A stretch of DNA of 64,000 nt, from assembly GCA_001692895.1 (NCBI GenBank), contig KV748216.1, positions 806,001-870,000 of the forward strand, given 5' to 3'. Below are positions 1 to 64,000 of the stretch, piece after piece (position 1 is the first letter of the stretch; every line of letters starts with the position of its first letter). Below the pieces are notes generated by a model. The model did not search any database. It was not told where the DNA came from and worked only from the letters and a program-made list of their open reading frames with translations. A program made the position numbers and the translations under genes. This DNA comes from Cenococcum geophilum 1.58 (taxonomy: Eukaryota; Ascomycota; Dothideomycetes; Gloniales; Gloniaceae).

Positions 1-3000
1 GGCCTACTTCTAAAGCTTCCTGGTTTAATATAAAGGCGTAGAAGATCTTAAGGGTAAGGTTAATAAGACTAAATAGCTCCTTATAGATATAGAAATTAAG
101 AACTACTCTCCTAACTAATACTTTACTAAGTATAGTAAGGTAGATGGCATATAAATTATTACTATTCTTAATAACTAATCTACGCTCTATTCTATTACGA
201 AGTCAGATATCTTTAATAAGCTAAAGGAGAGCTCCGCGTTCTCCTTTAACGATAGATACTTGGCGAATGTCTTCTATAGTATTATGCCAGATACTGGAGC
301 CATAGGAGTATCTATAGCAGGAGAACCTTAAGTTCGAGCCCTTTAGCAGCTTAATAACTCTATTTAGATTAACTATTTAACGGCAGGCTAATATACGATT
401 TGTTTTAGCAAAGGTACTATAATCTCTTTCGGCACAATTAGGGTTTAAACCCCCTTAGGGTATATTAGTTTCCACATTGTTCCTATAAATACTCCGTTTC
501 TATTTTACATTAAAGATATAAATAAGTTAGGCGTTAGGCTTAACAACCTTAAGAATATACTTATTTAGGGAGATAATTAGGTGCCCGTTATGCGCAAGTG
601 GGGTTACCCCTAGTTGCTCCTTTATTAACTAAAAAAGAGTGTTGCTTAGAGCCACTTAACTAAGTTAGAATTACGCCAACTACACTATCGTTTTAGCCAC
701 CCATCCGTTTATTAATTACTTAGGGTTCTTTAGCAAGCAGGCCATAAAGTCAAGGTTAAGGCAATTAAGTATCTTATAAAGTACTGCTATTACTGCTAAA
801 TAAACCAGAAGTCCCTTAGCCAATTTAAGTTTACCCTTAAAGATAACTACGACTTTAACTTCTATATTATCGTCGATGTTATATATCTTAGTAGCAAGCT
901 AGTACTCCAAGTTATTAACTTCTTAACCTCCTTTTAAGCCGCACGATTCTTAAAGGATATATTAGCTAGGAACGCATGGGATACCCTTTAGTTATGCTAG
1001 ATTAATGTCTACCTAGGACCCCCTAATTAAATCGTCTATAACGTAGGAAAGAACTTCTTATCTATAGAGTTCCGATAATAGATAAAGGCAATGGCAATTA
1101 AGGTTAAGGAAGTCCCCGTTAAGGCGTATAATAGTATTAAAAAAGTAGAATAATATTATATGCCATTACGCCAAGCGTATAAGATCATTTCTTTAAAACT
1201 AGAGAACGCTAGCGAAGAGCTTATCTTATAGATGGCTGTTAAGGCTATTAACGATTCCGCTAGTCTAGATAGGCTTATACCCACGTTACTAGTCTTTAGT
1301 GCCCACCCTTAAATAACTAATAATTCTCTACTATCTCCCTCTATTGTGTAATAAGCTAAGGCTATCCGCAAAGCAATAAAAGAGGTGCGACGTCTCTACG
1401 CCACGCGCTAGGTTAACGACGTACTAGGAATAAGAAATAGCCTAAACACCTCAACTACGCTTAATTTACCACTCTAATCTAAAGTACGGGTATGGCGTAA
1501 GAAGGGAGGATAGTTAGGCCCACATAAACTTATTGTAAGTAATAGTTAAACTTGCACTCTTTAGATGCCCTATCCCTTAGCACGTTAATTCGGGTCCGTA
1601 GGTTATCGATAAGAGCTAGCCAATAGAATCAATAATATCGGGGCTCTGTGACCATACACGTACTTTTGATTCTGGTGTTCGCGCACGGGCCACTTCGTCT
1701 ACGGACCCTAACGTGCTAAGGGATAGACCCACTTAATTCCGCTTAACCGTTGTTAAGCCCTATTATAGAAATGATAGTTCCGAGCCTTTATAGAATACCC
1801 TAAAGGATGCCCCAGAGGATGCCCTAGAGGATACCCTAGAGGAGAACCACAATTAATATGCTTTAGAAGGAGACTATAATTCTAATATAATTATAGCAGA
1901 TATGCCGTAACCACGACGCGGTAGAGGTCGCCTAAAAGAATTACAAAATTGCTAACACCTTGTTAATTTCGAAGAGTAATTCGTTACCGCTATTAAAAGT
2001 AGAGACGAGTTATTAATGGCCTTTATAACAGCTAAAGAGAAGGCTAACTTTAAGCTCGCAAAACAGCTCTGAAAGGAAGGCTGTATTATAACTCTAGGAG
2101 CTCCTTTTTAAGCATCTAATAAGCAGGAAATTGACGGTCTTATTACAAGAAAAGTCTTTAAATTTGAGAAGTATAACCCTACTAAGTTTGATAAAGTTTG
2201 CATCTTTAAGTTAAGAATGGTCAACGAGATTAAAGGCAAAGCTACTAACGCCCCATTCGAGAAATTAAGGCTTGTTATCTAAGGTTATAACAATAATGGT
2301 AAGGAGGTAATTCTTATGCAATCTCCTATAATTTAACGAGCTAGTTAGCGAGTTATTATTGCGCTAGCTCCCTCCTTAATAAAGAATAGAATGGCGGTTT
2401 ATTTGTAAGATATTACTTAAGCCTACACCTAATTAGAGACGCATCTTTAGCGCTTAATATTAGCATACCTTCCGGAGCAAATTCGCCACTAGTATCCTAA
2501 AGATACGATTATAGTTGTGCTTAAGCTATTATATGGAATTGCAGAGGTAGGAACTCACTGGTGGGCTACCTATAGTAAGCACTATAAAGAGAAGCTTTTG
2601 ATAACTACTTCTATATTTAATCCCTGCTTCCTTATTATAACTACAGGAACTCTATTTAGAATTGTCGGCATATAAACTAACGATATAATTATTTTAGGAG
2701 ACGACTAATTCTTAGCTCTTAAAGAAGACGAGCTAGTAAAGGTAAATCTTATAGCAAAGCTAAAGGAAAAGCTTAGTTTAATAACACCATTACTCTTTAA
2801 CGGATGCATCCTCTCCCTAAATGAGAATTCTATTGCTCTGCGCCAGAAGGGTTAAGGTAAGAAGATTAATATTATTAACGCTAATTCTCTAAAGTAAGGA
2901 TATGTGGAGCAACACGCTTGTAGAGCTTATGTTGCTTCTATCTATTAACCTAAGGCTTTATTTAATCTCTCTATTGCCGCCCAATACCAGGAACTAACTA

Positions 3001-3615
3001 AGAATAATATCCTTGCCCTAAATAAGCGTCTTTTCTAGTAAATAAACCATCTTAATTAGGGACTACTCTATGTGCCTATTAATCTTCCTACCGCTAAGCT
3101 CTTCGTATTTATTAATGGATCGTTTGTAAATAATAAAGATTTTAGCTCCTATCTGGGATATAAGATTATTATTACGAACGAATTTACTAGAGAGAATGAC
3201 TTTATAATCTATGGCAATCTTATCTATTGGAGCTTAACTAAGAGTAAGCGCGTTACCTGAAGTGTTTTAGTGTTAAAGATATATAGAATAGTTAGCGGAG
3301 TTAATATGGCAATTGTAATTAGAACTACCCTAAAGATAATTATAAATCGACTTAAACTTCCCGTTATTCCTACAATTATATACACCGACTTATATTCCCT
3401 CTATAAGTGTTTAGTTAAGCTTAGTACTATAAAAGAGAAGCGCCTTATAATCGATATTATGGCACTTTAGCAATCCTATAAGCGTTAAGAATTCTTTAAG
3501 ATTTAATAGATTAATGGCTAAGATAACCCAGTAGATGTGATAATAAAGGCGAACCTAAATAAGGCACTAGAGACGTTTATTAACACGAATACTCTACGTG
3601 TATGAGTTAAAGGTT
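1..3615 (+). pseudogene. Ty1/copia retrotransposon polyprotein remnant (PR-IN-RT-RNase H), RIP-degraded, 5' end outside the window
   Basis: Reading through TAA/TAG stops, the plus strand gives the copia domain order. The aspartic protease motif DTGA starts at 290. A GAG-pre-integrase block (HYRFSHPSV-like) lies near 684-715. The integrase core runs about 880-1500 and includes VYLGPPNQIVYNVGKNF near 1010-1055. Reverse transcriptase runs about 1930-2960, with Gly-Asp-Asp at 2697-2705. RNase H runs 3072-3600 and contains LFVFINGSFVNNKDFSS; the order IN before RT is diagnostic of copia. Nearly all stops fall where Gln or Trp is expected, as RIP predicts. A small inverted-repeat element interrupts the integrase C-terminus at 1574-1722. 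The ORFs at 3072-3260 and 3270-3470 are adjacent fragments of the same RNase H domain and are not independent genes. Family assignment is firm; activity is excluded by the many stops. Confidence 0.9.
1574..1722. mobile_element. MITE-like inverted-repeat element inside the copia integrase region
   Basis: A 149-bp segment breaks the copia reading frame between codons that otherwise read Met-Pro-Tyr and Pro-Thr. It starts CCCTTAGCACGTTA and ends with the reverse complement TAACGTGCTAAGGG. The pairing continues inward as GGGTCCGTAG / CTACGGACCC, with a 4-bp insertion in the left arm. A 2-bp AT is repeated at the edges. No coding capacity is seen. It contains GGTGTTCGCGCACGGGCC (1674-1691), a core also found in the element at 47467-47773 and the fragment at 28321-28383. 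It is less RIP-altered than its host, so it is probably a later insertion by a DNA transposon that acts in trans. Confidence 0.75.
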
Positions 3616-3653
3616 GGGTTAAAAGGGAGTCCCTAGAAATTTTGTAGTTACGT

Positions 3654-3712
3654 GAGGTCTTAAGATGTCTAGGAACTTTAACCGGTGGTTAAAGTTATCT
3701 AATTAGTTAGAT
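3654..3712 (+). repeat. 59-bp palindrome-containing block shared with gypsy element G0
   Basis: The block contains the near-perfect palindrome AACTTTAACCG / CGGTTAAAGTT at 3674-3696. The same block, including flanks AGATGTCTAGG and CTAATTAG, occurs in inverse orientation at 8845-8905, just before the 3' LTR of G0. Here it lies between the copia coding end and a purine tract (GGAGGGGGAG near 3732-3741). It could be a tiny foldback insertion or a shared 3'-terminal sequence. Confidence 0.6.
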
Positions 3713-3953
3713 TCTCTTACCAAGACTTTTTTTGGAGGGGGAGCCTAACTTAATCTAGCTAATTAGGATTTTCTATCCCCGGAATGGAAAATCGCTATTG
3801 GCTTACTTACTACTAGCGCCTTAGTAACTCCCTTTGTATTCTTATTAAACCTAATATCCTTCTTTATCTTCTTCTTCTTCTTAGCTTTATATCTTTATAT
3901 AGTGGTAATCTATAAGTATATATAGATGGCAACTATAAAAGAAGAGTTGCTAG

Positions 3954-4120
3954 TGTTGGGAATGAGGCAAGCGGTTGTCACGTGTTAACGTGGCCCTAGC
4001 GCGGTAAGGAACCTTTAGTTCCTCACCCCTTTCCTTATTCCTATATAATTAAAAAAAGAATAACAATTATCATACTATCTACGAACCGTAGCTACGTGAT
4101 ATCCCCTTGTGAGTCCAACA
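3954..4120 (+). mobile_element. Copia-type LTR (167 bp), TGTTGG...CCAACA
   Basis: The segment has matching termini TGTTGG and CCAACA and a TATA-like stretch (TATATAATTAAAAAAAGAAT) near 4043-4062. It follows the copia coding region with a 340-bp gap. It is either the 3' LTR of that element or a solo LTR. GTTGCTA occurs just outside both ends (3946-3952 and 4121-4127). It is separated by one base on the left, so it does not behave as a clean 5-bp target duplication. Several CpA sites survive, so RIP is weaker here than in the coding region. Confidence 0.6.
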
Positions 4121-7100
4121 GTTGCTATTACCTTAGAGGAGATATTAATTAGAAATAGATTATATAGTATAACCTAGCCCTTTAAAAGGAAGAGACTAAT
4201 AGAATATCTATTATTAAAGTATGCGGAGGGGATATATAAGTAATTGCGCCTACTAATTAAACTAGCTCTTATTAAAATCAGTATTATTTAAAATGGGTAA
4301 CTAAGATAATTAAGTCTAACTCCTACTGTTAGAGAAGGGAAAGTAATAGTAGTTTATTATATGTGGAATGGAAATAGGCCTACTTAATAAGTAGTAAAAT
4401 GCAACTAGTTTGCGTTATTTAAGATATATTTTATCTAGTCTTTTTACTAAGAGTCCTAAAGCTATGCTTATTAACCCTAGCCCGCTCTAAATATAAAATC
4501 CTAGAATGGAATATTAGCGGCGTAAGGTTCTATCCTAAATTTAAAAATCTCCTTATTATAACCCCCCAGTTTGCCTATCGGAAACTCTATATATAGAGCT
4601 ATATATCTAAAATCTCCTTTAATACTATTTCTACTAAACCTAACTATAGCGGCATTTAGTAACCCTAACCTAAAGTCCCTTTTAGCTTTAGGATTAGTAT
4701 ATAGATTTATAGTAAATCTGAAACCCTTTTTAGTAGCGCTCGGTGCTATAGAGAACTTAAATACCTTTTTACCTTCTTATAGTTTAGGTTTAATTGCATA
4801 TAGCGCAGTACTTAGTGCTATAGTAAATTTAAAGTCTTCTTCTGTAAAAGACGTTAGGATAGATATCTAAGCGCTGTCTTTGGCTTTTAAAGTTAAGGAG
4901 CCTATTTTAGCGCTTAGAGAAATGGATTCTCCTTAGCCACAGCTATTAAAGCTAGGTTTTAGTAAGTCTATATAAGGTATATAAATAGTAGTCTTCCGTT
5001 TATTTTATTTAATTACTAGCCTCCGCCGGTTATAAGTCTATATCTCTATAAGTATTTCTAAAATAATATAATCTTATAATATACTCTTCTTAATATATAT
5101 TATAAATAGTATAAATATTTAAGTCCGTAATAAAGCTTCCACACTATAAGCTTTTCGCTTATATTAAAGAAGACCAGTAAAAGAGTTAAATTAGTAGCTG
5201 TATGGTAGATACGTATCCTAGTTAAGATAACGCTTTAGAATTTTATGCCTAAACCCCTCTAAAGTTTTAATATGCTTATAATATAAATTTAGATGCTAGT
5301 AACTTCTATTATAATCTTTAATAGGACAATTCTACCCTCCTTTTAACTTTAAGGGTTAAAAATGTCTAGCTTCTATATAATACTTAAGGGTAAGGGTATA
5401 ACCGGTAACGGCCTTAATAAAGGCGACTTTATCTACTTATATCGTAGGCGATAGCCTAAATATCTCCTTTAAAATACTAACTTATATATTAAGATCTCTA
5501 TATAATATAAACAAATGGTATAATTATGGGTTAGCATCTTTTTCCTTTAATAGATATCGACGTTTAGCAGGTTAGGGATAAGGTGGAGATATTCCTACGG
5601 ATGTATTTATTATATTTATTAGTTTCTTTATAAATGTTAGTATATATGCCGTCTATAGCGTATAAAAAGCCACTTACTGCTATTCTATTTAAAAGCTATT
5701 AGATATATTTAATAGGCGGGCAGTTAGTAGGATATTATAAGTATATATACTAAGGTTTACCTAGCCTATATCTAAGGTTTTACTATTTAGCGGCCGTTTT
5801 AAAGCAAGTTTCGTTTGGGCTAGATATATATAATAACTATTACTTATTACTAGGTTTGCAACACATTAAATGCTTTATTAGAGATAGTTTGGTTTTTTTT
5901 TACCTTAAATGCTTATTTATAGTGTATTTACGAAGAAGAGAGTTATATACGCCCTTTGCCACTATTGCGCAGCCCCCTTTATATTTATTAAATTATTTCC
6001 TTCTTTGCCTTCTTATATATATTTAAGTAAGCCTCTTAGTTTAATATGTCTTTATAATTACCTAGAAGAAATTCTTATATAAGCTTTTTGGGCCTTTATA
6101 TAGACCTATAAAGGCGTACTATAGTTTTTATTAAGCCTATATTCACTATAATAGAAAATTAGTTATATATTAATGGCTTAGGTGTTTGCTTTTATATTAC
6201 AATAACATTTACTAAATATCTTTTCTGCGTCTCCTAGTATTTCGTACACTAAGCTCTTATAGTATAGCGGAGATAAGAACACTTATAGTAAACCTAGATA
6301 TAATTATATATTGCTAGTAGCAAATAAAAAGGAATATATATTAAAGGATATTAAATAATAGTAATAAAATTAAGTATTTTATTTTTAAATAAAAAGGATT
6401 ATAGATTAAAAGAGCGTATGTCGCTTTAAGCGTTAGAAAAGTAGGGTACCTAAAATCCCCGTTATTATTAGAAAGTGCTAGAAATTAATAAAGTATTTAG
6501 GAGCTTATATTATATAACATTATATAGGGCCCTCTAGATAAACACTAGATAAGTAATAAGTATATCCCCTTTACTATCTTAAGCTACTAGGATCTATTAC
6601 TAATACTATTAAATCTAGTACGCCTATTGTAATTAGATTAGATCTTAATATAGGGCTCTTTATACTAGTGCTTATAGTATAAAGTATCTATAATTTAGTA
6701 GTCCTAGTGCGAAAGTATTTATAATTTAGTGGTTATAATGCGAAGGCGTTTATAATTTAGTAGTTGCAGTATAAAGGCGTCTAGAATTCGGTAGGCACTG
6801 TAAGCTACTAAACTATTTAGGGTTCCGCAATAATTTAGATAAGAGCTAATTAAGAAGCTAATATTACTTTCTTTCCTCTTAATGTTATCCTGGATATAAT
6901 CTAAGCTAAATTATAGGAGATCCTTAAGGTTAGATAACCTAAGCCTTATTCTATAACTTCCTATATTCTATAAGCCTTAGATATAATTGTTTAATAGGCT
7001 TAATAAGAGCTAATTAGATTTATCCCTAAAGCTTATTACCTATTTAAGAAGATAAGCCGTTTTAAAACTAAAACAATTTAGGAGTATATATACTCTAAAT

Positions 7101-7930
7101 AATAGCAATAAGTATGGCGCGTGTTCCTTATAAGTATTATAGGTAATTAATATACCCCTTTTCCCTCGCTTATTCCTTCTATTTACGTAATGTTTTCTGG
7201 ATATAGGACTCTCTAAAACTTTTAAAGGTTTAGCTTAATAGTCTACTCCCTAATAGTTAATCTTTTTATATTTTACTCTTCTACTATTTAAAATATAAAA
7301 TAGTAGAATACCTTACGCTTTAAATAAAGAGAGATCTAGGGTTCTATATTAGGAATGCTTATATTATTATATTAATTATTAATATGTCGGATCATTCTAT
7401 ATATAATATTGATATTAGCGTTATATTAATATATGGAAACTTTATATCCTGCCTCCTCTTAGTGGTTTATATCTTCAATTCTATATATTTCTGCATTTTA
7501 AACTCTGTTAATATTATATATAGACTTAGCCGTTTACTTTTAACTACTAACTACTATAATAGAATGGAAATAGGTAAGTAAAAGGATACTCTACCCTATA
7601 GTTACTAGAGTTAACAGTTTACCTATAGAGGGGCAGCTACTAATTTAGAAAATTTACGTATATAACTATAAAAAGTATATATAAAGTTACTCTTAAGTAG
7701 AGCACTTAAGGCGACACTAATAATCCCGTAGGTTTTTACTCTGTTTAACTGTAATATATATCCCTAACTCTTATAAACGCTAAAGAGCCGACCTATTATT
7801 ACGACAAATGCCCTAAGGTTTTTTTCTAAGGTGACCTTTTTAAGAGATATAAGGAGCGTTATAGGGTAAGGGCTGTTGCTAGCTATACTTAAGACTTGCA
7901 AATCTAAGTACTAAGCTTAAAGCGGAGAAT
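4121..7930. other. Decayed AT-rich sequence without an identifiable gene
   Basis: About 3.8 kb of strongly RIP-biased DNA. I found no LTR pair, conserved transposase motif or convincing protein on either strand. The small open frame at 4571-4870 has leucine/isoleucine-rich content expected of AT-rich noise and no recognisable motif. The segment was continuous with 23540 onward before G0 inserted, so it may be the remains of an older element or an ancestral intergenic region. Confidence 0.5.
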
Positions 7931-7937
7931 GAGATTA

Positions 7938-8170
7938 CCACTAAGTAAAAATCCGTGCCTTTAATGCTCCTTTAAGAAACTTAGGTATAATGGCGATGGC
8001 GATAAACTTTACCTAAAATGCTTACTAGTGGGTTTATAATATGTTTATAAAAGAAGGCGTAACTAAGCAAATCTCCTAGATGTATTAAAGGAGGCTAGAA
8101 AACTAGTAGAAGAGATAAATAGGAGAATAATAGGAAATAAAGAGGATAAATTAATACTAGAAGTTTGACT
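7938..8170 (+). pseudogene. Relic of a Zn(II)2Cys6 zinc-cluster protein
   Basis: Reading the frame that puts Cys at 7956-7958 gives CL*CSFKKLRYNGDGDK, then LYLKCLLVGL*YVYKRRR. If the three Tyr are taken as RIP-altered Cys (TGY to TAY), the spacing is C-x2-C-x6-C-x7-C-x2-C-x6-C followed by VYKRRR. This matches the fungal Zn2Cys6 binuclear cluster, including the basic KKLR after the second Cys and the Lys-Pro-Cys position (Pro to Leu by C to T). A charged, probably helical linker follows to about 8165. No fungal transcription-factor domain is seen before G0 begins at 8490. Such proteins normally bind DNA in the nucleus. The start and any introns cannot be set. The family call is an inference from spacing alone. 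Confidence 0.65.
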
Positions 8171-8489
8171 CTACTCCCTGTCCTTAGATTTATCTATTAT
8201 TCTATTTTTTTTAAACTTCTTAGCCTTACCTAAATAACTATATTACCTGGAACTAAAATTTCTCTTTAAAAGTATCTTCTGGTGCTAGATTTGCTTATAT
8301 TTAGGGTTCTCTAGAATATTGCCGTATGGGTGCGGCCATGTAAGAGATAAGCACTATAGTAATATAGAGTATGGTTAGGCTCCTTTAGGTTTTATATTTC
8401 CACTATAGATATATAATAATACTATATTACGTACCTCTTCCGTTACTTTTTAGCATTGTTCTTTAATGCCTATAGCTGATTTTAGTATG
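8171..8489. other. Decayed sequence between the zinc-cluster relic and G0
   Basis: About 320 bp of AT-rich DNA. The zinc-cluster frame continues with stops and no recognisable motif up to the G0 LTR. It may be the degraded linker or middle region of that gene. Confidence 0.4.
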
Positions 8490-8687
8490 TATTATTACGG
8501 CTTATATAAATGCCTCTAAACCAAAGCTTATAGAATGCTATATTATAAAGATACTAAGCTAAGAAGAAGAGGAGAGATATATATAGGAGGTAGAGGCGTA
8601 ATATATACGCGTTATAACGCTAAGTCCTTAGCCGAACCCCTAACTAGGCTCCCTATCCAGGTTACGTATTATAGTGCTATAATATTA
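8490..8687 (-). repeat. G0 3' LTR (198 bp)
   Basis: It aligns end to end with 23342-23539 at the same length. The reconstructed termini are ATATTACGGC and GCCGTAATAT, complementary to each other. The open frame 8535-8786 runs across the LTR and is a chance ORF. Confidence 0.85.
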
Positions 8688-8844
8688 CCCCCCCCTTTAA
8701 AAGAAAGCCTGCCCTTAGGCTTTATTAAAAATGAAGTAAAACTAGAGAAAAAAGGAGACGGAAGTACGTTTAGATTAAGTATATAAGGCAACTGTAGGTT
8801 ACGTAGAAGTGCTAAAGTGGAAAGGGTAGCCGCTAAAACTCTTA

Positions 8845-8905
8845 GTAAGGATCTAGCTAATTAGAGAACTTTAACCGGCAGTTAAAGTTCCTAGACATCT
8901 AAAGG
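8845..8905 (-). repeat. Palindromic block shared with the copia 3' region
   Basis: Inverse copy of 3654-3712 with the palindrome at 8867-8889. It lies between the end of the G0 coding region and its polypurine tract. Confidence 0.6.
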
Positions 8906-8919
8906 CCTTATATAACGCG

Positions 8920-9505
8920 CAAATCTAGGTGGCCGTCTATTATAGTAGGCTTCGTTTCTTAGGCCTTAGGGCGTTTTTATCTCTATGCTCTTCTGGTAAC
9001 CTATTATCTTTATTATACTAATATTCTATCCACTCGTCTAGGTACTTTAGGGGTCTAAGTAAGTTAGGGTATTAATTATAGAACTCTTTAAGCTTCTAGG
9101 GGCAGCCTATAAAGTTTTAAGCAGGGTACTAGGTTAGGTCTTAGTTATAGCCCTTCTATTAAATATAGTATTTTAGCGCTCCTCGCACTAGCTTATATGC
9201 TAGTATTTCCTTAACTTTCTATTTATTATCGCTACTAACTTAAATTAGTAGGGGAGGCTCGTTCTTTTACCTAGGTAATAGGTTACTTATAGCTTTCTAT
9301 AACTTATCTAGCGAGAAAATAGGGTAAACTCTAATTAAATCTAGGAGCTTTACCTTATATAAGTTGCCTACCCTCTCTAGAACCTTATACGGTCCTACTA
9401 TCTAGTAGTCTAGCTTACGGCTAGGCCGCTTAGTCCTTTAATTCTTTATTATAACCTAGACCCTATTACTAGGGGCAAAGTTAGATTCCTGGCGGTATTT
9501 ATTTA
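8920..9505 (-). pseudogene. G0 integrase C-terminus and chromodomain remnant
   Basis: On the minus strand from 9500 downward the sequence reads KYRQESNFAPSNRV and then YKVKLLDLIRVYPIFSLDKL, typical of the SH3-like integrase tail of gypsy elements. A chromodomain-like segment with LVRGALKYYIQ*KGYN follows near 9130-9210. Gln and Trp codons are turned into stops. The upstream half of this integrase lies at 18448 and beyond, on the other side of G1. The ATTTA just before 9506 is the left target copy of G1. Confidence 0.8.
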
Positions 9506-9929
9506 TATTATAGACGCTTTAAGAACAATATTATGACTACTTAGGGAAGAGTTAAAAGAAGCTAGTTAGCTAATATAAGCACGGTTTAAGATGGAGCCGA
9601 TAGAGCTATATAACGAAGAATAATAACTAAGGTTATATAATATAATCTATATAATCTATAGGATCTATATAATCTATAACAGAGTAAATAAAGTATACGT
9701 ATATTACGTATAAAGAGGATTTTATAGGAGTACGGTTATATATTTAAGGATCCTTAGTCCCTACCTAGATGGTTCCTTCCTTATAGTAATTCTTAGAATA
9801 CAATTAGAGTTAATCTATTAGGCAACCACTCTACCAGTTATTATTACATTGTTAACTTTAATTTATATTACCTATATACCTAGCCTATTAACGAGCCTAC
9901 CGTAGTACCTACTATAAGGTTCCGTTATA
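9506..9929 (+). repeat. G1 5' LTR (424 bp)
   Basis: Pairs with 18019-18442. It contains short internal repeats of TATATAATCTATA. Boundaries are set by the ATTTA duplication and by terminal complementarity TCCGTTA. Confidence 0.92.
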
Positions 9930-9974
9930 TAAATACTGCCTAGTTACGGTATTAAATATAAAAAGTTGAACAAT

Positions 9975-11340
9975 ATGCCACCAAAAGCACTAGCTACTAC
10001 GCCATTAACGGCGGCAACTATATTAAGATTAGGTAACGACACTAGTATAGTAGATACTAACTTACAGCAACCTATAGCGGTTAGATAGCTATAAGAGATA
10101 GTTAACTAGCTAATAGAAAATAATATGATATTAGAAAATAGGATTAATAGGATAGGAGTAGCAAAGATTAAGTTACTATTAATTAAAAGGTACTTAGGGG
10201 AAAGATTAAAACTTAAAGGATTCCTTATATAAATGCACTTTAAGGTTATATAAGAAGGGGTAAAGCTGCTAATATTTATAGATTAAATAGCGTATACGGG
10301 ACTATTCCTATTAGGAAGAGCACTTAAGTAGTTTAAGTTTTACCTTACGGAAATACCAGCGAATAGAATAATAACCACTAACTAAGAAGTATGGTTTATA
10401 TTTATAAGCTAGGAAGGATTTATAGAGTAACTTATATAAATATTTAGAGACCTAAAGACGGTAACTATAGCGGAAAGAAAACTCTAAAATATTATATAAT
10501 AAACCTTAGCAATTAAGTATATAATGTAGTTCTAGACGTTAGCAATATAAGTAAAGTAAAATAATAAGGCGTTTATAGTATAGTATAAATAGGGACTTAA
10601 GGCTAAAGTCTAGGATATAATTATCCTAATAAAAGATATAGAGACCCTATGGGATTTAATAGATTAAGTAATTAAGATTAACAATTAGATCTACTAAAGG
10701 AAATAGGCTAAAAGAGGTTAGAATAGAGTTCTATAGTTATATAAAACGCAGAGCACGTAATAACTAAAGCTAAGTTAGAAATTATAGTATAGCACAGAGC
10801 TAATAGACCTAAGTAGTACTAAAAAAGCCTATAAGAGATAGAGTAAAAAACTATAGAAACCTAGAGGATAAAGATTAAGTAATTAAAGGTCTAAGGAGTA
10901 GAGGCCGAATTAGGGATCTTAGTAGTAGAAGACGTTTAGGCAGACTCTATAATAGGAAAAATAGTTTAAAAAAGGAGCTTATATAAATTGTAGAAAATAA
11001 GGTTATTACGTTAGAGACTATAGAAGTAGTTAGAGTTACTATATAATAAAAGGGATAAGACTAATAGATGATATATATATATAAAGGGATAATAATATAC
11101 TACGAGGAATAAAAGAATATTTAATTAAAAGTTTTGCGTTTTATTATAATAACGCATGCTAAATTTATAAGGACGCTAAGTATAGCGTAAGCTATTAGCT
11201 ATAAGAGCCACATTTAGCGGAATATAAAGGAACTAATAAACTAGTTCGCAGATCGGATATTAAGGACAATAAATTTAACGTAGGCGAAATATTTTATAAC
11301 GATAAGGCGATAAAGGCGGCTTACTAGGAGTATATAGACC
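9975..11340 (+). pseudogene. G1 gag with CCHC zinc knuckle, RIP-degraded
   Basis: The start ATG is at 9975, 45 bp after the LTR, and opens MPPKALATTPLTAATILRLG. The homologous G3 and G4 frames begin at the same place (MPLKAATITLLTAATTLRLG in G3), which supports the start. A long helical Gag region follows. The zinc knuckle at 10989-11028 reads C-R-N-x-GYYVRDY, with the first Cys kept and other ligands changed to Tyr by RIP. In G4 the corresponding frame is continuous with what follows. In G1 it is cut by the 1-kb insert that begins at 11357. Confidence 0.8.
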
Positions 11341-11356
11341 TTAAAGATGTTATATA

Positions 11357-12377
11357 GTAGTAGTAGATTCTTTAATTAACGTCTGATACGGATCCTATCT
11401 AGGCCTACGCAGACTACTCCGTATATAAGGGGAAAGTAATATTAACAGGAAAAACCCCTTGCTATTAGGGGGGAGGAAAAACCCTAAAAGCCACCTTAGT
11501 AGGATGAAAAACCCCAAATTGCCATGCCTGTACGAGCAGCGGCCCTGCGGGTCTACAGCTTGTCCTCCTCCTTAGATGTTTCGAACTCCTTAAAAACCAC
11601 TGCTTCCTTCTCTGGCTTATCTAAAGCTAGGGTTCACTATGTCCTAGCTAGGCCTTGCCGATCGATTACTGTGTGCTTATAGTTGTGCCCCATATCTTAA
11701 CTACCCCTGTATGCTGTCTCTTGTTAACCATTGCCATATACGCCATGCCTCCCCCCCCCCTAAGGCCTATTAAAGGCGTAAGGGGGATTTATCCGTTCTA
11801 CTATCCTAAAACTAAAAAATAAAAGCGGGATATGTGTGTGTGTATCTGGGTATCTTTTATGCCTAGGCCCTAGTCACTAGGCCCTCTCTAAGGGCACCAC
11901 TCTATTAAGAGGAGATAAGGAAAACCGTACGGGGTTATCCAGCTGCCGCTTTTAGTAGTATTATAGTAGTATGGCGAGTGACCGCATGCTCCGCGGGCGA
12001 TCGCCCTAGGGGTTGGGAGGGGCCGTATATTTGCTCGTTCGTTCGTTCGTTCGCGTTTACCTATTCGTTAATATAAGGTCGTCAATGCCTTCCACTGGGG
12101 GACGGGGGGTGATATCGAATACTGTGCATCCATGTTGGATCGTACAGGTGCCCTGGATAGGAGAATGTAGTAGTCGTCGTACTGTAGAGAGCCAACAGTA
12201 GTGGTTTTTAAGATCTCACCATCTGAAAACCTTTTACCACCGCCCTTAACGCCTACAACCACCACAGGTCCTGTCCGCACGCTGTGCGACGTCTCTGCGT
12301 TGGCTCTGGATCTAAACTTCGAAGACCAGGTTCGTAGCCGTCACCACGTACAGGTGCAGAGTCCGATTTCGACGGCC
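11357..12377 (-). mobile_element. GC-normal insertion in G1 with a 15-bp target duplication; possibly a 5'-truncated LINE
   Basis: The 15-mer TAAAGATGTTATATA occurs at 11342-11356 and again at 12378-12392. Comparison with the uninterrupted region in G4 (near 54990-55070) shows that everything between is extra. Duplications of this length point to target-primed reverse transcription rather than LTR or cut-and-paste insertion. Read on the minus strand the insert ends in a short CTACTACTAC run, which could be its 3' tail. CpA is frequent and GC is near 50%, so RIP has hardly touched it. It also holds a 10-C run, a GT repeat, four TTCG units (near 12035-12052) and three GAAAAACCC copies (11447-11518). 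A 70-codon minus-strand ORF (12068-12280) has no recognisable family, so the element class is an inference. Confidence 0.6.
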
Positions 12378-15300
12378 TAAAGATGTTATATAAGAGGTAA
12401 AGGATAATTCCACTATAGAATAGGGAATATTAGTAGGGATTAAGACCCCACTAGATACGATGTCTATCGCTTTATAAGACGTAAGAGAAGTAGGATAGCG
12501 AGCTACTTTAGCACTTAATAAAGGCAAAAGGCTAAAAGCTTAAGATTCTTAAGACGAGATACGAGATAATTAAGACTCTTAAGATGAGATAAGGTAAGCT
12601 TAAGGACCTATAACAGATAATAACCAATAGAGTAGAGCAATAGCTTAGTTTAGCGATATATAAATAAGCTTAGGACGAAGTTTCCTAATAGTATAAGACT
12701 CTTAAGACGAGATAAGAACACTAGTAAAGCCTAGTTAAACTAAGGCTAGAGCTGAGCTTAAGATAGAAGTAAGCTTAGGATTAAGAATCCTATAGAACTA
12801 AGACTTTAAGAAATGAATAAGGACCATTAACAAAATTAGAGAATCTGCGGCATAAATAGTAACTAGATTAGGAGACAGATATATAGCCCTAGAGGACTTA
12901 CTAGGGGAATATAATGTTTAGCCTAAAGATCGAAATGTTAATACCAAGATTAAGAAGTAAGAAGACTTTAAAGATTTATCTATAAGATGCAAACTAAAAG
13001 AAACTATAGAAGAATTTAGGTAAAGAATTACCGCATAGCAAGAACAGAAACTAAATAAGAGATTTAGTATATTGGGGCGTATAAGGGACAGAGTATTAGT
13101 ATAAAGAATTACTAATAGGCCTAGGGTAGGCATACTAAGAGCTAAGTAGCTTACTAAACTAGAAAACAAATAGGATCTAGGGATCCCTACTAGGTTTAAA
13201 GAACGACATATAAAGGGCTATTATAATGTAGTAATAAGAAGATACTTCCTTATGGATAAGCTGTATATACTCTAGCAGCTATACTAAAAGTGGTATAGGC
13301 AACGATATAATGACGAGTAGGAAGATTTCTATATGTAGTTAGATAAACGAGTTATTTAAGACCACCCGATTATAGAAAAGGCCATAACTTATATTAAAGG
13401 ATCTAGAGGAATAATTAAAGGACTAGAGAAGTGAGAAATATATCTTAATACCTGCAAATAAAGTTATAATGTTTAGATTAATACGGCAAAGGTTTAAACT
13501 TAAAGATAAAGATAAGTTAAGAGTTAACCTAAAGCACCTAGCATACTATACGCTATTATAGATTGTATGCGTAGACGATATATATAAAATATATAAAAAT
13601 CTAAAGAAAAAGAATTGGAAATACCCTATAAGGATATATTAGACGCTAGATAAACGATAGTATAGAAATACTAAGTATATATATGGCTAGTATCTAATAA
13701 AAGTTTAAGAGTTAGGAGACTTAATATTTTAACCAGAAAGATTCCTTACGGAAGAATGCTTAAATAAATAATAGTAGTGGGAATACCTAGAGAATATATG
13801 TTTATAGTATATTAAAGACAAAAAGCAAACTAGGTATTAGCTAAAGAGTAAGCTAAGTATACTAGGATTAAGCAGCTAATAGTTAGGAAAAGTAAAGGCC
13901 TATAGAACCAGAGGGAGCTAGTAGTAGAGCCTTAGACCCTTAAAGGAATTTAAGGATAATACCTAAATTTATAAGCTAAATGGTAAAATTAATAGTTTAA
14001 AGCGTTAATAGATAGTAGAGCAATATAAAACTATATCTTACTAGTAATAGTTAAGAGAATAGGATTACCTTATAGATAGAAGGAGTAACTTTACCTATTA
14101 GTTATAATTTTAGGAGATCTAATAGCCTATAGAGGAGGGATTATTAACCTTAAAATAGGACCTATTTAAATAACTATTAAAGGAAGACAAATTAAGATGT
14201 CTTTTAATATCCTACTGTTAGGATAGAATAAGGTAGTATTAGAAATGCCTTAGTTATAGAAATACAATCTAAAGATCAATTAGATTACAGGTTAGGTTAA
14301 TATTAGAGATACTTAACGCTGTAAGATATAATAGTAAGCTAAGTTAGTATAGTACTAAGTTAGAGCGATATATAAAGAAACTAAGTAAGGCTTAAGTTAT
14401 ATACTAAAAAGATACCACAAGTATGGTAAAAAAACTATAGTTACTAGAAAGTAAAAAGCTATTAAAGTATATAGCATAGGACTATAAGATAGAGTTAGAA
14501 CTAGGAATAAGTCTAAGGTTCTTTTTAACCTATAAGCTTACTAAAGAAGAATTAAGAGCACTTAAAGAGTTTATCCAGAAAAACTTATAAAAGGGGTATA
14601 TTAGACTATCGCAATTATTAGTAGGTTATCTAGTACTATTTATACTAAAGAAGAACGGAAAACTTAGGTTATGCATTAACTACAGATAGTTAAACAGCAT
14701 TACTTAAAAGGATAGGTATTCTTTACCCTTAATTAGCGAAATCTAAGATAGAATAGGCAATGCGTAAATCTTTATAAAGATAGATCTAAGATAGGCGTAC
14801 TATTAGATTAGGATTAAGGAAGGTAACGAATAAAAGGCAGCCTTTAGGTTAAAGGAAGGACTGTATAAGCTATTAGTTATATAATTTAGGTTTATAAACG
14901 TACTAGCAACGTTCTAAAAGCGTATTAACAATATATTAGAAGAACACTTAGATAAATTTGTTATAGTATACCTCGATAATATTATTATCTACTTAATAAC
15001 TAAAGAAAAACACGGGGAATACGTTAAATAAGTCTTAAAGAGACTATAAGAAGAATAGATACTAGTAGTAATTAAAAAATGCGAGTTCTTTACTAGGAAG
15101 ACCGATTTTATTAGATTTATTATTAAACTAAGCTAACTTAGTATAGATCTAAAAAAGATCGAGGCTATAGTAAATTGGTAAGAACTAGAGAACGTAACGC
15201 AGTTAAGATTATTTTTAGGGTTTTGTAATTACTATAAAAGGTTTATAGCGTAATAGTTAAAGAATATTAAACCATTTATGTGGTTAATAAAGAAAGAGGA

Positions 15301-17330
15301 ACTATAGGTATAGGGAAAAGAATAGTAGGAATTGTTTAAAAGGATTAAAGATTTATTTACCTAGGAACTAGTTCTTAAGATTTATTAACTAAAATTAGAA
15401 ACGGTTATAAAAACGGATGTATTAGACTTTATACTAGGGGCATACTTTATATAGAAATATTAAGATAGATAGCACCTAATAGTATACTATAGTCGGAAGA
15501 TAATACTATTAGAGTTAAACTATAACATCTATAATAAGGAGTTATTAGGTATAGTTACAGCACTAAAGAAATAAAGAGCATTCTTATAAGTTATAGAAAA
15601 ACTATTTATAGTTAAAACGGATTATAAGAACTTAACGAGATTCTTAATAATAAAAGAACTTAACTAAAGGTAGGTTAGATAGGTAGAAATACTTACAGAA
15701 TACTATTTTAAGATTTAGTATACTAAAGGCACGGATAATATACGAGCAGACGCTCTAAGTTAAAAAGCTAAACTATAGAATAATAAAAAGCCATTAGGAG
15801 CTTTACTGCGAAAAGATATAGACGGATTAATTAGGTATAATTATCTAAAAATTATAGTAACTTAAGAGGGTAATGAACCGGAAAGAGTTTATAAGTCACT
15901 AGTAAGCTTTTAGGTATAAAGAATTTTAAAAATATAGCTAAAAGATCTGTAAACGGATATATATAAGAACTAAGAAGTAAAGTATATCCTAAGAAGCATA
16001 GCAGAGCAATTTATAGAAGATTTCTATGAGGGAATAACTTAAGAATATAATAGGGCCATAGGCTTAGTATTAAGACTCTAAAAGGAGTATATTATTAATA
16101 GAATCTAAAATATTATAAGAAAAATTATAAAAGAGTATCTAGATTACTAAAGAAATAAACTAATAAGGCATAAGCTATATAGAGGGCTATAACCTATTAA
16201 AATACTAGAGAGACTATAGGAGGTTATATTATAGGACTTTATTATTAAGTTACTAAAATTAANAGANCCTATTACNNGANNAGATTATAANNNNATCTTA
16301 GNAATAGTAGATAAGCTTATAAAGTAGGGATACTTTATAGCGTATACAGAAGAGATATTAGCAGAAAATATTGCTAGAATCTATATTAAAGAAGTATTTA
16401 TAAGATATAGAGCACTAAGTAAGATTATATCGGATAGAGATCTAAGATTTATAGTAGTATTTTAGGAAGTATTCTTAGTAGAGTAAGGAGTTAGAGCAGT
16501 AACTTCTATTATATATTATTTGCAAACAGACGGTTAAACGGAAAGACTAAATTAGATACTAGAACAGTATTTAAGGTACTATATTAATTACGCATAGAAT
16601 AATTAGGTATCGCTATTACTAGTTATATAGTTTATATATAATATAACATCTTAAGAAGGAATAGGTATATTACTATTTAAGGCAAATTATGGATATAAGC
16701 TAAGGACATTATTATTACTATAATAAGTAAAGAAAACGAGTAGTATAGCTAAGGAAAGAATAAAGACGTTAATAAATCTTTATATAGACCTTATAGAATT
16801 AGTAAAGAAAGTATAAAAGAGAATAAAAAGGTANTATAATGCTAAGAGATCTAAGGGACTAGATCTTAAGGAGGGAGATAAAGTATAGCTACTATACAAA
16901 AATTTTAAGAGTTAATAACTAAGTAAGAAGTTAGACTATGTTAGACTAGGACCTTTTAAAATTAAGTAGAGGATTTTATTAGTTATATTTAAGTTAAACC
17001 TACTAGTTAAGATAAAGATCTACCCTATATAGTATATTGTAATGCTAGAACCGGTATACGGGAATGTTAAACTACTAGTTTATAAAGTAGATATGTATAA
17101 AGGATAAGAAGAAGATAAATAGTAAGTTTTAAAGATTGTTAGTTATAAGGACATTAATAATAAAACATGGTATAAAGTTAAGTGGATAGGCTATACTAAG
17201 ACTACCTAGGAACTACTAGAAATTTAAAAAAAAAATGCTATAAGAAAGGTATAGGAGTATTAGGAGAAATTAGGTCAGGTAGAATTAATAAAAAAGGATT
17301 ATTAAAGAATAAGTTACCTAAGGGGGATCT
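12378..17330 (+). pseudogene. G1 pol (protease, RT, RNase H, integrase, chromodomain), RIP-degraded
   Basis: Protease: DSGA is altered to DSRA at 14011-14022. RT: FILKKNGKLRL near 14638, and catalytic YLDD changed to YLDN at 14969-14980. RNase H: about 15405-15700 with LELNYNIYNKELLGIVTALK. Integrase: LVIVDKLIK near 16302 and SDRDLRFIVVFQEVF near 16431-16475 carry catalytic Asp residues, and YYLQTDGQTERL follows near 16515. Chromodomain: NKTWYKVKWIGYTKT at about 17158-17205. These domains in this order define a chromovirus-type gypsy Pol. The frame is closed by dozens of Gln-to-stop changes. Ambiguous bases (N) sit at 16263-16302 and 16834. Confidence 0.88.
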
Positions 17331-18018
17331 AAGAAGAGCAGTTGCCGAACTACTTAAATCTGTTTTCTTCTCTATTAGGGAAGAATCCGTTTTTTTATTA
17401 CTAAGTTTCTATAAACCTTATTCTATAAGCTTCTACTTCTTAAAACGGACCTTTTTATAAACCTTCTTAAGACGGATTAACCGAGCGAACGTAGTAAGAT
17501 AAGATTTAAGGGCCTATTACTAAGTATTAGTAGCCTTCTATTTAGTATTATAAGAGTAATATAACTCCGCTAGAGTAATAGATAGTTTATTATCTAGCTA
17601 TATAGTAGTAAATTAAATATAAAACCCTAAGATAAATTAATTAAGGAACTAGACGACTATTAAAAGTAATAGGTTGTATATATTTAGTATTAGAAATAGA
17701 GCGAATATTATAGGATAAATAAATATTCGCTTTAGTATACTTTAAGTAAAATAATAGTTATTATAAAGATAGGTTCGCTAACGTAATATAAACTAATCCT
17801 TTTTTTAAACAGCGAGAATATGGAGATAGTATAATCTCACTAAGAGATAATATCGTAGCAATAGTGCGAGTATGACGGACGGTTAAAGAAGAAGAAATTG
17901 CTTTAGGTATAATAAGTAACAATATTAACTAAATTAATTAGACGGATATTATACCTCTAGTAAACAACTTAGAGATATTAGGAATCTTTAAGGATANAGA
18001 TAAAGAGAAGGGAGATAG
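17331..18018 (+). other. G1 region between chromodomain and 3' LTR
   Basis: About 690 bp with a counterpart in G3 and G4. Its end reads as an acidic C-terminal frame (IIPLVNNLEILGIFKD) that runs into the LTR, suggesting the polyprotein or a small extra ORF extended this far in the ancestor. One N lies at 17997. Confidence 0.5.
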
Positions 18019-18442
18019 TATTACGGACGCTTTAAGAACAATATTATAACTACTTAGGGAAGAGTTGGAAGAAGTTAGTTAGCTAATATAAGTATAGTCT
18101 AGAATAGAGCCGATAGAGCTATATAACAAAGAATAGTAACTAAGGTTATATAATGTAATCTATATAATTTATAAGATCTATATAATCCGTAATAGAGTAA
18201 ATAAAGTACACGTATATTATATATAAGGAGGATTTTATAGGAGTACGGTTATATATTTAAAGACCCTTAGTCCCTACCTAGATAGTTCCTTCCTTATAGT
18301 AATTCTTAGAATATAATTAGAGTTAATTTATTAGGCAACTACTCCACTAGTTATTATTACGTTATTAACTTTAATTTATATTACCTATATACCTAGCCTA
18401 TTAACGAGCTTACCTTAATACCTTCTATAAGGTTCCGTTACA
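18019..18442 (+). repeat. G1 3' LTR (424 bp)
   Basis: Same length as the 5' LTR and ends TTCCGTTACA, followed by the ATTTA target copy at 18443-18447. Confidence 0.92.
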
Positions 18443-18447
18443 ATTTA

Positions 18448-21400
18448 CCTACTATTTTATTAACCTTTAGGCTTTTTCTAAGTTCTTATAGGCTACCATC
18501 CAGGCCTCTTCTAAGCGTTTGGTATACTGCTAGGCCTTACTATAGAATAGCCTCTCGCGTATAGTCTAGGGTTCTTCTAGTCTTTTTTAGTTAAAGCTTA
18601 TATAGGGTAAGTAGCCCATTTCTAGCTAAATAGGGGTAAACCCTATAGAGTTATAGAGTAGGGTCGCTTGGGTATAGTCTATTAGGGGGAGTAGTTTAGA
18701 CTAGTTGTTCTAAAAGTAGTTAATAAAGGGCTGAAGTCTTTGGTCTATATACTAATTTATAATCTCTATCTAACTGTCTATCTGAGGGTAATACGCTATA
18801 AAGAGCTTTAGCTTAATGCCTAGAATCTAGGTAAACTCGTTCTAGAAGGCTAATATAAACTGCGGCCCGCGATTAGATATAATAGTATTTAGTAGTTTAT
18901 AAATTCAATAGACGTAATAGATATATAGCCGAGCGGCCTTTTTAGCATTAATATTCCTATAGCAGGGGATTAAAAATAGGCGCTTGCCAAAGCAGATAAC
19001 TAGGATTATAACTATATTATATCTGTTACGGTCTATAGGTAGTTTATAAAAGTCTATAGAGATATATTACTAGGGGCGCTCTAGTATCGGAAGCGGTTTT
19101 AGTAATTCTAGGGTCTTATCTTATAGGATTATAGCTTTTTAGTAGTCGTCGCAGTTCCATATATATTAATTAATATCTATAGCTATCCTAGGCTAGTAGT
19201 AGCGGCCGCTAATAATTTTACGAGTCTTGTTTTTACTAGGGTATACTGTAGAGACTTAGCAATAGGCTTCGCGAATTAGTTTAGTCTATAGATTATTAAT
19301 ATTGGGGACTATAAGCCGCTTTTAATATAGGAGCAATCCTTCCTCTATTTTAAAATTGGGGTCTCCTCCCATAGCTTAATCGCGGAGGGCCTTTAAGGCA
19401 TTAGCCGTGCGGTTTGCAGTTAGGAGGCGGTTAATTAGCCCTATTAGTTCGTCTAAGGACTCCTCTATTAGTGCTAGCTTGTTTTACTAGGAGTCTAGCT
19501 CCTTAAGGATCCGTAGATTAAGCTGTTTGGGATAAAGGAGCGCGCGCGTTCAGTATTAGGTCTTTAGCTCTTCCTAAGGTCCTACGTCTTATTCTCTTTT
19601 AGTTAGGGTATTAGTTTTAGAGTTTTACTTACTAGAACGATATATAATTATAAAGAAGAATTAGAAGAGTACTTTAGCCTACTAGGCTTGCTGTTTAGTA
19701 AGCTGCTTTGTAGTTATAAAGTACTCTAGGGCCTTATAATTTATATATATCTTAATCCGGGAGTTTATACCTTTAAGCTCCGCACGCTATTAGGATAGCA
19801 ATTAAATAATAGCTAGCATTTCTTTATTATATTTTATAGTTATACTTAGCTAGGTTTATTGTTTTTAAAAAGAAGGTAATAGGGTACTATTCGCCGTCCT
19901 AATGTAGCTGTAATAGGATTCCTATTATAACTCTATTAGAAGCGTCCGTTTCTAATATTAATTTAAGGTCTAGGTTATAGTAATAAAAAATTAGAGAAGA
20001 GATAAGCCGCTCTTTTAACTCTTTAAAGGCTTCTATATAGTTACTATTAAAGATAAAGGGCGTGTCTTTCCAGGTAAGTCGTATAAGAGGCTTAGCTATA
20101 ACTCCGTAGTTATAGATAAACTAGTAATAGAAGTTATAAAAACTAAGGAAGGACTAGATCCCTTTTACGGTATAAGGGGGTTTCTAGTTACAGATTACTT
20201 TAACCTTCTTAAGATTAACTTTAATTCCTTCTATAGTAATAATAAACCTAAGTTACTTTATACGTTTTACTCTAAATTTGCATTTCTTAATATTAACTTA
20301 TAAGCCTATGTTCCGTAGTCTCTTTAAGACCTTTTTTATATAAACTTTATGCTTAAGTTCGTCGTCTAAGTATATAAGGATGTTGTTCAGGTATGCTGTG
20401 CAGAATTCATTAAGGTAGTTAAAAAGGACATTGTTTATATACCTTTGGTATATAGCTGGCCTATTTAATAGTTTAAAAGGAAGGACTTTATATCTATAGG
20501 ACCCGTAATAAATACGGAATGTTATTAAATCTTTAAATATAGGGTCTATCCTAATTTGATAAAAAGCTTGGCGGATATTAAGTTTGGTAAAGATCTTTAC
20601 CTAGCTTAGATGTGTAAGGGTCTCGTTAATTAAAGGAATAAAATACTAATCCTTTTAAGTAATAGCGTTTAGCTTTTAATAGTTAATACAGAAACAAAGG
20701 CCTCTATTAGGCGTTTTTATAAATAGGATAGGGGAAGTAAAAGGGGCTTAGCTTGGCTCGATAAACCCTTTATTAAGGTTCTTAATTAAGTACTACTTTA
20801 TTACTTTTAGCTTATCCATTAATTATTAGTATAGAGGGCTATATCCTAGCGAGTTATTGGCTTCTAATTAAATCTTATAATTGTATATCCGGTAAGAAGG
20901 TAACTTATCTAAAGCCGCTCTTAAGAATACATTCTTATATCCCATATAAACAGTAGGGAGGAGGCGTTTAACTAGTTCCTTATTAGTTTCCTTAGCTACC
21001 TTTTCTTCCCTCTTGTTAATAATCTGCTTAATTTTATATAAGCTAGTTATAAAAACCTCGTTATCCCTCCTATATATATTAAAGTGGAATGCTATAGCGC
21101 TAATTACCGCGATATTTATTATAGGGGGGTTATATAATAATGGGGGTGTATAGGACCTTAGGGGCTTCCGGGGTAAAGGCGTTATTATTACTCCTTTTAG
21201 CTCCTATTGCATCTTTTAGAGGTTATCTCTTATGTCCTATTGGTATGTTCTCTTCTATATTAGTTAGATCTACGTAATTTAGACATTGTCTACGTCGCTA
21301 TCTATCCTACTACCGTACGTAGAGTCTCTATTAACTGTAGCGCTCTAGGGGAGTATCTTTATTAGTATAAAAGAGTTCCTTCCGGCCTCGCGACGGGCAT

Positions 21401-21900
21401 CTTCTTAGGTAAAGGCTAGGTCGCGGTCCCTAACATCCTACTAATAGGTAGGGTTAGCCCTTGCGGCTAGTGTTTTATAATCAGTTCGGATTTCCTTAAT
21501 AAAGAAAGGTAATTTTAGTCTATCCTCTGGCTAGACAAATTATCTTTATTATATATTTAGCTAAATATTAAAATAGGATATCTATTTTCGGCTAAGGATT
21601 ATATTATAGGACCCTAGGTCTAGGATGTAAAAGGGAATACCATACTAGCGTTATCTGTTAAAAGCGATATGCAACTTTAGGACGTAGGTAACTGGCTTAC
21701 TAGCCTAACCGTTATATCCTCTTACTTAGACAGGCTTCTCTAGTCTAGTGGCTTTTATATTTAGAAACTTAGCAACATTATTTATATAGGCAGTATTTAT
21801 AAAGGCAAAACTATTTGCTTTAGTATTAATAAGGGCGGTTATATTAACACTATATCCATTTTAAGATACTGTATATAGAACCGTAAAGTGTTTTCCACCT
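18448..21900 (-). pseudogene. G0 pol (protease-RT-RNase H-integrase), RIP-degraded
   Basis: Read from the right on the minus strand: protease ALINTKANSFAFINTAYI (ancestral DTGANSFAFID) near 21785-21845; RT about 20950-20300 with FCTAYLNNILIYLDDELK at 20355-20400, where YLDD is now YLNN; RNase H about 20150-19600; integrase 19500-18450 with SNRGPQFI..FWNEFTRILG near 18800-18880. Asp to Asn and Gly to Lys are RIP-type. The integrase is cut by G1, and its C-terminus continues at 9500. Confidence 0.83.
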
Positions 21901-23341
21901 ATTAACTAACTTAAATTAATCTCTTTAAGATTAATAGGATACCCTAGGGGGGAGTCTTTCCCTAAAGTTCTTCTTATCCTGACTTGTTAGACGTCTCTTC
22001 TTCCTCTATCTCCTTAATATCGTCTATATCCTTTAGCTCTAAGCAAGATAAGGTAAAGTAACTATCCTTATCGTAGTTATAGTATATAACCGTGGTAGGG
22101 TTAATTAGGGTATTGCGGCGATTACTAGTTAAGGGCGTAGTACGTAATAGGTTAGGCGAGGCTCGCGGATGCGTAGTAGTAAACGCTTTTAGAGTAGAGA
22201 CTATTATAACTTGTCTTCCTACTCTAGCTCCTATAGGTATAGTTAATAGGTTTTAGGGCTGCTTCTGCTAATTAGGGTAGGCGTTAATTCGCTTTAGTTC
22301 TAAATCTAATAATAGGCAACAAGCCGTAAGTCTTTTATAGTTTGGCAAATCGTCTAAGGTTACTATAATCTTTTCTTATAGCCTAATTATTAGTTTATTA
22401 TATAGGTCTAATTAGTAATTTTTAAGAGGGACTTAGCCTTCTTCTATAAAGTATAGGAATTAAGTTTGGAATTTAGCAAAGGGTTAGTTTAGTTTTATTA
22501 TTAGGTAATTATAGTTATACTAGGCATCCTATACTTTGTTTAGGTTAACGTAGATAGTAGCTAGGTACTATATTATCTTATTAATAAATATAAATCGGAC
22601 AGGGGATTTGTCCTTAAACTTGGTTTAAAGGTGCCGTTAGGCGTCCCTAGTAGTTTAACCAAAGAGGTAGAGCATTTTAGCTTCTTTAGAAAGGAAATAG
22701 TTATAGTTAATACGGAGCTTTCCTCGTACTTAAATCCTCCAATTCTTAAAGGTAGGGTCTATCCTGTTAGATAGTAGTAGGAGGTTAGAAAGCTTAACGG
22801 ACTTTAATTACTTTGTTATTATATCCGTACTCCCTAGTATATTATACTTAGTAGAGTAAATAGGTTGGCTAGGGCTTTAAGAAGGGGAAGCTGGGCTATT
22901 TTATAAAGCCGCGAGGCTTTCTAGAATCTCTTATAGAGTCTCTTATATATTTCTTACCTCTAGATAATTAGCTTCCTAGTTAGCTACAAGGGCGCGAATT
23001 TACTTGCGTACGTCTATAACGTTATTATTATCTTTAATTTCTAATCCTAATTGGATCTTAGGTTTCTCTTAGGTAGAGGCAGCTCTCTTAAATAAGCTAG
23101 CTTTAGGCGCCACTATTAGCTTTCTAGGGTTTATCGGTATTATACGCTTTGGTTTTAATTCTGAGGGTATAGGTCTAGTCCTATTTAGCTTATAAGGTAG
23201 GATATTATCTAGGCCTTCCCAGGCAATATAGAGTTGTTTTAGTGTCTAAGTATAGCGCGTTAACACGTCGTTGTAGATGAAGTTTCTTTTAGGGTAGGAT
23301 ATTATTAAGGCCTTCCCAGGCAATGTAGGGTAAGCTTAGTA
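21901..23341 (-). pseudogene. G0 gag region, RIP-degraded
   Basis: Between protease and 5' LTR the minus strand has gypsy Gag position and length (about 1.4 kb). Charged and Gln-rich content can be read through stops. The zinc knuckle could not be located with confidence. A 36-bp direct repeat pair lies near its start (23196-23231, 23293-23328). Confidence 0.6.
23196..23328. repeat. Pair of 36-bp direct repeats in the G0 leader
   Basis: Copies at 23196-23231 and 23293-23328 share GGTAGGATATTAT and GGCCTTCCCAGGCAAT, 97 bp apart. They lie just inside the 5' LTR of G0, where the untranslated leader and packaging sequence of the element would be. The second copy differs by three bases, including a RIP-type change. 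Confidence 0.7.
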
Positions 23342-23539
23342 TAATATTACGGCTTGTATAAATGCCTCTAAACTAAAGCTTATAGAATACTATATTACGA
23401 AGATACTAAGCTAAGGAGAAGAGGAGAGGTATATATAGGAGGTAGAGGCGTAATATATACGCGTTATAACGCCAAGTCCTTAGCCGAACCCCTGACTAGT
23501 CTCTCTGTCCAGGTTACGCGTTACGGTGCCGTAATATAT
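23342..23539 (-). repeat. G0 5' LTR (198 bp)
   Basis: Pairs with 8490-8687 at equal length. Its outer edge reads GCCGTAATAT on the plus strand. Confidence 0.85.
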
Positions 23540-24400
23540 ATAAAATGTTAAATAAATATTTAACGTATTAGGAGAGTTCCCTTTACTAATAATAGGGGAT
23601 AGTAAATTATTTCCTAAAAGATATTTTGTTAATGCTAATAATGGTAGAGTTATATAATTCTAAGGCATCTTAAATATACTAAAGTATTATACAATTACTC
23701 TTTATACTAGATTCTATTAATTTAGGAAATGTATTTTATCTACTAGGCTTTATATAGTGGTGTATTTATAAGGTTAGTTTTATTAGTCTACTTAATTAGT
23801 TAGCAAATTGTTAGTAGAGAATATAGTAAGACTTATAAAGTAATTAACCGAGAATCTAGTTAGTAGCCCTTATCTAAAAAGTATAATTATATTCTTCTAC
23901 TTTATAGCAATCCCTTTTAATATATTAGGAGGCGTATTTCGTTACTAAGCCTCTTAACGTAAGTATAACTTTATAAAATTTTAGATAAGATTGATTAGCT
24001 AATTAAGGTATACTATTTATAAGATCCCTATTTATTCTATTAGATACTAAAATAGGATTAGATAATAGACTAACAAAATAAATAAAAAGCGATAAAGAAT
24101 AATAAGATTAGCGCGTAATAATTAATAAAAGGTTCCATATATAAGGAACGTATAGTTCTAAATTTACTAGTTATATACCTTTTTATAGGTACTAGAAGGT
24201 TAGTATAGGATTCTCGTATAGGTAAGGCGACTTACCTAGCGGTACCTCTTAATTGGATGCTATACGCCATATATAAGGGCTACGTGATTTTTAAAATACT
24301 TAAGTTATTTAATCTACTCTAAGCAATAAGGATGCTTATAGTAGAACCCCTACCTAAACACTTCTTCTATAACGTAATTATTAAGATACTTTTATAGTAT
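23540..24400. other. Decayed AT-rich sequence
   Basis: Strongly RIP-biased. One plus frame is readable for long stretches through TAA/TAG but shows no motif I recognise. It was contiguous with 8489 before G0 inserted. Confidence 0.4.
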
Positions 24401-25570
24401 ATCCTTCTTTATAAATAGGCGGGTCTGCCTTAACGTTAAGAGTTAGTTATTATTAATGCAGATAAGGTAAATAAGATTAGTAAACGTTATAAAATACGGC
24501 AGCTATATTATCTTAACACCCTCTTTCTTAATTGGGATTGCGCTCTGCGTTTTATCCGGGTTTTTTTTAAAAAGGCGAGTCTAAGCTAATCTATTCTTTC
24601 TACCGCTTTGCCTATTAATAGGTACTAGTATTAGCGTTACTTACACCTCTTTTTACACCTATTATACTTTAGTCTACTTTAAACCTAAGTTAAAATCTAA
24701 TAGCCTTATTTAGGATCCTATTCTGCTAACTCTTTTATTAATTATAATACTTAATAAGATTGCGGATAAACTTTATATGGAGTTTTATAGCGTGTCCTTC
24801 TTTAAGCTTATTTAGCGGCTAAGATAGTAGTTTAGCAATAGCAGTATGTTTGTAAAATTTATACTATATAGCTAAACGGGTGGGAATTTCCGTCCTAACG
24901 CTACTCCTAAGTTATCTTTTAATATTATAATCGTTAATGGCGTTATAAAAATCAAGAATAACCTAGTCCTCTTTTTATTTGCGTAGGACGTTTATAATAC
25001 TATAAAGTTTACGTCTGGCTTTATTATAACAGTTATATAGTTTTGTTCCCTTTATAGTATTAATAGGGTAATATCCCCGGCTTTTAATCTTTTGCTTATA
25101 TCGCTCTTGTTTCTTATAAAGCTATAAAATATTAAGGTGTTAATTAAGTTCTAGCTAGAATTTAAGCTTTTACTTATTAGTTAGACCTATAGGGGCCTAC
25201 TTATCCCTTAAAATCCCTATCTATATAGTATATTAGATAAGGTCGTCCTATAATAGAGTCCTAAAGTAAATTAACTATAAATCGCGCTTAATTAAATTAG
25301 GTAAATAAAACCGTTAGTAGGTATTGCCGTAATAACCTATTATCTAATTTTGCTTTTTTAGAGTAAGGGCGCCTAAAAAACTTAGTTAATATATGCACTT
25401 ATATTAAATTAGACACTTACTATTTAATTTCCTTTTAGATACTCGTTATAACTAGTAAAGTTTAAGCAATTATTTAAACTTAGCTACTCGGCCTAACTAT
25501 ATATAGTAATCGTGGCATTTCTAGTAAGGGAATGCTTTAGTATTTAATACTCCCCTATAACTAGCTATTA
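24400..25570 (+). pseudogene. Coding-like relic, function unknown
   Basis: One plus frame runs for several hundred codons with only TAA/TAG stops and no TGA. It includes ELVIINADKVNKISKRYKIR (near 24430) and LFLNWDCALRFIRVFFKKAS (near 24525). Conserved-looking Trp, Cys and charged residues and some GC-richer codons suggest a real ancestral gene or element ORF. TGA is also depleted by RIP itself, so openness is weak evidence. I could not match it to a transposase, RT or helicase. Confidence 0.35.
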
Positions 25571-27100
25571 TCTTAATATCTTAAAAAATAGGTTGTTTCT
25601 CTGTCTCCTTCTTAAACTTTACTTTAAGATACTCTTTTTTTACTAGGATTTCGAGTCTAAAAATCTCTTCTAGTAAAGTGTAATGGCGTTAAAATATATT
25701 ATTTGCGATGGCAAGGCTTATAAGATGGGATAGGATATAAAAAGCTAGGATATTTTTAAGACGGAAAATGAACCTTTTACTATAGGTCTATTAGCACCAT
25801 TTACGCCGTCTTTAATTAACGTCGCTATATACTATCTACCTATGCCTTTAGAATTCTTAATATATATAAGACTTATAAGGGCAATAGTTATAGTTTAATT
25901 AAAGTTTTTTACATCGCGAACTTTTAGGATTATGATATATTTATATAAAAGCGCTTTATTAGAGCCTCTTACGCTTAAACTTTTAATAAGAGCTTAGGGT
26001 CTTGTTGCCGTAGTACTAAAGAGAAAGAGGATTACTTCTATCTGCACTTAAAAACAACTATAGTAAGGCTTCGCGTCTATTATTTAATGGGCATTAATAA
26101 TTATATATAAGTCCTATATATATATTATATCCTTTTCTTTCTTTAACGTATCCAGCTTATATATTAGCGTTAAGTAGGTTAGGATCTACTGTAATAAATT
26201 AGCTAGGATTTTTTTTTAAAAAAATTAAAGATTATCTATATCTTGTATATTAAGTTTTGCGCCATTGTTTATACTATAGCCTACTATATCTATAAATTTG
26301 TATAGTATTCGTCTCTAATACGCCTAGATTATACTTTCCTTTTTAATTTAAGAATTCTTTACGCGTTATTTGAGGTATATTTTAAATATATCGGCTATAT
26401 ATTAATAAAGGGCCTCGGTTAAGTTAGACTTAACTTTTAGGTAGAACCTAAATATAAATCGTTAGTATTATAGGGTAAATTTTAGTTTAAATATAAACGA
26501 ACTTTTCCTAATTCTAGAACTTATGCTTAACAAGAGAAGTAAACCAGGGCTTTATTTTAACTTTGCCCTTTCTTAGTCCTTATAATACGCAATCCTCTTC
26601 TATAAATATTCCTCCTTAAAATTAGCGTCTTCCCTAGCTCTAAAGTTAGAGCTTAAATTTAAGTTTAAAGCTGGCTTAGAATAAAACGGCTTGTCTAGTT
26701 TGGAGTCTAAGCTAAAGGCTAGATCTATATTTTTCTATTTTTTACTTTAAGAGGGTATAGTGGTTAAACGCGTAGTATTTTAGTGCTTTAGTAGCTGCTA
26801 GTTGCATATATATAGAAGCTAGCTTAAAAGCAACTGCTGTTAATGGGAACGCTAAAAAAGGCTTTATAGGAGATTGGCGTTCTTAAGAGCGAGATAGGGT
26901 AAAAAAACCTTATAGGTAGAAACCTAGAAATTAAGTATTAGAAGTAAATGATATAATAGTAAGGGAAAATGCATATATAGCTACTGTGGGAAAGGGGTTA
27001 AAGGAGTATAGTGTAGAAGGGAGGTTTTGTTATATAAGGGTAGTGCTTTTAATAGAGGATAAGGATAAAAGTAGGCGGTGGATGTTTATAGCTTCTTAAA
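25571..27100. other. Decayed AT-rich sequence
   Basis: About 1.5 kb, strongly RIP-biased; nothing identifiable on either strand. Confidence 0.4.
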
Positions 27101-27370
27101 TAACGTTAGCTGCCGAGGGACGTTTAGGGAGCTTTAAGAGGTACGTTATAGGGTTGCACGCGCGATTCTAGGTTTAGTGGGTGAGTAAGGGAGACCCTGC
27201 CGTCCTTAGTATGCTTAGTATATTATAAAAGCGGCGATAGATATAGGTTTAAGTGAGGAGAAACTGCCTCCTAAAACGGGGGGGGAACCTCTAAATCTGG
27301 CTGTGTTTTCCCCAATAACAAGATTCTAAGAGTTATATTATAAGTTTAGAATATAGAAATGTAGGAACGT
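27101..27370. other. Patch of lower RIP intensity
   Basis: GC rises locally, with CpA/CpG-containing words such as GTTGCACGCGCGATTC. It may be a small late insertion or relic of a different element. No termini were found. Confidence 0.3.
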
Positions 27371-27389
27371 AGAAATATAGGACGTATTA

Positions 27390-27625
27390 ATATACTAACG
27401 TACTAACGTACTTAGTATATTTCTTTGGCGTAGTATTATATACTTAAAGGACTATAGTCCCTACCTAGATAGTTCTCTTCTTTATAATAAATCTTAGAAT
27501 ATAATCAGAGTTAATTTATTAGGCAACTACTCTACCAGTTATGTTTATATTGTTGACTATTCTATACCTATATACCCAGCCTATTAATAAGTCTACTGTA
27601 GTATTTCCTATAAGGCTTTATTATA
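27390..27625 (+). mobile_element. G4-type LTR fragment or degraded solo LTR
   Basis: From about 27415 the sequence follows the 3' part of the G4 LTR: TAGTCCCTACCTAGATAGTT, GGCAACTACTCTACC and CCTATAAGGCTTTATTATA ending at 27625. The 5' part of the LTR is missing or too diverged, and no target duplication is visible. No internal retrotransposon sequence adjoins it. Confidence 0.7.
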
Positions 27626-28120
27626 AAAATTACTTTTAGCGCTTAATCTTCTAATTAGCCTATGTGGGGCTAAAGGGTTTTTGGCTACTTTTTAGTAGTA
27701 TTGCGGCCATTATAGAGGGTATTTATATTTTCCTTAGCGTTGCTAGTAACTATTAGTATATAAGAGTCTTTAAGCTCCTAGCGCATCTAAGTATTAGGGC
27801 TTATTTAGCTATCTTACCTAAAGGTTTATATTGTCGCAATTTCTTACTATTAAAGGGACCTTTTTACCTTAGCGCGACGGCTTTCTATAAGGTATTTATA
27901 GAGTTTCTATTTAGGTTATCTCGAGATTTTTAAGGGAGGATAGTAGATATAAATAAAGATATAAAAAATAATCTAGTTTTTAAGCTAGCTGCCCTTTTTA
28001 ATAGAGTAGAAAGGATTTAAATATAAGGGAACTTTATAGACAAGGGGCTATAAGGACACGATTATAGAATAGGATAGATTGGTAAGAGAGACAAATCCTT
28101 AAGGAGGTAAGACCTCTAGG
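27626..28120. other. Decayed AT-rich sequence
   Basis: About 500 bp without identifiable content. Confidence 0.4.
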
Positions 28121-28122
28121 AT

Positions 28123-28302
28123 TGTGGAGACTATATACTACGGGTATGTGCCAGAGGCACGTAACCGATGGACGTCTGGGGGTTACCCTAAGGGCAACCC
28201 GAGGTGACCGCAATAATATCCCTTATACATATATATAGAACTATAGCGCCATAGCTTAGAGGCTGCATGCATAGTATTGTACGTAGTACAATACAATAGA
28301 CA
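28123..28302 (+). mobile_element. Possible LTR-like fragment with stem-loop, weakly RIP-affected
   Basis: The segment starts TGTGGAGAC-like and ends ACA, and contains GGGGGTTACCCTAAGGGCAA and a TATA-like ATATATAT. A hairpin with 9-bp arms GTATTGTAC/GTACAATAC sits at about 28274-28294. Layout resembles a short copia-type LTR, but no partner and no target duplication were found. Confidence 0.3.
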
Positions 28303-28320
28303 TTAAAAAAAAGATTCTAT

Positions 28321-28383
28321 TGTTAATGTTTTGGTATTCACGTACGGGCCCTATTTAAAGGAGCACCTCAACGGCGCATGGGA
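28321..28383. mobile_element. End fragment of the 47467-47773 type MITE
   Basis: Aligns without gaps to 47711-47773: TGTTAATGTTTT, TTC-CG-ACGGGCC, TTTAAAGGAGCACCT, GCGCATGGGA, followed by TA in both. The opposite terminal repeat is absent here, so this is one truncated end. Confidence 0.65.
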
Positions 28384-28559
28384 TAACTATATTAGTACGC
28401 GATTGGGGCCATACAAAACTGGGCTAGCAGCCGCAAATCCTACCCATATACTGTTCTAATATAGTGCTACCTACCTAGCCTACCTATATAGTAGTAGGAA
28501 TTCGTATTTATTCATATGGTTAATACTACGGCCTATAAGCTATTTAATAAGGCGCCTAT

Positions 28560-28904
28560 TATTAGCGACTTGGTCAATCAAGGCACGAGCATGGCAAGAA
28601 GGATGCATGCAAACCTGTACGATTGGATTGTCTATTAACGAAGATCCAAAGCTAGAGAAAAGGAAAGGAGAAAATGACAGGCAGCGCCACTCGGAGTTTT
28701 ATACAATCTTCTAGTCACGTGACTACAGCTGTCTGCCAAGTTCTGCCAAGTTCTGCCGTTTTCTGCCAGTGCCGTAACACCACAGCGCGCGTCTCCTGCT
28801 CAGCTCCCTCGTAGCTAATTCGCTCTTTCTGCGACTTACGTCAACGCATTGCCTCGCTACAGCTCGACCACCATCACCTCATCTTCCAAAGCTTTCGGTC
28901 CCGA
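28560..28904 (+). promoter_or_regulatory. Upstream region of the 28905 gene with 10-bp tandem repeats and a CACGTG palindrome
   Basis: GC-normal, non-RIP sequence begins about here. GTCACGTGAC (28714-28723) is a 10-bp palindrome containing an E-box core, the type bound by fungal bHLH factors. Immediately downstream, 28731-28770 holds four direct 10-bp units around TTCTGCCAAG. A pyrimidine-rich stretch precedes the ATG, as is common in fungal promoters. Transcription start and binding proteins are unknown. Confidence 0.5.
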
Positions 28905-29658
28905 ATGGCCAAGAAGGGTCTCCTGGAAGCCATCGGCGTCGGCGCTGCCTTAAGCGCAGTCGCTGGAGCATACAAGTTTTCCGAATTCGCTGTTCGTGCT
29001 AAAAAGCTCCACGAAGTCGCGTCTGAGAACGAAGTTTTCGTCCGCCTAGTCCGGCATGTCCAGATCGACCTTGCGGAAACGGAGCGCTTACTCTACCTTC
29101 CATCCGTCAAATTCGCCCTCTCCAACAGTCCAGACAAGCTAGCTTGGATCAGAAGAACCATCTCCGACACGAAGAATGCGCTCTATCAGATCAGCCGTTA
29201 TACTGGGGGAGTGAGTGGGGACCTCGAGCATGGGCATCATGTCGGAATCAGGCATAGGTTTCGGTGGGTCCTGAACGACTACGAAAAATTGGTGCACCGG
29301 AGGATGGAGCTCGCCATGTGCCATCAGAGCCTCACACAAGTCCTCGGTTTTCTGTCCACACTGGAACCTTTGGCATGCTGTGAAGAATCTCTAGCAATGG
29401 AAACACCGCGCCAGACACCGGAGAATATCGTAGACTATAATAGCTTCGAGAGCTCTAGGAAGAGGCAAGGCGGTCTTCGGGAGGAGAAATACGAGGCAGA
29501 AGTAAGCTGGAATAGCTAAAATATTGTCTGGCTTTGCCTTGGTCGTCTACGAGTTGCTGACTTAATTTATCTAGGTATGGCGCGAGGACAGAAGCTTCGA
29601 CCTACCAAATCCGAAAACCTTGCCTATCCGAGCAAATTGGCCAATTAGCCGGCTTTGA
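28905..29658 (+). CDS. Intact two-exon gene, 226-aa protein of unknown function with NLR-N-domain-like start
   Basis: Exon 1 is 28905-29501, a 73-bp intron is 29502-29574, and exon 2 is 29575-29658. The intron has donor GTAAGC, branch site GCTGAC (29556-29561) and acceptor CTAG. Without splicing the frame stops at 29519; with splicing it gains 27 residues starting VWREDRSFDLPNPKTLP, which look coded. Residues 5-22 are Gly/Ala-rich and hydrophobic (GLLEAIGVGAALSAVAGAYK). Next comes a long helical region with DLAETERLL, then WIRRTISDTKNALYQI, RFRWVLNDYEKLV and ELAMCHQSLTQVLGFLSTLE. The 'AIG-G--L' start followed by amphipathic helices loosely resembles N-terminal domains of fungal STAND/NLR proteins (SesA/HeLo-like), but no NTPase or repeat domain follows. 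It could equally belong to an uncharacterised fungal helical family. Codon use is normal and no RIP damage is seen. Confidence 0.85.
29502..29574 (+). other. Intron of the 28905 gene
   Basis: GTAAGC donor, GCTGAC branch sequence 14 nt before the TAG acceptor, and a length of 73 bp, all typical of fungal introns. Phase 0. Splicing is inferred, not observed. Confidence 0.75.
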
Positions 29659-29792
29659 ACCAAAATGCTTGCTTTTAACACATTTGGGCCTATGTAATAT
29701 CCTTCATTTATAGTTACACCGCCTTTTCTTCAATTCCTCACTTTAGCCGCCAGCCTCTTTTGAATCTCGTCCATATCCCAGTACCTGGCTGA

Positions 29793-30296
29793 TTAGGCCT
29801 TTGGAACTTGATATTGCAGGGTATCTCCGATATCTTCATCGCTGCCTTGGAGCCCAATAGCCGCGAGTAGTGCTTTTTTCTGTTTCATGCTTTGCAGTAC
29901 GGATGTGTCCTTGAAGAGAGCAGTCAACTCACGTAAAAGACATAATCCATGATGTAGGTTCTTCTACCAGAGTTTAAAGAAACCAGCAGTCAACTCCTAG
30001 TTTTGTCGAACAAGTGATTGCCCCCCCTTGATTACCTTTCGATATTCGCTTTTTTTTTCATTACAGTTGCCGTGCCATGAGTCCCGATCACCATACCCTA
30101 TCTTTCCCTCGCCAAACGTCTCAGGCAATTTGTTCCACCTAAAAGACTGACGACATAATGCAATGTATCTACCGCATCTGCCGCGATTCTTGTTCAATGT
30201 GCTTGTACCTGGTATCTCGCAGGTTTTCCAGGCCCCGACCACCGACCGACGCAGGTCTCCTAGCACAATGCTACAAACACCGGTTACCTGTGGCAT
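29793..30296 (-). CDS. Doubtful minus-strand gene, probably spliced; function unknown
   Basis: Two coding-like blocks lie on the minus strand of the GC-normal island. The 5' block starts at ATG 30296 and is open for 99 codons to 29997 (MPQVTGVCSIVLGDLRRSVV at the start, five Cys, basic). The 3' block ends at 29793 and reads TSVLQSMKQKKALLAAIGLQ, then GSDEDIGDTLQYQVPKA. An intron between them is plausible: donor GTAATC or GTATGG near 30040-30075, acceptor TTCAAG or GGTAG near 29915-29970, and GTTGAC branch-like sites. No combination is decisive and no homology is recognised. A repeated GAGTTGACTGCT occurs at about 29923 and 29986. It may be non-coding. Confidence 0.3.
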
Positions 30297-30571
30297 GATT
30301 GTGATTGACGGGTTATTGGCATTTTAGGACACCATAGTGGTAGGCTGGGAAGCGAGGTGGCATGTCGCTTATAGGATAATGCAGAGTTTAATAGGGTGTC
30401 AATGGGGTGAGCAGCGTAGCGTCCTAGTGGTAGTTTATCTGCAGCGGTGTTTGTAGAGAAATGTGGTGTGAAGAGTATTTATGTTTGGGAAATTACTTTG
30501 TTTGAATTTGTTTCGAAGAACTTAGCGATACAATATATACGAACTATTAATCTCCTGCCCACATAATAGTA

Positions 30572-30775
30572 ACGTGTTCCACAACTCAGTGAGCCACACC
30601 AGTCAGTGAGCCACCCCAAAAACTACCAAAAATCGGAAAAACTGCACCTTGATACCTCGATAACGGCTTAATAATAAATTCCGAAATTTTATAATTAGCC
30701 TTTTGTGCCTACATTAAGACTCTTAATAAAATTCTAGCGTAATAAGCCTGGCCGTTATTAAGATATTAGGGTTTT
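30572..30775. mobile_element. Left part of inverted-repeat element A (interrupted by G2)
   Basis: Starts ACGTGTTCCAC after a TA (30570-30571). Its partner end GTGGAACACGT closes at 38672, followed by TA. Inside the terminal repeat, CAGTGAGCCAC is repeated twice. Arms of about 200 bp can pair with each other. This part keeps its CpA sites, whereas the right arm is RIP-mutated. Together with 38452-38672 it forms a 425-bp element with a TA duplication, Tc1/mariner-like in its target. No transposase is encoded. Confidence 0.8.
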
Positions 30776-31105
30776 GTAACGGAATTCCCCAGAAGGTACA
30801 TATCAGATAAGATAGAAGGAGGTCTCATCTATGTTCCATCTACGTCCTAGAAGACACGGTCAGACAGATAAAGGGCAAAGAGTTTTGCTAGCGTCTTAGA
30901 AGGATTATATAGGGAGCTAGTTCTCCTCTAGAGAAGAACTAGCAATTAGTCTCTAAATAGAAGTGGTTAGAAGTATTTGTCCTTTAATATATAAAAACTC
31001 ATTCTACCTTCTACTTACCTTTAATGTACCTTTAACTTACCTTCTACTTACCAGTAACACTATTAATTAGATAATTATACGTTCTAATTAGGCTAGCCTC
31101 TTACA
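30775..31105 (+). repeat. G2 5' LTR (331 bp, with a 33-bp duplication)
   Basis: Keeps many CpA dinucleotides in its first 150 bp compared with the 3' LTR. It contains CTTCTACTTACC twice because of the duplication at about 31018-31050. Confidence 0.9.
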
Positions 31106-34100
31106 ATTCTAATTACTTATAATCCGTTAGGAACGTACGGCTATTAATTAACAATAACGGACTATACTCCTATACCCTATAAAGTAACGCCCTTATTACA
31201 AGAGGCTTAAAGAGTCTCCCTAAAGGAGCGCATTCCCTCTTCCTATAAAGAAGCCACGGCTAGTCCGTCTAACTTTGTAAGACCCTTAGAAACAATTACC
31301 ACTAGGGAATTATTAAAGAGGTTACTATACGAGACCCTATAAAAAATAAAGGAGTTAGAAATACAATTAAGATAAGCATATTAAAACTACTAAGAACAAT
31401 TATAAGGACAATTAGGGGAAGTATAGACACCCTAGACATGAAGCGGACTTAAAGGGGTAACGCCACACTACACTATAACGTTAGAAAAACCTAAATTTTA
31501 CGTAAAGGAACCTAATAAGTACTATAGTAATAGTCTCCAGAACTATAATTATTTTATCTATTAATATAAAACTAAGTTTCGGCTAGATCTAAAACGTTAC
31601 CCCAATGAGTATAATTAGATATTAATTACTTCTACCTTCCTATATAGCACCGTTAAGAGTTTATAGACACGCTATAAGAAAAAACTTACTATACCCCTTA
31701 AATTTAGTAAACTTAGGACCTAGTTAGTTAATTAGGTCTAAGACCCTACTAATTAAGGGATAGACTATAACTAGCGATACCATAATACCAAATAATAGGA
31801 TGGTTAGACTGTAGTCTAGTTTATAAACTACTTAGAAGAACTAAAAGATAATATACCCTACTTAAATCTATAGGATAACGCTATATGACTTTACTAGCTA
31901 CTCGCTAAGCTATAACCTAAGATTTAATAGGCCATATAAGAAAAGGGCGAAATTCCTACCTTTTAAGAAAAGCTTATCTCTAAAGCTACTTAGATTAAGA
32001 ATGCTAAAAGAGACTATTTAGGTAAGTAAAAGGAACGAGACGCTAATAATAAAGAGCATAGGACTAGACCTAGCTTTAATAATAGGGGCAGATTCTAACC
32101 TAACCGCTCTACGGAAGGATAACGCGAGCAGGCCTCGCAGCCCTAGAGCAATGCTAGTTAACCCTAAAATAATAATAGGTAGAGACCTAATCCGTAGGAG
32201 AGGAACTAGGAGATATATACCTGTTATAACTGCGGCAAAAAGGGCTATATAAGCTGCTTCTACTAGTAAAAGAAGCAAAAGTCAGCCTAATTAGAAAAAG
32301 AGATAGCCTAGTAAATCTTTACTCCCTTACACTAGGCTAGTAAGAGAAGGAGGGAGTAAACTACCGTATGGTTATTCCTGTCTCTATTTAAGTTAATAAT
32401 AAATAAGTAACATAAGACTACCTTATAAACAGCGGCGCGAGTATAGGGTTCATTTCTTAATTACTAGTAAAAGAATTAGATTTAGACCTTAGCGGCTTAT
32501 AGGTGCGTACTGTTTAAAGTATTAAAAGCCACTAGATTCCGTGCTATAGGGAATAGACATTTCCTATTGCTAGCTAAGACCGCGACGGTCTATAGGATAT
32601 ATAGAAAATACGCTTCTACGCCGCAGAAATTAAGGAGTATAACCTTATTCTAAGATACCTATAGCTTCGCCAAGTTAATTCAGATATTAATTGGCCTTTA
32701 GTCTTATATTAATACCAGAAGTTTTAATTACGCATTATAGTTAAGGATTAAGAGACTTTCCTAAGCTATATATAAGAAGAAGGGTAGGTATATACTATAT
32801 ATGCCACTCTTAACCCCAAAAACAAAGACATAGGGTATTTATTTTTGGATATCCGGCTATACGTAGTTAAGGAACTAGAGATTCCGCAGGAATATATAAA
32901 CCTATAAGAGGTTTCTAATAAAGAGGCTATATAAACCTTACCTAACCCTATATTAGTTAAGTATAAGATAAATATAGGGGATAAGCAACCTCCTTTTAGA
33001 CCACTATATAACTTATTAGAAAATAAGCTGGCTATATTATATTAGTATATAGTAGATAATCTTTAGAAAGGATAGATTCGGCCCTCTATAAGCCTAGTAG
33101 GGGTACCAATTATATTTATACTAAAGAAGGACGGGACCCTTTACCTCTATATTGACTATTAGGCGCTTAACAAGATTACTATAAAGAATTGCTACCCGCT
33201 ACCCTTAATAGGGGAGCTTATTAATAGGCTATTAGGCGTAAAAATATTCACGAAACTAAATCTAAAAGATATATACTATTGAATCCGGATTAAAGCCGGC
33301 AATAAGTAGAAAACGGCGTTCTGAATATAGTACGGCCACTTTAAGTACCTAATAATGCTATTTAGGCTCACTAACGCACTGGCGACATTTTAGGCCTATA
33401 TTAATAAGGTATTATTAAGCCTATTAGATACGATATATATAGTCTACCTTAATAACATTATAGTTTACTCTAATAACTATAAAGCATATACGCACTATAT
33501 ATAAATAGTACTAGAAAGACTACGGGAATACAAGCTCTATATAAACCTAAAAAAATGCCCTTTCTATATTACTAGCATTAATTTTCTAGGCTTTATTATT
33601 AGCGTCGACGAAGTATTAATAGAGAAAAGCCGGGTAGATGCTATTAGGGAATGGCCATACCCTATAACGTTTAGAGAAGTATAGGTTTTTTTAGGCACGG
33701 CAAACTTCTACCAAAGGTTTATTATTTACTATTTATAAGTAATACTCCTAATTACTAATCTATTAAAAGGATTTAAGAATAGCAAGAAGTTAGGACCCTT
33801 TATATTTAGGGAAGCTATTAAATAGGTAATAGATTGGTTAAAGGATTTATTTATATCGGCGCCTATCCTAATATACTTCTACTAGGAGCTATATATATAC
33901 CTTAAAACGGATATATCCGGCTTTACCCTAGGGGCAATTATATCTTAATTAAAAGATAGAGAATGGCATCCTATGGCGTTTTAGTTAAGAAAAATAACCC
34001 TTATAGAGTAGTGTTATATAATATATAACTAAAAGCTACTCGTAATAATTACAGTAATAAAGCACTAGCGATATTATTATATGGGAAGCAATTATCCTAT

Positions 34101-36200
34101 TAAAGTCCTTATAGACTATAACAACCTAAAATACTTTATAACTATAAAGGTATTAAGCGGTTAATAAGCAAGATAGGTAGAGGCACTATTATAGTATAAC
34201 TTTAAAATTACGTACTACCTAGAAAAGACAAATCCTGCTAATAGGTTATTAAGACGTCCGGATTATAAGATAGGGAGAATCTAGGATAGTATAAGGGAAA
34301 TAATCCCTATATTGCAAAATTTGCTTAAAAAGAAAAAAGACTCTTTTTCTAGAACTATAGAATTTCGTAATAGGGTAGAGGTCCTAGTAATGTAGCTATA
34401 AAGCAATATAATTGTAGAGCCGTAGAATATAGTTATAGACTAGGTTATAGACTAAGTAGATATTATAAAGTTAGCGTACCCTAAAATTAGCGAGAATTCT
34501 ACGAAATGTGCTAGAGGTGTTACGGCACCTTTAACTTAACGGCGTATTAGCTACGAGTTTTTGGATCTAAGGGGGATAGGTAAGATACCTATCCGCAGCG
34601 TAGTACACTATATAACGGTAGGAGAATCTACTAGCACTAATAGTTTAAAACGTCTTATGCTACGCCTTAAGTCTATAATAGCGGCAGGCGAAATAAAAGT
34701 AAGTAATCTATATAAAACCTTTCTAAATCTTCTTCTTTAAGCTTAATAAAGGGACGCCTTTGCCTCTAGGGAGAGGTAAAAAGATATAGTAAAGACCAAC
34801 TTAGCCAGAGTTATTAAAAAGCTATAGTAGCAAGACTAAAAGGGTTTATTGCGCTTTAAGGGTGCTATATATATCCTAAAGGACCAAGCAATTTAAGATA
34901 AAATTCTAAAGGTCTTCTATAACGACCCTCTTAAGGGTTACTACGGTGCTAATAAAACCCTTAAGGCTGTTTAAAGGAAATACTTTTAGGACAGAATGTC
35001 TAAAGAGGTTAAGGACTATATATTAAGGTATAATACGTGCTAAAGGATATAGATATCTAGGCATCGCCTATACAGTGAGTTATTAGTACTTCCTATTCTA
35101 TAGGGACCTATATTAAAATTAATAATAGATTTTATTATAGGCTTACCCCCTACTAAAATAAGAACTAGAGAGGTTGCTAACGCTATCCTAGTAATCGTTA
35201 ACAGGTATATAAAGTTTGTAGGATACTTTACTATTATAATAACAATCACGGCAGCAGAATTAGCAGACCTATTTTTAAAACGGTGGCTCTTATTTAGTAC
35301 GCTAAGAGGAATTATATCTAACAGAGGTACCGTATTTAATAATACATTTTAGTCTTTATTCTATCTCTTATTAAAAATACGGTAAAGAATAAGCATTACC
35401 TTTTACCCGTAAATAGACGGGCTAATAAAGCGTCTAAATACGTTATTAGAATACTACCTCCGCTGCTATATTAATTATTAATAGGATAATTAAATATTAT
35501 GGTTAGCTCTAGCGTAGCACGTATATAATATAAGCATCTATAGTAGTATAAAAATGACCCCTTATAAAGCATTGTTTAGGGTAAAAGTAAATAACCCTTA
35601 AAATATTAAGGATATCGTTCCCAAAAGGGAGGCACTAGTAGCGTCCAAAAGAATTAAGCAAATAAGAATTCGCAGAGAGGAACTTAAAAAGCACTTACTA
35701 AACGCCTAGGCCGTATAAAAAAGGTACTATAATAAAAAATATATGCTGAAAGAATTCGAGATAGGAGACGAAGTCTTACTATTTATAAAAAATATCTAAA
35801 TAAAACGCATTAAGAAGAAGCTAGATCACCGGTGGCTTAGACCCTTTAAGATAGTTAGGAAAACTAAAGGAAACTAAGCCTATAAATTAGAATTACCAAA
35901 ATCTTATCTAATATATCCTATATTTTATATTTCCTTGCTAAAGATACTAGAGAAGAGATAGTGTAGAACTACCCCTACCTAGTAAAATTAATAGGGAACT
36001 AGAATAGAATATAAAAGATATTTTAGACTAAAGATAGCGCCAGAAAAAGCGCGAATTTTTAGTCTATTAAAAAGGATACTTTTAGGCGTATAACAGTTAG
36101 GAACCTAAGGAGTACCTTTAGCTAGAATATAATATCGTAATTAAAACCTTCCTAAGAACTAAAGGTAAAGATTTAGTAATAGTTCCGGATATACCATAGA
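31106..36200 (+). pseudogene. G2 gag-pol, RIP-degraded
   Basis: Gag ends in a zinc knuckle at 32222-32263 reading CYNCGKKGYISCFY, where His and the last Cys have become Tyr. Protease NSGASIGFIS (ancestral DSGA) lies near 32431. RT: FILKKDGTLYLYIDYWALNK near 33115-33175 and VYLNNIIVYSNN near 33440-33480 (YLDD to YLNN). RNase H is about 33890-34220, the integrase zinc finger and core about 34900-35650, and a chromodomain-like EFLVY*KGYF near 36050-36110. The minus-strand ORFs at 32018-32278 and 35040-35249 are antisense to these domains and are not genes. The many Gln-to-stop changes exclude activity. Confidence 0.87.
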
Positions 36201-38148
36201 CGAGATAATAGGGAAGACCCCACAAATTAAAACTATAAGGTTAAGCATAGGCATTAAGAACAAAAACGTTTCACTATTATAATAGGGATCCTAGAACCCT
36301 ATAAAGGGAAGCCTATAAAACCTACAGGAGAACTACTAGGGATACTGTCTAAAGAAGACGCTGTTTAAGAATAAGCAGTAGCAATATAAGAAGAGGCCTT
36401 AGGGATTTAGAAGGACCCCCTAGGGATAAAAGAAGAGTATTTAATCTAGCACTAAAAATACGCAGTAAAGTTAATAATACAAAGAGGAGCAAAAGGACAG
36501 CCTATAAAGAATCGAAAATTTTAAAAAATTGTAAAGCACCTATAAAAACACTACCCGTTTATTATATATGGGGATTATAGTAGTGCACTACCTTTATAAG
36601 AATTATTACTAAAGCTTAGAATAAAGGCATCCCTAAAGTATAAAGTTAATTCCTAATAATAGGGCATCCTAGAGGCACCTAAGAAGCACTATATAAAGCT
36701 ATTCTATAAGAAGAAGGAAAGAGTTAGGTAATAACTTAAATACTAGCAGCAGCAATAGGAGCCTCCTCTTCTATCTTAACGTCATTATTAACGGTATTAT
36801 TAGCTCCTCTATCCCTAGAATTATTAGTACTTCTACTAATATTCTTCTTAGAACGACGGGTACTAGAAGGACTAGTATAGGCAGGAGACTAGTGAGGAGA
36901 ACGTTTATCTTAACCTTTATTACTATTCTTAGTATCCCTAGGTTCTAAATCGGCGTCTAAACAGGGATTAGAGAGACGTTAGCTAAAGGAGTTAGTATAG
37001 TTTCTAAGCAAGTTACTAGAGAAACTTACCTAGCTAAAGTAGCCTATATAAAAGTACAAATATTATTATTAATAAAGACGAGCTATTCGCATATACGCTC
37101 CTAGACACTATATATCTAAAAACGTTACGTCTTTATAGCAGTAGAAACCCTTATTAAATTAAAGAGTCTATAAGCGAGGGAAGATACCTTTTATCCCCAC
37201 CTATTACTATTAGGGTATTAGCAAAAATCTTAGATAGCGCGTTAGAGCCTATAAGTCTTATACGCATAAACAGCGGGAATCTAGTATAATTAGCGAAATC
37301 TAAAATAAGACGGGATAGGAAATACTAGGACGCAGGTCTTTCTCCTACTGCGGTAATAAAAGCACTTAGATTTATTTTCGCTGGAGTAAGGCATCTTATA
37401 GATGTAGAAAGGATCCTATATAAGAGCATAAACATAGCGATAATAGCATTTTAGGGAAACTACTGTAAGAGTAATAAACGCTATTTAGGGCGTCACTAAG
37501 AGAGGAATAACACTGCTACTAGTTTAGGGACGCGTAGAAGAACCATAAGCTATAATAAGAGAATACTTTAAGAAGTTAGCATCGTTATAAGAGATAAGGT
37601 AGGGATCCTATTACTTATAGACGTGTTATAAAAAGAGAATAAAGCAGCTATAAAAAAAACAGCTAGAGATATAGAAGCTAAAAGCAAAGATATAGAGGAA
37701 ACAGTCTACTAAGAGATAAGATAAATAGTGTTGTTAATAAAAAGACGTATAAGAGGCGACAGCTTATAAATTAGAAGAAAATTAAAATAAAGACGTTATT
37801 ATTAGAACCCATTTTAGGTAAATAGGGATAGTAGCTCGTAAACGCGTTATATAGGATAACCTCTAGATTAACTTATAACAAACTCTTATAATAAGAAAGG
37901 TAAATCCTATCTAATTTTTATTATTATTATTTCAGTTCCATTATAAAGGTATTATAAGGAACTATAGTAGGAGAAGAGTAGAGGAACTAAGGATAAAATA
38001 AGGTTTTATACTAGTAAAGAACTAGCTATAAGCTGCATTATAAAGTACCTTTCCACTAAGAATTTCCTTAGTAGTTTTAGCTAGAACTCTATAAAAGCTT
38101 AGTAAAGGCGAAGTCTTAAAGGACTAAAACCTTAAAAGGGGAGGCAAT
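36201..38148 (+). other. Long region between G2 chromodomain and 3' LTR
   Basis: Almost 2 kb separates the chromodomain from the 3' LTR, more than gypsy elements need. It ends with a purine tract AAAAGGGGAGG before 38149. The plus strand has Lys/Arg/Glu-rich, coiled-coil-like content near 37600-37760. On the minus strand near 36750-37000, Ser/Arg-rich frames can be read. An additional ORF or a captured host fragment is possible; nothing was identified. Confidence 0.45.
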
Positions 38149-38446
38149 TATAACGGAATTCCCTAAAAGGTATATATTAGATAAGACAAAAGGAGGTCTT
38201 ATTTATATTCTATCTACGTCCTAAAAGACATAGTTAAATAGATAAGGGGTAAAGGGTTTTACTAGCGTCTTAAAAGGATTATATAAGGAGCTAGTTCTCC
38301 TCTAAAGAAGAACTAGCAATTAGTCTCTAAATAGAAGTAGTTAAAAGCATTTATCCTTTAATATATAAAAACTTATTCTACCTTCTACTTACCAGTAACA
38401 CTATTAATTAGATAATTATACGTTCTAGTTAGGCTAGCCTCTTATA
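38149..38446 (+). repeat. G2 3' LTR (298 bp)
   Basis: Matches the 5' LTR apart from the 33-bp duplication and heavy C-to-T/G-to-A differences. Followed by the GTTTT target copy. Confidence 0.9.
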
Positions 38447-38451
38447 GTTTT

Positions 38452-38672
38452 AGCTCTTAATTTTTAGCTAAATTATAATATCTCTAGAGCTACTTAATAG
38501 ATTACTTTTTAAATTTAATAAGAGGTTTAAAATAGGTATAAAAGGCTAATTATAAAATTTCGGAATTTATTATTAAGCCATTATTAAGATATTAAGGCAT
38601 AGATTTCCTAATTTTTTGTAGTTTTTAAGGTGGCTTACTAACTAGTATAGCTCACTAAGTGGTGGAACACGT
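38452..38672. mobile_element. Right part of inverted-repeat element A
   Basis: Contains the arm complementary to 30572-30775 and ends GTGGAACACGT, then TA (38673-38674). Heavily RIP-mutated, unlike the left arm. Confidence 0.8.
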
Positions 38673-38674
38673 TA

Positions 38675-39098
38675 ACGTATTTTATCAGTTATTCGGTAAT
38701 ATTAGTCATCTAGTAACCCCAAAAACCACCAAAAATTAGAAAAACTGCACCTTAATATCTTAATAATGACTTAATAATAAATTCTAAAATTTTATAATTA
38801 GCCTTTTATACCTATTTTAAACCTTCTATTAGATTTAAAAAGTAATCTATTAAATAGCTCTAGAGATATTATAATTTAGCTTAAAATTAGGGGCTAAAAC
38901 CTAATATCTTAATAACGGCTAGGCTTATTATACTAAAATTTTATTAAAAGTCTTAATATAGGTATAAAAGGCTAATTATAAAAATTTAGAATTTATTATT
39001 AAGCTATTATTAAGATATTAAAGTGCAGTTTTTCTAATTTTTGGTAGTTTTTAAGGTTATTAGATAACTAATATTACTAGATAACTAATAAAACACAT
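38675..39098. mobile_element. Inverted-repeat element B, uninterrupted, abutting element A
   Basis: A 424-bp element with long complementary arms, starting ACGTATTTTATC and ending with ACACAT, then TA (39099-39100). It shares the TA at 38673-38674 with element A. Its middle, read on the minus strand, matches the middle of A and reads straight through ATATTAGGTTTTAGC where A carries G2. That gives the pre-insertion sequence. The outer 45 bp of its termini differ from A beyond RIP changes, so A and B are separate insertions or subfamilies. Confidence 0.8.
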
Positions 39099-39108
39099 TA
39101 GTAAGTGA

Positions 39109-39240
39109 CTTAAACGGCAAGGGTAGAACTTAAGGCGCACTTACTAATACTAAAATGTCACTAGTCTCCGCCTAAGAAAACGCCACTTTTTTTTAACTAA
39201 TTAGCTATTTACTAACCTTAAGTCTACCCTGCCGTTTAAG
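39109..39240. mobile_element. Small MITE-like inverted repeat (132 bp)
   Basis: Left arm CTTAAACGGCAAGGGTAGA (from 39109) pairs with right arm TCTACCCTGCCGTTTAAG (to 39240), each extended by CTTAAGG/CCTTAAG with single-base bulges. No coding capacity and no clear target duplication. Confidence 0.65.
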
Positions 39241-39378
39241 GGCCTTTAGTGCGGAACTCTATAGCGCTTAACTTTAATTTTCGCAATTTTATTAGAAACA
39301 CTTTTACCTATATATTTAACTCCCTAATAATACCTATTTAACTTAATAAGCTAATAAGTTGAGTTAAACTAGTCTTAT

Positions 39379-39804
39379 TGTAACGGAACCTTATAGCAGG
39401 AACTACAATAGGCTCGTTATTAGGCTAGGTATATAGGAAATGCAAGTATAGTAGTTAACAATATAATAATAACTGGTGGAGTAGTTGCCTAATAGATTAA
39501 CTCTAATTATATTCTAAGAATTACTATAAGAAAGGAACTATCTAGGTAGGGATTAAGGGTCCTTAAATACACAACTATACTCCTATAAAATCCTTCTTAT
39601 ATGTAATATATATATACTCTATCTACTCTATTACGGATTATATAGATTATATAGATTATATAGATTACGTTACGTAACTNTAGTTACTATTCCTCGTTAT
39701 ATAGCTCTATTAGCTCTATTCTAGACTATACTTATATTAACTAACTAGCTTCTTCTATCTCTTCTCCAAGTAGTTATAATATTGTACTTAAAGCGTCCGT
39801 AACA
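39379..39804 (-). repeat. G3 3' LTR (426 bp)
   Basis: Plus-strand ends TGTAACGGAACC and GCGTCCGTAACA, intact and complementary at their tips. Contains repeated ATTATATAG units near 39640-39670. Confidence 0.93.
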
Positions 39805-40499
39805 CTATCTCCCTCCTCTTTATCTTTGTCCTTAAAGATTCTAAATATCTCTAAGTTATTTACTAGAGGTATAATATCCATTTAATTAATTTAGTTAATA
39901 TTATTACTTATTATACCTAAAGCAATTTCTTCTTCCTTAACTACTTGTCGTACTTACACTATTACTACGATATTATCTCTTAGTAAGATTATACCGTCTC
40001 TATATTCTCGCTGTTTAAAAGAGGGGTTAGTCTATATTACGTTGGCGAACCCATCTTTATAATAACTATCCTCTTACTTAAAGTACACTAAAGCAAATAT
40101 TTATTTATCCTATAATATTCGCTCCGTCTCTAATGCTAAATATATATAACCTATTACTCTTAATAGTTATCTAGTTCCCTAATTAATTTATTTTAGGGTC
40201 TTATATTTAATCTACTACTACGCGGCTAGATAATAAACAATCTATTACTTTTACTAAATTACGCCGTTCTTAGGACGCTAAATAGGAGGCTGCTAATACT
40301 TAGTAACAGGCCCTTAAGTCTTATCTTACAGCGTCTACTTAGTTAATCCGTCTTAAGAAAGTATATAAGAAGGTCTGTTTTAAAGAGTAAAAACTTATAG
40401 AATAGGGTCTATAGGAACTTAATAATAAAAAAACAGATTCTCTTTTAATAGAGAAGGAAACAGATCTAAATAGTTTGGTAACTGCTCTTCTTAGGTCCC

Positions 40500-43400
40500 C
40501 CTTAGGTAACTTATTCTTTAGCGATCCTTCTTTATTAATACTACCTAACCTAATTTCTTCTAATACTCCTATACCTTTCCTATAGCATTTTTTAAATTCT
40601 CTAGTAGTTTCTAGGTAGTCTTAATATAGCCTATCTACTTAACCTTATACTATATTTTATTGTTAATGTCCTTATAATTAATAATCTTTAAAATTTGCTA
40701 TTTATCTTCTTCTTATCCTTTATACATGTCTGCTTTATAAACTAGTGGCTTAATATTCCTATATACTAGCTCTAGTATCGCGATATACTATATAGGGTAA
40801 ATCTTTATTTTAGCTAGTAGGTTTAACTTAGACGTAACTAGTGAAATCCTTTACTTAATTTTAAAAGGTCCTAGTCTAATATAGTCTAACTTCTTACTTA
40901 GTTGTTAACTCTTGAAATTTTTATATAGTAGCTATACTTTATCTCCCTCCTTAAGATCTAGTCCCTTAAATCTCTTAGCATTATAGTACTTTTTATTCTC
41001 TTTTATACTTTCTTTACTAATTCCGTAAGGTCTATATAAAAATTTATTAATGTCTTTATTCTTTCTTTTACTATACTACTTATTTTCTTCGCTTGCTATA
41101 ATAATAACAATATTCTTAGCTTATATCCGTAATTCGCCTTAAATAGTAATATACCTATTCCTTCTTAAGGTGTTATATTATATATAAACTATATAACTAG
41201 TAATAGCGATACCTAATTATTCTATACGTAATTAATATAATGCCTTAGATACTGCTCTAGTGTCTAGTTTAATCTTTTTATTTAACCGTCTATCTACGGA
41301 TAATATACGGTAGAAGTTACTACTCAAACTCCTTATTCCGCTAAGAATACCTCCTAAAATACTATTACGAATCTTAAATCTCTATCTAATATAATCTTAC
41401 TTAGTGCTCTATACCTTATAAACACTTCTTTAATATAGATTCTAGCGATATCTTCTACTAATATCTCTTCTATATATGCTATAAAGTATCTCTACTTTAT
41501 AAGCTTATCTACTATTACTAAGATTACGTTATAATCTTGTCCGGTAATAGGGTCTTTTAACTTTAATAACTTAATAATAAAGTCCTATAATATAACCTCC
41601 TATAGTCTCTCTAGTATTTTAATAGGTTATAGCCCTCTATATAGCTTATACCTTATTAGTTTATTTCTTTAGCAATCTAGATATTCCTTTATAACTTTTC
41701 GCGCTAAGCCCTAAATTCCATTAATAATATACTTCTCCTAAAGTCTTAACACTAAGCCTATAGCCCTATTATGTCCTTAAGTTATTCCCTTATAAAAATC
41801 TTCTATAAATTATTCTGCTATACTTCTTAGGATATACTTTACTTCTCGATTTTCGTATATTTCTATCTATAGATCTTCTAGCTATACTTTTAGAATTCTT
41901 TACTCCTAAAAGCTCTTTAGTAACTTATAAACTCTTTCTAGTTCTTCCTAAGTTACTATAATCTTTAGATAATTATACCTAATCAATCCGTCTATATCCT
42001 TTTATAGTAAAGCCCCTAATAGCTTCTCTTTATTTTATAGTTTAGCTTTACGGCTTAGAGCATCTACCTATATATTATCTATACCCTTAGTATACTAAAT
42101 CTTAAAATAGTATTCTATAAGCCTACCTATCTAACCTATCTTTAGTTAAGTTCCTTTATTATTAGGAATCCTATTAGGTTCTTATAATCCGTTTTAACTA
42201 TAAATAGTTTCTTTATACTTTATAAGAATGCTCTCTATTTCTTTAGTGCTATAACTATACCTAATAACTCCTTATTATAGATGTTATAGTTTAACTCTAG
42301 TGGTATTATTTTCCGACTATTATATGCTACTAAGTGCCATCTATTCTAATATTTCTATATAAAGCACGCCCCTAGTATATAGTCTAATATATCTATTTCT
42401 ATAACCGTTTCTAGTCCTAGTTAATATATTTTAAGAACTGGCTCCTAGGTAAATAACTCCTTAATTTTCTTAAAGAGTTCTTACTATCCCTCTCCCTATA
42501 CCTATAGTTCTTCTTTCTTCGTTAATTACGTAAGTAGCTTAATATCCTTTAACTACTGCGCTATAAACCTTCTACAGTAATTGCAAACCCCTAAAAACAA
42601 TCTTAACTATATAACGTTCTCTAGTTCTTACCAATTCACTATAGCCTTAATCTTCTTTAGATCTATACTAAGTTAGCCTAGTTTAATAATAAATTTAACG
42701 AAATCGGTCTTCCTAGTAAAGAACTCGTATTTCTTAATTACTACTAGCATTTATTCTTCCTATAGTCTTTTTAAAACCTATTTAATATATTCCCTATATT
42801 CTTCCTTAGTTATTAAGTAGATAATAATATTATTAAGGTATACTATAACAAATTTATCTAAGTGTTCCCCTAATATATTATTAATACGCTTCTAAAATGT
42901 CGCTAGTGCGTTTATAAGCCCGAATTGCATAACTAATAGTTTATATAGTCCTTCCTTTAACCTAAAGGCTGCCTTTTATTTATCGCCTTCCTTAATCCTA
43001 ATCTAATAGTACGCCTATCTTAGATCTTTATAAAGATTTACGTATTACCTATTTTATCTTAGATTTCGCTAATTAAGGGTAAAGGATACTTATCCTTCCT
43101 AGTAATACTATTTAACTATCTATAGTTAATATACAGCCTTAGTTTACTATACTTCTTTAGTATAAACAGTATTGGATAACCCGCTAATAACTATAATAGT
43201 CTAATATATCCCTTTTATAGATTTTCCTAGACAAACTCTTTTAATACTCTACCTTCTTCTTTAGTAAGCTTATAGATTGGAAAAAACCTTAGACTTATTC
43301 ATAGTTCTAATTCTATCTTATAATCCTATACTATATACTTTAACAGCTTTTTACTTTTTAGTAACTATAGTTTCTTGCCGTACTTATAGTATCTCCTTAG

Positions 43401-46400
43401 TATATAACTTAAGCCTTACTTAGTCTCTTTATATATTGCTCCGACTTAGTACTATACTATTTTAGCTTATTATCGCATCTTATAGTATTAAGTATCTTTA
43501 ATATTAACCTAACCTGTAACCCAATTAATCTTTAGATTGTATTCCTATAACTAAGGCATTCCTAATACTGCCTTATTATTCCTTAATAGTAATATATTAA
43601 AAGACATCTTAATTTATCTCCCTTTAATGGTTAACTAAATAGGTCCTATTTTAAGGTTAATAATACCTCCTCTATAGGCTATCGGATCTCCTAAAATCGT
43701 TACTAATAGGTAAAGTTACTCCTTTTGTCTATATAGTAATCCTATTCTTTTAACTACTGCTAGTAAGATATAGTTCCTTATTACTCTACTATCTATTAAT
43801 GCCTTAAACTGTTAATCTTACTATTTAACTTATAAATTTAGGTGCTATCCTTAAATTCCTTTAAGGGTCTAAGGCTCTACTACTAGCTCCCTCTAGTCCT
43901 ATAGGCCTCTACTTTTCCTAACTATTAGCTACTTAATCCTATTTATACTTAGTCCAACTTAGGCCAATACTTAGTTTACTTTTTATCTTTAATATACTAT
44001 AGACACGTATTCTCTAGGCATTCCCACTACTATTATCTATCTAGGCATTTTTCTATAAGGAATCTTCCTAGCTAAAGTATTAAGTCTCCTAACTCCTAAA
44101 CTTCTACTAGATACTAACTATATATATACTTAGCGTTTCTATACCTTTATTCTTCCGCTAACCAATATATTCTTATAGGGTACTTTTAGTACTTATCCTT
44201 AGGTGCTTTATATATATTGCACATATCATCTATATATACGATCTACGATAGCGTATAGTATGCTTAGTATTTTAAGTCAACTCTTAACTTATCTTCGTGC
44301 TTAAGTTTAAACCTTTCTTATATTGATCTAAACGTTGTAACTTTATTTATAGGTACTAAGATACGTCTTTTACTTCTCTAGTCCTCTAAACGCTCCTTTA
44401 GATCTTTTAATATTATAATTAAGGCTCCTTTAATATAATTTATAGCCTTTTCCGTAATCGGGTAGTCTTAGATAACTTTTTCATCTAACTATATATAGAA
44501 ATCTTCCCACTTATTGTTGTGCCTTTATCTATACTACTTTTAGTATAGCTACTAAAGTATATACGGCTTGTCCGTAAGGAAGTATCTTCTTATTACTACG
44601 TTATAACAGCCCTTTATATATCGTTCCTTAAACCTAGTAGGAATCTCTAGATCCTCTTCTTATTCTAGTTTAGTAAGCTACTTAGCTCTTAGTATACCTG
44701 CCCTAAGCCTATTAGTAATTCTTTATACTAGTGCTCTGTCCCTTATACGTCCTAATATACTAGATCTTTTATCTAGTTTCTGTTCTTGCTATAAGGTAAT
44801 TCTCGCTCTAAACTCCTCTATAGTTTCTTTCTTTTTATATCTTGCAAGTAGATCCTTAAAGTCTACTTACTTCTTAATCTTGGTATTAACTTTTTAATCT
44901 TTAGGCTAAATACTATATTCCCTTAGTAAGTCCTCTAGGTCTATATATCTATCTTCTAGTCTAGTTGCTATTTATACCGCAGATTCTCTAATCTTATTAA
45001 TGGTCCTTATTTATATTTTAAATTCTTAGTTCTATAGGATTCTTAATCCTAAGCTTACTTCTTGCTTAAGCTTTACTCCAGCCTTAGTCTAACTAGGCTT
45101 ACTTAGTATTCTTATCTCATCTTAAGAGTCTTAAATCTTACTTATCTTATCTTAAGAGTCTTATACCTATAGGAACTTCTATCCTAAGCTTATTTGTATA
45201 TCTTTAAACTAAGCTACTACTCTACTCTACTGGTTATCGTCCATTATAGGTCCCTAAGCTTACCTTATCTCGTCTTAAGAATCTTAGTCCTTTAGCCTTT
45301 TACCTTTATTAAGTGCTAAAGTGGTTTACTATCCTACTTCTCTTACGTCTTATAAAGCAATAGACATCGTATCTAGTAGGGTTTTAATCCCTACTAATAT
45401 TCCCTGTTCTATAGTAGAATTATCCTCTACCTCTTATATAATATCTTTAAGGTCTACTCACTCCTAATAAGCGGCCCTTATCGCCTTATCATTATAAAAT
45501 GTTTCGCCTTTATTAAATTTATTATCCTTAATATCCAATCTACGAACTAGTTTATTAGTTCCTTTATATTCCGCTAAATATAGCTCTTATAGCTAATAGC
45601 TTACGCTATACTTAGCGTCCTTATAAATTCGGCATATATTATTATAACAAAACACAAAACTTCTAATTAAACACTCTTTTATTCCTCGCAGTATACTATC
45701 GTCCCTCTATAAGTATATATCTTCTACTATTAGTCTAGTTCCCTTTATTATATAGTAACTCTAACTATCTTTATAATCCCTCGCGAAGTAACCCTATTTT
45801 CCGCAATTTATATAAGCTCCTTCTCTAAACTATTAACTTTATTATAGAGTCCGCCTAAATATCTTCTACTACTAAGATCCCTAGTTTAGCCTCTACTCCT
45901 TAGTCCTATAATCACTAGATCCTTAACCTCTAAGTTTTTATAATTTCTTACTCTATCTCTTATAGGCCTCTTTAGTACTACTTAGGTCTATTAGCTCTAC
46001 GCTATACCATAGTTTCTAACTTAGCTTTAGTTGTTATGTACTCTACGCCTTATATAACTATAGAACTNTATCCTAACCTCTCTTAGCCTATTCCCTTTAG
46101 TAGATCTAATTATTAATCTTAATTACTTAATCTATTAAATCTCTTAGGGCATCCGCATCTTCTATTAGAATAATTACGTCCTAGACTTTAGCCTTAAGTC
46201 CCTATTTATACTATGCTATAAGCGCCCTATTATTCTACTTAACTTATATTGCTAATATCTGGAACTACGTTATATACTTAATTGCTAAGGTCCGTTACGT
46301 AATATCTTAGAGTTTTCTTTTCGCCGTAGTTACTACCTCTAGGTCTCTAAATATTTATATAAGTCGTTTTATAAATCCATTCTAGCTTAAGAACATAAAC

Positions 46401-46819
46401 TATACCTCTTAGTTTATAGTCGTTATTCTGTTTACCTAGATTTCTATAAAGTAAGGCTTAAACTATTTAAGTGCTCTTCCTATTAGGAACAATCCTACGT
46501 ACGCTATTTAATCCATAGGTATTGCCAGCTTAGCTTCTTCCTGCGTAACCTTAAAGTGCATTTACGTAAGGAATCCTTTAAGCTTTAATCTCTCTCCTAA
46601 GTATCTTTTAATTAATAATAACTTAACCTTTACTACGCCTATCCTGTTAATCCTATTTTCTAACATTATATTATTTTCTGTTAACTAGTTAACTATCTCT
46701 TATAACTATCCGACCGTTATAGGTTACTATAAGTTAGTATCTGCCATACTAGTGTCACCTCCTAACCTCAAAGTAGTTGCCGCCGTCAATAGCGTTATAG
46801 TGGCTGCTTTTAGTGGCAT
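40500..46819 (-). pseudogene. G3 gag-pol, RIP-degraded
   Basis: Gag starts at ATG 46819 (minus) with MPLKAATITLLTAATTLRLG, 46 bp after the LTR, parallel to G1. The zinc knuckle lies near 45790-45830 with AYINCGKQGYF-like sequence. The RT catalytic motif YLNNIIIYL (ancestral YLDD) is near 42825-42850, and the chromodomain is near 40610-40690. Domain order and spacing match G1 without the 1-kb insert. All Gln/Trp codons are prone to stops. Confidence 0.86.
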
Positions 46820-46864
46820 ATTATTCGACTTTCTATATTTAATACCGTAACTAGGTAGTAATTA

Positions 46865-47290
46865 TATAACGGAACCTTATAGCAGGAACTACAATAGGCT
46901 CATTATTAGGCTAGGTATATAGGAAATGTAAGTATAGTAGTTAACAATATAATAATAACTGATAGAGTGGTTGCCTAATAGATTAACTCTAATTATATTC
47001 TAAGAATTACTATAAGGAAGGAACTATCTAAGTAGGGATTAAGGGTCCTTAAATACACAACCGTACTCCTATAAAATCCTTCTCGTACGTAATATATGTA
47101 TGCTCTATCTACTCTATTACGGATTATACAGATTATATAGATTATATAGATTATATTACGTAACCTTAGTTACCATTCCTTATTATATAGCTCTATCGGC
47201 TCTATCCTAGACCGTGCTTATATTAACTAACTAGCTTCTTCCGTCTCTTCTCTAAGTAGTTATAATATCGTACTTAAAGCGTCCGTAATA
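46865..47290 (-). repeat. G3 5' LTR (426 bp)
   Basis: Same length as 39379-39804, with RIP-altered tips (TATAACGG and GTCCGTAATA). Followed by the CTTAT target copy. Confidence 0.93.
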
Positions 47291-47466
47291 CTTATCTATA
47301 ATTAATTACTTTTTTATAATAGGAATACTACTTCCTTATAAGTTACGCGCTTCTAGTATTTAGGTAAACACTAAGGCGTCCTTATTCTCCCCACTCTCCG
47401 ATATTAACTCCCTTTTCCCCTTAATACCGTCCTCTATATCTTAGTCGTCTTAAAGGTAAGTAACTA

Positions 47467-47773
47467 TCCTATGCGCGGTTATAAAAGGTGCTCCTTTTAC
47501 CGAGCCAACTAGAGGCTCTAGATTTAATCAACTCTTAGCAAATAAAGCTGTGGATTTAATCAATTAATTATAACCCAATATTATAGTAATAAAGCTTAGA
47601 TTTAATATATAATTCAACTCTATCGTGGCTTAATTCGATCTAGGTGTTCCTGTTAGTAAGGCCTATACGCGCAAGGTTTAATCACGATAGGAAGCCATAT
47701 AGATACTTCGTGTTAATGTTTTAGTGTTCGCGCACGGGCCATAATTAAAGGAGCACCTTGACCGCGCATGGGA
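47467..47773. mobile_element. 307-bp MITE with TA target duplication
   Basis: Left end TCCTATGCGCGGT and right end ACCGCGCATGGGA are complementary apart from one RIP-type change. The repeat extends over about 40 bp (AAGGTGCTCCTTT / AAAGGAGCACCTT). TA flanks both ends (47465-47466, 47774-47775). The interior has repeated AGATTTAATC/GGATTTAATC words and no ORF. It contains GTGTTCGCGCACGGGCC, shared with the 1574-1722 element. The TA target suggests mobilisation by a Tc1/mariner-type transposase elsewhere. Confidence 0.75.
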
Positions 47774-50700
47774 TACCCCCTACTAGTTATTAAAGGCGAA
47801 TTAGATAACAGCGGAGCCCTTTTTTTTACGCTAAAAGCTATAGGTAATATAAATACTATAGCAGCGAAATAACTCTAATATTAGGAAATTCCTTAAGGTA
47901 TAGGTTATAGAGGATGTTAATAGTAGATTAGGTAGCCTCTATATTAGTTAGTAAATCTTATTACTATATTCTACTTTAGAATAAGCAAAGGTTTATATAG
48001 CCCTTTAATTAACTAGTTATATATTAGTAGGGAATATTTCCTTAATAGAACTTATCTAAGAACTTAATGCACTACTTAGGCAGCTATATTTTAATAAGTT
48101 TAACCACTTTACCTTTATAGAGAAGGTTAACTTCTTTTAAGTATTAGAAAAAATTTAATTAACTACTCCTATATAGACTGCTCTGCTTAAAAAGCTTATA
48201 AGTAATTAATACTAGGGCTAGAGCAGTTATAAAGGGTTAGGCAATTCTAAGATAGTCTAATAGTAGTTATATTTAATTACTTCTATTTTTCATAGGAGTC
48301 GTATATAGTATACTGCTAATTTCTTTATAAAAATATTAGGAATCTACCTATTTAGAAGTAGTATTAAGCGTTAAGTTATTAAGATATTAGCTAGGCTAGG
48401 TCTCTATAATAGTTATAAATATATTAATTAATACCTTATAGATATTGCTAATAATATAAAAGGAAATTTAACCCCTTAGCCTATATTTTATATAGCTAAC
48501 TAATAAAAAAAATAAGCTACTAAGCCTTATAGTTAATCCTTAAGCGCTACTAGTCTATAATAACTTTAATTTTAAAAACAACGTTAGATATTAAGTGCTT
48601 AGGTCTTTTAGAATAAAAATATATAATATAACTACTATACTTCTTATCCTTTATCCTAAGATTCTAACTACTAACCTTAAGTAGTTAATATTTAACCCGT
48701 TATAACCGCTTCTTTTTAATAATATTATCTTATCTTTAGGTCTTTAATAGGACTATATCTTATAGTAGTTATTAATATACTTTATTATAACTATTATCCG
48801 CAAGCTTTATTTATAAGTAGTTAAATATATTTTTAGCAGTAAGCTAGGTCTTTTTCCTATAGTACTAAAGCTTAACCTACTATCTTCTTAAAAGACTGCT
48901 TTATAGTAGCTAGGTGCGATCTTTTATAATAAGGGTATAATTAAAGGTATATATAGTGTCTATTAGAATATCTAGATCTATAAACTTAGCCTTAAAAAGG
49001 ATAATAAGTTTGGCCATTTTACCTAGCGCCTTTAGCTCGCCTAGGGCAATTAAAAGACCGTTTAATATATTAGAAGCGTTAAAACTAAGTAGTCTCTTAC
49101 TAGTTAAGCTTTTAACTATTAAGACTAGTTACTTAGGCTACCTACGTTCTTTCATATCCTTTAAAGTTTCCTCTACCTTATAGTTTACACTTGCTAGGAA
49201 ATTCCTTCTAGCACTTACTTAAAGGCTATACTCCTTTATAATATTGGCTATTAAAACCGGTATAAAATCTTATAAAAGAATACTAAATTCTATTTTATTA
49301 AGCCATTAATTATATAAGGCTAAATAGCTTAAGTAGTCGCACTCTAGTATAATATATATAGCACTAAGGGGTAGTTCTAAGGGGTTAATAGTAAGGAAAA
49401 TAATAGGAAAGAGTCCTATAATAATACTATTATACAGCTAACTTTATTTTAATTTCTTAAGTTAATTAAGCGTATATAATAATAAGCATTTACCTACTCT
49501 GCTTAGACTAGTTAAGGGTAGAATAATAAGGAGTTTTTTAGTATGTATTAGTATCTCTAATAGGTTAAAGCTTTTATAGTTCTACAATATGCTATCTATT
49601 ATAGCAATATTAGTTTAATCCGCCGACTTATTAATTTACTCTCTATCTAGTTCTATAGGGTTAAGTAGTTACGGTACAGGTATAAGATGCTTTATTTTTA
49701 ATAGCTTCTTATAGATTAGATCGCGACTACTAAGCTTTAATAATTAATTTTTATATTAAGTTTAGTAAATCTAGCAGGTTAACCAAATACCTTTAAAGTA
49801 ATTAATCTTGCCCTAAAGTATATTAACTACTACTATACTATTAACATAAAACTATATAAGAACTCTACTTATAATATTAAAAAGACATTTAAATGGGTTA
49901 CGCTTGCTAGTTTATATATTTCTTAACTACATACTATACTAGAGACTTTATTTAGTTAAAGAGCCAATTCTAAATATAGTAAAAAGTTAGCACTTACTAA
50001 TATATTTAGTCTTATATACTATCTCTAGGCTAAGGGTTATATATATATCTAAGCAGTTAATAGTAATTATAACGGTTAATTTAAGTCTACTAATATTTTT
50101 ACTAATAGTATAGAGCTTTTTAAAGAAAGATTTACTTATATAATCTTTAAAATATTACTATACCTAATAAGATTATTTCTATTTCATCTAAAGATAAGGA
50201 GTAATCTACTACTGCTACTAAGTTATTAGCACTTAGAGATTATATAAAGGCAATTAATAATATATTTTATACTAAAAATAAAGGTTATTAACTACTTTAC
50301 TTTAACTTCACTTAACTTAACTGCTATACTTTACCCCCTCGACCCCTTAACTACCTATTTAGCTTATCGTTTACTACTCCCCTAACTACTTATTTAGCTT
50401 ATTATTAACTACTTCTTTTATAACTACTAGTTAAAGACTGCCCTTATTTTTACTCTCTTTACCTTATTTATTATAGTTAATAACTACTTACTAACTCCTT
50501 ACTTCTTATAGTTTACCCCTTTAAGTTACTACATGGTTCGTACCTAATATCTCTTATATTATTATCTTAAAAAAAACCGTCTTACTAACTGCTTATAGTA
50601 GATTACTTATTATAGTTAGTATTTATAATCCTAATAGCTTCGCTAGCTATCCTAACTCCTTTCTTCCTAATATTAACTTTTTTAATATCCTCTATCTTAA

Positions 50701-52770
50701 CCTATTTAAGACATATACTACTAAGTTCTTAAAGTTACAGATTTAACAGCTATTACTTTACCTCTACCCTAATAGGCTTCGTGACTAGACTCCACCTAAG
50801 GGCGTAGATATAGTGACTCTAAATAATATTAAGGGCTAGTTAATAGGCACCTTTAATACTATTACTATAAATAGGTAGGCAGTAATCGCTTATATGGGTT
50901 AAGTAGGCTAGTAGTTAACCTAGGATATAAACCATAACCTAGTTAACCGCTATTAGCCTCTCTAATTATATACTATCTACTCCGGCTTCTTAAGTAGGCT
51001 AACTTAAATTAGCAGTAATAAGAGTAGTAAGGATGCTAGTAAATTAATTATAATTAGCAGTAATAAGAATAAGGGTAATACCGGCTAGGAGTAGTCTTAG
51101 TAGTCTTAGTAGTTGCGGTAGTTATAGCAGTTAAATAATAAGCAGTCCCTACTTTTTAGGGAGAGATAATAACGTCTATATGCCTTATAGGAGTTATAAT
51201 AGTCTAACCCTATTAAGCTATTAGATAACGAGGAGCTTACGCCTTTTAGGGAGAGGTAATAATAGCTATATACTTTCTCTGTAGGTCAAACATTAACTAG
51301 TAAAAGTACTCTAATATTAACTAGTTGTGGTTATAGTGCTTTAGCGTCTTATAGCGCAGCCTTAAGTACGTCTACTTAACTACTACTAGTCTATTTAATA
51401 GAGGAACGTTAGACCAATCTTCTTAATATAGTAAGTTATTAAGGTACTATTATAATTAGTATTATACGCGGGTTAACTACTTTAGCGTTCCTTCTACCTT
51501 AATATATAGTAGTGGCGAGTCTTAATACTTATAATTAACTGTTAAGTATAACCACTTAATCTATTCTCTAATAAGTTACTACTATACGGTAATATAATGC
51601 GCACGTTAATAATTTCCTTTAATAATATCTTAAGTCTTAGTTAACTGGTTAGCCGGTTTATTAGCAACTCTAAAAAATAGGTAGCTTAGTTTTTAGATTA
51701 GATAAAGCAGTATAATAATATACCTCCGCTAATAGATTAACTAGCTTCTCCTAACTTCTTAATTTAGCCACTCTCGCGTATATCTATAAATCCTCGCTTA
51801 AATCCTTAAACTCCCTCCTAATACTCTACTCCTTTAGCTTTAACCCCTTAAACTCCTTCCGTTATAACTTACCGGCCTTTTTCCTAGTAGTTTACTCCTT
51901 ATAATTAGGCTACTTAAAATCCTCTATTATTAACTACTTAGGCTCCTCCCTAATTAACCTATTAGCCTAGGCCTATATTTATAGACATATATAATAATAA
52001 GAAGTATATTTTATAAGCTGCCTAGGAATTGTGCATATAACTAGCAGATTATAGTTTAATAGATAGTTTAGTAGATAGGTCTATAGTTTTCTTTTTAGAA
52101 TAAATAAGCAGTAACATATAGCCTTTAGAATAGTTAAATAAATAGGCTAATTAATTTCTTAACTGCTTTCTAGTTTAATTTAATATAAAAGTTTACTTAG
52201 AGATTAACTACTTATACCCTACTAGTACGTAATAAAGGTAAACTATTTAGAAATACTAAGCCCTTCTTATTTATACCTCCCATATTCCTAAATATATAGC
52301 TTTTAATATTAATAACCGCTTACGCCCATCCTGCCTATTATTTCTTATCTCTTTACTATAGTTTTTTAATACTAGGCCGCTAATATTTTTACTAATAAGT
52401 GCTAACCTTAACCGCCTATACGAGATAGAAGCTATACCCTTTAAACCCAGTTATATCTTATTAGTAGTAAAATCTACAGTTTTTACCCTTCTTTTCCTAC
52501 CTCTATAAGTTTTACTACTAGGAATTATAGGTAGTTCTAAGCTAGGCTCTATACTATTAGTTAGCGAGGCAGTCTATAAGTCCACTGGTTAAGTCTCCGG
52601 CACTATTAGTTAAGTCTTTAATATTAGTAGTTTAGTCTCTAGCACTACGCTCTTACTACTCTATAATTTTAGTTTCTATAACTACTTGTATTTAATTTCT
52701 TACTACTATAACTAGTATAAACTACTATAACCTTATCCTAGTAACTGGTTATACTATAGTGGGGGGGGGG
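47774..52770. other. Five kilobases of decayed AT-rich sequence without an identified gene
   Basis: No LTR pair, long inverted repeat or known domain was recognised. The plus ORF at 48956-49183 is antisense to a more protein-like minus frame (LGKMAKLIILFKAKFIDLDI), which may be a relic of unknown origin. From 50600 to 52300 the minus strand has scattered readable pieces. A run of ten G lies at 52761-52770. Confidence 0.4.
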
Positions 52771-53190
52771 TAGTATACTATACTAGTTAAGAGGAGATAG
52801 AGTAACTCCTCTAGCTAAAGATAGCACCGCTATTAAGAAAGGGGATTTTAATACTAAGCTAAATAAGTGTATATAGTTCTCTATAAGCTTCTTCTACTAT
52901 AATACAACTAGTAAAGCAGTCTTATTATTAATTTTGGTTTATTTTTCTACAACCTATACCCTTTATTTATTAGCTATAAGCTTACTATTACTAGCGCTAC
53001 TAGCTATAGGTAATAAGTTACTAGTGCTAGATACTAGTTTCTTAGGTTTCTTAAACTTTAACTACTTAGCTAGTATACTATCTACATTCTAGCAAAGAAA
53101 CTAAACTAGCTGCTCCCCTTAAGCTATAGTATACTTTTATTTATCTAATAGGAAATGCTTACGGAGATCTTCTATAGTTTATATTAGAAA
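52771..53190 (-). pseudogene. C-terminal part of the RecQ-like helicase relic, left of G4
   Basis: With G4 and one CTTAG copy removed, the minus-strand helicase frame at 62375 joins this segment. It reads RALIRLS*L, then LSF*YKL*KISVSISY, with stops only at Gln-type positions. Another frame here (LRKHFLLDK, ILAK*LKFKKPKKL) is also readable, so the exact ancestral frame or an intron is uncertain. The end of the gene is not defined. Confidence 0.5.
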
Positions 53191-53195
53191 CTTAG

Positions 53196-53616
53196 TATTA
53201 CGGACCTTATATTAACAGTAGTTAAACTACTAAGGAGAGATATAAACAGACTAGTGGTAGAAGTATAGGAGGTGCTAAAAGTAGTTAAACTATAGGATAA
53301 GGGGTAGCTAAGTTATATAATAAGTTACGAGAGAAGATCTGTTAATCTATTAGATCTATAAGATCTGCTTATATACCTTACGTACCTTATATACTTTATA
53401 TACTTAGTATTTCTTAGGCGCAGTATTATATATTTAAAGGACTACAGTCCTTACCTAGATAGTTCTCTTCTTTATAGTAAATCTTAGAATATAATTAGAG
53501 TTAATCTATTAGGCAACTACTCTACTAGTTATTATTACGTTATTAACTTTTTATTTACCTATATCCCCAGCCTATTAATAAGTTTACCGTAGTTTTTACT
53601 ATAAGGCTTTATTATA
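53196..53616 (+). repeat. G4 LTR 1 (421 bp)
   Basis: Starts TATTACGGACC (ancestral TGTTACGGACC) and ends AAGGCTTTATTATA. Followed 41 bp later by the gag ATG. Confidence 0.9.
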
Positions 53617-53657
53617 TATTTACTACTAGGGTTATAGTATTAATAAAGTTAAATAAT

Positions 53658-56600
53658 ATGCTATTAAAAGTAGTAGTTATAACGGCGTCTATAGTAGCAA
53701 CTACCTTAGGGTTAAGTAATAACACTAGTATAGCAGATACTAACTTATAACTAGTTACGGTTAGGCACTTATAAGTAATAGTTAATTAATAGATAATAAT
53801 AGGATACTTAAAGAACGAATTAACGGGATAGGAGTAGTAAAGATTAAGCTATTATCCATTAAGCGATTTTTAGGGGAGAAGTTAAAACTTAAAGGATTCC
53901 TTATATAAACATACTTTAAGGTTATATAAGAGGGAGTAAAGCTAGTAACAGCTATAGACTAAATATCCTATGTAGAACTATTCCTAACGGGAAGGGCACT
54001 TAAGTAGTTTAAGCCTTATTTTACGGAGATATAGGAAAATAGTATAGTAACTACTAACTAAAAAGTATAATATATGTTTGCTAGTTAGAATAGGTTTATA
54101 GAGCATTTAATGTAAATATTTAGAGACTTAAAGGCAACTACTATAGTAAAAAGAAAGCTTTAAAACCTAGTATAACAAACCTTAGTAATTAAGTATATAA
54201 TATAGTTTTAAATATTAGTAATATAGGTTAAATGGAATAATAAAGCGCTTATAGTATAATATAAATAGGGACTTAAAGCGAAAGTCTAGGACGTAATTAT
54301 CTTAATAAAAGATATAGATACCCTAAAAAAACTAATTAACTAAGCTATTAAGATTAATAATAGGATCTACTAGAGGGAATAAACTAAGAAGGGTTAAAAT
54401 AGAGTTTTATAGTTATATAAGGCGTAAAGTACGTAATAATAAAGTTAAAGTTAGAAACTATAGTATAGTATAGACCTAATAGATCTAAGCAGTACTAAAG
54501 AATTTAGAAAGTAAAATAAGAAGCTATAGAAACCTAAAGGTTAAGGATTAAGTAATTATAGGACTAAAGAATAGAGGCTAAACTAGGGATCTTAGTAGTA
54601 GAAGACGTTTAGGCGGACTCTATAGTAAGAAAAATGGTTTAAAAAAGGAGCTTATATAAATTACAAAAAATAAAGTTATTTTATTAAAGACTATAAAAGT
54701 AGTTAGAGTTATTATATAGTAAAAGGAATAAGACTAGCGGGCAATATATATATATAAAGGGATAATAATATACTATAAGGAATAAAAGAATATTTAATTA
54801 AGAGTTTTGCGTTTTATTATAATAACATATACTAAATTTATAAGGACGCTAAGTATAGTGTAAGTTATTAGCTATAGAAGCTAAAAATACTAAAGTTTAA
54901 AGGAACTAATAAACTATCTTATAGATTAGATATTAAGGACGATAAATTTAATATAGGTAAAGTATTTAATAATAATAGGGTAATAAAGATAGCTTACTAG
55001 GAGCATATAAACCTTAAAGAAGTTATAATAAAAGTAAAGACTAAAACCACTATAGAATAAGGGTTAGTAATAGAAATTATAACACTATTAGATACAGCAG
55101 CTATTACTTTATAAAATAGAAGAAAAAATGTTTTAAAAAAAGGATTAAGTAAATAGATAACTACTAGTGCTAATTTACTACTTAATAAAGGCAAAAATCT
55201 ATAGGCTTAAGATTCTTAAAAAGCGATAAGATATATTTAAGGACCTATAATAAACAAAACTAATAGAGTAGAGTAATAGCTTAGTTTAGTAGTATATAAA
55301 TAAGCTTAGGACGAAGTTTTCTAAAGGTATAAGATTCTTAAGACAAGATAAGAATACTATAAAAGCTTAGTTAGATTAAGGCTAGAGCTAAGCTTAAGAA
55401 AGAAATAAGCTTAGGATTAAGAGTTTTATAAAACTAAAAATTTAATATATAAATAAGGACTATTAAGAAAATTAATACTAAGATTAAAAAGTAAGAGGAC
55501 TTTAAGGATTTACTTATAAGGTAAAAAATAAAAGAAACTATAAAGGAATTTAGATAGAAAATCCTTATATAGTAAGAATAGAAACTAGACTAGAGATTTA
55601 GTATACTAGGTTATATAAGGGATAGAGTACCTATATAAAGAATAACTAATAGGCCTAAGATAGGCACGCTAAGAGTAAAATAGCTTACTAAACTAGAATA
55701 AGAAGAGGATTTAAAAATCCTAATTAGGTTTAAAAAGCAATATATAAAAGGCTATTATAATATAGTAATAAGAAGATACTTCCTTACGGATAAGCTATAT
55801 ATACTCTAATAGCTATACTAAAAGTAGTATAAATAGCGATATAATAATAAGTAGGAAAATTTATATATATGGTTAAATAAGCGAGTTATTTAAGACTACC
55901 CTATTATGGAAAAAGCTATAAATTATATTAAGGGAGCCTTAATTATAATATCTAGGGATCTAGAGGAATAATTAGAGGACTAGAAAAGTAAAAGGCGAAT
56001 TTTAGTACTTATAAATAAAGTTATAACGTTTAGATTAATATAATAAAGGTTTAAACTTAAGGATAAAGATAAGTTAAGAGTTAACCTAAAGCACCTAGCG
56101 TATTATACGCTATTATAGATAATATATATAAGATATATAAGAATCTAAAAAAAGAGTTAGAAGTACCCTATAAGGATATATTAGGCGCTAAATAAGTAAT
56201 AGTATAAAAATACTAGGTATATACGGATAGTATTTAATAGAAGTTTAGGAGTTAGGAGACTTAATACTTTAACTAGAAAGATTTCTTATAGAAGAATACC
56301 TTAATGAATAATAGTAGTAGGAATACCTAGAGAATATATATCTATAGTATATTAAAGATAAAAAGTAAACTAGGTATTAGCTAAAGAGCAAGCTAAGTAT
56401 AATAGGATTAAGTAGCTAATAATTAAAAAAAGTAGAGGCTTATAGAATTAGAGGGAGCTAGTAGTAAAACCTTAGACCCTTAAAGGAATTTAAGGACAAT
56501 ACCTAAATTTATAAGTTAATTAGTAAAATTAATAGTTTAAAGCGCTAATAGACGGTAAAGTAATAAGAAACTATATCTTACTAAGAGTAGTTAAGAAAAT

Positions 56601-59600
56601 AGGATTACCTTATAGATAAAAGGAGCAACTTTACCTATCAGTTATAATTTTAGGAGATCTAATAACCTATAGAGGAGGGATTATTAATCTTAAAACAGGA
56701 CCTATTTAGATAACTATTAAAGAAAGATAAATTAAGATGTTTTTTACTATCCTACTATTAAGATAAAATAAGGCAGTATTAGGTATACCTTAATTATAGG
56801 AGTATAATTTAAAGATTAATTAGGTTATAGGTTAGGTTAATATTAAAGATACTTAATACCGCAAAATATAATAATAAACTAAGATAATATAGTACTAAGT
56901 TAGAGTAATATATAAAGAGACTAAGCGAGGCTTAAGTTATATATTAAAGAGATACTATAAGTATAGTAAGAAACTATAAAGCTTAAAAAGTAAAAAGCTG
57001 GTAGATTATATAGTATAGAACTATAAAATAGAGTTAGAACTAGAAATAAGTTTAAGGTTCTTTTTAACTTATAAGCTTACTTAAGAGGAGTTAAAAGTAC
57101 TTAAAGAGTTTGTCTAGGAGAACTTATAAAAGGGATATATTAAACCATTATAGTTATTAATAGGATCTCCAGTATTATTTATACTAAAGAAAAACGGAAA
57201 GCTTAGGCTATATATTAACTATAGATAGTTAAATAGTATTACTTAAAAGGATAGGTATCCTTTACCCTTAATTAGCGAAATTTAAGATAGGATAGGTAAT
57301 ATATAAATCTTTATAAAGATAGATCTAAGATAGGCGTACTATTAGATTAGAATTAAGGAAGGCAGCCTTTAGGTTAAAGGAAGGACTATATAAGCTATTA
57401 GTTATACAATTTAGGTTAATAAATATACTAGCGATATTCTAAAAGAGAATTAATAGTGTGTTAGGAGAATACCTTAATAAGTTTATTATAGTATACCTTA
57501 ATATTATTGTCGGTATTACCCGGGATACTGCAATTGCAATACGTGTGGTTCTGGTTCTTGGTTTATTCGTATCTGTCGTCGTCTACTAAAAGAGAAAGAA
57601 AGGGGTAGTAAAGGTCGGGCTATCTATCGGGCCGTAGGCAGTTAGGTGACCTGCGCTACGTATACAGCCCCTACCGCATACACTCTACGCCATTTATCTA
57701 ATAACAATATTTATAACCTCTACTCATACAGACAATTATTATTATCTACTTAATAACTAAGGAAGAATATAGGGAATACGTTAAATAGGTTTTAAAGAGA
57801 CTATAAGAAGAATAAATGCTAGTAGCAATTAAGAAATACGAGTTCTTTACTAGGAAAACCAATTTTATTAAATTTATTATTAAACTAGGTTATATTAGTA
57901 TAGACCTAAAGAAGATTAAAGCTATAGTAAGTTGGCAAAAACTAGAAAACGTAATGTAGTTAAGGTTATTTTTAGGGTTTTATAACTACTATAGGAGGTT
58001 TATAATATAATAGTTTAAAAATATTAAACCGTTTATTAAGCTTATAAAGAAAAAGGAACTATAGGCATAGGGAGATAAGTAAAAGAAGTTGTTTAAGAGA
58101 CTTAAGGAGTTATATACCTAGGAGCTAATCCTTAAGATTTATTAACTAGGACTAGATATAGTTATAAAAATAAATATATTAAACTTTATATTAAAAGCGT
58201 ATTTATTATAGAGGTATAAAAATATATAGCACCTAGTAGTATACTATAGTTGAAAAATAACACTACTGGAACTAAACTATAACATCTATAATAAGGGGTT
58301 ATTAGGTATAGTTACAGTACTAAAGAAATAGAGAGCATTCTTATAAGGCGTAGAGAAACTATTTATAGTTAAGACGGATTATAAGAACTTAATAGGGTTC
58401 TTACTAATAAAAGAGCTTAACTATTAGGAGTAATGCTACGCAAATATAAGGATAGATTAATTAGATATAATTACCCTAAGCTAGTAGCAACTTAAGAGGA
58501 TAATAAACTAAGAAGAGTCTATAAGATACTAAAAAGCTTTTAGGTTTAAAAGATTTTAAAAATATAGCTAGAAGATCTATAGATAGATATATATAAAAAC
58601 TAAGAAGTATTGCAGAACATTTTATAGAAGATTTTTATAAGGGACTAACCTAAAGACACAATGGAGTAATAGGCTTAGTATTAAGACTTTAAGAAGAATA
58701 TATTATTAACGGAATTTAAGGCATTATTAGAAAAGCAATAAAGGAGTATCTAGATTGCTAAAGAAATAAACTAATAAGGTATAAGCTATATAAAGAGCTA
58801 TAACCTATTAAAATACTAGAGAGACTATAGGAGGTTATATTATAGGACTTTATTATTAAGTTACTAAAGTTATAAGATCTTATTACCAGATAAGAGCATA
58901 ATATAATCCTTATAATAATAGATAAGTTAACTAAATAGGGCTACTTTATAGCATATATAGAAGAAATCTTAGTAAAAGACGTCGCTAGAATCTATATTAA
59001 GGAAGTATTTATAAGATATAGAGCACTAAGTAAAAGTATATCGGATAGGGATTTAAGATTTATAGCAGTATTCTAAAAGGTATTTTTAGCGGAATAAGGG
59101 GTTTGTATAATAATATTAATAGTATATTACCTATAGATAGACGGTTAAATAAAAAAGATTAAATTAAACGCTAGAATAGTATCTAAGATATTATATTAAT
59201 TACGTATAGAATAATTAGGTATTATTATTACTAGTTATATAGTTTATATATAATATAATACTATAGGAAGGAATAGGCATATTACTATTTAAGGCAAATT
59301 ATAGATATAAGCTAAAAATATTATTGTTACTATAATAAGCGAAGAAAATAAGTAGTATAGCTAAAGAAAGAATAAAGACACTAATAAATCTTTATATAGA
59401 CCTTATAGAATTAGCAAAAATAGTATAAGAAAAGATAAAAAGGTACTATAACGCTAAAAGATCTAAGGGACTAGATCTTAAGGAGGGGGATAAAGTATAG
59501 CTACTATATAAAAATTTTAAAAGTTAATAACTAAGTAAGAAGTTAAACTACGTTAAACTAGGACCTTTTAAAATTATATAAAGGATTTTACTAGTTATAT

Positions 59601-59900
59601 TTAAGTTAAACCTATAGCTAAAATAAAGATCCACCCTATATAATATATTATAATGCTAAAGCCAATATATAGGAATATTAAGCCATTAATTTACGAAGTA
59701 GATACGTATAGAGGGTAAGAAGAAAACAAATAGTAAGTTTTAAAGATTATTAGTTATAAGGATGTTAATAATAAAATATAGTATAAGTTTAAGTAGATAG
59801 GCTATAATAAGACTACCTAGGAGCTACTATAGAACTTAAAAAACGCTATAGAAAAGGTATAGGAGTATTAGAAGAAACCGGGTTAGGTAATATTAAGAAG
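53658..59900 (+). pseudogene. G4 gag-pol, RIP-degraded and split by a solo LTR
   Basis: The gag ATG is at 53658, with the family opening MLLKVVVITASIVATTLGLS. The minus ORF 54997-55194 is antisense noise. RT: FILKKNGKLRLYINYR*LNS near 57178, with the catalytic YLDD-type motif at 57490-57505 immediately interrupted by the 227-bp solo LTR (57508-57734). RNase H is about 58140-58420, the integrase core about 58900-59170, and the chromodomain about 59755-59840. Domain order equals G1 and G3. Stops are of RIP type. Confidence 0.86.
57508..57734 (+). mobile_element. Solo LTR (227 bp), not RIP-mutated, in the G4 reverse transcriptase
   Basis: Starts TGTCGGTATTACCC and ends CATACAGACA, with perfect 5-bp duplication ATTAT on each side (57503-57507, 57735-57739). 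Removing it restores an alignment with G1 around the RT catalytic site without length change. GC is about 48% and CpA sites are intact, in contrast to the flanking RT. No full copy of this family is in the window. It must have inserted as a complete LTR element and recombined to a solo LTR, or been mobilised in trans. Confidence 0.85.
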
Positions 59901-60641
59901 GAGCTAAAAATAAAGGGATTAGTTAAGGGTAATAGACGAGCCGGATTATTTAAGGGATCCACCACTAGTATATTAGTTGTTTCCGCCTTATCTTAATTAG
60001 AATCCTTTTTAGCCTCCTTAGCCTTAAGCTTACGAAGACCATACTTTACTAGGCGGTACTCTTTAAAGCGCACCTTTTTATAACCCTTTTTAAGACGGAT
60101 TAACTAAGCAAAAGTAGTCTAATAAAGCTTAAATACGCGACACTAGGCTTCTAAGAGACGAGTAGACTTTTTAAAGAAACGATGGAGTTTATTATAAGCC
60201 GTAATAAGAGAAGCCTTAAGCTTCTTAGCCTTAGATTAAACACGGAACCCTATAGCAGATTAAATAAGGAAGTTAGAGACTTTAAAGACTAATAAAACGC
60301 GTATACTTAGCGTTAGAAACGGATTAAACATTATAAGACAACCTTATATTTAATTTCGTACACTTAGTATAGAAAGAAGGTTAGCAATTAGATGGAGCCG
60401 CGATTATAATATATACTAACTTCTTCTCTATATAATAGGAATAAGACGGTATAACTTTACTAAAAGAAAGGATCTTAAGCACCACGTAATTACAATAATT
60501 AGTAGATAAGGAAGAAGTTGCCTTAGGTATAATAAATAATAATAAAGGTTATTAAATTAAAGACGGGAATGCCATACCTCTAATAGACGACTTAGAGATA
60601 TAAGATATCTTTAAGGACGAAGATAAAGAGGAGAGGGATAG

Positions 60642-61062
60642 TATTATAGACCTTATATTAGTAGCAGTAGCACTACTAAGAAGAGATATAAACGGACTAG
60701 TAGTAGAAGCACGGGAGGTACTAAAACTAGTTAAATTATAGAATAAGGGATAGCTAAGTTATATAATAAGTTATAGAAGGAGATCTATTAATCTATGGGA
60801 TTTATAGGATCTGCCTATATACTTTACGTACCTTATATACCTTATATACTTAGTATTTCTTAGGCGCAGTATTATATATTTAAAGGACTATAGTCCCTAC
60901 CTAGATAGTTCTCTTCTTTATAGTAAATCTTAGAATATAATTAGAGTTAATCTATTAGGCAACTACTCCACTAATTAGTATTATATTATTAACTTCTTAT
61001 TTACCTATATACCCAGCCTATTAATAAGTCTACCGTAGTTCCTGCTATAAGGCTTTATTATA
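60642..61062 (+). repeat. G4 LTR 2 (421 bp, internal)
   Basis: Same length as LTR 1, starts TATTATAGACC, ends AAGGCTTTATTATA. Directly followed by a chromodomain-region sequence instead of a primer-binding site. Confidence 0.9.
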
Positions 61063-61917
61063 GTTAAGTAAATAAGCTATAATTAGACTACCTAGGAGCT
61101 ACTATAGAACCTAAAAAACGCCATAGGAAAGGTATAGGAGTATTAGAAGAAAAAGGGTTAGGTAATATTAAAAAGGAGCTAAAAATAAAGGGATTAGTTA
61201 AGGGTAATAGACGAGCTAGATTACCTAAGGAATCTACCATTAGCGTATTAGTTATTTCTACCTTATCTTAATTAGAATCCTTTTTAACCTCCTTAGCCTT
61301 AAGCTTATAAAGACCTTACTCTATAAGGCGGTACTTTTTAAAGCGTACCTTTTTATAACCCTTCTTAAGGCGGATTAACTAAGTAAACGTAGTTTAATAA
61401 AGCTTAAATACGTAACGCTAGGCTTTAAGGAGACGAGTGGATTCTTTAAAGGAATAATAAAGTTTATTATAAGCCGTAATAAAAAAGGCCTTAAGCTTTT
61501 TAACCTTAAATTAAATACCGGACCCTATAGTAGATTAGATAAAAAAAGTTAAAGACTTTAAAGATTAATAAGACGCGTATACTTAGTATTAGCGACGGAT
61601 TAAACATTATAAGATAATCTTATATTTAATTTTGTACACTTAGTCTATAAAGAAGGTTAGCGACTAAATAGAGCCGTAATTGTAATATATACTAACTTCT
61701 TCTCCATATAATAAGAATAAGACGGTATAACTTTACTAAGAGAGAGGATCTTAAGCACTACGCGATTATAACGATTAGTAAATAAGGATAAAGTTGCCTT
61801 AAGTATAATTAGGAATAATAAAGATCATTAAATTAAAAATGGGAATGCTATACCTCTAATAGATAACTTAGAGATACGATATATCTTTAAGGGCGAAGAT
61901 AAAGAGAAGGAGGATGG
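61063..61917 (+). pseudogene. Truncated second copy of the G4 internal region (chromodomain to 3' end)
   Basis: Aligns to 59786-60641 throughout. The primer-binding site, gag, protease, RT, RNase H and most of integrase are missing. The junction is exactly at the LTR end. Confidence 0.88.
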
Positions 61918-62369
61918 TGTTACAGACCTTATATTAGCAGTAGTTAAACTACTAAAGAGAGATATAAACGGACTAGTAGTAGAAGTACGGGAGGTACTAG
62001 AACTAGTTAAATTATAGAATAAAAGGTAGTTAAGTTATATAATAAGTTATAAGAGGAAATCTATTAATCTATTAGATTTATAAAAGGAGATCTATTAATC
62101 TATTAGATTTATAAAATCTACTTATATACCTTATATATCTTATATACCTTATATACTTAGTATTTTTTAGGCGCAGTATTGCATATTTAAAGGACTACAG
62201 TCCCTACCTAGATAGTTCTCTTCTTTGTAGTAAATCTCAGAATATAATTAGAGTTAATTTATTAGGCAACTACTCTACTAGTTATTATTACGTTATTAAC
62301 TTCTTATTTACCTATATACCTAGCCTATTAATAAGTCTACCGTAGTTCCTACTATAAGGCTTTGTTATA
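61918..62369 (+). repeat. G4 LTR 3 (452 bp)
   Basis: Starts TGTTACAGACC and ends AAGGCTTTGTTATA. Contains GGAGATCTATTAATCTATTA twice in tandem (about 62055-62115), which accounts for the extra 31 bp. Followed by the CTTAG target copy. Confidence 0.9.
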
Positions 62370-62374
62370 CTTAG

Positions 62375-64000
62375 TAGCTAAGATAACCTTATTAAGGCGC
62401 GTGCAATTACCTACTAATAGTAATTAGGTAAGAAATATAAAGAAGGTATTAAAGTAAATCTCTCTTCTATTAGGACTAACTTATCCACTTATACTTAATA
62501 CCACTTAACTAGCTATTAGAGAGTAGTACCTTACTTTAAGCCTAAGGTTAGTTTTTAAAGGGAGATAGGAGTAGTTAGCGCAGTAGTTATAATAAGAAAA
62601 TTAGAGTTATAACCTATACCGTTATAATAACTCTCCTATAGTGCCTTTAGAGTTTACGTCTTAGAATTACATTTATTCTTCTAAAGAAACTAAAGTGGGT
62701 ATTTATAGTAGCAGTTACTATTTAGTATAGCCCTCTAATAGTTGCTTATAGAGTCCCTACTTTTAATCTCCTACTTTATCTAGGGACGAACTTTATTCTT
62801 ATTAGTTAACTAGTTAGTAATTATACTATTAAATTCCTAGTTTAAATAAGGGTACTATTTTAATAAGTTGCTATTATAACCTAAATCGGACTAATAACTG
62901 CTCCCCTAAGAAAATAATTACTATAATTAACTTGCCTGGCGATTATATAAAAGTATATTATGTCTATATTTTAGCTTAGACATTATTTAACTAGCAATTT
63001 CTTTTTATATTAACTCCTTCTAATATCCTAACTAATTAAACGCCTAATATGGTATAAAGAATATCGCTACTTCGGTTTTATTACGACCCCTTACTATATA
63101 ACTAAACCTTTGCTATAAATCTCTAATATTATCTATAATTAGGAGATTCTATTAGACAATTATATAAATATCTAGGATATCTATGCCCATTCTAAGAGTA
63201 GTTATGGCTACTATAATCCGAATATCTAACTACTTACTACGGAAAATATTATATATCCTATCCTATTTATACTTCGCTATATAAGATATATATATCCCAA
63301 CTATCTAGTTTATAAAATGCGCTAAATAGCCCTTTTAGATAAGAGACTTCTTAAAGTACTAAGAGACTACCATGACGCGTCTTCTACCATTAAGAGATAT
63401 AATTATTTTTAGTATTTTCTAAGGAGTTAAGCTACCGCCTAAAGACTTAACTGCTTAGTTAAGTAAAAAGTATAACTGCTTATAGTAATTTATCTTTCTT
63501 TTTAGTATCGGAAATATATAAATTAAGATATCTAGTCGGTTAATAGACGTATAAATAATCTCTAATATACCTAGTTTAGTTCCCTCCGGTTAAAACCTAC
63601 TACTTTTTTTTACTACTTATTTTATCTTAATATCTATAGTTATAGAGCAGCTAAAGAAAACAATACTTAATAAAAGAGACCGGTGTAGCTTATGGATTAA
63701 AATTAAGTTGCTCTAAAACTCCTTTTACTAGTAAAGTATATAATACTTATTAATAGCCACTAGTCTAACTTAGTACTAGAAGGATAAATCCTATAAAATC
63801 TTCTAAAATTTAGGAGATATAGCTTACTCTAGCCTAAGTAATATATAGGTATATATACCATTCTTAATATCTTTAAGTAGTTAAGGGTTATAGAATTTTA
63901 TATCCGCTAATATTAAATATAGGTTTATACTAGGGTATTAACAAATTAACTTAACCTATTTCCCCCCTAGCTTACTTAATAAAATAAGCTGTATTATAAT
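62375..64000 (-). pseudogene. RecQ-like DNA helicase relic (C-terminal half), RIP-degraded, continues beyond the window
   Basis: The minus strand from about 63950 downward reads as one frame with TAA/TAG at Gln/Trp positions. Helicase motif V is IRIIVAITTLRMGID at 63176-63228 (ancestral ATTALGMGID type). Motif VI is DL*QRFSYIVRGRNKTEVAI near 63070-63137, matching the QRFGRA-RG arginine-finger pattern of RecQ-family helicases. A downstream Cys-bearing block (NCYYKYPL*FL*KNKC, then ESYYNG, 62610-62740) fits the RecQ zinc-binding subdomain with Cys changed to Tyr. RecQ helicases unwind DNA 3'-5' in the nucleus. Fungal relatives with this motif VI variant are often multicopy, and some are telomere-linked. 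The N-terminal motifs (Walker A, DEAH) lie mostly outside the window. The gene continues across G4 at 53190. Confidence 0.75.

Follow-up and report, generated by a model that had tools for sequence, protein, structure and literature searches.

The ectomycorrhizal fungus Cenococcum geophilum has a genome described as bipartite, 75% of which consists of transposable elements (PMC5816826). Because of this high repeat content, AT-rich and repeat-rich compartments are normal for the species. The window analysed here is a stretch of 64,000 nucleotides (C41:806001-870000), and the genome against which it was searched comprises 177,193,698 bases in 162 contigs. On C41, an AT-rich and RIP-mutated stretch of about 160 kb extends from roughly 709 to 871 kb, and within it lies a small island of normal composition that carries a single gene. 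The four 500-bp bins of the island (28501-30500) have a GC content of 0.44-0.53 and a CpA index, calculated as (CpA+TpG)/(ApC+GpT), of 1.16-1.36, whilst the remaining 124 bins of the window have a median GC of 0.301 and a median index of 0.33 (99th percentile 0.81). It had originally been predicted that base composition and CpA frequency return to normal only here; this holds for the four island bins, but bin 11501-12000 (GC 0.48, index 0.98), which is occupied by a dispersed repeat, is the sole other bin of the window to reach 0.9. Across the 264 kb of C41 that was read, the index falls below 0.8 in 415 of 528 bins, and at 871 kb, some 35 kb rightwards of the gene, the composition returns to normal for about 45 kb. 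Using a cut-off of index ≥0.9 together with GC ≥0.42, further small patches are found on C41 at 758.5-759.5, 817.5, 935.5 and 957.5-958.5 kb; the window has no other gene-like island, yet GC-normal patches are not unique on the contig. Only short or repetitive frames are present in the patches at 935.5 and 957.5-958.5 kb. In the GC-normal patch at C41:957001-958500, the coding-like frames are made of short-unit repeats.

The features of the window are as follows, with the strand given where one was assigned:

9506-18440: RIP-mutated element, inferred to be of LTR type from its terminal direct repeats alone (9506-9927 and 18019-18440, 90.8% identical)
28562-28779: left edge of the island, formed by a dispersed repeat about 218 bp long and of near-normal composition, with the ATG 125 bp beyond its end
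28789-30524, forward strand: segment duplicated at C9:1083704-1085447, a DNA match of about 1.74 kb forming the core between the two bordering repeats
28905-29501, forward strand: exon 1, 199 codons, encoding a predicted helical bundle (about residues 4-164) and a linker (from the ORF, homologs and AlphaFold2 models)
29502-29574, forward strand: intron of 73 nt, phase 0, GTAAGC...CTAG (from homologs of the spliced form)
29575-29658, forward strand: exon 2, 27 codons and TGA, encoding a conserved tail that ends in WPISRL (homologs span the exon)
29647-29655, forward strand: codons for the C-terminal Ser-Arg-Leu, a PTS1-type tripeptide (relatives end in SR[LM])
30569-30774: short repeat of about 205 bp at the right edge of the island, with many genomic copies
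39381-47297: RIP-mutated LTR-type element, related to that at 9506-18440 in the opposite orientation, with terminal repeats 92.1% identical

The ORF at 28905-29519 is, as had been claimed, the only long intact one in the window, being alone in reaching 120 aa in any of the six frames. The longest stop-to-stop frames run to 234 codons at the gene and then to 111 and 108 codons, and the longest such frame in the approximately 900 bp that lie 3' of the coding sequence has 108 codons on the minus strand. A canonical intron had been proposed to replace the apparent stop at 29519 with a second exon of 27 residues, and this structure is matched along its full length by two relatives which have the same 226 aa as the spliced product: P0001 at 96% identity and P0002, from Glonium stellatum, at 82%. 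On this comparison the intron at 29502-29574 is well supported, and a branch-point-like CTGAC is present at 29557-29561, starting 18 nt from the 3' end of the intron. Retention of the intron adds 5 residues before a stop at 29517-29519. P0001 lies on a JGI contig of 993 nt; splicing is not normally applied in metagenome gene calls, and for this reason P0001 is probably a transcript, the alternative being a lineage that has no intron.

The surroundings of the gene had been described as RIP-destroyed repeats, a description that is borne out by terminal direct repeats and by cross-matches within the window. In addition to the two elements listed above, a nested set of RIP-mutated elements with terminal direct repeats is found at 53193-62369. 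The repeat at the left edge of the island has at least 39 further copies, full or partial, with 78-87% identity (40 of 1968 candidates scored). Since it ends so close to the ATG, the upstream region of the gene is largely repeat-derived.

When the genome was searched at the protein level, four loci were recovered: the window gene itself, a copy on C9 at 79% identity with eight in-frame stops, and two distant paralogs with open frames, on C4 (44%) and C10 (31%). The suggestion that the gene was spared because it is single-copy is contradicted by the C9 locus, which holds a second, RIP-mutated copy of the whole 1.74-kb segment. At 255 of 1731 aligned sites a C or G in the window is a T or A in C9, with 38 differences in the reverse direction, and the changed sites are distributed by context as CpA 133/218, CpG 65/187, CpC 25/200 and CpT 32/238. 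The C9 copy thus has the RIP pattern, in which C-to-T and G-to-A changes predominate and fall mainly at CpA; its exon 1 is interrupted by 8 premature stops, and no GT donor is present. Differences in exon 1 that are not of RIP type comprise 8 synonymous and 9 nonsynonymous changes, giving no sign of constraint in a comparison in which one copy is dead. Upstream of the ATG the two copies remain homologous for about 115 bp, and the surroundings of the C9 copy are likewise AT-rich. The reverse differences lean towards CpA (10/93 vs 28/539 elsewhere, Fisher p 0.055), and the window copy, which appears to have been left unmutated by RIP or hardly touched, may carry a slight trace of it. At the coding start of the C9 copy about 250 bp are hardly mutated, followed by an abrupt change to heavy mutation. 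The C. geophilum NCBI model V2W45_1520956 (P0006, 140 aa) is put together from five stretches, each identical to part of the C9-copy frames, with the stops skipped, and on this sequence match it is an annotation artefact over the RIP-mutated copy.

RIP usually strikes both members of a pair, and it is a premeiotic process. On the simplest reading, the mutated C9 copy and the unmutated window copy would have come from different meioses and would have been joined by crossing, which would explain how the window copy escaped RIP; because RIP acts before meiosis, a pair of which one member was struck and the other spared would be indirect evidence of a past sexual cycle. The locus offers a natural pair of this kind, one copy destroyed and its partner left intact, and in this fungus sexual crossing is only suggested, as a cryptic form of recombination, in PMC5816826.

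Relatives of the predicted protein were collected by a profile search, which returned at least 107, and by a second search seeded with nearer relatives, which returned at least 33. Together these give 131 proteins among the matches listed, which were divided into 33 family members (those of the second search), a group of 97 others and the artefact P0006. Most of the 97 belong to sister families that are without the EPLACC motif, P0007 being one protein that has it, and the motif is present in 19 of the 33 family members (among the matches listed). Eight members are named among the matches listed, and all are from Dothideomycetes, of the orders Gloniales, Mytilinidiales, Aulographales and Pleosporales (the order of P0124 being taken from its name alone, Pleosporales sp.). 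The N-terminal bundle region and the C-terminal SR[LM] are shared by proteins of G. stellatum (AOQ84DRAFT_382037), Mytilinidion resinicola (BDZ99DRAFT_498742), Rhizodiscina lignyota (NA57DRAFT_55079) and Setomelanomma holmii (EK21DRAFT_54631). The Cenococcum and Glonium proteins differ from the other NCBI models in length, as the latter have 290-491 aa and mostly contain a long Arg/Glu-rich repetitive middle that the two 226-aa proteins do not. The earlier proposal that the gene is under selection stands in the form of conservation: the equal length of the Cenococcum and G. stellatum proteins and their level of identity fit purifying selection, and by sequence comparison the protein is conserved, with no obvious fast evolution.

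No Pfam family matches the window protein at E≤1, and Pfam searches with the window protein, ten relatives and a 74-sequence alignment gave scattered weak matches (best E 0.0022), none of them consistent across the family. Sequence searches of the PDB gave no significant match, and PADLOC gave no match for the three proteins submitted to it. AlphaFold2 models exon 1 of the window gene as a helical bundle (mean pLDDT 77.7), and for P0001 (mean pLDDT 72.6) it places helices at residues 6-36, 38-63, 66-73, 76-108 and 115-153; the tail of this model has a pLDDT of 45-54, which suggests that the C-terminal tail is disordered. A Foldseek search with the exon 1 model returned no match at E≤0.001, and VIA-align found generic helical-bundle similarity for both models, with HeLo, MLKL and Hex1 chains absent among the matches listed. 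Our guess is that the bundle has a structural or membrane-associated role, because no enzyme family was matched and the N-terminal stretch is moderately hydrophobic (Kyte-Doolittle mean 1.47). No description of the family was met, among the matches listed, in the literature on Dothideomycete, PTS1, Woronin, HeLo and intron-retention topics or under the four locus tags; the paper listed for HeLo together with peroxisomes concerns a NACHT protein.

The spliced product has the C-terminus Ser-Arg-Leu, which is of the [SAC][KRH]L type. Patterns of this type serve as a PTS1 predictor (PMC5309816), and SRL is given as the PTS1 of the Woronin body protein Hex1 (PMC7762394). Among the matches listed, SR[LM] ends are found in 12 of the 33 family members vs none of the 97 others, and the broader pattern [SAPC][KRH][LMI] in 12/33 vs 1/97; these counts are descriptive, as SR[LM] was picked after the tails had been viewed and the sequences are related and not independent. 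Many of the entries are unspliced metagenome frames, which makes the NCBI gene models the fairer comparison, and here SR[LM] ends occur in six of eight family models vs none of 16 others (among the matches listed). The six comprise SRL in P0002, P0005 and P0059 and SRM in P0124, P0127 and P0129; the two without such an end are P0116, which terminates in RTHL, and P0131, which terminates after V-S. The latter ending recurs in the family. As recorded, 21 of the 33 members are without SR[LM], and nine of these end no more than 22 residues from an [EDT]VS. Val-Ser is the phase-0 reading of a GTAAGT-type donor, and to judge from the sequences, frames with a V-S ending seem to have read on into a last intron that was not spliced out: P0125, P0126, P0130 and P0131 reach EVS at the aligned position from which P0124, P0127 and P0129 proceed to the SRM tail. 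For the remaining 12 of the 21, [EDT]VS lies further in for P0004 and P0049, and no such C-terminal sign is seen in ten. In P0041, P0111, P0112 and P0121 an [EDT]VS lies inside a frame that runs on to SR[LM], which may reflect either a stop-free intron that is read through or no intron at all. Outside the 33, P0007 has EPLACC and no SR[LM]. The PTS1-like end is, by these comparisons, kept in orthologs, with 21 of the 33 lacking it as recorded. A peroxisomal-type tag on the last exon, apparently kept in the family, was absent from the original prediction and is new here.

Several known systems can be set beside this gene. The Woronin body matrix protein Hex1 is a peroxisome-directed fungal protein with an SRL end and a size similar to that of the predicted product (PMC7762394), but Pfam and solved-structure searches, taken by themselves, gave no match that points to Hex1 for the gene product, the model of which is all-helical. 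The two also differ in the place of the intron, as Hex1 is described with an alternatively spliced intron near the N-terminus and the intron here precedes the C-terminal tag. A parallel in gene organization is provided by the fungal PTS1 isoforms of GAPDH and PGK, in which splicing decides on the presence of a C-terminal PTS1 (PMC3798809), as is proposed here; those proteins are glycolytic enzymes, whereas for the window gene, known from sequence, the tagged protein seems to be the principal form. The cell-death domains of the HeLo and HeLo-like type (PF17111) form an N-terminal all-helical bundle (PMC9815663), as does the model here, but the gene product differs from them in having no Pfam match and in its PTS1-like end.

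Taken together, the locus is likely to be a functional two-exon gene that encodes a 226-aa helical-bundle protein of Dothideomycetes with a putative working PTS1, and that persists through purifying selection. The spliced transcript would give a small bundle protein with the candidate PTS1 exposed on a separate last exon, PEX5 would import the tagged protein into peroxisomes or into the Woronin bodies that derive from them, and a transcript that retains the intron would give an untagged form of 204 aa. Purifying selection would then account for the persistence of the gene. What had been an anonymous gene in a desert becomes a testable claim, namely that peroxisomes are the destination of a conserved fungal family for which Pfam gives no match, and an address that sits on a short last exon is one that gene callers may overlook.

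The untagged form raises the possibility, which we hold tentatively, that retention of the last intron is regulated and that one gene supplies both a peroxisomal protein (when spliced) and a cytosolic or membrane-bound one (when unspliced). This would fit with the in-frame stop after five intron codons, with what looks like an intron boundary at the corresponding alignment position of several relatives, and with the PTS1 isoforms that alternative splicing is described to produce in Ustilago and Aspergillus (PMC3798809). A conserved intron position is, however, no proof of regulated retention, and unspliced metagenome frames are what would be expected from callers that do not splice. That the bundle is instead a HeLo/MLKL-like, membrane-attacking domain which acts in allorecognition, with the SRL tail incidental, is unlikely. 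The HeLo/HeLo-like profile matched neither the window protein (E≤1) nor any of the 74 aligned sequences (E≤0.1), and the likeness is that of an all-helical N-terminal bundle. Less probable again is a combination of these two ideas, in which splicing would keep a membrane-active bundle, akin to the death domains, in peroxisomes or Woronin bodies and intron retention, for instance under stress or hyphal damage, would give an untagged cytosolic or septal form.

Two further explanations start from the setting of the gene. The window copy might be a dying gene, a silent remnant almost untouched by RIP, and the repeats which flank it left and right, the closest of them stopping 125 bp short of the ATG, are compatible with such a fate; it is nevertheless very improbable, as the frame is open and the splice sites intact, vs the 8 stops of the sibling copy on C9, and a spliced form with 96% identity exists that is probably a transcript. 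The original prediction had placed the gene within the frame of plant-pathogenic ascomycetes, as a fast-evolving or conflict-related gene of an AT-rich compartment. This frame is not supported: the fungus lives as a symbiont, and the protein is a member of a conserved family whose C-terminus resembles a PTS1. An effector-like, fast-evolving gene could be accommodated by the repeat-rich location, and in the bipartite genome of C. geophilum genes for small secreted proteins are reported from gene-sparse regions too (PMC5816826); this reading has the slimmest chance of all, given an equal-length protein at 82% identity in another genus, a family of 33 members (among the matches listed) of which the eight that are named span four orders of Dothideomycetes, and an end that resembles a PTS1.

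Some minor observations concern the repeats of the window. The element at 9506-18440 contains an insertion of 1.02 kb (11357-12377), itself a dispersed repeat of which at least 40 copies, this one included, are near full length, the others being 87-95% identical to it (40 of 892 candidates scored); RIP seems to have affected it less than the sequence around it, for all its length and the similarity of its copies. Copies of the repeat at the right edge of the island (30569-30774) often occur as inverted pairs, roughly 60-100 bp apart. Strong GC skew is seen in most bins at 10000-18000 and 54000-60000 (about +0.2 to +0.4) and at 40000-47000 (-0.2 to -0.4), and its sign tracks the way in which the related elements are oriented to each other, even though both strands would be expected to undergo RIP.
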